NCBI RefSeq assembly: GCF_000003815.2
Contig: NC_049997.1
Span: 9,663,998-9,727,997 of the forward strand
Reading direction: 5' to 3'
Source: Branchiostoma floridae
Lineage: Eukaryota > Chordata > Leptocardii > Amphioxiformes > Branchiostomatidae
Length of the DNA stretch: 64,000 nt
Part shown: positions 1-64,000 of the stretch, piece after piece
Numbering within the stretch: the stretch's first letter is position 1
Layout of the letters: every line of letters begins with the position of its first letter
Made by a program: the position numbers and the translations under genes
Notes under the pieces: generated by a model
Told to the model about the DNA's origin: nothing
Databases searched by the model: none
The model's input: only the letters and a program-made list of their open reading frames with translations

Positions 1-240
1 AACTGGCCAGAATTGTTCATGACCCTGAATCCTGACCTGACCTATGAAGAAGCTAAAGCATTACCACAACAAGACAAATGGAACCTAATGAGATCAGACC
101 CTGTCATGTGTGCGATACACTTTAATAGACGCACTGATGCACTTCTACGCTTCATACTGAAGAGTCCACAACATCCCATTGGTAGAATCAAAGATCACTG
201 GATTCGTGTGGAATTCCAATTAAGAGGTTCTCCACAGTGA
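1..240 (+). mobile_element. Helitron replicase fragment (Helitron_like_N)
   Basis: The frame is open from base 1 and reads WPELFMTLNPDLTYEEAK, then DPVMCAIHFNRRTDALL, then IRVEFQLRGSP. This is the pattern of the Helitron-like N-terminal region, which leads into the rolling-circle (HUH) replicase of Helitron transposons. In the family, EFQxRGxPH is followed directly by the HxH metal-binding motif. Here the frame stops at TGA (238-240) just before those histidines, so the copy is dead. Its 5' part lies outside the window. It is on the opposite strand to the THSD7-like gene and would lie in that gene's first intron. Identity rests on recognised motifs; the exact Helitron family is not determined. 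Confidence 0.8.
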
Positions 241-728
241 AATTTCTGTCACGAAGAAAGAACGACAATGCACATCCGGGACCTCTTCCCGCCTTTGGCT
301 GTGGTCTCGCACCGGAGTTTCTTTTACGATTTTTATATCCGGCACACAGCGCACACAAGGGATACAATTCCGCCCACAAAAGTACGCCGGAAAATCCAAT
401 TATACCAGTGAACAAAGGTTTCCAGCCAACTTCCCATAGATTTTAGATATAAACTTCTAGTTTAATAATGATGCACATTTTACTGGAACACAACATGAAA
501 TTTTGAGGTAGTCCTTCCAAATGCGCCCCGGCCAGCTTTTTTTAAAAGCTTTCTTGTTTAGGCAGAAAAGTTACGTCATACAGTACCTGATCAGGTTCGT
601 ACACACTGTCACATGGTTATGGGGTTTACCTGGTCATTGTCAGCTCATGAGATTGTCAATTCTAACTTTCACCTTTACACTTGAACTTGGTAGCTATGAC
701 AACCGTTCTAAATGATCTTGTATCTCAC
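241..728. other. Probable intron 1 of the THSD7-like gene
   Basis: No coding exon is supported here. The stretch lies downstream, on the minus strand, of the donor GTGAGA at 728-723. The short open frames carry no domain or splice context. Confidence 0.5.
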
Positions 729-1256
729 CTGGCGGCAGCTTGTCCATGGCCCGACCTTCCACGTGTAGCTGCGTACCGTTATCTCCACCGTGCAGACGGG
801 CAGGTCCGGACAGTCTTCCACCTCGGAGAAGGGGCCGCAGGGCCGAGCGCCCTCCCCACGGGCTGGGACCAACACCCGCCGGGTACGGTACCGGGTCGCC
901 TCGGGAGCGCAGGTCGCCGAGCAATCCGACCAGGGAGACCAAACAGAGTGCACGCAGTCTTGGGTACAGTTGAAGCACGGTTCGATCAAAACCGGCAGCT
1001 CGGAGTCGTCCTGTTCGCGGCAGTAGTACGGCGGAACCATGCGGCTGTCCACCGAGCGGAGGCAGACAGCCCGTCGGGCTCGGTTGCACTTTCCCCCGCC
1101 GCGCTCGCACTCCCCCCACGGTGACGGCGTCCATACGTACGGACCCGCTTCTAGTCCTTCTACCACATCAATCTCCAAGTTCAAAAGCACAACGGCACAA
1201 ACCACGGCCCAGGAAAGACCAGCGAAAGTCCTCGGTTTCCCCTGCGGGCATGACAT
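729..1256 (-). CDS. THSD7-like protein, first coding exon (partial gene)
   Basis: The ATG at 1256 opens a 176-residue exon. It begins with a hydrophobic leader (FAGLSWAVVCAVVLLNLEI), as in a secreted or type I membrane protein. A module YVWTPSPWGEC follows, then a thrombospondin type 1 repeat (DCVHSVWSPWSDCSATC), then the start of another module, YTWKVGPWTSC. Alternation of YxWxxGPWxxC modules with canonical TSP1 repeats is the hallmark of the THSD7A/THSD7B family, large endothelial and neural surface proteins. The exon ends CAG|GTGAGA (729/728) in phase 0. Remaining exons must lie left of the window. An ATG at 1304 is in frame, but 1256 puts the leader close to the N terminus. Whether this is a pro-orthologue of both vertebrate genes cannot be judged from one exon. 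Confidence 0.8.
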
Positions 1257-1523
1257 GGCTGAATGTAAACAATGAAACCCTACAAAAGAAGCGATGACCC
1301 GCAAGCAATTGTCAAAACGTTTTTCACAATAGAACGATTAACGCACGACAATAGCGACAATTAACGAGTCCTGGCGATGTTGGCACTCGTTCAGAGGATA
1401 CCAGGAGCTTGGCCGGTACCAGGAACGTGCTGTCTCTTCTTTCCCTGAGAACTAGAACTGTCTTGTGACCTCGCTGCTTTCTTTCGTGGCCTCCAACTCA
1501 CATTTCTGCGGACTTTGTGATTT

Positions 1524-1623
1524 NNNNNNNNNNNNNNNNNNNNNNNNNNNNNNNNNNNNNNNNNNNNNNNNNNNNNNNNNNNNNNNNNNNNNNNNNNNNN
1601 NNNNNNNNNNNNNNNNNNNNNNN
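1524..1623. other. Assembly gap (100 N)
   Basis: Exactly 100 consecutive N. This round number usually marks a gap of unknown length, so distances across it are unreliable. Confidence 0.99.
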
Positions 1624-2548
1624 GGAAAACGGACAAAGTTGTTGTTTGTCTCATAGGATCGTAAGAAAAAGGTGACCTTTGAACGTTGTCTTCTCTTTTT
1701 GTGGAAATAGAGCTTTACAAGGAACATAATACCAAGACGATGGTAGTTGGATGGTCCCGTACCTTAGATCAGTTCGCCCACGCTCCAACTGCGGAAGTGA
1801 AATAAACAAGAGCCATAGTTTGTGGGGCACACGAAGGGGTTTCTATCTTACTTTATTTTCACTTTCTGCACATCAAAGCTTTTTGTTACGCGAATCTACC
1901 AAAGTTCCAATAATTCTAACTTTTAGGTAGTCTTCTATGATTGCTTTTCTTTTTGAAATTGAATAATTACCTTTAAGTTAGCATTTGATACTATCGAGAG
2001 TGCTTTTCAACATTATGACTTAATCTTGAATTCTTTATTTATATACCTCAAGGAGCTTATTACTCATTGTAGACTTCTGCATTTGTATATACCATATATG
2101 TTATTTTCCCGTGTGTTATAGGAGAATAGCTACAGATGTTTCTTTGAATAATTTCCTTGGTTACTTTATCAGTCAGTCTATACAGACTTAAACATAAAAC
2201 TACGCATTACACAAAATATTCAAAACAAAAACATAAGAAAGAAAAAATGCAGGTGGTCACGCGTCTGAAATACGACTCAAAAGTTCATGAAGTCAAATTA
2301 GTTCAGTTCAGAGTTAAGGAATCTTCAAGCTCAGATCTGCTTGATCTGTGAAAGTATCAAATTTTTGCAAAGTCAGAATCGTTGTAAACTCCTAACACAC
2401 CCTTCCCTCAGGGCGTGGCCAGTGTGTGGGCCAGCCTTGTGGGGTTTCTGACGAAAGACACAAACCAGCTGTTCATACAGAGTCATCGAGTCCCGTTTCA
2501 TTACTCATTACACACACTCAGGTAAACAACAACGCAGAACGGGCACTC

Positions 2549-2714
2549 TACTCTCCAAGCAGAGGTTAGGCTGCGGCTGATTTTGAACGTCTTTTTAAAT
2601 CAAATCAAAGCGTCTGGCTTTTTATTTTAGTCGGCGTAGAAAAATAAAAGGTGATAAAACGCCTATAAAGCGACGTCAAAAATGAGCCAAGGCCTAACCT
2701 CTACTTGAAGAGAA
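2549..2714. mobile_element. Foldback MITE with CTCTCCAAGCAGAGGTT ends
   Basis: The left end TACTCTCCAAGCAGAGGTTA and the right end TAACCTCTACTTGAAGAGA are imperfect inverted copies. The same terminal word recurs at 29884-30003 and in pieces near 22976, 49425 and 57996, so this is a dispersed non-autonomous family. Confidence 0.6.
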
Positions 2715-3363
2715 GGTAACCCGAATTAAGGACTCGCGTCGATCAAGGGATAGGTCTCTTGTTTTCAAAAGATACGCGGAGGTGAAAAAAGTTGCTCATC
2801 AAAAACAGTGCAAATCTTTTACTGAGTTTTTGCATCTTCATGACCTGTCTTCCATCCCGCATCCCGTTTTCATGTCAGGCTTCAAGTTTCCTTTGAAGTT
2901 TGATTGAGACAATGCTACTTTGGGACATCGAAACTTGGTATTGGTATGAATTGTCAGCACCCATCTTGGACCGTCACCTGCCTCGTACTTTGAAGAACAA
3001 GTAATTTCGTAGGCTGTAGCTTGATGACACATCAGGGTTTCCCGATGATGTCAGCATGCAGAGAGTTGTTTGATATACCGGAAATACATATTTTGATAGC
3101 CTATTACCCCTCATCTATCACTTTCTCAAGTGACCACTTCGTTGCACAATCGGCCTAGCGCTGTCTACCGTCGCTCTTACAGGATCTTGTAGCTTCTATC
3201 GACCAGCAGGCTTAGTCTGGTCCATTCTTTTATGATATAATATACAGGACTGAAAATTTCATCGCTAGGACAGTACAAACAAACAGAAAAAGAACACCAT
3301 TTGAACAAACAGAGAAAAAAAGACACAGAGGCATCAACTGAGACTCGCAATGTCTGCGTCTCT

Positions 3364-3369
3364 TTTATT
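3364..3369 (-). terminator. Poly(A) signal candidate for gene A
   Basis: AATAAA on the minus strand, about 330 bases beyond the gene A stop codon. It is the first canonical hexamer seen downstream of that stop. Usage is inferred. Confidence 0.4.
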
Positions 3370-3700
3370 AATTGAGAGGTGCTTAAAAACCTTTAATACG
3401 TGCATGCACGCATGACGGAGTGAACCACATGCAAGGTCAAGAGAGATGACAAGAGTTTGATACTATATATATATAACGTTATATGCATTTGGCCTATTTG
3501 GTGTACACATGCCATGAGGACGTCAGTAACATCCTCAGCACAATCTAACAATTACTTAACATCGGCTTTTGACTGTCACTGACAACACTGAAGACAGTTC
3601 TTTGTCGTACAGAGTCTACCCATACAATCATTGTACAGAGTCTACCTAGTTTGCCAATCAGCTGTGCTCAGTCATCATCTAGATGTTTGAAGCCCGATTT

Positions 3701-6700
3701 TCAACGGGCGAGATCCCCGGGCTTGTCGCCAGGGTTACCTCCGAAACCGTCCGATTTTCCGCCAAAGTCACCCCCAAAAGACCCTCGGTCTCCACCAAAG
3801 TCACCCTCGAAAGACCCTCGGTCTCCACCAAAGTCACCCTCGAAAGACCCTCGGTCTCCACCAAAGTCACCCTCGAAAGACCCTCGGCCTCCTTCAAAGT
3901 TGCCCTCAAAAGACCCTCGTTCTCCACCAAAGTCACCCTCGAAAGACCCTCGGTCTCCTCCAGAGTTACCCTCAAAAGACCCTCTGTCTCCTCCAAAATT
4001 CCCTCCAAAAGACCCTTGGTCTCCTCCAAAGTTACCTTCGAAAGACCCTCGGTCTCCACCAGAGGTATCCCCGAAAGACCCTTGGTCTCCTCCAAAGTTA
4101 CCCTCGAAAGACCCTTGGTCTCCTCCAAAGTTACCCTCGAAAGACCCTCGGTCTCCTCCAAAATTCCCGTCAAAAGACCCTTGTTCTCCTCCAAAGTTAC
4201 CTCCGAAAGACCCTCGGTCTCCGCCTAAATCCCCACCAATAGACCCTCGGTCTCCTCCAAAATTCCCACCAATAGACCCTCGGTCTCCTCCAAAATTCCC
4301 ACCAATAGACCATCGGTCTCCTCCGAAATTTCCACCAATAGACCCTCGGTCTCCTCCAAAGTTACCCCCGAAAGACCCTCGGTCTCCGAAATCCCCACCA
4401 ATGGACCCTCGGTCTCCTCCAAAATTTCCACCAATAGACCCTCGGTCTCCTCCAAAATTACCCCCGAAAGACCCTCGGTCCCCTCCGAAATTCCCGCCCA
4501 TAGATCCTCGGTCCCCTCCGAAATTCCCACCCAAAGACCCTCGGTCTCCACCAACGTCACCCCCGATAGATCCTCCAAAGTTACCCCCAAAAGACCCTCG
4601 GTCTCCTCCGAAATTCCCACCAATAGACCCTCGGTCTCCTCCGAAATTCCCGCCCATAGATCCTCGGTCCCCTCCGAAATTCCCACCCAAAGACCCACGA
4701 TTCCCTCCAAAGTCAATTCCAATAGACCCTCGGTCTTTGCCAAAATCACCATTGAAAGACCCCCGGTCCCCATAGAAATCGTCCTCATATTTGTCCATGC
4801 CGTCCCTGAGCTGCCAGATGGGTTTTTGCTGACAGTCGTCACAGTCGCAGACAGCCACACGGCGGAACTCGGTCTCAGCTCCCTCCTGGAGTTCGATATC
4901 ATTGCCGTTCACTGGAGATGGATGAGTAGAGAGGATGGTTTAATATTAACGTTATTACACTTCCATGATGTTCTTCTGAACTCTCACTACTTGTTCCACC
5001 ATTGCGTATCACGATCGTGTAAAGAGATAACACGTGAAGCATACGAATGACGGAGGGAAGGACGCAACTGCGTTATGCTTCTTTTATTATTAAACAAACA
5101 TGTTATCAATATAACGTTAATCCCCACAAAGTAAAGGACATGATACTAACAGCACCTTATCTAGATACACACATAATATGTGCATGATTTGTTATAGGTT
5201 TAGAACATTTGTTTATGTTTGTATTACCCTACTATGGGTCGTATGCCCACAAATTACAGGATTAAAGACTTTTTAAGATTAAGTTACCTCGCCATTCTAT
5301 GTTCTCCGCGACCACTACATCAGAGGATTCTGGGTAGTGTTCCTTCACTTCTGCACCAAGCTCGTTCCTGTCGCCATGGAAACGATGGAAGTAGGTTCCA
5401 TTTCCCTGTCCAATCAGAAAATAATTAAGTGGTGCTATCGAAGTATATCTGTAACACATACTCAACCAATGAGACAACAAGAAATTCACGAATTCACGGC
5501 TGGAAATTGTTCCGTAGGCAGCTAAGGTGCAGAAAGCTGTCAGGTCGGTTGGTGGCGTTCTTGATGCACATGTATTACAGCTTCCTTTTTACGATGTTTT
5601 ACCATCTATTTACTGTCGTGAATTAACAATTAACATGTGCGCTATATCATGTTTTTCCTTTGCAAATCCCTAGGCCGGCTTCACTCCTCTACCAGCTTTC
5701 GATACTATCTTGTATGCTACCGTAGGATCTGCTTGGAGATTAGTCGACCGTGTAACGGGGGCTCTACGAGACTGAAATTGCCGCGCCCTAAAGGTGGTAT
5801 CTCACTGCACTTGCGTCACGCTTGCGTCACTGCGGGGTTCTAAAGATTCTCAACTAATTCAGAGATAAAGAACGAATTTTCTTACCTTTTGTGTATTTAG
5901 TCGTCTTCTAAGCCATACTTTTATTACGCATTACGCAATATCTAAATTATGAAAAATCGGCGAAAATAATTAACAGTGACGCAGTAAACGAACCCCGCAA
6001 TGACGCAAGCTTGACACTTGTGCAGTTTGATACCGCCGTAACCCACCAGCGGATCTGTGCTGAAGAGTTTCCCCCCGCGGTTGTCCGGACGGAACAGCCA
6101 CAGAAGAGCGTCTCCAGACTCTTCTTCCTTCAGGTACAGTCTGCACTGGGTCAGGTCTGCCGGGAAATCAAATTAGATTTTGTTAATTCGTCGTTGAACA
6201 TTAGACATATACAGGTAATGCTATACGCATTGATACTTAAGCAACTTATCACTTTTGGACGGTGCGAATTATAACAATTGTCCAGAAAAGAATGATTTTT
6301 AGTTGACATAAACAACTACATAACAAACAAACATTTGTAGTAGTGTGCGTCACTGAAATACATAGATTATATGAATACGTTCAACTTGTCGTTAGTAATG
6401 AAATATACCACTTATTTTGCTCAAAGGATTTGATGCGGAACGCTTTCGTTGCTTGTTAGAAAAAGTCCCTCGGTTCTACATTTGGGGAATGAAAGATGGT
6501 TACAGTTTAAGTTAAAGAACAGATAAACTTGTTACTCTTACTTTTCGGGACTTCTGGTTCGGCCCCCTGACAAGTCCTCCCGCAGCCGTTAGAACAACAT
6601 TTACTCCCCACGGCTTTGCAGTCGTCATCGGTCTCGCACTCCACTGCGCATGTGCCAACGGTACCGTACGGAACCTTGGGACATTTGCCTGTCTCCTCTG

Positions 6701-8143
6701 CAAAAATAAATGCAATGATTTTAAGGTGACAGCGAACTCATCTGTGTAATATCATTTATGTTAAGTCCTGTATCAATCTGCCAATGCCTTGTATGTTCTG
6801 TTAGTAATGACCCACGCATACATGTAACTTAATTTTCTTTTATCTCCGAAAAAAAATGATTTCACACATCAAGGACGCTTAGATCAGGTCTATATGGCAA
6901 TAGTTACGCATTGACTTTTGTTTTGAGAATCATGTTACAGCCAATCCTATTGTGCTTTTGTAGTTGATGTACTTTTTAGTGTCGTGTTAGAACTTCTAGG
7001 TGACTTTTCCCAAAATGTCATGAGCTCAATTTACAACGAGAAAATGTCAATGAAAGACAATAAAATTCTTCACTTGAACATCTCATGCGTATCTCATGAC
7101 AACTTTGGACATTTAACATAAAATCTTCGTTGAAGCTTCCCCTAATCTAAGTCTTGACTTTATTCAGAGTTTAGTGCGCGTCAATCAGAATGCTGCGCTT
7201 TATAGCAAGACCACAACACAACTGCCAATCTGTACAACCTAAAAGTCATTTCACAATGTGGGAAAATGTACTTGTCAACTTTTTTTCGCACCTCCTTTAC
7301 ACTTGACGGGCCTGCCGCTGTTCTTGTCGAAGAAGGCGACCTTGTCGCACCCCCCGCAGTAGGTGGGCACGCAGGTGATGTTGGAGTCCGGGCTGTTCGG
7401 GTCCAGGTCCCCGCACACGGCGGTCAGGCACGGGCTCACCTCCGCACATGCGTACGGGACGTACGGTACACCGGCCGGGCAGGCGGCTAACATGGAACAA
7501 CAGGTGTAAAGGTAGAGGTTAAGGTAGTCTTAGCCATTTTGAAGCCGTTGGGGCAGTGGTTTGTTATCCACTTTGTCTAGGGAAGGTACCGGATAGGTGT
7601 ACATGTGATTCGATAGCAAGGTTGTAAAATAAATGTTTTTTTCAAGACAAAATGCGTGTTGAAAACGCTTCCAGCTCAGACTTGAAATTTCAACAAAAAC
7701 AACTTACCACGAGTGTACTTCTTGCGGTCGTCGCTTCGGTAGTCGCCGCCACCGCCTCGGTAGTCTCCGCCGCCGGCTCGGTAGTTATCGGCAACATCTC
7801 GGTAGTTTCCGAGCCTGTCGTAGCCGCCAGAGTAGCCGCCGGCCGTGCTATAGGCATGGTGGTAGCTGCCATCAGTGTAGACATCCCTGCCGTAGTCGTA
7901 GCGATCCCGATTGTACCCCCCACCGGAGGTACTATCCTTCTCACCCCCGTACAGACCATAGTCGTCCTCACGACCAAGAGTTTCGTTCTTCTCTCCAACT
8001 GGTGGCTTACGTTCGCCTTCTTCGATCTTCTCTATCTCCTTCGAGATGCTCTCATCCAACTCAGGCTTTTCCTTCAAGTCGCCCTGTGGCAGGACCCCCA
8101 CACAGAACAGGGCTAGGAGCAGAAGTTGTAGAGTATACGCCAT
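3701..8143 (-). CDS. Gene A: secreted WAP protein with Gly-rich repeat tail (six exons)
   Basis: Coding exons are 8143-7708, 7486-7292, 6697-6542, 6156-6047, 5405-5288 and 4911-3701. All have AG/GT borders and compatible phases, giving 741 residues. Exon 1 has a signal peptide (MAYTLQLLLLALFCVGVLP), then acidic and Gly/Tyr-rich sequence. Exon 2 is a cysteine cassette with TYCGGC. Exon 3 is a complete WAP four-disulfide core (eight Cys, KCCSNGCGRTC); WAP domains are typically protease inhibitors or antimicrobial. Exons 4-6 open an unrecognised domain: C...LLWLFRPDNRGGKLFSTD, then GNGTYFHRF...IEWRV, then RRVAVCDCDDC. Exon 6 continues into roughly thirty GGDRGSIGGNF-like 11-residue repeats ending at TGA 3701. 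Gene B has the same exon order and phases. The job is unknown; an extracellular matrix, cuticle or mucus protein is an inference. Tail length may vary or be misassembled. Confidence 0.77.
5671..5744. repeat. MITE fragment (AATCTCCAAGCAGATC family)
   Basis: Reads as the reverse complement of the element at 31328-31489, sharing GGATCTGCTTGGAGATTAG and GATACTATCTTGTATGCTAC. It lies in gene A intron 4. Confidence 0.55.
5793..6037. mobile_element. Foldback MITE beside the gene A exon 4 donor
   Basis: The left arm begins GGTGGTATCTCACTGCACTT and the right arm ends with its near-complement (reverse complement GGCGGTATCAAACTGCACAA). The arms are about 48 bases and surround AT-rich DNA. The right end is 9 bases from the GT donor (6046-6045) of gene A exon 4. 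Confidence 0.75.
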
Positions 8144-8689
8144 GGCGGCTCAGAGGACCGTACGTACCGTGCGACCCGCAAAGTTCCTCTGACTGGAGTC
8201 CTACACCGCATTCCCCTTTTTGTATTGCCCTCTTTTAACACCAAACAAAGTAGACCAAAGTCACTGAAAAGGGGTATCTGCTATAATACGGCGTCTTTTT
8301 TGTCGTTCTTCCCGACCCAGTTAGGCGATATCAGTATTTTCATCCCCGGTTTTATTATGACAAGTGGCTGAAATTATTTTTCTGACGTGTTTCCGTCTAT
8401 CCAAGGCGATGGGAATAACATTTTTTTTTGCAAAAGAAACAAGCGTCAATGCTGTAAAGCCATCGTTTATTTTCTTTCATCGTGACACCAGACGGTGAAA
8501 GGCGTAACGGTGCATGGGATGAAAGGCTGTCGTTTGTGCAGAATACATCAATTTGTAAGTAAGTAAGCATTGAGTGAGTAAGGATTATTTGACGACCTGG
8601 AAACAATGGTACGACTCTTGTTGAGGTGAAGGACGGCTTCTATCCTGTTCACTGTATGTTAAGACTGCACGCTAAGACGATGTGTTTTG

Positions 8690-8960
8690 AGACTTCGAAT
8701 GGTTGAGTGGCTAGACTAGCGGACACGAGACCGAGAGGTCCCGGGTTCGATTTCTATCATTCATGATTAGACGTTCTGTCCTTGGAAAATGCACTTTTAT
8801 CACACGATTTTTCTCACTTCACCTAGGTGTAAAATATGTAGCTGACTTTGGTTGGAGAGGTAAAAGGTTGTGAAAGAAGAGAGTTGGGCTCCGCCTTCCA
8901 CCGTGCCCTAGACACAGTGGATAGCAACTGACTGTCCCTGTGGTCTCAAAAATGCTATTG
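8690..8960 (+). mobile_element. Degenerate tRNA-derived SINE
   Basis: A tRNA-like head (GGTTGAGTGGCTAGACTAGC; B-box-like GGTTCGATTTC at 8744-8754) is followed by a body with CTTGGAAAATGCACTT and TCACTTCACCTAGGTGTAAA. The full-length copy at 16674-17056 has the same order of parts. This copy has diverged and has no clear target-site duplication. Confidence 0.6.
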
Positions 8961-9678
8961 GGACTACATTTGCTTTTAATTCAGGGTTTAAAGAGCCGAT
9001 GTAGGAATTGATGCCATTGGAAAGAAATACATCCCTTGTTTCAGTACCATGGACAGAACCTAGAGTAGTCCCAATATGACGAATAGGTTGTGTAGCGTAC
9101 GAAGTTATGTGGTTGGAAACACTGCTTCTGAACCATGATATAGATTTTTATGCGAAAAATGCGTTGGACTCTTTGTTCTATATAGCAATTTCGAAGTTCA
9201 ACAAATTTTCTTAATGATGTTTAATAGAGTAAGTCGGGGATAGCGTGAGGCCAGTAGATTTAGGGGATATAATGCGTTATTGTGTTCTTCTTCTTTTTAA
9301 TAATATTGACGTCAAAACTACCACCGCTAATTATTTTCTTCTATGGTTACTTTTGTCTACTTGAGGCGTATTACTTCTGTGAAGTAATCTTGTTGCGTGT
9401 CAATTTTCCATCGTTTGCAGCTTTCGTGAATATTTTATAGACCGCTTTATTGTACTCATTGGATAAAGGACTGAAAGGGATTATATGGTTATGACTGAGT
9501 AGAAAATGCAATATCATTTGTATAATAACGTTAACGATGGCTTTGTGCTATAGAATGAGCATGTGGTCACAGCACAACACAAGGCTTAAATGCCTACACA
9601 ACTAATCCTAGCTGCGTGACTTGTGGCAAGAGAAGAAAGAAAAAGGACCGGGAGACGACGCTATTGATGTAAACATCT

Positions 9679-9684
9679 TTTATT
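9679..9684 (-). terminator. Poly(A) signal candidate for gene B
   Basis: AATAAA on the minus strand about 910 bases past the gene B stop. Usage is not shown by the sequence alone. Confidence 0.3.
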
Positions 9685-10087
9685 CATCGTGCATATCTTT
9701 ACATAGCTCTGACGCATGCAATCTACCGAATGGCACAAGCGAAGCAACAGTTGTTATCCATTTACAGCGTTCATTTGACCACCACCCCCTCGTCCGTTCT
9801 GATGTACAGTTAACGTTACAAATATACAAATTTTACGATTTACAAAAAGGGTAGACACGGTCTTCTTAGATTCTTATAAAACAATTTCTTTCATCATGGC
9901 TTTGCTTTCTTTCAAATCAATGGCTTTTTTAAAACAAATACATCTCACGTTACTTATACATCTGACGTTTAAGATCATTTTTCAAAACATTTCAAAGCCA
10001 CAACATTTTAAAACAGCCAGAAGCAAATTTCGTAAGGTTATTGATAAGCAGAAAATTTTGCAAATGTACTGATGTTTAATACGATGT

Positions 10088-10350
10088 GTGTGTTTGTCTG
10101 TATGCATATGTATGTATGTGAATCTGTATGTGTGTGTGTGTGTGTGTGTGTGCGTCTGTCTGTCTCTCTCTGTGCAGTGTGTGTGTTGTGTGTGTGTGTG
10201 TGTGTCTCTCTCTCTCTGTACAGTGTGTGTGTGTGTCTGTCTGTCTGTCTGTCCATCTGTCTCTCCCTCTGTCTCTCTCTGTGCAGTGTGTTTGTGTATG
10301 TGTATGTGTATCTCTCTCTTTCTCTCTTTCTTTCTCTGTCTCTCACCCTG
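10088..10350. repeat. TG/TC microsatellite cluster
   Basis: Runs of TG, TCTG and TC follow one another. All open frames here are low-complexity translations of the repeat and are not genes. Confidence 0.95.
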
Positions 10351-10595
10351 TAGTGTGTCTCATCAGTTTCGCAAATTAAAATTTGATGACAAACATCCAC
10401 AAGTTAATAGCGCTATTATTTCTAACATACCAAAAAGGCTTACTATATACTAAGCATGCACAGGCAACTTTTGAAAAGGTCATGTCGTCATCTCATCGTG
10501 TTTCCGTTCCTCATTGTCGCCGGTACTCGCCTTAGCACCGGGGGCCTTGGTCATTCGGGGCCCGGAGCCTAGGTTTCTTCGCATGGGCCGGCAGC

Positions 10596-13500
10596 CTAGA
10601 TCGGTATCGGTCCGGTACGTTCGTTGGGCCCGGGGCGCTGCCAGCCGCCGGTAGGTGGGGTGGGGCGTTGCCCATCATGAGGAGGTCGGGTGGGGAGTTT
10701 GCCGCTACCCGTGGGGCGTTGCCCGTGGCTGCCACCTGTGGGTCGGCTTCCGTCGCTGCCCGGCTGTCCGCCCTGTCCTCCGGGGCCCTGGTCGTTCGGC
10801 TTGCCGCGGCCGTCATCGCCATCCATGCCACCCACGGGTCCGTATCCACCATTCTGACCGTAGCCATCTTGGCGATCTGAACAATTTGGTATCAGAAATA
10901 AAAGTTAAACATCGGGAAAGCTTAGTACTAACACTGTACATAAGTCATACATGTGGTTGTATTTTCCAAAATTGTCTGATCTAACACAGCTTTCACGAAT
11001 AAACAAAGGTTCAAACTAACAAACGAACATTCCCTCTAAGTAAAGCACTTCGTTGCCCATTTGACGACCTGAACAAATCCATAAAGTAACAAGTCATAAA
11101 GTAAAATTTAAAAGGAGAAATAATTAACTGTTCTTCATCGTTATATGCATGGTTCAGAATTATGCCGGCTAGTTAGACACTTCCATTTCGATGGTCGGTC
11201 ACATTTTTTATCGAACAAAATAAGCAGACAAGACAAAGCAGAGACGGGCTCAAGTTGTAAAACTTATATCCGCGTCGCCACTTGTACATCATGAAAAAAA
11301 GCGACAGTAAATTTTTGCCCGTTTATGCCGAATTCTGATTACAAGTAACAGTTACGTGGGCTTTGCAAACATACAAGTGACAGAGATACATGGGAAACAT
11401 ACATGTGGCAAGGACAGTGATTAACATTATTGTAACAAGAAATTATTCAAATACAATTGTCTATATAAGATGACAAGTCGGCATTTGCTAACCTCTCATG
11501 TGACAGCCCTTACAGTTGCAGAGGGCGACAACCCGCCAGACGGTCTCTCCCGTGGTGTCCACTTCTCCCCGGTAGATCTTGTCCTCCTCCACTGTGTAAG
11601 GGAAAAGGCAGTTCATTAGACTGACTTGAAACAAAACTCGCGTTCGTTCAACCAATCACCCTCCCTCCTTCCTATATCTCACTGTCTGTCTCTCTTGTCG
11701 CCTCTCTCTTTTCCTTTTTCTTCTGCTCTCTTTCCATCTTTCTCCTCTCCCTCTCTCTCTCTTTTTTCCTCTCTCCTCTTCTCTCCCCTCTCTCTTTTCA
11801 ATCATTCTCTTTCCCCTCCTCTCCTCTCTAGATCTCCTTTCCTCTCTCTCCCTCTCTCTCTCTCTCTCTCGTGTGAAACTTTGCTGTTCATCCAAACGTT
11901 TTACTGCCCATTGATTAAAACAAGATAAAACAGTTGCCAGCCCCGCTCGAAGTCTGCGAAGGAGGCTGGTCTATGCCACTGTACAGAACCAACCTTTCCA
12001 CTCCACAAAAGGGCTGCCCGCGGCGGTGCTCTGTACCCTGATCGCCGTCTGAGCTTCAGCGGCTTGCTCGCTGATCTCCTGCGCCATCTCCTGCCGGGTC
12101 CCGGAGAACTTCGCAAAGGTGCTTCCATTACCCTGTCCACAAACGGTAAGGTGAGACATGATGTCAAACTAGTTTAGCTATAGCCCACTGAAGAGCTATA
12201 AAATCTTCCACTGGTCGTGACAGAGAAGACAAGGTACCTTAAGCTAGGGGCGTGACAACCCGCCGTACTTGCAAGTGCGTGCTGTCTACGTGCCAAAACG
12301 TATCCGTAAGTGGTAAGTGCCGTCTCCGTACGAACACGTGGCGATTCCCACGGATTTGGGAGCACGCAGACACGCCGTAGAAATTTAAGTGCATGCAGAA
12401 CTTTCTCTGCGTTCGGGCTGCGGATTCGCCCTCAGTACGTGCCAGTACGGGCGACGCACCTGCCATGTACAGACTGAACGTTCAAGTTCAGGAATACGTG
12501 GCGGACGTGGCCTCCACAAAAAACCTACGGACAAATTGCACGTACGGCGGGTTGTGCCCCAGGCTTTAAGTTTAATGAAGCTGCCGCGGGCAAGTTAGCG
12601 GTGTCACTGCGTCCTGAATTACATTTGTAATTAATCCTGAATTACTCTTGACTTTGTAATGGCAATATCATGCAAAACGTACAGACATGACCAAAAAGCT
12701 ACATGAACAAAACATACAAAAGAATAGAAGGTTTTGATCGTTTTTATGGATGAATTCAAATTGTTCGGTCGCATCGATGCCGTCAATGTGCCGCAGTTTC
12801 GATGGGATACCGTTTAACAGTATTTACAGATCCGCTGTGCCGGGAAAATCCCCCCTGCTCTTCTCGAAAAGTACACTGAATAGTGGACCACGGCTTAACG
12901 TCCCGACCTTAGGAGTGCAACCCTTCATTAGCATGTATATCGGATAGGCGACAGCAGATTGGTCCAGGGGTAGGGCCGTTTAAACCACTGGACTACGTAC
13001 TGTACGCTACTAAAAACTAGCTTACTTGTGCTCGTTACCGGATAAAGGTGAACCAATATTACTACAAATGTACCTTCGTCCGTCTCGAACTTTGCCCGCA
13101 TGCACTTCGTCCCACAGCCGTTGGACCAGCACTTTTGTATTAGACAAGACCACAACTGAACACAATGTTTTCTTGACCTGGCATTTGCATTCCACAAAAT
13201 CCTTAACTAACTTCTCTATAGGTTCACGTGCATTGCAGGTTGACAACACATCATTGCAATCCAGCCACCTGGCGGGAAAGTAGGACATTTCCAGAATTTA
13301 CATCTGACAGCACCTACCCGAGCGTCCGTGCTGTACAGCATGCCGCCCCGCTGGTCCGGCCGGAACAGCCACAGCTCCTGGTTCCCCTCCTCGTCCTGCT
13401 CGCCCAGCACCAGCTTACACGTTTTCACGTCTGGAACGACAATACCAGCTTTTATCTCCATGAAAAATGGATATACATTGTTTTAGTGTGTCTGTGTGTA

Positions 13501-15406
13501 TGTCTATGTGTCTCTCTGTGTGTGTCTGTTTGTGCTTTCCAACTTTACGGACGGTGATTTCAAAGTGCAATCTCTTTTAAATTTGAAAACATGCGAATTT
13601 AAAACCACCGTCCGTCAACTTGATGTCCCTAAATACCCTGTTTTTGAAAACGATGGATACATGTTACCCCGCGAATAAAGGTAAACGAATGTACTACCTT
13701 CGTCCGCCTCGAACTTTGCCCGCATGCACTGCATCCCACAGCCGTTGGAACAGCACTTTTGCCCCGCCTTGCAGTCGTCGTCGGAACTGCAGTTGTGAGC
13801 GCAGTGGCCCATATATCCGTACGGCACCGCCGGGCACTCGCCCTGTTCTTCTGCAAAAAGGAAACACCAAAAAGACGATCATGTTTTGCACTGAATGTTG
13901 TACAGCGAAATGTTTTGTAATGAAAATGTACTGTGCTTACAAGCAAGTTTCCCCATTTCACTCCATTCTTGGAGAAGCTTTCAATATTCAAGACTAATAC
14001 AGCTTAGGCTGGCGTCATATTTCCAAACCGGGACCGGTTGGGCTGTCTGTGGAATCGAAAAACAGAAATGTATACGTAAGAATATACACAAATAATGCTC
14101 ACGAGTCACGACTACTAGTATTCTCTTTACGTCTTGTGTAGGTCGGTAACGTTATATTTTATATCATACTTTTCGTTCCCGAAAGCTGCCCGACCGGACC
14201 GGGTCTGGAAATGTAACGTAGGCCCAACTGAGACAAACACAATTTAAAATCTTAAAACTTAAAATCAATTGAGAAAGAGTGACCTACCTCCATCACACTT
14301 GACCCGCTCGCCCCGTCCAGTTTTGTTGTAGAAGACCGGCGCGCACCTCGCGCCGCAGTAGTCGGGCACACAATGGACCTCATCAGCCGGCTGGCCTGCG
14401 CACACCGCACCTTCACACGGGTCCGACTCGCAGGCGTAGGGCGCGTAGATACCTCCTAGGGGACACTGGGCTGTTGTGGAGAGATGAACAACAACATCGA
14501 GAAATTAAAATCAAATGTGCTCCTTTTTATCACGGAGATTCTGCTTGGAACCTTCTTGTTTTCCCGATGCCACTCTCTGAAATAACTGGTGCAATGGCCA
14601 AGTGTAAAAAAACCAAGTGTTCACCTTACAGTCGGTAGGTCGTGAGTTGAGTCCCAACTGAGTCATATCTTTATTAAATCAAAAATGGTATATGCTGTCT
14701 TCAGCAATATTCAAATATTCCTTGAAATATTATTACAGCTAGAAATCCAGCATATTTCTGCTGTAGAAATACTGCTGTGATGTATAGCTACCATGAAACA
14801 TAAAAGAAGAAAAAGGAAAGTCTTAAGCGTACTTCTCCAAGCCGGCACATTACCGGCAAACAAAACTAATACTTTTTGAAATATTATTACAGCTAGCTTA
14901 TAGAAAGACGGTATTTTTCTCTGTTACTGTGTTGCATAAATATAGCTGCCATGCAACTAGCATTGATATGAAGGAAGAGAAGGGAATTTCTAAAGATGTA
15001 AAAGCGTACTTCTCCAAGCCGGCGCGTTGCCGCCACGATCACCCCGGCCGCTTCCCGCCGCCCCTGCCATCATGCCGAGGGCACTCCTCCACATGTCGAG
15101 GTAGTCTCCCATTTCGCCCATCATATCGCCCATCATGTCACCCCAACCGTCGCCGTCCCTGTCGCCTCGCATGTCACCTCCCATGCCATCACCCCTGTCG
15201 CCGTCCCTGTCGCCTCCCATGCCTCCCCTGTCACCTCCCATGCCGGCAGATGCGGCCATGACACGTTCCGTAATATCGCTCAACTCATCGGGTGACAATT
15301 CATCTAGAAAACCGCCCAAACCGCCTTCTCCCAGGTCGCGGTCCCCTAGGCCTGAAACCCCCAGCAGCAAACCGAACAGCAAGACGAGCACGCACGAACG
15401 CAACAT
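10596..15406 (-). CDS. Gene B: secreted WAP protein, paralogue of gene A (seven exons)
   Basis: Coding exons are 15406-15010, 14470-14288, 13850-13698, 13430-13318, 12132-11994, 11591-11493 and 10876-10596, with AG/GT borders and matching phases, giving 454 residues. Exon 1 has a signal peptide (MLRSCVLVLLFGLLLGVSG) then Gly/Asp/Arg/Met-rich repeats (GGDRDGDRGDG). Exon 2 is the cysteine cassette (DYCGARC). Exon 3 is a WAP domain with eight Cys (KCCSNGCGMQC). Exons 4-6 carry the unrecognised domain: TCKLVL...ELWLFRPDQRGGMLYSTD, then GNGSTFAKF...FVEWK, then WRVVALCNCKGC. Exon 7 is a Gly/Pro/Arg-rich tail ending at TAG. Gene A fuses the last two parts into one exon; B has an extra intron after CNCKGCHMR. 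The leader matches C and D more than A. A matrix or mucus role with protease inhibition is inferred from the WAP and tail only. Confidence 0.8.
11640..11880. repeat. Polypyrimidine CT-rich tract
   Basis: About 240 bases of almost pure C/T on the plus strand, inside gene B intron 5, between exons 5 and 6. On the transcribed strand it is a purine run. Open frames through it are repeat translations. Confidence 0.9.
12246..12562. mobile_element. MITE with GGGCGTGACAACCCGCCGTA ends
   Basis: The left end GGGCGTGACAACCCGCCGTA is mirrored at the right by CGTACGGCGGGTTGTGCCCC. The interior is unusually rich in ACGT/TACG words. It lies in gene B intron 4, between exons 4 and 5. Confidence 0.7.
13048..13140 (-). 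pseudogene. Decayed duplicate of the gene B WAP exon
   Basis: About 90 bases closely match the 3' part of WAP exon 3 and its flanking intron (13664-13762), including the donor. The translated remnant reads KCWSNGCGTKCMRAKFETDE. The paired cysteines have become Cys-Trp, the N-terminal half of the domain is missing and a TAG follows. It therefore looks like a dead exon duplicate between exons 4 and 5. Confidence 0.75.
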
Positions 15407-15461
15407 CTTGACCGCACGCGTGCCTCCTGAGTCCTGACTGACAACGCAGCCTCGTTCGACC

Positions 15462-15515
15462 TCAGGTATATCTTAAGAACAGTGACGCAGGAAGGACCAA
15501 GGTTGGTCTCCATGG
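15462..15515 (-). promoter_or_regulatory. Gene B proximal promoter block
   Basis: On the minus strand, GATATACCTGAG (TATA-like) lies about 55 bases before the ATG. A second block, read on the plus strand as TGACGCAGGAAGGACC and then CCATGG, begins 77 bases before the ATG. Gene D has both blocks at nearly the same distances; gene C has only the first. The TGACGCA core resembles a CRE/ATF site. Function is inferred from conservation between paralogues. Confidence 0.5.
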
Positions 15516-15519
15516 ATAT

Positions 15520-16660
15520 AACATCATTATCTCCTTGGAAATATGATGCATAATTTATACGTATTAATCTATAATCATGGTCTGACAATGGAAAATTACA
15601 CCCAATGGGTGCGGGCAATATCGCTAATGGCCGGAGGGTCTCTAACCGCATTGTTGCCAGTGGAGGAATGCTCACGCACGGCTTACAAGTTACGATGTGA
15701 ATGATTACGAGTGTACTTTATAGACATGGATACGGTGTCATGGACATTTGTGAAAAGGGACCAGGTTTGTATGAAAAGCAAGAATATAGCGAAACCCTAG
15801 TCTCTACCACTCCTGCCTGGCCGAATAGTTATAGGGGATTTTGTGGCCAAGTTAGGAATAAAAGACTAGTAGTAGGAGGAGTTACGTATACTAGCAATTG
15901 ACCTAGTAGTGAACCGACCGGCCGGCGGATAGCTGGATAGACTAGCGACTTCTTTGGCCCTATTTGGCCAAATTCTTCTCCTTTTTCCAGCTGACACGTC
16001 TGCCTGGAGATTAGCAAAAACCTTTCTTTTGCAGGTCTGGTATTATTGAGCGTCGTTAAATGTCAAAGATGACACAGCATATATGATTGGGTGATTAAAT
16101 ATTCATAGGTGGCGTGCAGGAGACAAGGCCAGTAGCACAGGGCATTGTACTACCGGTAAGTCTGTATCTGTCCGTACCAGGTGAGGGAATGGGCAATGTG
16201 TTATTACTCTAGTGAACGGTGCGTATCTCAGTATTAGGCTAAATTAGGTCACACTAAGTAAGTCTCATGGATGACATGGCGCGAAATTACCAAAATGAGC
16301 AAATATGTTGTGTTGTAGCCTAATGATTGTACTTCTAGAAGTGACGTTTGGAAGGTACACAGGATCACACAGGACTGTAGTTGTAGAAGTGAAACTAGTT
16401 GGATAGTGCACCAATATGGAAGCCATGTAGTAACCAACTTTACCAGTCTACCACACTAATGTCACTTTTACTACACCAGTTCATGTCATGAATACAGGAA
16501 TGAATGCCTTGTTGGCTGTGATACCATGTTTTGTCCCTTTAATTCTTGTTACAACGTTTATGGTGTCTACTTTGAAAATGTATCCATCTTGCTTTTTCTT
16601 CCCCATCATGTTTTTTTCGCTCTATCGCACCATTTGTGCAGCCTGAAGAAGATGTCATCC
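15520..16660. other. Intergenic stretch upstream of gene B
   Basis: No gene is supported. The part around 16287-16440 (AAATGAGCAAATATGTTG, TAATGATTGTACTTCTAGAA) resembles 51440-51560, so a dispersed repeat is present. Confidence 0.5.
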
Positions 16661-16673
16661 ATAAAATTAACTT

Positions 16674-17056
16674 TACGTGGGACCGCGTAGCGCAGTGGGA
16701 CCGTGTTCGCCCCGTGACCGAGAGGTTGCGGGTTCGAATCCGCCTGCCGTGTTACCGATCTTGTGCCCTTGGGAAAGGCACTTTACACGGCTTTCCTCAC
16801 TATACTCAGGTGAAAATAAGTACCTAGCTTCGGCTCACGGTGATTTACATCATTCACCCGGACGGGAGACCTAGCGCATATGAAAGGGTAATATAAGGGG
16901 CGGTATAAGCCCGTCGTGTGTAAACATGTGCGAACATGTGCGATCACGTCGACCGATGATGTATGTTCGTCTGTATCTCTGTGGATCTGCCGCTACCAGC
17001 CCAAAGCTGCCTAGGCAGATCCGTGTAATGAGTTGTATCACTGGCAATAAATAAAA
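16674..17056 (+). mobile_element. Full-length tRNA-derived SINE with 13-bp target duplication
   Basis: ATAAAATTAACTT occurs at 16661-16673 and again at 17057-17069, an exact 13-base target-site duplication. The element starts with a tRNA-like head containing an A box (TAGCGCAGTGG, 16688-16698) and B box (GGTTCGAATCC, 16731-16741) for RNA polymerase III. It continues with a conserved body (CTTGGGAAAGGCACTTTACA) and ends in an AATAAATAAAA-type tail. These features together indicate a relatively young SINE copied by a LINE partner. Confidence 0.9.
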
Positions 17057-17069
17057 ATAAAATTAACTT

Positions 17070-18046
17070 GCTGTGGCCTTAGGTATAGGTATGTATGTAT
17101 TGGCCCCGCCTTGGAAAGGTCATTCTCTCTATATTTCATTCCAAGAGCGAGACCAAATCATTCATATATAGCTATGATGTAACCCATATACTGTTATGGA
17201 TGATATAGTGTAGTTCTAATCGTGGGATAGATGTATATTGTTGTTATAATATAATATAATAACAATAAATTGTTGTTGAACAGCTGCTGTCAAACATTTG
17301 GTAAGTACCATGTGCCGTAGTCGAGCAATAAAGTTTTATTCATTTATAATTGCGGGCGGAAACAAAAACACACCGTCTATTGAATTCTTTTGTGGTACCG
17401 TATTATCAGTCATCTTTCTCATTGTGCGTTATATAAGTTGAAATGTTCGGAGAAATCTTGTCTCTACAGTAAAATAACATAAACACACCAGACAATACCT
17501 CGTGTAATTCATATATTTTATCTAGTTAAAATACATGTGTCTAAGTAGCTTCAAACATTTTAGGAATACCTGCCATACTCCTGACCACGATCCAAAATCT
17601 TTTACCATTTTTTCAAAGACTTTCGTTCATCACCAATATAATAACAATAATAATGATAATAACTTAATTGCAAGATTATACCCGAAGGCTAATTGCAAAT
17701 AAAGTAAAACAGTGGTATACACTGAATAGTATACTTAGTATATATATACGTAAAGAATGAAAATCAAATAAATTGATCAATCAATTATTCTATAGTCTAA
17801 TTCTATTTCTACTTAAACTATTTGAAGGATATGGCTATCTTTTCGCATGCAGTGAAAGTCCAACATTTTCGTAGATGGCAGGGTTCATATTTTTCATAGG
17901 GTTGGACGACTTAAGCAAGAATTATTGCAAATTCATACCTGTAGGCTACTTCCAAGTGAACGATAATTAAAAATATAGTGCAAGTATATAGTGGAACAAG
18001 TATACACGTCAAACCGACTATGAACTTCGGACATTATACGTTGTTT
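17070..18046. other. AT-rich intergenic DNA
   Basis: No exon, RNA gene or element is recognised. It contains short AT tracts and a minus-strand AATAAA near 17335 that could serve gene C. Confidence 0.5.
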
Positions 18047-18600
18047 CGGCGTAGTTTCTCCTGTACTTTCTCCCGTACTTTCCCCGTCCTTTCTCACGTA
18101 GTCTCCACGTACTTTCTCACGTAAATACCCCGTGGTTTCTTCCGTTCCCTTCCCGTAGTTTCTCTCGTAGTCTCCCCGTACTTTCTCCCGCAGTCGCCCG
18201 TACTTTCTCACGTAGTCTCCCCGTACTTTCTCACGTAGTCTCTCCGTACTTTCTCACACAGTCTCCCCGTACTTTCTCACGCAGTCTCCCCGTAGTTTCT
18301 CCCGTAGTCTCCCCGTACTTTCCGCCGTAGTCTCCCAGTCCTTTTTCCCGTAGTATCCCCGTATTCTCACCGTAGTTTCTCCAGTAATGCCGCTCGTAGT
18401 TTTTGGCGTACTCTCCCCGTAGTTTTTCCCGTAGTCTCCCCGTACTTTCTCCTGTAGTCTCCCCGTACTTTCTTCCGTACTCTCCCCGCACTTTCTCCCG
18501 TACTCTCCCCTACTTTCTCCCATACTCTCCCCGCACTTTCTCCTGTAGTCTCCCCGCACTTTCTCCAGTAGTCTCCCCGTACTTTCTCCCGTAGTTTTCC
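18047..18600. repeat. 23-bp minisatellite
   Basis: Imperfect tandem copies of CGTACTTTCTCACGTAGTCT plus CCC, each made of two similar halves. The period is not a multiple of three, so the open frames here shift between copies and look like repeat artefacts. The array begins about 110 bases past the distal stop of gene C. Confidence 0.85.
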
Positions 18601-18707
18601 AGTTGCTCATCCTAACTTTTTTCGCAAGAAATCTAAGAGCCCCCCTCCCCCCGAACTTTCCGAAACCGACTTTCCTCCATGCTGCTTCGTACCTTAAATG
18701 TCGCCTC

Positions 18708-19454
18708 TCACAGTTCGCCTCTCCCTCTATCGCCCCTGCCGCCCCTTCTTCCTGCTCTCATCCCCTCCCCTCTGTCGGGCCCCATGTAGTATTCCCTGTC
18801 GTAGCCCATACCGTCTCCCCTGCCAAAACGAAAGACGTCTTCTTCTCGGGGGTCTCGGTGCACAGGGTGCCTCAGTGGTTCATCTCTCCTGAAGTCAGGG
18901 AAATCTCTCCTGTAGCGTTCATTGCCTTCTCTCTTTCAGAACTCCGGCAAGTCTGTCATGTAACGCTCCCTGCCTCCTCTCTTTGCGAACTCTGGATGCT
19001 CTCTCATGTAACGTTCCCTGTCGCCTCTCTTTCCATCTTCCGGAAATTCTCCCATGTAAGCTTCTCTCTTTTCTCTCATCCTATCTTCCGGGAATCGTCT
19101 CTTTCCCCCTTCCTTTCCTTCCCAAGTTGCCCAAGGGTACTTTATCCGGGGGTCTTCGAATTCGAAGCCTCTATCGTCGGCGCCTCTGGGTCTTCGTCTG
19201 CGGGCCCGTTCGTCGTTCTCGGGCCTTTTCGTCGCATCGCCGCCCTTCTTGTTCCCTCCTTCTCCCCCGGACTCGTCGCTCTTCCCGCCATTTTGCTCCT
19301 CCTTCCCGCCATTTTGCTCCTCCTTCCCGCCATTTTGCTCCTCCTTCCCGCCATTTTCCTCTTCTTTCCCGCCAATTTCCTCGGCAGGCACCGGTTCACA
19401 GGACACCGCCTGCAGCAAGCCGAGTAGGAGAACGCAGACCCACCAGCGACACAT
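18708..19454 (-). CDS. Gene C: secreted charged-repeat protein with an in-frame TGA
   Basis: The ATG at 19454 opens a leader MCRWWVCVLLLGLLQAVSC like those of genes B and D. Several GGKEEQN heptads follow, then an Arg/Glu-rich region with a repeat ERYMREHPEFAKRGGR. At codon 173 (18938-18936) the frame meets TGA, giving 172 residues if it is the true end. The same frame continues for 75 codons without another stop. Its first part, KREGNERYRRDFPDF, is another copy of the repeat, and it then runs into an RGGRGDRGRGE-type tail ending at TGA 18708. The upstream codons before 19454 lack the leader context, so 19454 is chosen as start. The internal TGA may be a recent nonsense allele, a sequence error or a real stop. 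No WAP exon is seen downstream. Function is unknown. Confidence 0.6.
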
Positions 19455-19510
19455 CTCGACTGTCTCGTCTCTTCTGACTACGGACGACTTTAACGATCTT
19501 TTCAATCAAC

Positions 19511-19524
19511 ACTAGGTATATATC
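19511..19524 (-). promoter_or_regulatory. TATA-like element of gene C
   Basis: The minus strand reads GATATATACCTAGTGTTGAT about 58 bases before the ATG. Genes B (GATATACCTGAG) and D (GATATCTTTACCTGGTGTTG) have related words at 50-60 bases upstream, so this is a shared core-promoter candidate. Confidence 0.5.
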
Positions 19525-20151
19525 ATGTTACAGGCAATAACTTAATGAGGTTTTTTTTAGATGAAATGGTTTTAAATAATCAGGATTGAATTTCTCATAG
19601 ACGACAAAGAAAAACAACATCTGCGAGCTAACGCCAAATATTTCACTGCCATTAATATATACTTTCTAAAAGTGATGACATGTATACTACTAAGCACGGT
19701 CCATATGTCTTTGACACAGGAATCCTATGTATAAATATGAACGTTTTATGAGTGTGACAAAGCACGACTGGAGAAAAGATTGCAAGGGGAAAATGAATAA
19801 AAGTTTGACAGAAATATTCATGGGTCGCGTGCCGCCTTTTGTGGGCCTGATTAAGTCTGTGCTTGTTCGTGCCAGGCGTAAGAAGGACAACTTGTTGCTG
19901 TAGTCTCGTTTGATAGATCTGCATACTCTAACAACAGAGGTTCGGCTCCGACTGATTTCACACTATTTTCTACTCTTAGTTTTTGTGACTGTGCATGCAA
20001 TTAGCCTTCGGGCATGATTCTGCAAATAAACCATTGATTTTTATGCGTCCCTAGTTTTAGGAATTTTGTCGGCCTTTCAATTTTGTCCCCTTTTCTTCAT
20101 GTCCGTTAGTCCGGTGGACAGGAAGAATATAGAGAGCCGCATAAAGCACGT

Positions 20152-20710
20152 GCCTTGTTTCAGTACCATGGACAGAACCTAGAGTAGTCCCAATATGACA
20201 GTTGCGCAACGTGCGCAGGCTAGGGACCCTGCCAAGCTTCAAATCTTATAATACATATCATTGAATTGTAATGTGCCGTCTTCTTGAAAGCAAAATAGCA
20301 ATGTGGGAATCGACGCCATTGAAGAGAACTACATTGAATGATTCCTTGTTTCAGTACCATGGACAGAACCTAGAGTCGTGCCAATATAATAGTTGCGCAG
20401 AGCGCGCAGGTTAGGGACCCTGGTGGGAACTTTGGTTGGAGAGATAAAAGGAAAGGCTAATAGTAGGCTTTCTGGGCTTTTTTTATCTTTTTTAGGGGGG
20501 GGGGGGGTCGGCCGGCCGGTCGGCGGGACAAGCAACCCAGTACAAAAAGCCAGCAAAAGTGTATTATGAGAAACAAAGGCACAGAGAGCCTGCTATGGAG
20601 TCTTATAAAAGACAATGTGAAAGGGGTGGGATCCGCCCTCTATTACCGAGCCCCACATACAGTGGATAACAACCCACTGCCACTATAGCCTCAAAACGGC
20701 TATAGGACTA
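20152..20710. repeat. Dispersed repeat and SINE pieces
   Basis: CAGTACCATGGACAGAACCT occurs at about 20161 and 20352, and also near 9045. The second copy runs into TTTGGTTGGAGAGATAAAAG and GGGATCCGCCCTCTATTACC, words also found in the SINE-like copy at 8840-8960. A poly-G tract (about 20498-20510) interrupts it. No gene is seen in 19525-21236. Confidence 0.65.
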
Positions 20711-20765
20711 CCTTTACCTACTTTTATGTTTACAAATGTATTAGTAGATCTAACGCCCTTTTTGT

Positions 20766-20870
20766 TACCCTGGTATCCAGCCGTAATGTAGCTCCCGAGT
20801 CTCTTCTCTCTTCTTTGCAAAGTGGATAGAAGAGACTCGGGAGCTATATTACGGCTGGATACCAGGCTAC
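20766..20870. mobile_element. Near-perfect foldback MITE (TAGCCTGGTATCCAGCC ends)
   Basis: Left arm CCTGGTATCCAGCCGTAATG and onward is mirrored by the right arm ending TTACGGCTGGATACCAGG, with about 40-base arms. Related ends (TAGCCTGGANNCCAGNCT) mark elements at 34703-34789, 45594-45770 and 52304-52459. Confidence 0.75.
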
Positions 20871-21236
20871 CTTTTTGTATCAGTGATCTCATACAGAGTC
20901 ATAGCTTCCACTTTCTTATCGTGGATCATAAGATCACAAGAATGTGCTGATATCCGCTACCAACTACAGCTCATTTGCGTTCCAATGCGTTCATATTTTG
21001 AGGCTACGTGCAAGGGTGCTCATGTACTTACTAACATGGTTTCATTTGTTGAATAGGTAGGGAGGTTTTAATTGAAGACAACAGCGAGGAAAAGAAAAGA
21101 CAGCACGTATTGCAACTGAAAAGAATTACTCAGTGACATAGACATTTGAATCTCAAACCTATATACACCCTGTACTAATGACGGTCACTGCAAATGTAAA
21201 AAAGAACCTCCACCATAGAAATTGTTGTATAGCTGA

Positions 21237-21242
21237 TTTATT
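21237..21242 (-). terminator. Poly(A) signal candidate for gene D
   Basis: Minus-strand AATAAA about 340 bases beyond the gene D stop, at a sensible 3' UTR distance. Confidence 0.5.
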
Positions 21243-21580
21243 GTACACATCAATATAGCCAAATTTTACAGAGGTCACTCTTGCTGAGGCTGATATCTGA
21301 TTAAATGTGTTCATTTCTTGTACATAAAGTGAATTCCTTTGCCAATCCTTGTATGTACATTATCTTCCGCCACAAAGATGACCTTTGACTTGACAAGACT
21401 ATGCCTAAGATTACGTCAGGCTCGCGGTTAAATACTCCGCGTAACATCATGCAGTGTTTCCTTATATTCCGAGTCATCTTCGTATTGCAAGTCGGCTTCT
21501 TGTAATATGCCAATTGGTGGCCTGACGACAAGGCCTGTCACTCTCCATCCATCTCCGCCGCCGTCTCCACGGGGAGATCA

Positions 21581-22417
21581 TCAGGGCCTTACCCGGGGCC
21601 CTCCCCTGCCACGGACCCTTCTTCCTTCCTTGCCGTCGAAAACGTCATCTTTGAACTTGCCTTTTTCGAACGTTCCTTCTTTCCTGCCTTCTTCGTTTCC
21701 TCCGAACATTCCGGGGAACTTCCCGCCCTTTTTGCCTTTTCCGATTCCGGGGATCTTTCCGTCTTCTTTGTCTGCTCCCATTCCGGGGAACTTACCGGAG
21801 AACTTTCCGTCTTCCTTGCCTTTTCCGATTCCGCCAAACATTCCGGGGAACTTTCCGTCCTTCTTGCCTCCTTCCATCCCGCTGAACAGCCGTTTGAACA
21901 TGTCCTTTTTCTTGCGTCCTTTCATTCCGCCAAGTAGTCGGCCCAACATTTCTTCTTTCTCGCCTTCTCCAATTCCGCGAAACAGTCGGCCCAACATTTC
22001 TCCCTTCTTGTCTTCTCCAATTCCACGGAACAGTCGGCCCAACATTTCTTCTTTCTTGCCTCCTTCCATCCCGCCGAACATTCCGTTGATCAATCCGGTA
22101 AACTTTCCGTCTTCCTTGCCTTCTCCCATCCCGAACTTTCCGTCTTCCTTGCCTTCTCCCATCCCGAATTTTCCGTCTTCCTTGCCTTCTCCCATCCCGA
22201 ACTTTCCGTCTTTCTCGCGGCCGAAAGGTTCGCCTTCCTTGCCGTCGAACAGTTCGCCTTCCTTGCCGTCGAACAGTTCGCCTTCCTTGCCGCCGAACAG
22301 TCCGGCTGACCTGAAGCGTCCTCTGCTTCCTCCCCTCAGGCTGCCTCCATACATCGGTCGACAGGACACCCCCATCAGCAAGCCCATGAGCAGGACGAGA
22401 ACAAACGAACGCGACAT
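21581..22417 (-). CDS. Gene D: secreted Gly/Lys-rich repeat protein
   Basis: A single open frame of 278 residues starts at ATG 22417 with the leader MSRSFVLVLLMGLLMGVSC, nearly that of gene B. After cleavage it has GGKEGELFD repeats, three GKEDGKFGMGE units of 11 residues, and longer units of the type EEMLGRLFRGIGE and GKFPGMFGG. It ends in an Arg/Gly-rich tail. There are almost no Cys after the leader and no WAP domain. The final codons contain CCCCGG|GTAAGG, a good donor sequence, so the frame might instead splice onward; a stop at 21581 plus AATAAA at 21242 also makes a complete single-exon gene. The promoter block is shared with gene B. A structural secreted protein is an inference from composition. 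Confidence 0.7.
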   Translation of the reverse strand: MSRSFVLVLLMGLLMGVSCRPMYGGSLRGGSRGRFRSAGLFGGKEGELFDGKEGELFDGKEGEPFGREKDGKFGMGEGKEDGKFGMGEGKEDGKFGMGEGKEDGKFTGLINGMFGGMEGGKKEEMLGRLFRGIGEDKKGEMLGRLFRGIGEGEKEEMLGRLLGGMKGRKKKDMFKRLFSGMEGGKKDGKFPGMFGGIGKGKEDGKFSGKFPGMGADKEDGKIPGIGKGKKGGKFPGMFGGNEEGRKEGTFEKGKFKDDVFDGKEGRRVRGRGGPRVRP

Positions 22418-22466
22418 CTCGACTGACAGACAACTTCGCCTCTATCTGACGAATTTTAGATCAACA

Positions 22467-22517
22467 CCAGGTAAAGATATCTTTCAATCGATGACGTAGG
22501 AAGGTCAGTTACCATGG
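22467..22517 (-). promoter_or_regulatory. Gene D proximal promoter block
   Basis: TATA-like GATATCTTTACC (minus strand) lies about 55 bases before the ATG. On the plus strand, TGACGTAGGAAGGTCAG begins 75 bases before it, followed by GTTACCATGG at 22508. Gene B has TGACGCAGGAAGGACC and CCATGG at almost the same offsets. TGACGTA is CRE-like; GTTACCATGG resembles an RFX half-site only weakly. Confidence 0.5.
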
Positions 22518-22519
22518 AA

Positions 22520-23514
22520 ATCTGACGGTCTGTAGCACGAAGTCCTGTTTAATGAAGTCATCTTCTCAAGATAGGAATTTACTGTTCTATCATTACAAGC
22601 AACATCCCATACTTACAGGGGCTTCAACTGATTAGAACTAGATTGTTTGCTAGCCTACTAGCAGGCTTTACTAGGCCAAGCTTGTGGGCTTATAATATGT
22701 TTTTTTCCTCTGATCTCTGATGGCATATGAACTCACTTTATTTTAGCCAGCCTCTTGCTTTGAGACTCCGAAATTTATAAGGTTCTTCAGAAAAAATCGA
22801 GTTCAATAGGACAAAATTCACTAATCATTAGGATAGAACACATTATGAGATTAAAAAAAACAGCCTGCAAGATCCTGAAATGGAGGCTTACATATCCCAT
22901 GGTAATAGGGACTCCGACTGACTAAAACTAGATTGTTTTCTGTGAAAGAGACGATGTCGCAAGGCAGAAGTACTGATCTCCAAGCAGATGTTGGGTGGAG
23001 AAAATTGCAACTATTTTGACCTGTCAACTTTTTAATACTTTTCTTCCCCAAAATGAGAGAAAAGACGGCCTGTAGAAAACTTTGTCTATCCAATATCTGC
23101 TGGGACTTGAACGGGTACCACTTATGATTTCACTTCGCTGGTACCGGGAGATCTAAACTGTCTACTTTTTTTCAATGTTCTTTCAGAAACTTGTAGTATA
23201 TCATGTATGTACAGTTAACAGCTATTCTTTTTATGAGCAAAAAGTGCCTGAAATTAATCTGAAATATTATTTTTATCATTGCCGTGCCTGTAGTAAGATA
23301 TGTCGGTATGGTATACATCTGTCATTTCATGGGCCTGAAGTGACTTGATTAAAGTTTAAATATTCATAAGTCGCATGCAGCCTTTTGTATTGATTAAAGT
23401 GCTTGTGACACCAATAAAATGACACTTAGCTAACGTTGATAACGTCATACACAAACAAGACGAGAAGGTACTTCAAGCAACAAAGTCAAGCAAGCAGCTA
23501 CTTTTTATTTTTCT
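22520..23514. other. Intergenic DNA upstream of gene D
   Basis: No gene is recognised. A fragment near 22976 (ATCTCCAAGCAGATGTTGGG) belongs to the MITE families listed elsewhere. Confidence 0.5.
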
Positions 23515-23760
23515 AATCACTGTCTAATCGTCTTCGTGCAAAAAAAACAGTCACATCGCTCACAATTGTGGGGCATCTCTCCTGTACATTTTCTCATATG
23601 TACGGGTAGAATAGACATGGCAACCATCCTGTATCCACACTCTCCACACATGTGAGCTTATCTCCTGTGTGGCTAGCCGTCTGTCGGACTAAACTGCTTT
23701 TCTGCATAGTAGAATAGTCTCACCTGTTACATTTGAGTTTCTCATCTGTATGTTTTCTCA
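23515..23760 (-). pseudogene. C2H2 zinc-finger pseudogene fragment
   Basis: The minus strand encodes a decayed run of C2H2 fingers. MRKHTDEKLKCNR is followed by TGA where the second Cys of CxxC is expected, then DYSTMQKSSLV. Next is the linker HTGDKLTC, a frameshift, and GECGYRMVAMSILPVHM followed by RKCTGER. The HTGEK-type linkers and CGECGYR phrase are typical of the large tandem C2H2 families of lancelets and other invertebrates. The stop, the frameshift and lost His residues show it is not functional. No intact parent gene is in the window. Confidence 0.7.
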
Positions 23761-23779
23761 TATTCATTCATTTATTCGT

Positions 23780-25582
23780 TTGGCTGATATTAAGGTATCT
23801 CGGTTGGCTAAATTGGCACTTTGACCTTCCACTGTTTTCTTATTAATGAATTAAGAACGAATGGAGCCGTAATGAATGTTGATAGATGGGCATGAAAGAA
23901 TTCTAAATCTGATTTTTTGGGGGCCAAATTGATGACGTCATCATTTTCCTTGCCTCTGATATTATTTTTTTCTATGACAAAATACAGCACTTTGGTACAT
24001 ACCACTGCAATGAAACTTCGTTTTTCGTTGCATAATGATGAAAGCTAGAAACTCACGGTTGCGCAAACTGATATCTACTAATGATCTGTAGTAATTAGAA
24101 AATGTTTGTTTTCAGTTTCAGTTTCAGTTTATTTATTGAAAGCTGACAGAATCTTTATTTGCTCTCTGCCACCAATGGGCCACAGCAATGTAACATAGAT
24201 ATACAATCAACAAAACAATGAAATCATAAATAACTAGACACAAGTTACAAATGAAATCAATAAAACAAAGGCCAATTGTACATCAGTTAAATGAAATGAA
24301 AATATGATCAATATAATGGCAGAACCAAAACCATAGTTATATTAATTAAACTTCATGAACAAAAGAGAAATCATAAAACCTAACAAGGACATGAGCTTAT
24401 GTGGGACAAATAACAATTTTTCAAATGAATAACTAAATCAGAAGAAACAAAAACCATGTAAGGGTTAGTCCTCACAATTAGTTATATCAAATTAAAATAA
24501 TTGCACATCAACACAAAACAAATCATCAATTAAACATAAGGAGGACAAAAGTTCATGAACAAAGAGAAATCATAAAACTTAACAAGGACATTTATCCAGG
24601 AAAATACATCGCCTTCTGGCGTTTTTCAATACCTCCTGGTGGGCCGGGAGACCCCAACATAAATTAACACAAAATCACAACAACTGAATCAAAATTGAAA
24701 TCAAAGGTCAAACTTAAATAACTAAACGTCAGGTGTCAACTATTTACAATACAAATAACTCAGGATAACTTAATATAATAATGGTAATAATAATAATAAC
24801 AATAATAACACATTCAGGCAGTGGATCAACTTAAAATCAAAGTAACGAAAAGTAGAATTTGCATATCAATGTGTCGCTGGTCGGGCAGTGTTTGTTTCAA
24901 AGTTGATTTGCAAATGAAAAATAACAGTCAGAAGAGAACATAAATGTCAGTCTTAGCATCAAAACATAATACAAAAATCAAACAAAAGAATCCACTGTGA
25001 TATGACAGGAACTAAAGTTAAAATATATACAATCAGAATCGTTTAGTCCTGGTCATACAATCGTTTAAACTGTGACAGTGTCCTCGCAGATCTTAATTGG
25101 GACGACAGGGAATTCCAGAGCACCGCCCCTGAGTATGAAAAAGCTTTCTTTCTGAGTATGAAAAAGTTTTCACCTAATTAAAAAAATTAATTCTTAATAA
25201 CTACAACAATCTGTAGTTATTAAGAATTATTATTTTTAATTAGATGAAAACAAACATTTTCTAATTACTACAGATCATTAGTAGATATCAATTTGCGCAA
25301 CCGTGAGTTTCTAGCTTTCATCATTATGCAACGAAAAACAAAGTTTCATTATAGTGGTATGTACCAAAGTGCTGTATTTTGACATAGAAAAAAATAATAT
25401 CAGAGGCAATAAAAATGATGACGTCATCAATTTGGCCCCCAAAAAATCAGCTTTAGAATTCTTTAATGCCCATCTATCAACATTCGTTACGGCTCCATTC
25501 TTTCTTACGAATTCATTAATAAGAAAACAGTGGAAGGTCAAAATGCCAATTTAGCCAACCGAGATACCTTAAAGTCAGCCAA
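23780..25582. mobile_element. Long-arm foldback transposon with nested insertions
   Basis: Inverted arms of about 330 bases (23780-24112 and 25250-25582) begin with TTGGCTGANNTTAAGGTATC and stay closely similar along their length, including TGATGACGTCATCA. The roughly 1.1 kb centre contains a LINE end (24113-25160) and a smaller palindrome with 40-base arms (about 25165-25247). There is no transposase frame. The superfamily is not assigned. Confidence 0.8.
24113..25160 (-). mobile_element. LINE 3' end with reverse transcriptase C-terminus
   Basis: On the minus strand, KKAFSYSGAVLWNSLSS continues to RSARTLSQFKRLYDQD and a stop (coding part about 25035-25150). This is the characteristic C-terminal end of many CR1/L2-like reverse transcriptase ORFs. 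The following AT-rich 3' UTR ends in repeated CTGAAA units at about 24113. It is 5'-truncated, as usual for LINEs, and sits inside the foldback element. Confidence 0.75.
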
Positions 25583-25806
25583 GGTCGCCCAACTAGCCAT
25601 GGCTATTATAAAGTGTTGGCTTGGGAAAGAAATACAAATACATTAGATAACAAGTACAGTGATACATAAAATTTAAACAAAGTATGATACAAGGTTTTTA
25701 CATAAACATTTCGTTTCCTCTTGGATGATGAACGGCACTTTCTTTAGTTGCTACGTTGCTAGGTTACCTCATTTCTGAGATCTTCTGGGAAATCTAATGA
25801 GTACTA

Positions 25807-27127
25807 ATGAACCTGTGTAAAAGCCAAAGATCCCTCTGTGCGCAGTTCCGAGCAGGGATATTACCATTGTACATTGAGACTGGACGGTATCAAGCAATAC
25901 CTGAGGATAATAGAATCTGCACAATGTGTAGCCTGGGCGAGGTAGAAAATGAGGCACACTTTCTTTTTTACTGCCCGTTTTATGACGACTTGCGAGAAAG
26001 CATCTTCTGCAAAATGTTGACAAATGTCCAGAGGTCATCTGGGAACGGGACGAATTCAGAATTAAGTGATTGTTTGAAGAGGGGGTCTCCGAAATTTCGA
26101 ACTTCTTGCGCAAAGCTTGGAACAAAAGAAGAAGGCGATTATACATGTAAGGGTAGTGGTAGTGTGGTAGCTGGTTTCGATGGCGTCCCTTACATAGAGT
26201 TCGTGCGATTAGCTGCCGATGTTAGTTGTACACGCAAAACCCAAGAAAAACACGAGGAGTCGGTGCTACGTCGGTACTTCTTTGTTCACTCTCTCTTTCT
26301 CAACGTCTCATTCTCCTCTCTTCTTACTCTCACTCCATACAGAAGTGCTCCTCTACTATTTATATGTTTCCTTATCTATTAGTGAAAGTTACATTTTTCT
26401 GTGTCTTAATCATGATGACTTATATCCTGGGCAGTTGATGGGAAGCCACAGGATTGTGTCCCAAATATGGTTATGTCCTTGTACAGTGACCAGAGAATCG
26501 TGCTTTCTGACTAAAGAGACCTGTCCCCCACCGGAGGAACGGTGATTAAGCCTCTCCTGGGGTCATTGCTCACAGTGTTCCTTGTGCCATCTCAGAACTA
26601 AGTGAGAGTGACTTACAAGTTTGGTATCTTCTAGACATGAGTGTACATGCACATACTGCACTCTATTACATACACTTGAACTCACAACCTGTCCATTTAT
26701 GTACAACTATTACTGTACTACATGTATTATGTTTTGCTTATTTTCTGTATAAACTCTGCTCTGTTTAGCTCTGCGAAACCCTTGTTTGATGGTTTTGATT
26801 AATGTGATTATGATTTGATATCTGGTCTGTTACCCGATTTGTATAATGGCTTCCGATTATGTTCCTGTCTACTATTATGTTTTCCCTTATCTTCTGTATA
26901 AACTCTGCTCTGTTTAGCTCTACGAAACCCTTGTTTGATGGTTTAGTTTTGATGATTATGATTTGATATCTGGTCTGTTACCCGATACCGATTATGTTCC
27001 TGACGTTCTTTTATGTTATAATATCCTCTGTTCAATTATGATTTGTATTGTATGAGTCTTATAAGCCCACGTGGGCTGGGCGTTCTAACGCATGACACGT
27101 TAATAAAATTCATTCATTCATTCATTC
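25807..27127 (+). mobile_element. LINE 3' fragment with ATTC-repeat tail
   Basis: The plus strand reads SQRSLCAQFRAGILPLYIET then NRICTMCSLGEVENEAHFLF and YDDLRESIF, the conserved zinc-knuckle-like C-terminal region of a non-LTR retrotransposon reverse transcriptase. Frame quality decays after about 26150. The 3' UTR holds a 147-bp unit present nearly twice (about 26725-27010) and ends TTAATAAAATTCATTCATTC. It is 5'-truncated and inactive. Confidence 0.85.
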
Positions 27128-27149
27128 TAATGAGTAAATGACTGTTCTA

Positions 27150-27232
27150 CTAATCTCCAAGCAGATCCTACGGTGCCATAAGATAGTATCAAAGTTGGCC
27201 AAGGAGTATAGCCGGCTAAGGGAGTCAAACGG
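27150..27232. repeat. MITE fragment (AATCTCCAAGCAGATC family)
   Basis: Shares CTCCAAGCAGATCCTACGGT and CATAAGATAGTATCAAA with 31328-31489; the right end is missing. Confidence 0.6.
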
Positions 27233-27303
27233 GCATTGGAGACGGCAAGTTGGATAATATACATTACGCACCGTGGATCTGGTTCGAGATTATGTTCTAC
27301 TTC

Positions 27304-27492
27304 CTACAGCGTGGTCACGATGCTGGGAGGCCCGTTGCAGTCAGAGTCGCCACCGTTCTCATCGTCCGTGGCGTTGCGCCCCTTGCGGTGCATCCTATAA
27401 CAGCAGTACGGCAGGTACACGCACAGCACCAGGAACAAAATGGCGCCCACGGCGGTGACGCACACTGTCGCCAGTCCCGACTCGTACGACAT
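27304..27492 (-). CDS. Small single-pass membrane protein
   Basis: The ATG at 27492 opens a 62-residue frame ending in TAG. One strongly hydrophobic stretch (ATVCVTAVGAILFLVLCVYL, residues about 7-26) is followed by PYCCYRMHRKGR, a juxtamembrane Cys pair and basic cluster, then an acidic, Asn/Asp-rich end with NGPPSIVTTL. The positive charges predict an extracellular or luminal N terminus and cytosolic C terminus. The C-terminal four residues, VTTL, loosely resemble a PDZ ligand. Codon third positions are GC-rich, unlike the flanking AT-rich DNA, which argues for real coding. I do not recognise the family. It may be a small integral membrane protein or the last exon of a longer gene. Confidence 0.5.
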   Translation of the reverse strand: MSYESGLATVCVTAVGAILFLVLCVYLPYCCYRMHRKGRNATDDENGGDSDCNGPPSIVTTL

Positions 27493-27499
27493 CTCTTGT

Positions 27500-29190
27500 C
27501 TCAAAGATCTCCAAAAAACAGATGATTATGAGCTTAAAGACGCCTGCTATCCGCCTTGCGTCTTCCACTCCAAGACAAGCCACTTACTAGCTAGGCATTC
27601 CTGACTGTATGTCTTCAAGTCAACTGTACGTAATAACTCTGGTGAGATATTGAATGATATCTCGATAAAAGGTATTATGATTACAGACGTATCCCACACG
27701 GTGACGAAAGAGGTCTTCCCGCTACAATGAATGAGAAGAAAAGTTAGTGTTAAGTGAAATGTTTCTATAAGAGATCTCTGTGTCGTCTTCTGATCGTGTT
27801 CTTACTGCGTTGCTGCTTGGGTCAAGGTCATCCCGGCGTCACCACTCAAAGAACACGCCAACATCACACCTCTATCATGTCCGCATCACGTGATCCACCG
27901 GTCAAGTCCGAAGGTTCCTAGCCCCTGGTCGAAGCCAGCTTCCTCCTGGACTTGCAGGTGTGAAGTTGAAGGAACACCTTGCTCGGTCCGATGAAGATCA
28001 ATGTCTTAACATTTTAACCCGAAAGACTAAAATAACGATATATTCTCACAGAAGTAGCATAAGCTGGCACTTAAAGCCTAGCTGGCGACGAATAAAGATC
28101 TCACTATACATCTACAATGTATTTATATGCTCTGTCGACCACAGACGTTGCTAAGCAACAACTATATTGCCAAAGCATGCATGCTAAGATTATCCCTCGG
28201 CTAATTTTAATCACAGGGCAACGCTCTAGGAAATCAATGACATTATATAATATCCTTACAGAAATGTACTTATCAATGACATTATATATTGATAAATGCT
28301 ATTGTGGAAATGTCCTAGCGATATCAGTGTTTAACAGGCTGCGGGAGAAATTAAACGAGAATTTGCGTGTTTTTTTTTTAAATAAAAATCCATCTGTGGT
28401 GGTACACCTACACTATTTCAATACACGAAGATAAGCTTGTTTTAACTTTTTTTCGTTTCATTATGATATATGTATATTAACTTGACAAGAATAAGAGCAC
28501 TGATCGAAAGCTTCTTGATAAGAGATTAATTTGTGTATGGAAATAGCGTATAGAATCTCTGTAATCTGCGTTTATGTATAGTTCTGGAACTACATTAATA
28601 CTACAGACGACAATCAAGTGATTCGGATTTTTCTGGATGGTTCGATCGTGTTATTTGTGTAGTAGTCTTTAGCGAGCTATTGTTCCAAACAATGCTATTG
28701 TTTAACCAAGCACCTTGAAAACAAGGAAAGCTACTTACACATCCTTTACAGAGAAGACAATGAAGAACAAAAACAGGAGACAATGAAGAACAAAACATGA
28801 TTATGTGGCCAACCACACAGACAATGTCTCTTAATCACATAATTAGTCGTCCCAACACCAGAAGCCTTTTCGCGCTTTTTTTTCTTCTCACCTAACCTGT
28901 TTAGACAAACTCCTCATTTACATAACCATGACTAGCCTATTTAAGAACCCGCGTCGGTTCTAAATGATACATAAACACCATGCAAAATAGTCAAAGCTAC
29001 CCACACCCCTTTTTGACAATACAAGTTCTGTAGCACAAATGCAAGAGACAATCGGTAATTCTGGTATTTGATTGGTTCTTCTGTTGTCATGGAAATGAGG
29101 GGAGATGGCGTCATCAGCAGGTGAGTGACATAAAACGCGGACAATCACAGGTGTTGGCGTCATTTCTTGAAGACGGCGTGAGGCGAGTGG
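27500..29190. other. Intergenic region between membrane-protein gene and homeobox gene
   Basis: No coding exon is supported. The left part should hold the promoter of the minus-strand small gene, the right part the promoter of the homeobox gene. No TATA box is obvious. Confidence 0.45.
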
Positions 29191-29199
29191 TTGTGTAGT

Positions 29200-29264
29200 A
29201 AGGAGAAGTGCTGAAGATTTCTCAAGCGACTTGGAAGAAGTCGAGACGACACAGGGCGATACCA
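29200..29264 (+). other. Candidate 5' UTR exon of the homeobox gene
   Basis: A sequence ending ACAGGGCGATACCAG|GTAAGA has a strong donor at 29265. The next acceptor, TTCTGTCTTAG (ending 30130), precedes the homeobox ATG by 22 bases. This suggests a non-coding first exon spliced to the coding exon. The 5' limit is a guess. Confidence 0.4.
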
Positions 29265-29883
29265 GGTAAGATGCTCCGTACCCTTGGCAAGGAGGTTCTT
29301 GATAGAACCTCATTTCTTCATATGAACAATGAAGTCGACGGGAAAAGACGTAATGATAATTGCTTTGCCATTACTCGTCATGGCGGACATGTCACATTAT
29401 AGTCGTCATTTCTCTACTCGTACATACAACTCTCGTTTGCCAACCCCGAAAATTAGGGTGTACTAATGGCAACAACGATTGTAATCCGTTGGTAATTTTG
29501 TAACATCAACGTGTTGTGTGTGTGTGTGATTTGAACATCAAATCATTCATGTAGCGTTTACCATATGTAACAACGAGGAAATTTCATCAGATAAAAGCTC
29601 ATTGCTAGGAACAAGACAGGAATTACATGTGTATAATGACAACATTTTATGTTCCGTTTGTCATTTTGCGTAACGTTAACACGTGTGTGTGTGTGATGTG
29701 AACCACTAAATCACAGTAAAGAATCTTGCTTGAATAGCGCATTCTTATCTGGCGAGACAGTGATTTCCATATGTGAGAAAATTTTAATGAACAAAATCAA
29801 ATGTCGCAAATGAAGTGCGTGTTTAAAATAACGATGGTTTCTGCTATCACTCGTATGCTCAAAATCATACTGACGGTGTAGAT

Positions 29884-30003
29884 AATTACTCTCCAAGCAG
29901 AGGTTGGTGGAGAATTTTTTTGAACCAATGGGTGGGGAGGGACGAAAAATTTGAGCCACAAATCTCAGAATTTTCCCCATCAACCTCTGCTTGGAGAGTA
30001 ATT
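29884..30003. mobile_element. 120-bp palindromic MITE
   Basis: Left AATTACTCTCCAAGCAGAGG and right CCTCTGCTTGGAGAGTAATT are exact inverses, with a short centre. It lies about 150 bases before the homeobox coding exon, inside the presumed first intron. Confidence 0.85.
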
Positions 30004-30152
30004 GATGATAATATTTCGTATCTACAATGATTATCTGTATCTACAAATATCATGCTTAATCTTTTGTTTTAAAGTGTAAAAGTTGGAATATGAAGATCTG
30101 CATATGAATTGTCATTTTTTTTCTGTCTTAGAGCCACCTTGCTACATTCAAA

Positions 30153-33100
30153 ATGGCGGCCCCAAGAACTCAGAACTTCCAGCGGGGAAGAAGCCCCCTG
30201 TACGTCGCCGTGCCATTGGACTTCGGCTGTCCTCCGGGCGGTCCCCCAAACGCCGTGGCACCCGTTCCGAACTACTACTACCCTTACCAAGGCCGCACCA
30301 GGCACTACATCGACAGCATCCTGGAATCCCCCAAGAGACCCTCCGAGCTTTCCCCGCCGTTTCCCGTCAGCACCCTTGACCTGATGCGACACAACCCCCA
30401 CCGGTTCATGACCCCAGGGTCCGAGACATCGGACCAACAGAGCGTGTCCTCGGCCTCAGAAGGCACCATCTCCCCGCAGCCTCTACTCGACGACTACGAT
30501 GCCTGTCCCGACGAGGTCAAAAACTTCTCCCTGGGACAGAAAGAACTAGAGATGTCCCAACCACCAGAGAAGATTCTAGTCCCCAGCCCGACCCCTAGCA
30601 CACCCTCGCCTCCGGAGCGCATCCCCAAGAAGTCTTCGACTCCGCCGCCAAGTACCACAGACTCCGACAAGAAAGCCAAGAAAACAAGAACCACCTTCAA
30701 ATACCACCAGGTAAATCCAGTTTATATATAGCATCTCTTGTTTTAAAAGTTCAATATGGGATCAACATGTATGTAATTATTTGTATGTATGTATGTATTT
30801 ATGTTTGCATGTATGCATGTGTGGTTTGGCGACGGAGTGAGGTATCAGATCTATAGATGCATGTACCCGTATTTGCACCATGGCAATATAGGGGAAGTTA
30901 CAAAATGGAGTTTATTGCAGAACAATTGTAACGGGTACAATGTAAGGCAGCTGGTCAGTTACATTAATATAAATTAAATACAACAGCACTTGATAACAAA
31001 TAATTTTATGTAATACGGAAGACAGTGGGCTACGCAGCTACATATGTTGATGAAACATGTTTTTACGTTGTTGCCTTTTCTTTGTATGGAGGGATTTATA
31101 TAATATACTGGTCTATAGACAGAAATTGTGTCTGGACATGACGGTAGCATTGCCTGAAGACCGTTGACAACGTTTCCTCCTCTCCCCGTTCCCGCCAGGT
31201 GAGCGCGCTGGAACAGGTGTTCGCCATGACGCACTACCCGGATAACGACACGCTGGACTGGCTCACCACCACGCTGCAGCTGCCAGAGGCCAAGATCAAG
31301 GTCAGTCTCACAAACACGACAGTTCTGAATCTCCAAGCAGATCTTACGGTGGCATAAGATAGTATCAAAAGCTGTCAGAGCAGTGAAGCCGGCCTAGGAG
31401 TGTGTTTGATTCTCTTTGACCCGCTGTACTCCTTAGCCAGACTTGATACTGTCTTATAGCACCGGCAAATCTGCCCTGAGATTAGACAGTTCCACGTAGG
31501 CATGTCTAGCGGAATTATAGGTAATATGCCAAAGGCAATGTCCCGTAAAAGAAAACAGTCATTGTATCTACCCTTCTTTCGATTTACATAACGATGTCAA
31601 GACGGGTTTTGTTTTCTTTTACGGGGACTTAACCTTTGACATATTAATTACCTAGAATTGATGTCGCTACACATGCGTTCTTATCTCTGCGAGAGGGCTT
31701 ATAATAAGTACGGTCATCGTTCCAAGTACGCATGTGCAGCGACAGGAATTGTGGGCGATGTGTCAAAGATGAAGACCCCCGACTTAAGGTAGCAGAACAC
31801 AGTATTAATGGGCGAACCCCGGGGGTCTATGACGCGGGTACATCAAATAGTACGGATAAACTTGTTGAAGGAGAGGTAAAAAGCCTTATTTGAGGGGCAG
31901 CCAGATATAACCTGTGCTGCGTGGTCACGGAAGGTGTCGATTGTATGGTTTGGATTGTGAAAGTTTTCTATTTCGTGTATAAATGCGCCCCATTACGCAA
32001 CTGCCTTTCTAGTGTGAGAAGGCTGCAGTTCTGTGACCTCCGCATAGGGGCATTTCAAAGAGGGCGTGAGAAGACGATACGCCGACAGGACTTTGTTGTT
32101 TTTCAATATTTTGTGACTTGTACCCTGAACTCAAACATATTTGTTTTTGGTATTCCAAAAGTGCACCCTACTATATTTTTTTCCGCGTCGAAGCCAGTCA
32201 CTTTGAGGCCCTTAACTATAGAAATCCCCATAGGCCGAAAACTGTGTTCTGCTACCTTAAAAAAAAGCAGTTCTCGTATTGACCCGTGACTGTCTGTGTG
32301 CCAGTTGACAGCATACCTCGTGGTCTTTATAATATATGGGTTGTTTGCAAATTGTCGAGAAGAACCTTACGATTACGCTTGAATTATTACATCATGGCCT
32401 ACTGGCGGGTGTGGTCCTACAACAGAACATTCTCGTTTGATATCTCTTGTTCGGGACATGCTATGGTCGTGGCTTTTGTGTTCGTAAAGAAGTAGGTTCA
32501 CCCTCTGGCGGCTTTTTTGGAACTGCAGGGAGCAATTTTGTACAACTTTACAACTCAAGAAGGGGGTGGCGGATCGCCCTTTTTTGGTATGTAGATAGTT
32601 GACGCGATGATTGACATACATGTAATTAGATGCGAATTATGCAAATTAACAGTAAAGTTTTATGATATTCTGCATCACCTCTCCAGGTGTGGTTCCAGAA
32701 CAAGCGTGCCAGGTGGAAGAAACAGCGAGTCAGCGAGTTCGGCACCATCCATCCCGGCGTACCTGGTGCGCAGGCGCACTACATGATGACGGACCCATGG
32801 TCCCCCCACATCATTCCCAAGGGGGCCCCTCCGGCCGTCCCGAAAACCCCCCTGCAGTACACTGCCCCCACCCCCGGAAGCTACCCCCCGTCCCCCACCG
32901 TACCCCTGCCGCCCCGGCTCCCCTTACACTCCGTCCCGGGACTGAACCCTACCTTGGCGGCTACGTCATCCATCCCAACACTCCCTGCGGCATCCATCCC
33001 ATCACTCCCCTCGGCAGCCACGACTAGATACGCTCTACCACAGTACCAGGTACCTACGTCGGTACATGCGCAGTACCCAAAGACCACCGTGTACCAATAA
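30153..33100 (+). CDS. PRD-like homeobox transcription factor (three coding exons)
   Basis: Exons are 30153-30710, 31199-31300 and 32687-33100; all junctions are AG/GT in phase 0, giving 357 residues. Residues 51-58, HYIDSILE, match the PRD octapeptide/eh1 repressor motif (compare HSIDGILG). A Ser/Pro-rich linker leads to the homeodomain at about 175-234 (KKTRTTFKYHQ, VSALEQVFAMTHYPDND, IKVWFQNKRARWKK). Diagnostic residues L16, F20, W48, F49, Q50, N51 and R53 are present; position 52 is Lys. The introns fall after homeodomain positions 12 and 46, and the latter is the usual PRD-class site. The C-terminal third is Pro/Thr/Ser-rich. It should bind TAAT-type sites in the nucleus and probably repress. 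It is too divergent to name: a lancelet Aprd-type or Hesx/Anf-type gene are possibilities. Confidence 0.9.
31328..31489. mobile_element. MITE (AATCTCCAAGCAGATC ends)
   Basis: Left end AATCTCCAAGCAGATCTTAC and right end AATCTGCCCTGAGATTAGAC are inverted, and internal CATAAGATAGTATCAAA mirrors TTGATACTGTCTTATAG. It is in homeobox intron 2, 27 bases after the exon 2 donor. Confidence 0.75.
31518..31652. mobile_element. Foldback element
   Basis: GGTAATATGCCAAAGGCAAT through CCCGTAAAAGAAAAC is mirrored by GTTTTCTTTTACGGGGACTT through ACATATTAATTACC. It lies in homeobox intron 2. Confidence 0.65.
31784..32260. mobile_element. 477-bp element with TTAAGGTAGCAGAACACAGT ends
   Basis: The left end TTAAGGTAGCAGAACACAGT is followed 440 bases later by its exact inverse ACTGTGTTCTGCTACCTTAA. 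It is a non-autonomous DNA transposon in homeobox intron 2 with no coding frame. Confidence 0.8.
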
Positions 33101-33696
33101 CAACAGCAGAACTGGATATTGCCTAAGGACAATGTCAGCACACGAGTCATTTTAACAAATGTATACGAGTATGTCATTTTTTAGTGTCTAACACGCTAAA
33201 TGTTATATCTACGTCTTTTTTTCATGAATGATTTTAAATTTGCAACATAATCTCAGGAGTTGAAAATTATGCTACCGTCTCTGTGTCATTTCAGTTCATT
33301 TTCACAAAAGTCTAGTGCAAGCTGAAATGTTCTGTATCCCACAGTGCATCGCTTTTCTTTATAAAAAAATTTAGCCGTGATGAATTGTGGGACTGAAAGT
33401 TCACTTGCACTCTGTGGTCAGGATGCAGACAACAATGCATTGCGCGTCTCTTAGGAACAATTATGCCAAGATTGAGCTATTTGCCACTTTATTCTATCAA
33501 ATTCAGTCAAAGAACCACAAGAGCAAGGGGAGATTCTTCGTAACTCCTAGCAAAAACAAGGCATTTCTTACCGAATTTTTAAAGAAAGAAGTAGTAGTCT
33601 GATTATAAATTTATGTTGTAGATATCTCGATCTTTATACTTTAAAATCTTAAGGGACGTGAGATGTTTTTACGTCCTCTTCCTGACCGATGTGGAA

Positions 33697-33702
33697 AATA
33701 AA
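33697..33702 (+). terminator. Poly(A) signal of the homeobox gene
   Basis: AATAAA, about 600 bases after the stop codon, within AT-rich 3' UTR-like sequence. Confidence 0.55.
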
Positions 33703-34480
33703 TTTTACAGAGACGGTGACGTATTTCAACAGATCTATATGTTTGCAAAACAATGCTCCTTACTAAGTTTGTAACGAATGAAATTCGTGTATAGTCTATA
33801 TGTCAGTCGTGAGCACCAATGTTGTGTCCAACGTCTGCACATTTGTGGCTTTTTTTTTGTCGAAAATGAGGTCTATGTATATTTTCCCTCGCTGCTATAA
33901 TGTTGAACACGATGTGTTATTTGTATATATGTATTAACATCATGTTCGCCATATGCTGTAAATTTGTACATGTGTGTATATATCCGTGTATGAAAGCACG
34001 TCGTATGAGTGTAATACATGTTTATGCACTTGAAATTGGCTTGCGTTTTTTCTTTTACTATTAAGTATATAAACAAGGAAAAGTAAAAATGGTGACAAAA
34101 AGGCCCATTCTTCCTGTTTCAAAGTCTACAACTGAAACACCACTGCAGTCCCAAAAATAGGTTGGAGGGCTATCACCTCCTTTTTGTATCCTTAGGCTCC
34201 CGAGAATTCCAGACCTTGAGTTTGCGACCTGTCGACGGTTTGCGGACAGACAGGTGGTTCGTCATGACAAAGTAAACGGAGCACTCCACAGCTGCTGGAT
34301 TTTGAAATCAGGCAAGTCTCTCTCAAAGTCTCACAGCTGCTAAATGGTCTAACGACACCACACTTTCAACGATATAGTTATCAGCTAGTTCCCTAACCTT
34401 CGCATGACCTTGGCGAGCGAATCCTCCTCCGCATCTCTGTGCTTACACTCCCACTCAGTCCGCCCCCTTCCCCCTTGCAG

Positions 34481-34610
34481 ACAGACCGATGTTCCTTCTA
34501 TCGTCATCACCCCCGCGCCTAGTTACGGGAAAGGAGGTCCTGATCCCGACATATCCCTGATCCCCAGCCAGTTTGGAAAACAAACGTTGCTAAGGACCAA
34601 TGTCAGCTGA
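34481..34610 (+). other. Weak candidate terminal exon
   Basis: A strong acceptor tract (CCCCCTTCCCCCTTGCAG) precedes a frame reading QTDVPSIVITPAPSYGKGGP...LLRTNVS and a stop. It could be an alternative last exon of a plus-strand gene, but its required phase (2) does not match the donor-like CAG|GTACCT at 33049 in the homeobox exon. It could equally be chance. Confidence 0.15.
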
Positions 34611-34702
34611 CTAAGTTGGTATGCTAAAAGCAGCTATGTCACAACCATTGTCTAAGTTTCCCAAAACTGAAAAATTATGGCCGAGTTTCTCAGGTTGGTT
34701 TC

Positions 34703-34789
34703 TAGCCTGGTAGCCTAGAGCACAGTCTTGTTGGTTGAATATGTCGTTTCTAGTAGTCGCTACTATGTCAAGACTGGAATCCAGGCTAC
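34703..34789. repeat. MITE piece (TAGCCTGG ends)
   Basis: TAGCCTGGTAGCC at the left and GGAATCCAGGCTA at the right are inverted ends of the family also seen at 45594-45770 and 52304-52459. Confidence 0.55.
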
Positions 34790-37491
34790 TACAAACTCAG
34801 GGGGCTGTCATGGGAGCACATTGGACCAGTAGAGCAGAGGAGCTGGCCCGTGCAGGCCCGTGCAGGCCCTGGAAACAGACATGCATCCAGGCTACGTTAC
34901 CTGTCTATCGAAGTACGTAACTCCTCTACCAAATCTTGTCGCCATCAGTGTAGCCAATTCCTGCTAGAAAAAAGAGGGGTCCTGCCGACTAACGTCACCA
35001 CTACTCCCACATCATCACCCCCACCCCACCCTCTGCATTTCCCTCCCACCTGTGCCCCACCCGCGGAGTTCCTGTTTAGACGGAACGACATTGAGCCCGC
35101 GCACGTGTGACGGTGGCGCTTGGTGGTACCAGACCCTTTTAACCTTGACTTTAGCTTTTAAAATGTGCTGGCTTAGGTGAAACTAGAGCAATGTCAGCAG
35201 GCAACGAAGGTTTGCACAAGTTTGTGAGTTGATGAAAATACATTCATCCTGTTTCAAAGTCTTTAATTGAAATGACCCCTGCAGTTCCGTAGAAAGTTGC
35301 TTGTGAGCTTCAAACTTGTGTCACTTCTTCGCGAGCGCATGAGCTATGTACCACCAAAAATCATGACCATAGCAGCATAGCTTGACGATCCAGATCGCGA
35401 GATAACAAAACCAGCAGATCTGCATTTCCTTCAGTACCAAGAAAAGCCGTAAGGGACCCCAAATCTAATCATTTCTCCAATATGTCAAGAACGAAAAATA
35501 CCAAGTTTCATGACAACGCACTCATAGCTTCTTGAGTTCTACAGCTAAAAAATATCATACATACTTACATACATAACGTTACACACATACATACAAACAA
35601 ACATACGTACACACGCTACAAAAACATAACTTTCTCGACGAGTGTAATCATTCTTTGTTTCCAACTTGGGCACTTTGCACGGCACACTTCCATGTCTGCG
35701 TGTCATTTGCCATGTTGTAAGATTTGATAAATTACCTTAACTATTTTCAATCAAGAAGGTAACATCTGAAACCTTAAGAGTTCAAGGTTGTTAGACAAGT
35801 GCATTAAAACACAGATGTTCGACATGTTTACTTGGAAAGGTGATCGCCAAGGTAACCCACGTGTTACCACTTACGCCCCACTGCGACTGTGATTAGCACT
35901 AGTCCCCCAGCTGAACTTCAAGTACAAAGCCTCACCAATGACTCATTAGCAAGTTGTATACATTACTTTTTTGATCCGGTAGCTTTGCGATATATCTTGG
36001 AGGGGGCGTTTCATATTCTGGTTGTTCCACGACAAATGGAATTTTGTTTGAAACGATTTCCGTACATATATTTGAAGTCATAAGGAACAGAAAGAACAGA
36101 ATAAGGAACGTCCTCAAGAATCCAGTATAGGTGCAGTTAAGGTGTACCCGCTAGAGGGGGCGGCTCAACCTCCTTGATCAAGCTCACTGTTGTCGCCCAT
36201 CTCGAACTATGCGTATTCGAATCGATTTTGAACAGTTTGAACTTCGGTTTGCGGAAAATAGGCATATACAAATATACAAAACAATATGTCTACCTCATCA
36301 TTGGGATCATCTATGTATATATTAAAATGATCCCCAGGAAGTCTTGCGTTGTAATTCCAGTGTCATTTTCCCCTTTCTTTGGTATGTTTTCGATACTATT
36401 CCTACTCTGTTGTTCAGAAATTCTATACGCAATGTGTTCGACATTTTTCTTTAGCGCTTCTTTTGCTGTACTCCCTTGTCTTGTTTTCTATTACCCGTGT
36501 CTATAAAAAGACCAAACAATCACTAGATAAATGTAACAGCTTGAACGCTCAACGGCTGTACCTCTTTCATCTATGTATATATATCGATATGCAGGGTTCT
36601 CCCCAGAATTTTTTTAGTATAGTGGAGGGGATAGCATAAATAACCTGAACCAACGCGCTGTGCTTTCATGAAAATGGGTTCATTTTGCAATGACAAAGGG
36701 TGTCAAATACTACAAATTGATATATTATAGTGATTCCTTGGTTGTGAACTGCAAAACGACTATTGTTTTTAGCATCGCCCATTCACAAGTTTTGCAGACA
36801 ATGCTGACTGGAAAAGCGATGCTCTTGGCACAAAAATCTGTGAATTTTCATTAATTTTAGCAAAACTAACCAAGAAAATAGGGAAGAGCATACTAAATTT
36901 CAAAAGTAGTATAGTGGAGCTGGGCTAGGAGTATTGTGGAGTATATATACTTTAAAATGAAATTTCTTTTTTAACGAAACTTTATCTGGCTGTGACACTC
37001 ACAAGTCATGAATGATGTCTTTATTTCCATAGCGACGATAAGTTGAGCCTTGAGGCGTACAAAGTTGTCTACCCATTAAGATTGTCCGAACCTGATCTTA
37101 AAGACCTTTGATTCCATCAAGATTTCAGCCAGATTTCCTTAATGGAAAGTGGGAGTATACACTGGCTTATCTTTCCTAGACGTGCCCTCCTCAAGTGCTG
37201 GGTGGAATCCGGAGAATTCCATTGTTTTGAGATGCGGCGAGGTTTTCCTGATAAGCGAGATTGGTTGTCGCATTATATAACTCACTGAAAATACCTCCCA
37301 CACATTGAAAATACAAGTAGCAATCAAGAAGCTAGAGGGGGTATCTTAAGACATATCGTGTGTCATCGCAGTAATGATTATATTACTCCCTGTAGGTGAA
37401 AAGGGCGTAAGGAACAGCTTTTACGCTTTGCAGTAAGTGTTATACAAGATTCATTAGATTCATTTCAAGTCTAATAATTATCAATACGATA

Positions 37492-37637
37492 CAGTAGAAG
37501 CCGCTTAATTGCACACCCGATTTGCCAGCGTATTTTGTGCAATTGCGAAGTTATCTTGCTGGGGCGCACTGTTTGGGATTTTGTGCAATAAACAGAAGTG
37601 TGCGGTAATCCGTTGTGCAATTAACTGGCTTCTACTG
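37492..37637. mobile_element. Tigger/pogo-like MITE, copy 1
   Basis: Ends CAGTAGAAGCCGCTTAATTG and CAATTAACTGGCTTCTACTG are inverted, and TA precedes the left end. Copies at 50085-50248 and 63400-63565 share ends and interior (TTTGTGCAAT, CCGTTGTGCAATT). The ends resemble Tigger/pogo transposons, so the assignment is by analogy. Confidence 0.75.
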
Positions 37638-37965
37638 TGTGGTTAGTACCCTGTTTCGCTTATTTTATTGTTGTCTTCTTCCTCTCCTTCTTGTTTTGCC
37701 CCATTAATAATTGCTTGAGGTACAATATATTCATGGCAATGTTTTCACCGTTAAGTGTTGTTATACTGTCGTGAAAGTTTCCGAGTTTTGTGTTGTTCCC
37801 CAGCTATCGACCTTTGCCTCCACCCAACAGCTCAGTATCGTGCTGCCGGTCACGTAATAAGAGCAGCAAGGGGCAGCACCTGGTCTCAGCATTTAAATTA
37901 GCCATCCAGGCAGAAAAATCGAAACGCCGCTATTCGTCTTTCTACATTTTCTACATGTAAGCAAT

Positions 37966-38181
37966 ACTGTAAATGTTCGCGGTTCGAAACTTCGTTGTGA
38001 CCTTTGAAAACCAACGTGAAAATGCTTGTTCTGTCTCCCGCCCGCAAGAGCTTTGTTTCAACAAGGAGATTTTTTAACCACCTTCACTCTGTCACTCAAA
38101 TATTGTTCGCGGTGCCACCTTGGTTTCAACCGCGAACCTAAAACCATCATGCACCGCGAACAATATTTGAGTGACAGACAG
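37966..38181. mobile_element. Foldback with TTCGCGG/CCGCGAA motifs
   Basis: CTGTCACTCAAATATTGTTC at 38089 is mirrored exactly by GAACAATATTTGAGTGACAG ending at 38178. The 37966 part, CTGTAAATGTTCGCGG, resembles the end of the element at 51613-51794, so related elements are nested here. Confidence 0.65.
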
Positions 38182-38444
38182 TCGTGCAACTCACAGTCGC
38201 AGCTGTTGTAGTTTGTGGTATCAGATAAAGCGTATGACGTATGATGGACGCCGTGTCTGTGGAGTGTACAGAGACACCGAACCCGCGGCTTCTGGGGAGT
38301 GTTGTCAGACACCTTCACAAGAAGAGCACTCAGCTGTCCGCTTTTTCTCAACACACACATGTACACACTCTCTCGCTCTTAGCCTGGATCCCAGACTTTT
38401 AAAGGGTTATCTCAAGAAGAGCTCTCAGTTGCACTTTTTTTTAT

Positions 38445-38595
38445 CAACACACACATACACACACACACACACGCGCGCGCGCGCGCGCACACACACGCAA
38501 GCAAGCACGCACGCGCGCGCGCACACACACACACACACACACTGGCACACACACACACACACACACACATACTGACACACACACACACACACGGC
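38445..38595. repeat. CA/CG alternating purine-pyrimidine tract
   Basis: Long AC runs are interrupted by GCGCGCGC runs. Such alternation is the classic Z-DNA-forming type. Open frames here are repeat translations. Confidence 0.95.
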
Positions 38596-39324
38596 GAGCG
38601 AATATTAAATAAATAAAAAGTGGTCTTAGTATCCCCTCTTTACATGATGGAACAATCCGGATGATAAGGGCGTATAAGTTACGAGCTGTCATGAACGTCC
38701 ATGCTATCATTTATCAAAATTAATGTATTTGAATTATATGTAGATATAGGTATACTGTTGTTCTATTTCTCGATACTTCGACTCCCCACATGTCGTCTGC
38801 TTGGGAAATGGCAAATTAACAGATTAACAGTAAAAAAAACTTCTTTCGAAAGACTTTCGACTGATTTGATGATCCATAAAAGAACTGGAAATTCACTTTT
38901 TGACCTTAAAAGAAATCCAGTGATCAGGTTCTAAATTTTTTGCATATATTAGTCATATTTATAAGGAGTAACGAGTTATATACTAGCTTTTCCAGTTGTG
39001 GCTACATTCGCGTTATAATGCATGTAGCCTGGTCCATTTCTCTCTCGGGACCTGAGACTATTTTGGTGTACCTTTATACAGCTGTCTCTCGTTTATTACG
39101 TGCGAGCAAACCTGCTCAGAGTAACGAGAACGGGCGACACTGGATCCCAAAAGTGGCGATTGCCCGGCCGATATCGAGTTTTCAGCACTACTTATTAGTT
39201 TACAGTGAGACATTACTCCACAGTTGTTATCTTTGGGGATTCCTTGATTGCTATTCCATCACCGCGGTGGGAGGGCGTTAAGCTTGGACAGAAAATGCCG
39301 TCACTGTAATACAATTAGAACACT

Positions 39325-40150
39325 TTTATGAAAGGGATTCAGTGTGCCAAGGGTATAGATGTTTACCTAAGGTTTGTTTGGGTTTTCCAAAAACACAGCA
39401 TATATAGACCTTTCACGCAGACATTCTAGGGTATTAAATGGTATTTTAAATGCCATTGGTAGATTGGATTCCTTTCGTAACACCATGCTCTGTCTAGGTC
39501 TAAATAGAATATGTTATCAAATTATTTGATAAGTTATTTTATTTAGGTCTAGAGAGGGCATGGTGATACAAAAGGGAATCTAATCGCCCCATAGCATAGA
39601 TAGATGTTTATCAATGGTTTTCAGATTATACAGTATCGCCTATTATCTTCTTATTTTAGATATAGAATAACATTTGATGACAGATTTGATCAAGACCCAG
39701 ACAGGGACCGGTATTACAAAGGGGATTCAATCTGCCAATGATATAACTGGATGTTTACTTAGAGCAACATGCTTATCACTGGTTTCAGATAATACAGTAT
39801 CCCTTTCTTACAGTCCGTCTAAGCTATTGAATCCAATCGTATTTGATAACATATTTGAGTTAAACCCAGACTCGGACCGGTATTACAAAAGGGATTCAGT
39901 CTGCCAATGATATAACTAGATGTTTACTTTGAGCAACATTCTTATCAATGGCTTTCAGATTATACAGTGTCCCTTTCTTACAGTCCTTCTAAGCTATTGA
40001 ATCCAATCGTATTTGATAACATATTTGATTTAAACCCAGACAGGGACCGGTATTACAAAAGGGATTCAGTCTGCCAAGGGTAGAACTAGATGTTCACTTT
40101 AAGCAACATATGTTTATCAATGATTTTCAGATTATATAGTATTACCTGTC
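39325..40150. repeat. 169-170 bp tandem repeat
   Basis: ACCGGTATTACAAA recurs at 39707, 39876 and 40046, with flanking GGGATTCA, TAGATGTTTAC and GATTTTCAGATTATA. A diverged unit precedes it near 39330. Monomer length and head-to-tail order are satellite-like, though only three to five copies are present. Confidence 0.85.
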
Positions 40151-40505
40151 ATACATTTCAATGATATGCAATAACGGATTCTATTTAAGCAGGGTCTGGT
40201 TAACCACACTGAGCAGGATATTGGGTCTATCTTGAGGGTAAGTATCCATTGACTGGGCACCTATCAATGTCATGTAGAGAGGGCAGACCTTTGTGGTGGG
40301 GCGATGCTTACAGAAAACTAGTAAATTGGAAATGCTAATTCTAATGTTAGGGCAGGAGCTCAACAAGGGGCAATGAGTATAGACAAAAAGATAAGCTATT
40401 CTTACTTTCGTAAAAAAAGTGCGGAGGTATTGTTTTAGTTTGTTTGTTTATCTTGTTCTTTCTATTAATTTTCCGATAGACGTTTGTTGTTGCTGTACTT
40501 AACGG

Positions 40506-40754
40506 TTATGCTGTATCGATTTGCACCATTAATAGCCTTCTTTGTGCGTCCAAAATATCATTAAGAAAAGATCGCGCATATTTTTTAGTCATCGAATGAC
40601 TCAAATCGCACAGGCGTTGCCAAAACTCCTCCCGGCCGCTTTTCTCCATCAACAGCCACGCAAACACCCTCATAATGACTAACACTTCCCGCCAACCGCC
40701 ATCCTGTTTGGACTTGATTGTAACCTTGACATTGGGACGACAGAAAGGCCACAT
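40506..40754 (-). CDS. Possible small ORF (weak)
   Basis: ATG at 40754 opens an 82-residue frame (MWPFCRPNVKVTIKSKQDGG ... EEFWQRLCDLSHSMTKKYAR) of ordinary, non-repetitive composition. No domain is recognised, there is no signal peptide, and no splice or promoter evidence supports it. It could be a transposon remnant or chance. Confidence 0.2.
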   Translation of the reverse strand: MWPFCRPNVKVTIKSKQDGGWREVLVIMRVFAWLLMEKSGREEFWQRLCDLSHSMTKKYARSFLNDILDAQRRLLMVQIDTA

Positions 40755-40799
40755 ATTCTTCCTAATAACGTTTACGGATTCGATTTTCGTGGGCCACAA

Positions 40800-43220
40800 C
40801 TTTCATTTTCCACTGTGTAAAAGTAAGGAGGTTAAAAAGGACCTCCTTGGTAAAAGAGAAACATTGTGAACGCGTCTAACGAACTTTTACATAAACTTTG
40901 TACAAAGAAAAACCAGGAGTCATGCATGGAATATTTCAACTTGTCCGACATTTTCCTGTAGGAAATCAATAGGAAATACTGTCGGCAAAATCAAGTCGTA
41001 ATTCTTCATTCAAGGGGAGCAACCACTGATAACTGTAGGGGTGACGTTTTGTTACCTCCATGGAGGTTATATTTTACCCAGCGTTTGTGTGTGTGTTTGT
41101 GTGTCTGTGAACAAGATAACTCAAGAACGGCTGGACGGACTGGTTTCATACTTGGCGTGTTGGTGGGGTGTGATAAAAGGTGGAAGTGATTAGATTTTGG
41201 GCCCCCTAGCGGCTTCCCTTGATACTGCAGTGCAACTTCCGGTTTTGCTATTTCGTTTTCTGAACAATCTAGTTCTGGTATAATTCTGGCATTGGGCTAG
41301 ATTATCCTCTGCCTGGTCAGGCCTTTAATACTGGGGGGTTATAGGTAGGAACATCCGGGCAAAAAGTAGGCTATAGGGCAAATGGTTGTCCAGGACTAAG
41401 CCTGCTGTAAACACATGGTAAAGGTAACATCTTTGGGCAAATGAAACACTCCGGTGGATAAGTTATTCTCCCTTTGGTCTGGTAAAGGCTTCGGATAGGG
41501 TAGGATGGACACCGTTATGCTAGACCCTCCCTCTTCGTTTATGTCGTCAACAATTCGTGTGTCTGTGTTTCTTGTGTATTGCACATAACCATAAAAAGAA
41601 AAGCTCTCTCTTTCAAGTTTCAACTCTGCTTCATCCGTTATTTCATGGTCGATCCCTCTCCTGTTTCCGTGGAGTGGCTCTCTGCCTTGTAGCGTGGGCA
41701 GGGCGCCATGAAAGCCCACATTGTCGGCGTTCCAACCCTGAGAGCTGATTATCAGCGCTTAGAACACAAACGGAGAAACCCCACACCCGCCTCTCAACCT
41801 CCCACCGCATAAACGTAGTAAACAGGTACAGGGGCCGTCCAAAACTGTCCGTATCGTCCCAAACCATACCTCGATCTTCATTCATGAATGCCTAAATTTC
41901 AGACGAATTTCACGAAATCTACACGAGTTTTATGGAATTTATATCATGTGATCCAGTACTGAGAAACACACAAATTTTACGGAATTTATGTGAGGTTTCT
42001 TAACAGTACGGATATGCATTCCATGAATTTGTCTAGCTAGATTCCGCAAACTTCGTGCATCTATTAGTTGTGGATCGTCTGAATTCATTGATCGTATGAA
42101 GTCGTGTCGATTCCGTAAAACTCGTATGAATTTCCTATGAATGAGGCACCACTGAATTCAATCTGGCCACATTATTTGTAAATTGTATTAGGTGAGTAAG
42201 GTTTCCTAAGCAGCAAATTGAATTTCTACAACACTTCAATGAATTTTTACTTCATTTACCCACGTCACACAGAGGACGAGTTTCGACCGAATTTGATTGT
42301 TAATTTCGACAGAGGGTAGCGGGTATTTTTTGCTTGAAAATCTACTCTATCATTGTTATGGGGGTTCGGTGACCTACGAACATCGGTCGATCGCTAAAAT
42401 TCAAGAGAACAAAATTCGGACGAAGCACTACCGAAAGTGTAATTTAATTCAAAGCTCACAGACTCGTCGGTCGGTCGATTTCCGTGCCGCCACTGCCGTG
42501 TGACAAGGGCATTACAAGCAAATTTTGTTTAGGACATACTTAGGACAGCTTTGGACGGCCCTCAACAAACAAGAAAAGGGGAAGACAAATAATGAGCAGA
42601 CTCCGTTCGAGTTTATCATGTGTACTTGAGGGAAGTTGAGCGCCTCAGCATAACAACAGGTGCGGAGAGATGGATTCTGGGTAATCTGTGTTTCGCAAAC
42701 GAAACTCAGTAGACCGTGCGTTTGTTCATTCCTTCCAAGATTAAATTCTAAGACAATATATTACTTGGAAACGATCCAAAATACCGCCTGTAATTTTCTC
42801 CCCGCACTGGCAATCCCATAATATGTTGATCACACCGCTTAAACATTCCCACATAACGCTACCGTTTGTTTTTGTTGGACGCAGTCCTTTTTTCTGTCTC
42901 GCCGTGAGAAACAGCAGTTATGTTGACACATAATTTGCGCTGAGTAACGTCTGGAGGAAATCTCGCCAGCGAGAAGTCCTCACAGATGTATCCTAGCCGT
43001 CCTGTCTTGCGAGAGATGATTCTAGTCAAGATGTCGTCTGAAAATGTCCTGGAATATCGTCTGCAGATGTTCCCGCCATCAACGCCTCACGCTCACAAAT
43101 ATACAGATGTCGTCTGCGGGGGTCTGTAGATGGTTTCCACATTTCCCCGGGCTCTTTTTCTTCTGGTCCTTTCCCGTGAGAAGGCCCTGACATACAAAAG
43201 CTTTACCATAAATGAAAATA
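40800..43220. other. Intergenic region with a dispersed repeat
   Basis: 41030-41290 (GTGAACAAGATAACTCAAGA, GGGCCCCCTAGCGG, AACTTCCGGTTTTGCTATTT) belongs to a dispersed repeat whose relatives lie at about 32440-32540, 48480-48690 and 49270-49380. No gene is supported; open frames near 41.4-42.5 kb lack any domain. Confidence 0.5.
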
Positions 43221-43224
43221 ATCT

Positions 43225-43230
43225 TTTATT
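43225..43230 (-). terminator. Poly(A) signal candidate for the WH1-CRIB gene
   Basis: Minus-strand AATAAA about 345 bases past the stop. Another lies near 43553, only about 20 bases past the stop. Confidence 0.4.
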
Positions 43231-43572
43231 CAGCAGTTCTACGGTACGGTGGTATCGTCTGCAGCTTTCCCGCCACCTGACCTAGCGGCGTCTGTCATGA
43301 CGTCACCACAGCAACAGCTTGTACTCCACTTTACGCGATCATCGATTGGCCAGCAATCGGCTACATTGCGGTAACTTGTCCCCGTCCTTTTAGGACCGCT
43401 TCTGGGGACCGGTGCTTTTGTAGTTTTCCCGCTCAAAAGCTTTTGAAGTTCTTCTTGACATTTGGAGTAGATGAGTAGGCCTGTGGTCTGTCAGCCATTT
43501 CGGTCCGTCTGCCTACTTTGTTATTGATCTTTGGTATATTGCATGGTACCATTTTATTCTTTAAAATTGAAG

Positions 43573-46500
43573 CTAGTATGAGTAACTAGAACTGTCTTTG
43601 TCGCAAGTGTCGGACGCAGAGTTATCGTCTGACGTTGCTTTCTGCACATGCGCGAACGGTGGCCTCGGACAGAGCTTTCCCAGGCTGGGAATGACGTCAC
43701 GGTCCTTCTCCTCCACCGCGATGATATGCTGGAAACAACATGGCTGCGAGATATCGCATTTCTTGGGCAGTTTGAACTTGACCTTCCCTCCCTCCTTCTT
43801 CTTGCGGTGCTTCTTTTCCCGCGTCCTCATGGGACTGACCACGTCAGGGTTGGTCGTCAGAGTCCAGATCGTCCGTAAGAAATCCGACGCCGCCTGCTCG
43901 TCGTCGAAACTGAATCCCGCCAGTTTTCTGCGGTCCGTGGAAACCATCATGGTGTGGAAGCCCTTGTCCGGGGCCTTGTAGTTGGTGTAGTTATCCACGG
44001 AGTCCTGCCAGAGGATGAACCCCGTACCCCGCTCCGCTAGGAGGATTCTCAGCTTCCGTTTCCGCCTGGGACAGTCGCCAGTGTCGAACACGACGGTGGG
44101 GATGCCTGTAGAGTGGTACTTCCAACCCTGGGGAAAATACAGGACAGAATACATAATACTTCAGTTTCTTCAATAAACTGAGAAGTTTGTATCAAAACTC
44201 GAGAAGCTTGTAGAAAAATAACAGCTTGACAATACAGTCAAGTTTAACAACTTACTTCCAACGCTGAGGAAAACACGTCAATACAAGACAATATTTTATT
44301 GCCCTAATTAACCGGAAAAATGTATAAAAAAGAATATTGTGACTGTGATACTCTGTAGTCAAGTTTCAACCCTGGCAAGGAGATATAGATTAAAACAAAA
44401 CCATACCACATTTTTCAGGCATCTCCTCCTGGACTATATGATAAAAATAATAGGTTCAATTTCGATGATATTTGAAGCCTTTCCAGAAAAAAAAGCGCGA
44501 TTTCGTCATGTCAGTTTCGTCGCAACAATATTATTACACAAACTGTCTTTTGTAGACTTTGGCACTATTGAGGAAAATTTAGGAAAAAGTAAAATCATTT
44601 ATGGCTTACCTTTATGTATGTATCCTTCATAACATAACACTGACTTGCATGCTAACTTGTTATAGGCCACATAAACCCTCTGTCTCATTGTATCTGATAT
44701 TATATTTTGCCAAAGCACATTCTTTAGCATTAAACGATCACTTGGGTGCAACAAACCAGAGTATTTAACACACCGCGACAACTGATTGATGTTGACAATG
44801 TCCTGTGTATTTCCCATGGGCTGCAGTGACGGACAGATGTTTGTGTCCACAGAAGATATGTACATGGGCGATTTGGGTTACCACAACATACAACGTTAGG
44901 GGTCATGCTTCATGGCACTGGCGTGACGTGGTATTCCCGACCACTGTGATAACGACATCAGTAAACGTAACGATTTCTTGACAATAGGAGGGGTGATATG
45001 GTGCTTTTTAGCATATAAAACTCACTTGGGTCATAGAATGAAATTTCGATGAAGGTTAGACATCTAGGTAATGAAATAGTCAATACAAACTTTTCCAGTA
45101 TAAACTAGATAGATTTGGGAAACGGTTGTAGACAGATGTTGCAAAGTACAGTCACTGCCGAAAGATAGCGGATACCTGAGTAATATTTGATTTGATTTGT
45201 ATTGATTGATATCAGTGTCAGTAGTACTAGTAGGGGGAGTTGATGCAAGATTGGTAAAAAAATAACCTATTTTGTATAGCCTCAAGGGATGTGTGTACTT
45301 TTCCTCTTTACCTTCGATTTTTCCTCTACGGCTATGATTTATGTAGTATACAATAGTATTTTTTCAGACTAGCTACACGTGTCTGGTATCTTGTTCTAGC
45401 CCTCCAGATGTCTAGATTTCACAATCAAATTGGTGGCTCAGGTTAAACCCCTCTCGGTTTGACAGTGAAAGTCTCACGGCGTCCTGAACCCAATCCCCAG
45501 TACAACATGTGTACGTCCGCGTGACCAATCCATACACAACAGCACGCGTGCACATTAGCAGGGGACATTTACACCCACGGTTAGCTAGCCTGGAAGCCAG
45601 CCTGTTTCTAGGATGTACACGGGATAGATCTTCGGCTCCAGGGCCAAAAGGTCCACAAGGAAATTTGCCAACAGGCCCCCATATTAGTTAGTAAATACTT
45701 TATTAATTGATAAACACAGGAAAGACACGATAGATATTATTGAGATTCGGGGGGATAGAATCCAGGCTAACAGTTAATGTTAACCTATAAGCCAGGCTAC
45801 TGGCAGGGCCCAAACAGGCCAGCTCCCCCAGACAGACCAGCTCCTCGGCTAGAGGGCCAACATGCTACCAAGGAAACTTTCCTACTGTACCCATCTACTA
45901 GGCTCCATGTGTCTCTGGAAATACATGTTGAAGTAGAAATTGCCAAATAGACGGATAAAACACAAAAGAGGATGTGGCAAACTGTGCTTTTTGGCCGGCC
46001 AACTCCTCAGCATGGTGTTTTATCTGTCTATTTGGCCAGTTTCTAATACACTTTATCTAGCGATATGTGGAGCCTGGTAGAGGCTATGTGATGCGGCCTA
46101 CTCTACTAAGCGACGCAATGCCTTAAAACAAGTCAGAAACAGCCAAACTTCTGCTTGGATAGTACTAATCAGTTTCTGACAGTGCGAGATTGCGTAACAC
46201 AGGCTAGAGAGGCCCTGGCAACAGCCTGATTTCTAGGTTGGTAGTACCATAAAGCTTACCCCTACGTTGTGTAAAGAAAGTCCCACACAAACACCCCTCT
46301 ACACCGCCTCTTAACGTCATACTTGACCGTGCACTTCACAGCAGTTCTGAAATCCATCCCCGAAATTCGAGACCCCTCTAAAAGCGGGTAAGTACCCTTT
46401 AGGGCCAATCCATGCGGACGGTTTGTAGTCTGTCCCGCTGTCTCGGGTCCCACACTGACAGAGACATACAACCGTCCAGCATACTTTACATGACCGACAG

Positions 46501-47381
46501 ACCATAGAATGTCTGACCGCACTGGAAGTACTCCTAAAACTACACTATTCCAACCCGTCATCTTTAACATAAACTATGGAACACATATATCTATAAATAC
46601 AGATGTTGTAGCACACTGGTCCATATTCAATCCCTCGCATTTCTCATTTTCTGCTACTAATTATGTACTAAGATGGTACAAAACGTATACATCCGTCAGT
46701 TGATATCTTCTGCATACGTTACCGATACCATTACGTGCCGCCTGTGGTGACCAGCATACCCAAATGCCATTCAAATCGTGTCAACTGTCTCAACTCTCTA
46801 CAAGGCTGTAATTTAGCACCGTGTCAAAAGCATAACAACAGAACATTTTTGTGTCTAAAAACTATCAATCCATCGGAGACGTTACCACTGTCTATCTTGA
46901 CACCATACTTTTGTAGATTTTATTACTATCGTTCTAATACTTGTAATATCCTTTTTAAGCACCAGTATTGCTAGCATGGATGCCAGGCTGTTTCCAGAGG
47001 CGAAACAGGCCAGATTATCAGCTTACATGCCCCCAAGAAAACTCCACTACAGTCACCCCCAGAGTCAACCCTAAGTTTAATAGACTCTGAGATATTCGTT
47101 GCTCCAACTTAACAGCCGGATGGTATGGTCAAAAGGTTCGGTTTCGCCTTGCACGGGGCCTGGAATATAGGCTACGGTATCAGTAGACTAAAGACTTTAC
47201 ATACCTGCATGTCGGCCATGTCCTGGACACTTGCGAAGTAAAGGTTAGCCAGTCCCGCGCACACAAACACTTCTGTCTTGTAGCTCCGAAATGCACTCTC
47301 TATCTGCAGCACATCGTGATCCGTGAAGTCCATACTGTACCCACCTCCTTCGTACACTTCCACCACTGTTAAATCTCCCAT
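43573..47381 (-). CDS. WH1/EVH1 domain protein with CRIB-like motif (two exons)
   Basis: Exons are 47381-47205 and 44127-43573, joined phase 0 (CAG|GTATGT to CCCCAG|GGT), giving 243 residues. Residues about 25-145 have the WH1 pattern of WASP: CAGLANLYFASVQ, then GWKYHSTG at the exon junction, ILLAERGTGFILWQDSV, FHTMM (116-120) and AGFSFDDEQAASDF (129-142). In WASP the equivalents are A..VQLY, LLWEQ, FHTF and AGLNFADE.EA..F. A Lys-rich stretch and KLPKKCDISQPCCFQHIIAV (CRIB-like ISxPxxFxH at 185-193) follow, as in WASP basic-GBD regions. The second His and Gly of canonical CRIB are absent. There is no proline-rich or VCA region before the stop, so actin nucleation is not expected. It may bind a proline peptide and a Rho-type GTPase. 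An additional exon in the 3 kb intron cannot be excluded. Confidence 0.75.
45594..45770. mobile_element. MITE (TAGCCTGGAAGCCAG ends)
   Basis: TTAGCTAGCCTGGAAGCCAG at the left and GAATCCAGGCTAA at the right are inverted. It lies in the intron of the WH1 gene; more pieces follow at 45790-45850 and 46970-47174. Confidence 0.6.
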
Positions 47382-47384
47382 GTC

Positions 47385-50084
47385 TACAACAGTCCAAGTA
47401 ACGCCTGTGTTTTTCACTTCGAATTCGAGCAAAACAATCTTGAAAACACAATCCCAAACTCTTACACGTTGTCGATTGTCCGTACTCCCATCCTTGTAGA
47501 TTTTGTGACGTCTCCTTCCAAGAGAAAATCAAACATCATGTTGACGGTTAATTCCCAGTCACTTGTCTCATCAGACCAGAGCGGAGCCTGGTATCGCATC
47601 CCGATCCCATATCACCCCTCTCCGTGTGTAATACGGTCCAGTCATCGCTCACAAATCCAACCCCGCAAGTTTCTTGGATGTTTTCTTGTGTCTCAAGACC
47701 TCAGCGTTCCTGCCAAGACTTTCTGCTCCACGGGAAGGCGACTTTCCGGAGTTCTCAGCCCGGCTGAACAATCCTAGGAACCGTCAGCCTCGGGGTACAG
47801 CAGAGGGAGGAACAATTGTACAAATAATGCGGCCGTCGCTGCTGGCTTCCCGCTAGCTGGATACTTGCAAGTGACGTGAGCGCCCTGTTACAAGGAGGAA
47901 TAAACTTCATGAGCAACATAATAAAAAACAACGTAATTCTGCATAGCTTTACATCAACAAACACTCGTAGATTCATAGCAAAAGAATTTTGATGAACCAA
48001 AAGCTGACGATATGATCTATTTAAGGAGATTAGAGGAAATGCAGGTTAGAGTTGTCATGTACACAGAGTGAGATCATGTCTCCCGTTAAGCTGAGTGGCG
48101 GGGAGTGTGGCAGGGGTCGGTTCTGTGACCTCCACTGGGGCGATGGAATGTCATCATGCTCAGCCAACCACTCTGACGAACAAGGCCCTCCGCCAAAACA
48201 AAGTGGGCAGCAAAAACCAATCTATACGACGAAGATGTATGGATTTTAATTCCGTTGTCCGTATTTTTTGCGAGGATCTGTAGCTCTGTAACGTAACGGC
48301 GCCGTCACCCTCGTCGAAGGTCGTCGCACAATTTTGATGTCCGATTTTCAAGCAGGCTGTGACAGAACTATAACCGCTCTGAAGAACAAGGCCCTCTGCC
48401 AAAACAAAGTAGGCAGCAAAAACTAATCTCTAAGCCGATGTATGGCGCTACGGGTTGTTGTTTGTTGTTTACCTTCGACGGAAGGTTAGGTTATGCTTTC
48501 GGCGACCTTCATTTATCAGTCTGTCTGCATGTGTGTGTGTCCGTCCGTCAACACTACATTAATCTAAACGTAGATGGATTGTCTTGAAAGTTGCAATTGG
48601 TATGACTACTACTATGAGGGTAGGTCTTTGTATAGCCCTAGAAGTGAATTGAGATTTTGGACCTCCAAGCTGTGCGTCCTTTTTGCGAAGTTTTCTATAT
48701 CTTTATTGCAGTAAGGCAAGCCTAACGTGCAATCGCCACAGATTCCACAGATAAAACCATACATCCGTTTGGAGATAACACCATTATTATCAACGAGCTT
48801 TCATCAAAGCTCCTTGCTATTATCTTTTTAATAGGTTATAGAAATACTGGTTTAGACCCGTGGAGCCAATGTTATCCAAAAACAACATCCCCACCTCTGT
48901 TGTCGTCGAGCACAGGGAAGCGTCCCCTCCAAGTTCAACTCGGCTGTTAACGTAAACACCGTGCATCTGTGGCGGGGTGATGACACACACGGGCCAGTTG
49001 GTAGGGTAGAGATGACGTATTGTGCTTAGAAGCACGTAATGGATACTGTACTGCAGACAAAACCATCTTATCCTAGTCGAATCGCGTGCGCCTTTTAATG
49101 CCAATAAATGTTTTAGGGTCTGTCTGTGTGTGAGTGTGTACATTTATGTGCGCGTGTGAATAGCATAACTTAAGTAAGAGTCTGAAAGCAAAGAATAAAG
49201 TTCCTTAAGTTGTTGTGTAGATGAATCTACATGTATGATGCATGTATTTCGTAAGTTTGGCAAAATTACGAAATGATTAGATTCCCGGCCCCTGACGACT
49301 TTCCATGATATTGCAGTTGAACTTCCAGTGTGGTTTTAATATTTCGTTTTCTGGGCATGCTATGGTCATGATTTTTCAAGTTCTTTCAAGATTTGAGAAC
49401 TTCAGAAAACAGCCGGAGCCGAACCTCTGCTTGGGGAGTAGCTGATAGACTGGCATGTCAAAGTTAGCCTACTTCGCAGACTTCGGTTGGCTTGGCTAGG
49501 GTGTGTGTGTGTGTCTCTTTCCCGGCATATAAAAACTTTAGTCAACGTTAGCACACCACGCCCCCCCCCCCCCCATAAGATAAAGTCAGTCCAGCTCGAA
49601 GTCTGCGAAGGAGGCTATGTCAAAGTCGTCCCGCACCAGTTACGCGTACACCTCCTCCATTATCCGTACATGGAATGTGCCCTGGATCAAACGGGAGGAA
49701 GTCGAGCAGGTTTAAAGTGTCTTTAACTAAAGACGTCACGGCGGTGTCGTGTGTTCCTTCAAGTAAACAGGATGACTGGAGAAACCTTACGGATCCGCCA
49801 CACCGCGCATGCGCGGATGGAGGCGAAAACAATGACGTCACGACTAGTGAATTTTCAAAGAGCCGCGCTTTCGTCATACTGCAATCTTCAAGGATTGTTG
49901 GAAAAGTAACCTGTTGTTAAACTTTGTTGCGAGGGGGTCGCTTGCTTCCGGTGCTGTTCGCTTGTGACACCTCAATGTCTGTTGCCAAAACAGATCGTCT
50001 TGTGTTGTCTATCCCCCACGCGTGGTTCCGTAAAACGAGGGCAAGGTACTGTGTATGATACGTGTATATTAAAGATGTATAATA
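47385..50084. other. Intergenic region with dispersed repeats
   Basis: The left end should hold the WH1 gene promoter. ACAAGGCCCTCCGCCAAAAC near 48180 recurs near 48388, a direct duplication about 206 bases apart. Dispersed repeat copies lie at about 48480-48690 and 49270-49380, and a poly-C run near 49560. GAAGTCTGCGAAGGAGGCT near 49590 also occurs near 11950. No coding exon is supported. Confidence 0.5.
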
Positions 50085-50248
50085 CAGTAGAAGCCAGGTA
50101 ATTGCACAACGGATAAACGCACACTTCTGTTAATTGAACGGAATCACCCAATCCCAGTCCAGCTGGATAACTTCGCTTTGTTGCAACATCCGGATAATTC
50201 CACGAAATACGCTGACAAATGGGGTGTGCAATTAAACGTTTTTTATAG
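50085..50248. mobile_element. Tigger/pogo-like MITE, copy 2
   Basis: Left end CAGTAGAAGCCAGGTAATTG after TA; the interior is inverted relative to copies 1 and 3. The right end (GTGTGCAATTAAACG) is degraded. Confidence 0.7.
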
Positions 50249-50551
50249 TGTCATCATCATCGTAATAAATGTCGCTACATGTCAGTAGCTACAGACCTGA
50301 GGCGGGCCGTTTTTGTTCTATGTTGTGTCTTTTTCTAGTGTCGTTACAATATAACAATCCAAACACCTGACATCTATTGAAGCCATCGTCGCGAAAACTG
50401 TTTGCTTGTTTTTTTTAGCATTCTTTACCGACCTTTGTTAAGAGAGCGGTCAGTGACCGTAGAAAGAACGCACGTGTTTTTCTAGGACAGAGAAATGGGG
50501 AGGGGGGCACAGGTAAAACAATTTCACAAGCAATTTCTTTTCACTAGTTGC

Positions 50552-50690
50552 ATCATCATCATCATCATCATCATCGGTCGACGTGCTTACACACGACGGG
50601 ATTATACCGCCCCATACGGGGTGACATACCCTTTCGCTGGCTAATTACAAGGAGGGGATGCGCCAGGTCTCCTGTGTTTATATGTACAAT
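50552..50690 (-). mobile_element. SINE 3' half, reverse orientation
   Basis: The reverse complement contains GAGACCTGGCGCATCC, AAAGGGTATGTCACCCC and CACACGACGGG-type words matching the 3' body of the SINE at 16674-17056, ending at CGTCGACCGATGATG with an expanded ATG/CAT run. The tRNA head is missing. Confidence 0.7.
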
Positions 50691-51429
50691 GTCCGTGAAA
50701 GTGTCATCCAAATAGTCTTCATGTTGCACAAAGTCGTTTTGGAGGGAGCAGAGTGAAATTTTTCAGAAGGAATTTTTGTGACTAACATCATTTTTTCGTT
50801 ACATTTCTTTTTTTTTCATTACCTGATGTTGGAATCTCAGAGATTTTAGCAGAGGAACTAGATAGAGAGATGGGAAAGGCTTTCGACACATTTACACGGT
50901 AACAAAGATGAAAAATGACCAGGGGAATGAACTGCCAAGTGGTGTCGTTTATTCGTTAACTCAACCTTTCCGAACGAACAGCTCAGACAGACACAGAATT
51001 ACACAACCAAGTCGTGCCCTCGCTGCCCCTTCGGCGGTGACCCGAAGAGAGCCGAGTCAAGTGACACCGGCGCCCGAAGCACTTTCGGACCCGAGCCAAA
51101 ACAGCCCACTGTCAGCTGGGCTCGTCCGTTTCAAAACACAAACTTTCAGACTTTCGTTTTATCAATTTTCTTTGTAAGGAACACATCTGCAAAGGGAGGT
51201 TTCATCTGTTTAAATGTATTTTGTAATGTCTGTATATTTTTTTGTTTAAGTAGATAGAAATCTAAATCTCGCTTTTCTAGAGCACACCACTCGTCTTTTT
51301 ACATCTTGTACCCGCCTCTCAGTAACATATGAAGTCACTGAACCCTTGTTAAAAACAACGGTGCGCCGTCAGCAATAGGGCACAGCAAGGAGATATTTTG
51401 GATGACATCAGCGCGCATTTTTCTTCTTT

Positions 51430-51560
51430 GGGGTTGGTCAACATGATAAGAAATTGCCAAAATGAGCAAATTATGTTGTAGCATAATGATTGTACTTGTA
51501 GAAGTGACACTAGCTAGGTAACCATGACTGACTGTCTGTAGTACTGTACTTGTACTAACA
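51430..51560. repeat. Dispersed repeat related to 16287-16440
   Basis: Shares AAAATGAGCAAAT, TAATGATTGTACTT and TAGAAGTGACACTAG with the earlier copy. Class unknown. Confidence 0.5.
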
Positions 51561-51612
51561 GTGAGGGTGACACTATATTTGAATGAACAAGTATCTGCAC
51601 GGTGGTAAAGTA

Positions 51613-51794
51613 CTGTAAATGCAGAAACTTTCGCTGTTGATTAATGTTTGCGGTTTTCGCGGCGGCCACTTCACCGCGAATTCAAAACCACCGCGAACAT
51701 TTTCCATAACAGTCAGAGACTACAGTGCATGGTGCTACCGCGAAATTAAAACCACCGCGAAATTAAATCTCCGCGAACTTAAATGCATTTACAG
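51613..51794. mobile_element. MITE with CTGTAAATGC ends and TA flanks
   Basis: CTGTAAATGC at the left and GCATTTACAG at the right, both flanked by TA. The interior has multiple CCGCGAA words. TA duplication suggests a Tc1/mariner-type origin by analogy. Confidence 0.75.
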
Positions 51795-52303
51795 TAACTA
51801 CTAGTATCGTTTCGAGAAATTGTCCTCAGTGCCCTCTCTTACGTATCCAAACGGCCCAGCCACTGCACGCTTTCTAACGTTCCGCCATGCCCGGTCCCAG
51901 GCTTTAAGCCGTGCTTGTGTACAAACGTTAATTTTCGGGTTTGTGAATGTTGAGACGTGGCTCTGTGACCCTCACCGCCCCTCGTGTTACCTCTAAAAGC
52001 CGCGATGATCGCCTCCAAGTCTCTCATTGCCGGAATCCCTCCAGCTCCATGTCCCGGCATCCCAGCACGTCCCGACGTTTATATCATCACGCCGAGGATA
52101 AATATAGTCATGCTACTATTCCTAACCTAGTTAACGTTATATATCAGTCACAAACCTATTGCAGTTTTTATGATATTTTCTAAAGAAAGATCAAACTCTT
52201 AAACGGATTGCTTGTTATTTGTATATATGCACTTGCTTTTTCTGGAATCAACTTCAGCCGGATCTGACATTTCTAGGTTCGTTGTTTCCGCCTCCGTACA
52301 AAC

Positions 52304-52459
52304 CTAGCCTGGATGTCAGGCTGTTTTTATAGTCTATACAGCCCAACTCCTCGTCTCTAGTCTAGGGCCAACTTGCCACCAAGCAGGCCCTCTTGAGAAG
52401 TTAGACCCTGTACGAATAGACATTACTGAGATCGTGTCGGGGTCTGGTATTCAGGCTAG
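52304..52459. mobile_element. MITE (TAGCCTGGATGTCAGGCTG ends)
   Basis: TAGCCTGGATGTCAGG at the left and GGTATTCAGGCTAG at the right are inverted. Surrounding sequence to 53190 shows no gene. Confidence 0.6.
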
Positions 52460-53196
52460 TAGAAACCGAAGCAATAGAAGTACTGCAATATGCCATCAGA
52501 AACAAGCCAAGACTCACGGAGCCTGCCAAGGACGCTACAAATCAATTTGGAAGGCTTTATACCAGTACTGAATTCCTGATAGACTTCCCTCCAGCGCCAG
52601 TACTACAGAGAAAAGAGCCAAAACCTACACGCCAATGACTCGGGGAAAATGAGACCGTAAATGCTTCAAAATCCTACGATATCACGCGAAGCACAGCTGT
52701 GAAGGCAAGGACTTATGAAAAGTAAACTTGGTACCTGTGTAAAGTACACTTTCCTGGATATCCGTATCTCCTTCCTCTGCTGAAGTCATAACATGGTATG
52801 GGATATCCGCAAGGGCGCCCCGTATCAGAATACTGCACGTATCAGTTGTGATACCCTCCGTGCATGAATATCCTCGAAGCAGAAATTAAAGGGCGACTTT
52901 GAACTTCAGAAAAGACAGAATGCCCGCTCTTCGAATGCCTCCATGTTTGAAATGACCTTCTGTCCTTGGTTTCACATTGACTTGATTGTGGTCAGCTGTC
53001 AGGCGTGGACTGATGTTGACCTCGTCCGAAGGGACCCCACCGGGATCGTTAATGGTTAACCTCGACTAGGGAGAGACCGTTAGCTAGGGATTATAGGGGT
53101 GCATTACCAAAGACAAACACATGTACTTTCAATCTACTTATGTCATGTCCAGACTGAGCTATTTCCGGAGACCGTGGATTGTTGAATTCCGCGCCG

Positions 53197-54016
53197 CGGA
53201 CTTCATCACGCTATACCGATGAAATCCGCGCCACTTCGGCCGCTAATACTAGCGTCTGGTCGCGGACTTCATCACGCTAGACTGATGAAACCCGCGCCAC
53301 TTCGGCCACTAATACTAGCGTCTGGTCGCGGACTTCATCACGCTGGACTGATGAAACCCGCGCCACTTCGGTCGCTAATACTAGCGTCTGGTCGCGGACT
53401 TCATCACGCTAGACTGATGAAACCCGCGCCACTTCGGCCACTAATACTAGCGTCTGGTCGCGGACTTCATCACGCTAGACTGATGAAACCCGCGCCACTT
53501 CGGTCACTAATACTAGCGTCTGGTCGCGGACTTCATCACACTAGACTGATGAAACCCGCGCCACTTCGGCCACTAATACTAGCGTCTGGTCGCGGACTTC
53601 ATCACGCTAGACTGATGAAACCCGCGCCACTTCGGTCACTAATACTAGCGTCTGGTCGCGGACTTCATCACACTAGACTGATGAAACCCGCGCCACTTCG
53701 GCCACTAATACTAGCGTCTGGTCGCGGACTTCATCACGCTAGACTGATGAAACCCGCGCCACTTCGGCCACTAATACTAGCGACTGGTCGCGGACTTCAT
53801 CACGCTAGACTGATGAAACCCGCGCCACTTCGGTCACTAATAGCGTCACTAATACTAGCGTCTGGTCGCGGACTTCATCACGCTAGACTGATGAAACCCG
53901 CGCCACTTCGGCCACTAATACTAGCGACTGGTCGCGGACTTCATCACGCTAGACTGATGAAACCCGCGCCACTTCGGTCACTAATACTAGCGTCTGGTCG
54001 CGGACTTCATCACGCT
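53197..54016. repeat. 66-bp tandem array (about 12 copies)
   Basis: Each unit contains CGCGGACTTCATCACGCTAG, then ACTGATGAAACCCGCGCCAC and CTAATACTAGCG. The copies are highly similar. Since 66 is a multiple of three, a 267-residue frame (MKPAPLRPLILASGRGLHHA units) stays open, but nothing else suggests a gene. CGCGGACTTCATCA and TGATGAAACCCGCG are near-inverse, so every unit can fold into a hairpin. Confidence 0.95.
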
Positions 54017-54354
54017 GTGTGACGGGCATATTTTTAAAAAATACTTTCACGTTTCTATAGTAGGTTTTATATTTATTGCAGAATATAAGGTAGTATGTCT
54101 TCTTAGCATTAACGAATATTTTGTTTACCTCATACCAGGTGATAACGGTTTTTTAGTTCTTCATTAACTAGCTCTACCGGAGTTTCAAAATATTGCAAAG
54201 AGTAGAGTAAGTTAGAGCCTGTAGTTATCAATATTTATTCAGGTCAATGAAAATAATTTCACCACACTTCGACTTATCAACAAGTTGATAAATCGATCAG
54301 ACACTGTTGATACGCATGTCTAAAAAACAAAATAATTGCACTACATTATCTTTG

Positions 54355-55025
54355 AGTTGATAAGTACAATGTTGACACACATGAAAAAAAACTCACTACA
54401 GTCAACATCTTGAAGTTGATAAGTACAATGTTGAAACACATGAAAAAAACTCACTACACTCAACATCTTGAAGTCGATTAGTACAATGATGATATACATG
54501 AAAAAAACCCAACTTACTACACTCAACATCTTTGAGTACAATGTTGATACACATGAAAAAAACTCACTACAGTCAACATCTTGAAGCTGAATGTTGATAC
54601 ACATGGAAAAAAACTCACTACACTCAACATCTTGAAGTTGATAAGTACGATGTTGAAACACATGAAAAAAAACTTACTACACTCAACATCTTTGAGTTGA
54701 TTAGTACAATGATGATATACATGAAAAAAAAACCAACTTACTACACTCAACATCTTTGAGTACAATGTTGATACACATGAAAAAAACTCACTACACTCAA
54801 CATCTTGAAGTTGATAAGTACAATGATGATATACATGAAAAAAACCCAACTTACTACACTGAACATCTTTGAGTACAATGTTGATACACATGAAAAAAAC
54901 TCACTACACTCAACATCTTGAAGTTGATAAGTACGATGTTGAAACACATGAAAAAAAACTTACTACACTCAACATTTTTGAGTTGAAAAGTACAATGTTG
55001 ATACACATGAAAAAAAAAAACTCAT
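54355..55025. repeat. Tandem array with ATGTTGA/TCAACAT units
   Basis: Roughly ten units of 50-70 bases, each with ACAATGTTGATACACATG, AAAAAAACTCACTACACTC and AACATCTTGAAGTTGATAAG, in slightly variable order. It lies directly beyond the stop of the NRF1-like gene, possibly in its 3' UTR. Confidence 0.9.
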
Positions 55026-55049
55026 CTGCACTACATGTATTACTTGTAT

Positions 55050-57356
55050 TTAATTCGAAGGAGTCCATAGCACTTTGGGCTTACGTACTCTTTTAGCTAC
55101 TGGAGTGTTCATCAAGAATGCTGGTACCCTCTTTCCCCGCCTCCTGAAGACAACCGGGCTGTCGGGGGCCGTGTCGGACTCTGGTCCCGACTCGCCGTAC
55201 TCTGGCCCCGACTCGCCATACTCTGACCCCGACTCGCCGTACTCTGACCCCGACTCGCCGTACTCCGACCCGGAGTCGCTACTGTACTCAGCGTGCCCCC
55301 GGGCTGTCGGGGTCCGGTGGGCTGTCGGGGTCCGGTGGGCTGTCGGGGTCCGGTGGGCTGTCGGGGTCCGGTGGGCTGTCGGGGTCCGGTGGGCTGTCGG
55401 GGTCCGGTGGGCTGTCGGGGTCCGGTGGGCTGTCGGGGTCCGGTGGGCTGTCGGGGTCCGGTGGGCTGTCGGGGTCCGGTGGGCTGTCGGGGTCCGGTGG
55501 GCTGTCGGGGTCCGGTGGGCTGTCGGGGTCCGGTGGACTGTCGGGGTGCGGTCTGTCGGGGTCTGCCTTGGGACACCGGACCGTCGTGGTCCTGACTGTC
55601 TTAGTTGTTGCCGCACTCTGTGTGCCTCCGGGCTGTCATGCTGACTGTCGGTGTCGTACTCTGGGTGTGACGCAGGGCTGTCCTGGTCCCCTCCGCCCTC
55701 TGATGGTGTGCTGTCGGGTTGGTCGACCTCGCGATCGGACAGCAGTCTGGGGTGTCCGCCGCGGAAGTAGGTGCTGGGGTCGTAACCTGTCTCCTGAATG
55801 GCGCACTTCACGACAATCTGCAAGGCACTTTGCCATTGTTCTGTGAAAACAGGCAGTAACATAGTTGTTATTGATTTTATTTTTTGCAAAGAAATCAATA
55901 TTCATAATCTTTTATTGTAGCATTGTTGAACGAATTTTAATGAATTTTTAACAGATGTTTATGTATCAATTCAGTCATGAACGGCTGCAATGGTATATAC
56001 ATATCTATGCGCACTTGTAGCTAATAAACCAGTCATTCATAATCCAGGAGGATCCATATAAGGATACCAGGAACACACAACAATTAAAAATTTTGGAATG
56101 GTTCATCTTGCAATTTCATCTGTACTGTTTACCCAAGGGCTTTATATCTTCCTTGGTTTACCTACTCACGTGAATATTAAACGGGTCAATTTGGAGTGGG
56201 AAATAGTCAAATACGGTTTAATATATATCAACAAGCCTGTTTCGTATGTACACTGGTACGTATCCATGCATATATGGAGTATGCAACATTTCTTTGCAAC
56301 TACAACAGCAGATCAAGAGACAGATAGATAAGCCTGGATAAATTTGTTATTATAAAGGCGGAAAAGATTACCGTGTGTGTACCCCTTTCCCTCTGGCTTC
56401 TTGCCAATACCCTTGCTTCTGTCGATTGACGACCATGGCAGCACTGCATCCGGCCACCAGGTCGGCCTCTTTCCCGACTGGGCCCATCCCGGTTGGCCGC
56501 GCCCGGTCAGCACCTTCACGTAGCACGGGATCAGTTCCCGAAGCTGTGCGTTCGTGAGTCGATGCCACAGGACGTCGGGCAGGGGAAGAAGGACGGTTGA
56601 TTCTGGGGAGGGGGTTAAGGTATAGAACATTATGATGGGTCAGCTCGATGGGTACATCATCTACATGCGTTTGATAAAACTGTTCACGTTAGCCTCCTTC
56701 GCATACATCTAGCGGTACTGGCTTATGGGGGGAGGCTTGTTTGCGATTTTCAAGCTGAGGTTCTCTAATGCAGGGAAACGGACTTCTTTCCACAACAAAC
56801 TCCCTTTCCCGGCATTATAGAACCTTAGCCGTCGTTGAAAATCGCAAACAAGCACCCCTAAATAAGATAAAAGCTGGGTTGTGTCGTCCTGTCCTATTTC
56901 ATACAATCCCAAGTAAGGCCTGTGTCACATTTGAAAACTGGGGCCCGACCGGGCAGCTTTACATACCGAAAAGTATGGTTATCAAACTACACAAGACGCA
57001 TAGTTTGTATTAAATATTCCCTGATAAAGATTTGGAAGTGCGGAACCGCAGCCTAAACACAGAGCAAAGGCTGACATTTGAATCTTTTCGCATCAGACAT
57101 AATAACATAATTCCTCACCTTGTGAAGCTGTCTTGACCCTTTCTTCGGCCTCAGCGAAAACGGTGGTAAGCTCGTCCATGCGGCTGCCCACGAATGCCGA
57201 GAAAAGGCCCGTGGGATCGTGGACGCAAAGTCCTCCGTGAGGGGTCAAGTTGACTGCGAAGGCCGTGCACCCCCCTTCGTTGGCCTGTTGAACGAGTTTG
57301 TCAAACCCCTTGCATACCTTCTCTCGGTAAAAACGACAGAAGTTCGGGTTCGACAT
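55050..57356 (-). CDS. Divergent NRF-1/EWG/P3A2-type DNA-binding protein (three exons)
   Basis: Exons are 57356-57119, 56602-56372 and 55840-55050, with AG/GT borders and phase 1 junctions, giving 419 residues. The first exon (MSNPNFCRFYREKVCKGFDK ... CTAFAVNLTP ... FVGSRMDEL) aligns in layout with the start of the NRF1 DNA-binding domain. Exon 2 has the signature LTNAQLRELIPCYVKVLTGR, then GQPGW and WWPD (residues about 95-132); NRF-1 has MTQAQLRAFIPEMLK.STGRGKPGW and WWPE. Exon 3 opens EQWQSALQIVVKCAIQETG, matching the WTQALRTIVKNCYKQHG end of the domain. It continues into an acidic Ser/Asp-rich region, about 13 HRTPTA repeats, SEYGESG repeats and a basic C terminus (FRRRGKRVPAF, KRVRKPKVLW). 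It is expected to be nuclear and DNA-binding. It is too divergent to be the single conserved NRF1 orthologue. Start could lie upstream if another exon exists. Confidence 0.8.
55307..55545. repeat. 18-bp tandem repeat inside the NRF1-like gene
   Basis: About 13 copies of GGTCCGGTGGGCTGTCGG (plus strand), encoding HRTPTA units on the minus strand. The copies are almost identical, so recent expansion or length polymorphism is likely. Other frames open across it are shadows. Confidence 0.95.
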
Positions 57357-58255
57357 ATCTCTAGAGATCTCACACACCACTGTTTCTGACCACTGTAAAG
57401 TCGCAATTGAGCGAAGCTGAGTGTAGCAAGTTTATAAGGAACGCTCCCTCCATTGTTATTATAATTATATGATGTTGTCTGACAAGGATCCTGAGCGGCA
57501 TGCGCATAGCCCAAAAGTTGCACTTTGTACTTCACAACTTTGGTTCATTTATAATTAGGCACAATTACACAATTAGGTTGAAGCTCAAATGTTGATGCAT
57601 GCATGATTAATAATTGCATATAGTCAGTACGTAGTTTGATTTCACTTATATTCACTTAACATTTATCATTTATTATGGCAAATTGCTTAACACTTAACAT
57701 CCAACACTAAAATTAAACTATTTGGACTTACCCCTCTAAATTTCCGGACGAACTCCGTCGACCTTGTACATATTCATTTATATTTCGCTTGTTTGTAGTG
57801 GTAAAAGACCTTATGAAACTGAGACAGTATACGTATCTGTATTTCTGGATTAAAAAAAAATTCACTATGAAGTCAAATATATTAATCATAAACTGAACAC
57901 GTCTGTTTCATCTGAATAGGACATTTAAAAAATCCTTCGACAATTCGGTAATGCTATTGCGTACGTGACTGATCAATGTGGCCTGAACATTTTCATTCTC
58001 CAAGCGGAGGTAGTAGTGGCTGTGGTTTCTTATCACCCCTAAGAAATCCCTAAGATGTAATTCTTTCGTGGTAAAAGAAAATAGGTATTCATATCACCTC
58101 TTATCTTCCATTTGTAGTGAGGAAATTTACTTAACACATAGTAAAAAATAATAATTCTATCGCTGTCATGCATAGAACCACCTATTTTGGTTCAGTTGCA
58201 ATAATACAGTCGGTCAGAACAAGGGTGTTCAAACAGAAATGAAAGTTGCTTTGGT
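57357..58255. other. Upstream region of the NRF1-like gene
   Basis: AT-rich, no exon supported. ACTTTACAG at 57408-57400 is an acceptor-like site before TGGTCAGAAACAG, so an extra 5' exon is possible. Confidence 0.4.
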
Positions 58256-58665
58256 TTGGGGAGGTGCCGCTTTGTTTGTTTAAAGTAAACGTGGCTTTCG
58301 GTTAGCAGCTTGGGTCGGGAAGGGTGATAATCCCCTGTGCTCGAGCTCTATGCACTATGATGGTAATGATATTATTGTTAGTAATGTTACCGCGTCCACT
58401 TTGTTCACTTAAAAAATACGTTATGGCTTTCGGTTAGCAGCTTGGGTCCGCGAAAGGTGATAATCCCCTGTGCTCTGTGCACTATGATGGTAATGATATC
58501 ATTGTTACCGCGGCCGCTTTGTTTACTTAAAATAAACGTTATGGCATTCGGTTAGCAGCTTGGGTCGGCGAAGGGTGATAATCCCCTGTGCTCTGTGCAC
58601 TATGATGGTAATGATATCATTGTTACCGCGGCCGCTTTGTTTACTTAAAACAAAAGTTGCTGCTT
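58256..58665. repeat. 118-132 bp tandem repeat (three to four copies)
   Basis: GGTTAGCAGCTTGGGTC recurs at spacings of about 132 and 118 bases, with GTGATAATCCCCTGTGCTC, CACTATGATGGTAATGATAT and a GCGGCCGCTTTGTTTACTTA junction. Confidence 0.85.
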
Positions 58666-58669
58666 TCTG

Positions 58670-60837
58670 TATGATGGTAATGAGTTCACTGAACAAGCCT
58701 TATTCTCAGATGATTAGAATGCATAATGTACATCCGGGTCATTAGCCACGAAAAAAAACTCTATATAAACGACAGTGGGAAATTGAACAGATCTCTTGAG
58801 AAAATTGCCATCATGATCAGAAAGAAACGAGTCCCGAAGAAAGATCCAGTCTCTAGTGAGTCATTGCACCATTTAAAGAAAAAGTCTACTCGAGCGCAAC
58901 GAGCGGAAAACAAGGACAACGCTGCTACTAATGATGTTACAAAACGCATGGGGAATCTCTCCGTTGGGACCGAACCTGCCGAGCTGTGCAAGTTTTCCAC
59001 TAGAAGTTCGAGCGTCGCTGTCTTGAGGTAACTGTCCGGAAGTTCGCATTTACTGTTTGTGTGCATTGTTATATTAGCAACCAGGACAACTTAACATAGA
59101 TAAACAAACATCTAACAAAATTGTTAAGATTTATGAAGAGTACAGTGACTGATGATGACTGGACTTTGTCTCACTGTAATAACTTGTAAGTCATTAAGCA
59201 TCGGCAAAATTTTCGGAAATTTTTAGGCTCCGTCACTCCGCTCTATCTCGGAACCGGTCATATCACGGATAGTTCCGGTAGTCTCAACGTGTTTTTGAAA
59301 CCTTAGAACAAGATCGACAACCAACAAAAGATACGGGAGCTCGCTCTCTGAAAATTCGCTCGGTGATATTTCGCCCCCCACCCCAAAACACTTGCTGCCT
59401 ATACCCCTGATCTACCGCTACAACATGTAATTTCGCGGCGCATCATTTCAATGAAGAAAATTTTTGCCAATTTCGCCATTTTTGACCGACAAAATCGGTA
59501 TACAAAAAGCATGGTATTTTTAAAAGATCTCCGACTTGGAGAGTAGGTTATATCCTCGACATTGATATACTCCATTGTCACAAGGAGCTTTTATATCTGA
59601 TATGAAATTGTCCTGATTCAGAAATGCATCATATTATTATAATTTTTATCCGAGTTTGAATCTCCCGCCAAACCCAGCGTCCAATAGAAGCGCTAATAAG
59701 AATTGACCAATCAGACGGTTTGTAGCATGTTGACCATCTGCATGGTTTCTCTCTCGTCACATCCTGCTTGTTTTGCGACGAATTTTCGCCTTAGAAATGA
59801 GTGGGCAGGAAAATAACATGGCAACCACGAATTCTAAGGTCAAGGCAGGTATATTCATGTCACTGGCGGGCATGTTGACGACGACTTGGAAGGTAAACTA
59901 GCTGGAAAATTGTCGAGATTGTGTGAAAATTATCGTGGGGGGGGGGGGGGCAGGTCTTATTGGCGCGAAAGTAGACATATAGTGTAAACACAAACACAGC
60001 CAGGGTTTTTTTTTCACTTTCCAGGGCAAATTTCACAAGGTTTAGATAGTTTAGAACAAAAAGAGAAGGTATATAAGTGACAGAAAGCTTTTTGCAGGGC
60101 TGGACTTGGCTCCTGACATTTACTTTTAGGGTTTGGTTTTTGGTTTTACTTAAAAAAGACCTAACAATTTTTAGGGATTTCAGGGCTGGGTTTTAGTTAC
60201 CCACCACTAATTGTATGCCACTTTTTTTAAACTTCATACTAGAATATTATCCACAACATGCAAACTAAATACGTAAGTTAAAACGGGGAGGTCTACGGGC
60301 GGGTGTCTGGTAGTCAAGGAGGTATCATAAATTGTGTACTTTTTTTACTTAATGATTTAATTTTAGACACCCTGCTCAAACAGGTCTGTCTTGATATTAT
60401 ATATTATCAGGATATTATGCCAAAGCAAACAAATTTAATGGATGCCATCTGCACATTTATTTCTAGTACCAGATTTCGTGGAAGAACAGATTTTAACAAA
60501 CAACTAAGCCCCATTGATTGATTTCTGTGGAAACCAAGTATTTACATCACACTTATTCACCTTTATCTGCGGGGTAACCTATATATGTTGCTTTTGAAAA
60601 CAGAGTATTTAAGAGATATCAAGTGGAAGCACTGGTTTTGAACAGCAATGTTTTTAAAATGTTGTAATTTGAAAACAACGGATATAGGTTACCCCACTGA
60701 TAAAGGTGAACTAGCATTAAATCTTGCTGCAAATCAAACTTAATTAATGTGACCTCTAATAGATGAAATTAAAATTGTTATTATGCTGTATGTTATTGAA
60801 AGTCCATTGTTTTATATCTGTACATTTATCATTTCAG
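58670..60837. other. Region upstream of the SWIM/KDZ-like gene
   Basis: No firm exon. An open frame at 58813-59031 (MIRKKRVPKKDPVSSESLHH...) is basic and lacks a domain. A poly-G run lies near 59940. The 59.6-59.8 kb part may be a promoter. Confidence 0.4.
59797..59848 (+). other. Weak candidate first exon of the SWIM/KDZ-like gene
   Basis: ATG at 59797 gives MSGQENNMATTNSKVKA and a donor-like GCAG|GTATAT. The phase (1) does not fit the exon at 60838 (needs 2), so another exon would be required between them, or this is not an exon. Confidence 0.2.
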
Positions 60838-63800
60838 CCTCCCTGGGAACAATGACCAGGCATTTGTTTATGCCCGAAACGTCAGGCTGCATCAGCGATG
60901 CTTCAAGCTTTCCTTGGATGGTTGCTACGCATTTCCGGACTGGAGCGAGAAGGAGAAGCATCTTTTACGCAACTTTGTCCTTGTGGAAGTGAAGCGCTTC
61001 TGCACAGAGGATGAGGGAGAGTGTAGAGTCATCTACATGTGTAGCTGTGCAACTGGAGAGAGTAACCGTGAACGTCTGGGTCACATGGACAACATAGTAA
61101 GTAAAACTCAATTTTTTTGCAAAAGGTGATATTCAGATATGTAACATGTATAACTCAGAATCAAAATTTCAGAAACAACTTTCAGGGGTGCCTAATTATT
61201 CATACAGTCCTTATGGAATTCATCCGATTCATTACCAAGAAATGTATGATCCTTCTGGAATTCATGCGATCCTCACGGAAATCATACCGGGCCATGCTCT
61301 GTTGCAGATTAAATTCCTTTCTCCATCTAGCCTAGTGGTAAACGCAACGCTCTGAGTTCTTTTTGTGGGGATGGACTAATTGTAGTTTGTAATTGCTATG
61401 AAAAAAGAAGCTGTGTATTTGATGTTGGTAATTTTTTCCCAAGATATATGGTATATGTGCTCAACATAGAGAGCTGATATAGAATGAAAAATCTGCTGAT
61501 ATTTCACATATCTTCATTATGAACGTGCCCATGAATTATAACATAGAAGTGTATGGGAGAAAAACTCGTCAATGAGACCATAAGTTGCCGTTCATGGAGG
61601 TAGAGGTTGTAGGGCTTAGCAGGGTGGGATGATCTCGATATCGTCAGAAGAAATGCAAGTTTCATAAGGATCGTTTGTTTCTTGTAAGGATAGTATGAAT
61701 ACTTAGGCACCCCTGACTTTTTTCCCAGTAAACAGCAAAGTGAGCAAACTATTGTAGAACCAGTGAATCTGTATCTATATAGCCGGTATAACCGCCGTTT
61801 GGTGTTCGTTTGTTCGTTATGTGCATGATATAGCACTTATCAGCATTGAACTGCGTAAGCCTGAACTGAATAATTAAGGGTTAATGACTCGCCCCGAGGT
61901 ATATGTCATAACGCCTGGTCCTTTGCTAAAACCACTTTATTGATATTATTTGATAAAGACGGCAAATATTTTCTTTGAACAAAGAAACACACACTACTGG
62001 TGTTAATAGATAAGAAGATGTAATTGTACTTTTCATTGGTCACAATTCCCTTCTTATCTCATTCTGGTGGTCAGAGTGGTTTCTGTCTGTCCTTCTGATT
62101 GGTTGAAACTTTCAAAAGTCATTAATGCACATCTGTGTTAATGAAACTATTAATGCAAGACTGACAATGATTTTCCATCTGTAACGGCATCATGACCAAC
62201 ATAAAATGGACCTTCTGATTGGGCCACGTCCCCTGGCTATATGATAATGATCATTGATGACTCATTGGCATCACATACCAAATTCGGACCCATGTCACCC
62301 ATGACTTTGATATCAATTGAATTTATTGTGTAAATTTTCAGGTACAGGATCCCTCAGGATTGCAATTCGCCGAGGAGGATCACTACTGTCTTCATTCCAA
62401 GGTGGCCAAACAGCTCAATCTTCAACCGTTCGAAGATGACGAGGACACAGACTGCGTTCAGCAAATATCAACTGTTCCCTTTCTTGCTGCCGTGCATGAT
62501 GGGGATAGATATGGTAAGTAGATCCAATGTTATTAAGTCATTCAGCTATTCTTGTTTCTGACAGTCCTCAATGTCTAGATGTTGGCATTGTCTTCTTTGC
62601 TTTAAAATCTTAATGGTAGCAGCGTTCTCCAGTGTTGCAATATAGTTTAGTGAGTATATTGTTTTAAATTGTACGTTCAGAAATAATGTTTGTTGCAAAT
62701 ATTCTAGCGAATACTGATATGTCTAGAAGTTTTTATGCAACATTGCAAATCTTTCTATAGTAATAATTTGAAAATGAAGTACAAGAATTATGTGAAAAAC
62801 AATACAATTTATTTATTTTTATTTATTTGTCTATATTTTTTAAATTTTGTTTCATTTTGGGAGCTGGATAAACTTAATGTTATTTATCTGTTTGCATCCC
62901 ATAGCCTTATCAATCTGATTGTTTGGTTTGTCTGATTTTAGGCTTGCTGAAGCGTGTTGGTCGTATGGGCAAGTTGACTTGTCAGCAGTGTCCATACCAG
63001 CGACACAGCTGTGGACATATCCAGTCATACAATGACTGGTGCAGGGAGAGGGACATAGAACCTGAGGTTGCTCTGCATCTCGCATCAGAGTCAGTGGAAG
63101 AATTCACAAGCATCTCGTACAGTCCCATCCCCTACCCATGGCCAGCAGAGATGAAAGAGAAGTTTGAAAGGTGGGTAAAATGATACTACGACAAAAGAAC
63201 TTCTGTATTTGTATCTATGCCCACAGATCTGAATCTGTAAGCTTTTGGTTATTTCATCTTTTTCATGTTACTTGCAATTAGCCCATGGGCAATAAACTTA
63301 CTTATATTATATGATAATGAATTAAGAGCTTAAATGTTTATTCTATGCATGAATGCGTAACATTCAACCATATATGATAGGTAAGGTTACATTATGATAC
63401 AGTAAAAGCTGTTTAATTGCACACCCCATGTGCCAGCCTATTTCGTGCAATTATCCGGATGGTGCAACAAAGCGCAATTATCAAGCTGGACCACAGGTTT
63501 TGGGGATTACATGCAATTAATAGAAGTGTGAGGAAATCCGTTGTGCAATTAACTGGCTTTTACTGTACATAAAAAAAAGCAGATCAAGAAGATATAAAGC
63601 AAAGCCTGCATGCAAGACACAACACAAGAGTATGCGTCCAGTTTCCAAACTAATCATTGCTTCTTTGTGATTTTAGGCTGTCGGAGCCAGGTCTCCAACA
63701 GTTTCCTAAGCACTTGCTGCCTGACTGTCCTGAGGGCCCTTGTCCTCATGGAAACAGCTGGGATAAGAGGGACCCTATCAAGCAGGGGTGGGTAAGCCAT

Positions 63801-63964
63801 GATGGTGTCCTAATCCACCTGGAGGAGCTGACCATCAGCACCTACAAGGATGCAGACGGCAGTGAGGTCAACCGAGTGGCGTACTACAGACCTACTATCG
63901 GAGGTTGTACCTGCCGTCGGCAGTACGATGGGCTGGATGATCTGTTACACAACTTGGACAACAA
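60838..63964 (+). CDS. SWIM zinc-finger gene with KDZ-transposase-type cysteine cluster (partial)
   Basis: Four exons with AG/GT borders and consistent phases: 60838-61096, 62342-62513, 62942-63170 and 63677-63964. Exon 1 (NNDQAFVYARNVRLHQRCFK ... VIYMCSCATGESN) and exon 2 (DHYCLHSKVAKQL) together make a SWIM motif, CxC...CxH. Exon 3 has a cysteine cluster, LTCQQCPYQRHSCGHI. Exon 4 has LLPDCPEGPCPHGNSWDK and ends VAYYRPTIGGCTCRRQYDGL, the kind of CxC cluster seen in Kyakuja-Dileera-Zisupton (KDZ) transposases and in HMGXB3-like genes. Both the 5' start and the 3' remainder, including any catalytic core, are missing from the window. Its introns and clean splice sites argue for a host gene or a young intron-bearing element. 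A transposase or a transposase-derived DNA-binding protein is the best description. Confidence 0.75.
63400..63565. mobile_element. Tigger/pogo-like MITE, copy 3
   Basis: Ends CAGTAAAAGCTGTTTAATTG and CAATTAACTGGCTTTTACTG with TA on both sides. Located in the last visible intron of the SWIM/KDZ-like gene. Confidence 0.8.
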
Positions 63965-64000
63965 GTAAGTTTATTCCATAGTTGAAATGAGATGATGTAA

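Follow-up and report, generated by a model that had tools for sequence, protein, structure and literature searches.

Several described systems of secreted proteins resemble the lancelet gene cluster analyzed here. In SCPP genes, which form a vertebrate family and are compared here by mode of evolution only, the signal peptide is located on a separate early exon. Perlwapin-like modular matrix proteins combine cysteine-rich modules with a glycine-rich part, as does lustrin A; lancelets, to our knowledge, build no shell. The SCPP/salivary cluster with the mucin MUC7 consists of clustered secreted genes that have a conserved signal peptide and repeats changing within an exon (PMC4997351). The KRMP shell matrix proteins of the pearl oyster are short secreted chains that are lysine-rich and glycine-rich and include a Gly/Tyr region (PMC4498902). 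Silk-like structural proteins are recognized by the SilkSlider rule, that is, by a leader and at least 25% glycine in 80 residues (PMC4944945). They are defined by this composition rule and do not constitute a family; some published members fuse glycine-rich parts with folded domains, and an immunity-related sea urchin family is among the false positives of the rule (PMC4944945). The main text of that paper contains no mention of Branchiostoma or amphioxus. The sea urchin 185/333 proteins are composed of a leader, an N-terminal glycine-rich region, and a C-terminal histidine-rich region (PMC1831783).

The stretch of DNA analyzed (the window) comprises 64 kb on contig C19, and the genome searches covered the assembly of 513,431,437 bases in 431 contigs. 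Analysis of the window revealed the four genes of common orientation put forward in the original prediction. All of them are located on the minus strand, in the transcription-direction order D, C, B, A, as follows:

Gene A: 8143-3701, minus strand, 6 exons (8143-7708, 7486-7292, 6697-6542, 6156-6047, 5405-5288, 4911-3701), 741 aa; leader, Tyr/Gly/Asp exon 1, 8-Cys exon 2, WAP exon 3, a domain spanning exons 4-6, and about 31 Gly/Asp/Arg 11-mers.
Gene B: 15406-10596, minus strand, 7 exons (15406-15010, 14470-14288, 13850-13698, 13430-13318, 12132-11994, 11591-11493, 10876-10596), 454 aa; C/D-type leader, Gly/Asp/Met/Arg exon 1, A-type cysteine body, and Gly/Pro/Gln tail.
Gene C: 19454-18936, minus strand, single-exon frame, 172 aa; leader, GGKEEQN heptads, and then 16-residue (48-nt) units.
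Gene D: 22417-21581, minus strand, single-exon frame, 278 aa; leader and 8-, 11-, and 16-residue Gly/Lys/Glu repeats.

Splicing of genes A and B yields long open frames, and each internal junction has an AG acceptor and a GT donor. By eye, some donors look weak, namely those of A exon 2 (GTGCGA), A exon 4 (GTGGGT), and B exon 1 (GTACGC), so that individual junctions may be misplaced by a few codons; in B, the greatest uncertainty attaches to the exon 1 donor. The GC content was 0.56 (A) and 0.64 (B) in exons and 0.38 (A) and 0.42 (B) in introns. In the 3' stretches scanned, poly(A)-signal words were found at 3397 and 3369 behind A and at 10080 and 9684 behind B. Among the ATG frames of at least 100 aa in the window, 3 of 40 combine a hydrophobic start with 25% glycine. 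These three correspond to the beginnings of genes A, B, and D, and the frames of A and B run on into intron 1. A tRNA scan of the 64-kb window found none.

The maximal hydropathy (KD19) of the leaders ranged from 1.74 to 2.16 across A to D, the signal peptides being judged by hydropathy only, and the maxima of the mature chains were 1.11 (A), 0.37 (B), -1.17 (C), and -0.19 (D). By the same measure, the mature chains of all four genes lack a transmembrane span, as do silk-like structural proteins. The peak glycine content per 80 residues was 47% in A, 33% in B, 23% in C, and 34% in D; A, B, and D exceed the 25% of the rule, which C narrowly misses, and C would pass the looser setting of the same paper (35% in 28 residues) with 36% (PMC4944945). 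A, B, and D share with the silk-like structural proteins the lack of any other strongly hydrophobic span and at least 25% glycine, besides a putative leader. Like the KRMPs, D is a short, predicted secreted chain rich in lysine and glycine, but mature D contains a single tyrosine (by eye) and has no counterpart of the Gly/Tyr region described in PMC4498902. The combination of cysteine-rich modules and a glycine-rich part in A and B recalls lustrin A (PMC4498902); judged by the descriptions, lustrin A and the perlwapin-like proteins are set apart from A and B by their modules and module order. A and B each contain one WAP exon above the Pfam cut-off, as in WAP four-disulfide-core proteins (PF00095); unlike in plain WAP proteins, the WAP domain is one of several parts. 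Among the papers listed in the literature searches, with most subscription papers lying outside the coverage, no account was found of this cluster or of lancelet WAP/glycine-rich secreted proteins. On balance, A to D probably form a small tandem cluster whose products contribute to a single secreted material outside the cell (mucus, cuticle, or matrix). A matrix, mucus, or cuticle-like system had also been proposed in the original prediction; the composition of A, B, and D fits structural secreted proteins, and C falls short by the 80-residue glycine rule.

As judged from their aligned sequences, A and B are tandem paralogues across the whole cysteine body. In the alignment of the two bodies, 103 of 233 aligned columns are identical. 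Mature A and B contain 20 cysteines each, and all 20 are conserved at invariant positions when the bodies are aligned. Intron phases in A are 1,1,1,0,1; B has the same five introns and one extra of phase 1. The values of dN (0.51) and dS (1.64) for the body (dN/dS of about 0.3, a counting estimate from 212 codons) show that purifying selection acts on it. Given this paralogy, B combines a front end of the C/D type with a body of the A type.

The WAP domain (PF00095) was recognized by Pfam in A with an E value of 4.4e-8 (33.7 bits) and in B with an E value of 4.4e-11 (43.3 bits), the curated cut-off being 20.8 bits; for Pfam and NCBIfam, the first 406 of the 741 residues of A were used as the query. 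Both domains contain the eight cysteines typical of WAP, and these are aligned between A and B. WAP and other cysteine-rich exons had been described as additions to A and B. The domains are indeed present; the two genes are rather paralogues over the whole body. Pfam gave no WAP match in C and D. The genome search yielded 42 WAP matches, and the solved WAP chains matched included nawaprin, omwaprin, elafin, antileukoproteinase, and anosmin 1. Exon 2 of A and B encodes an 8-cysteine module, a relative of which was found at an E value of 1e-4 near a WAP exon on contig C3. Exons 4-6 are characterized by the motif LWLFRPD-RGG-L-STD. Neither the 8-Cys exon 2 nor the exon 4-6 domain matched a Pfam family or a solved structure. 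Sequences like exon 4 are found again on contig C14, at 110501-110629 (63% identity) and at 118433-118576 (54% identity, one internal stop), and the copy at 110501-110629 keeps the splice donor position of exon 4 (by eye). With the A version of exon 4 as the query, the first of these places was reached at an E value of 0.2 and the second was not found. Collections of prokaryotes and viruses contained no confirmed relative of the A/B body.

Since roles in defence are known for WAP proteins and for certain glycine-rich families, the main rival explanation is that the cluster encodes a secreted innate-defence family, in which WAP antibacterial/antiprotease molecules and glycine-rich, charged relatives diversify like the sea urchin 185/333 proteins. 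The WAP domains of A and B and the matched solved chains, which besides anosmin 1 include nawaprin, omwaprin, elafin, and antileukoproteinase, agree with this explanation, as does the leader with a glycine-rich region in the 185/333 proteins (PMC1831783); binding to microbes would be conceivable for a basic, glycine-rich chain like that of D. However, glycine-rich parts are present in A to D with no histidine-rich region (by eye), and B, C, and D share the front only and not the mature part. The repeats of A also argue against defence. Comparison of 25 full 11-mer units of A revealed 306/322/1184 differences at codon positions 1/2/3 and a pS/pN of 3.75; the differences are mostly at third positions (1184 of 1812), which indicates that the repeats are coding and constrained. 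About 31 near-regular 11-mers under purifying selection resemble a structural chain more than a defence molecule. An innate-defence family is therefore considered unlikely, and a secreted material remains the preferred reading.

The leaders of B, C, and D are nearly alike, as predicted. Of 21 residues, 11 (B-C), 14 (B-D), and 13 (C-D) are identical, compared to 4 to 7 of 21 in pairs with A, and 39 (B-C), 46 (B-D), and 44 (C-D) of 63 bases are identical. Permutation inside the n/h/c regions gave a P value of 0.0019 for B-C, and the observed scores of B-D and C-D were reached in 0 of 20,000 permutations. The similarity extends over a front block of about 155 nt common to B, C, and D, which comprises the core promoter, the 5' leader, and the signal peptide:

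15347-15501, minus strand: front block of B, with the TATA-like word GATATACC at 15472-15465, the 5' leader, and the signal peptide.
19395-19550, minus strand: front block of C, with the TATA-like word GATATATACC at 19524-19515, the 5' leader, and the signal peptide.
22357-22512, minus strand: front block of D, with GATATCTTTACC at 22481-22470, the 5' leader, and the signal peptide.

The TATA-like words begin 66 (B), 70 (C), and 64 (D) nt before the ATG. In searches of the 64-kb window, a profile built from two copies of the front block found the third at an E value of 1.9e-16 (D), 7.1e-13 (C), or 2.8e-11 (B), the best other place having an E value of 0.7. Gene A was never recovered by these profiles in the window, so that the leader and promoter originally ascribed to all four genes are common to B, C, and D and do not extend to A. 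With leader-only profiles, the third copy was found in the window at E values of 7e-7 (D), 0.0025 (C), and 8.4e-5 (B). With positions -95 to -1 only, it was the best new match each time, with E values of 0.0014 (D), 0.04 (C), and 0.62 (B). Taken alone, the related TATA-like promoter is thus a feebler signal than the leader, and the promoter link of B, with its E value of 0.62 in the upstream 95 nt, is the weakest point of the front-block evidence. Local alignment of the 200 upstream nucleotides gave P values of 0.001 for C-D, 0.018 for B-D, and 0.25 for B-C (not significant). One result pointed in the opposite direction as regards A: the leader DNA of A and D aligned with a P value of 0.004, or of 0.034 when 200 upstream nucleotides were added, but A was missed by the profiles.

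A 35-nt start-and-leader pattern, searched with up to 3 mismatches, has three sites in the genome, which are those of B, C, and D, and no site was found for the reversed pattern. The pattern was built from B, C, and D themselves and matches them by construction, so that the informative part is the absence of a fourth site at up to 3 mismatches, and the counts may be lower bounds. A DNA search with the front block of D retrieved D only, without B or C; this mode is therefore too insensitive for copy counting, for which the pattern search was preferred. No front block was detected in 60 kb of flanking DNA (40 kb left, 20 kb right; best E value, 4.5) or, at an E value of 1, in 20 stretches of 10 kb around a part of the 42 WAP matches.

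Farther upstream, B, C, and D share a second block, the distal element, which is absent from the original prediction:

16097-16119, minus strand: distal element of B, about 700 nt upstream of the ATG, with its limits taken from the leave-one-out match (E value of 0.018).
19812-19844, minus strand: distal element of C, about 367 nt upstream of the ATG, leave-one-out E value of 1e-5.
23355-23409, minus strand: distal element of D, about 950 nt upstream of the ATG, leave-one-out E value of 1.8e-5.

The element was first noticed post hoc, by a B-D pairwise score of 35 in the interval from -1000 to -500 (best of 200 shuffles, 29), and was then defined by comparing the genes over 1.4 kb of upstream DNA. 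It is a block of 25 to 31 nt that reads ACAAAAGGC-GCA-GCGAC--ATGAATATTT in C and D and is shorter in B. In each of the three genes, the leave-one-out match was the best new match in the window. The pair scores of B-D (35) and C-D (42) exceed the shuffle maxima of 31, and that of B-C (32) equals the best of 200 shuffles; with this score and its E value of 0.018, the element of B is the weakest of the three. A 25-nt three-way block shows at least 20 of 25 identities in every B/C/D pair; none of 1,500 triples of random window segments reached 20 of 25 (best, 17), and replacement of one gene by A gave values of 0, 12, and 0. Upstream of A, the element was found neither in the 1.4-kb comparison nor in the triple test. 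An A-C upstream match of 47 identical bases and an A-B upstream match are dispersed repeats and do not represent the distal element. A 22-nt distal pattern occurs in the genome at three sites with 0 mismatches (all in the cluster), at none with 1, and at three sites elsewhere with 2; the reversed pattern has no site. This rarity indicates that the distal element is not a common repeat.

The shared front blocks could be a mere residue of duplication that no longer reflects common regulation. This explanation agrees with the tandem order and same orientation of the genes and with the leader synonymous divergence among B, C, and D, which is moderate (0.56 to 1.04) and derived from 20 codons only. 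It accounts poorly for the upstream DNA. In the intervals from -250 to -85 and from -500 to -250, no B/C/D pair scores above its own shuffles, yet the farther 25-nt block holds its at least 20 of 25 identities. That the intervals between the front block and the distal element are unalignable points to selection acting on the block and not to slow decay. The distances of the distal element from the ATG (367, 700, and 950 nt) also differ, so that one unbroken copied piece is not indicated. Mere residue is thus quite improbable. Common regulation of B, C, and D is likely, because the 35-nt and 22-nt words are confined to these genes at the mismatch levels searched.

Behind the signal peptides, the payload repeats differ as had been claimed, with units of 33 nt in A, 21 and 48 nt in C, and 24, 33, and 48 nt in D. 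In D, four 48-nt units gave a pS/pN of 1.6, a coding constraint weaker than that of A. The B-C, B-D, and C-D payloads revealed no relation in protein or codon-shuffled DNA tests (P values of 0.065 to 0.73). This lack of homology partly reflects a detection limit, for DNA as diverged as that of B, C, and D would often escape detection and the interval from -250 to -85 is equally unalignable; "unrelated" payloads are thus payloads between which a relation was not detected. Homology between payloads and the A or B tail was considered and rejected. The protein score of B exon 1 against the A tail was reached in 0 of 300 shuffles (DNA P value, 1.0), as was that of D against the A tail (DNA P value, 0.98), and C against the B tail gave P values of 0.033 for protein and 0.93 for DNA. 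These protein signals have no DNA support and are read as shared composition.

In the genome search, gene C matched itself only, and NCBIfam gave two matches, both to C and far under the curated cut-offs. In gene C, the third 48-nt unit opens with the stop codon, beyond which the repeat carries on in frame; either the gene ends at this stop or the genome copy holds a shortened form. Behind the gene lies a further array:

18050-18597, minus strand: 23-nt tandem array, largely open in the three minus frames.

The differences within this array by codon position were 6/8/10 (lag 23), 10/7/2 (lag 46), and 2/4/1 (lag 69). An extension of gene C through the array was not accepted, as the array has no consistent codon-position signal. 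The position of the stop, the array that is open by composition, and the sole poly(A)-signal word in the stretch scanned behind C (at 17340, about 1.6 kb away) would all suit a different explanation, namely, that C and perhaps D are decaying copies whose open frames are left by stop-free repeat arrays and are not working genes. Against this, C and D keep the leader and both shared blocks, as B does, and D has a full frame with AATAAA at 21242, about 340 nt past the frame end, and a second poly(A)-signal word at 21072. Decay of C and D is accordingly rated very unlikely.

For a cluster encoding one secreted material, the following sequence of events can be proposed. Under the distal element and core promoter, B, C, and D would be expressed together in the same secretory cells, and the leaders would send the chains of A to D outside. 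There, the glycine-rich repeats may form flexible, multivalent chains. The net charges are -47 (A), -25 (B), -5 (C), and +14 (D), and the acidic A and B could attract the basic D. The disulfide-rich A/B body might serve as a folded anchor, a crosslink point, or a protease guard. The history would have involved duplication of the 5' end; repeats would then have been born and lost downstream of the signal cleavage site, and the leader and control DNA would thus persist longer than the protein they serve. The original prediction assumed that the secretion exon is kept and the payload replaced. Such an exon swap is contradicted by the gene models, since leader and payload lie within the same exon in all four, and repeat turnover inside the exon fits the data better. 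Two schemes fit this history. In the first, B took a C/D front end onto an A-type body; in the second, the front end was already present in the ancestor of A and B, the 5' part of which gave rise to C and D, and it was lost from A. Under either scheme, the leader was passed on jointly with its control DNA, and change affected the exported portion. We tentatively suggest, as a possibility that is itself doubtful, that a front end private to the cluster, made up of the signal peptide, the core promoter, and the distal element, was placed on unlike payloads, including a multi-exon WAP gene, so that the export programme of one cell type would be the inherited unit and the payloads would be recruited or grown from repeats.

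The exon 4-6 part of A and B represents a domain without a Pfam match, the first exon of which is also present on another contig. The two short DNA words, each confined to B, C, and D at the mismatch levels searched, are candidates for tissue-specific activity. Should the same short elements govern B, C, and D, the cluster would offer a compact natural example of a signal peptide and control DNA that survive longer than the protein they serve. It would then allow one to ask how a new protein of a secreted material arises, by repeat growth behind an export cassette or by movement of the cassette onto an older gene.

Analysis of gene B, a member of the minus-strand A-D cluster of putative secreted repeat proteins, revealed a 67-nt copy of the 3' end of its exon 3 (94% identity) at 13071-13137, in the intron between exons 4 and 5. 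This copy is a partial exon duplication within gene B.

Further repeats were located around the cluster and elsewhere in the window:

9034-9080 (near gene A), 20153-20231 and 20344-20422 (between genes C and D): dispersed repeat
23780-24114 and 25245-25582: inverted pair
53195-54016: tandem array of 66-nt units, 12 copies, 93%
55301-55563: tandem array of 18-nt units, 15 copies, 97%

Comparison of the dispersed repeat copies at 9034-9080 and 20153-20231 revealed 47 identical bases, and the arms of the inverted pair were 95% identical over 338 columns. The 104-nt stretch at 20766-20869 matched its own reverse complement at 90%. Both tandem arrays contain long open frames. The segments 8726-8851 and 16713-16833 form a related pair (70%) that looked tRNA-derived by eye; ARAGORN predicted no tRNA in the window, this pair included.

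A homeobox gene (30132-33100, + strand) adjoins the A-D cluster:

30132-30731, + strand: N-terminal frame
in frame 31148-31357, + strand: likely middle homeodomain exon, assigned by eye

The last exon of this gene carries the homeodomain end (PF00046, E 2e-4), at 21.5 bits, below the cut-off of 22.9. Thrombospondin type 1 repeats (PF00090, E 1.4e-6) were detected in the open frame 708-1337 on the - strand, which has a hydrophobic start and lies beside a run of 100 N bases (1524-1623).

Outside the cluster, two modules resembling those of the paralogues A and B were located in L016, a stretch of contig C3 of the same assembly with its own coordinates:

L016 4440-4200 and 2960-2700, - strand: 8-cysteine module resembling exon 2, and WAP exon

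Approximately 1.3 kb separates the WAP exon from the exon-2-like module, and thus the same two modules also lie close together on contig C3.
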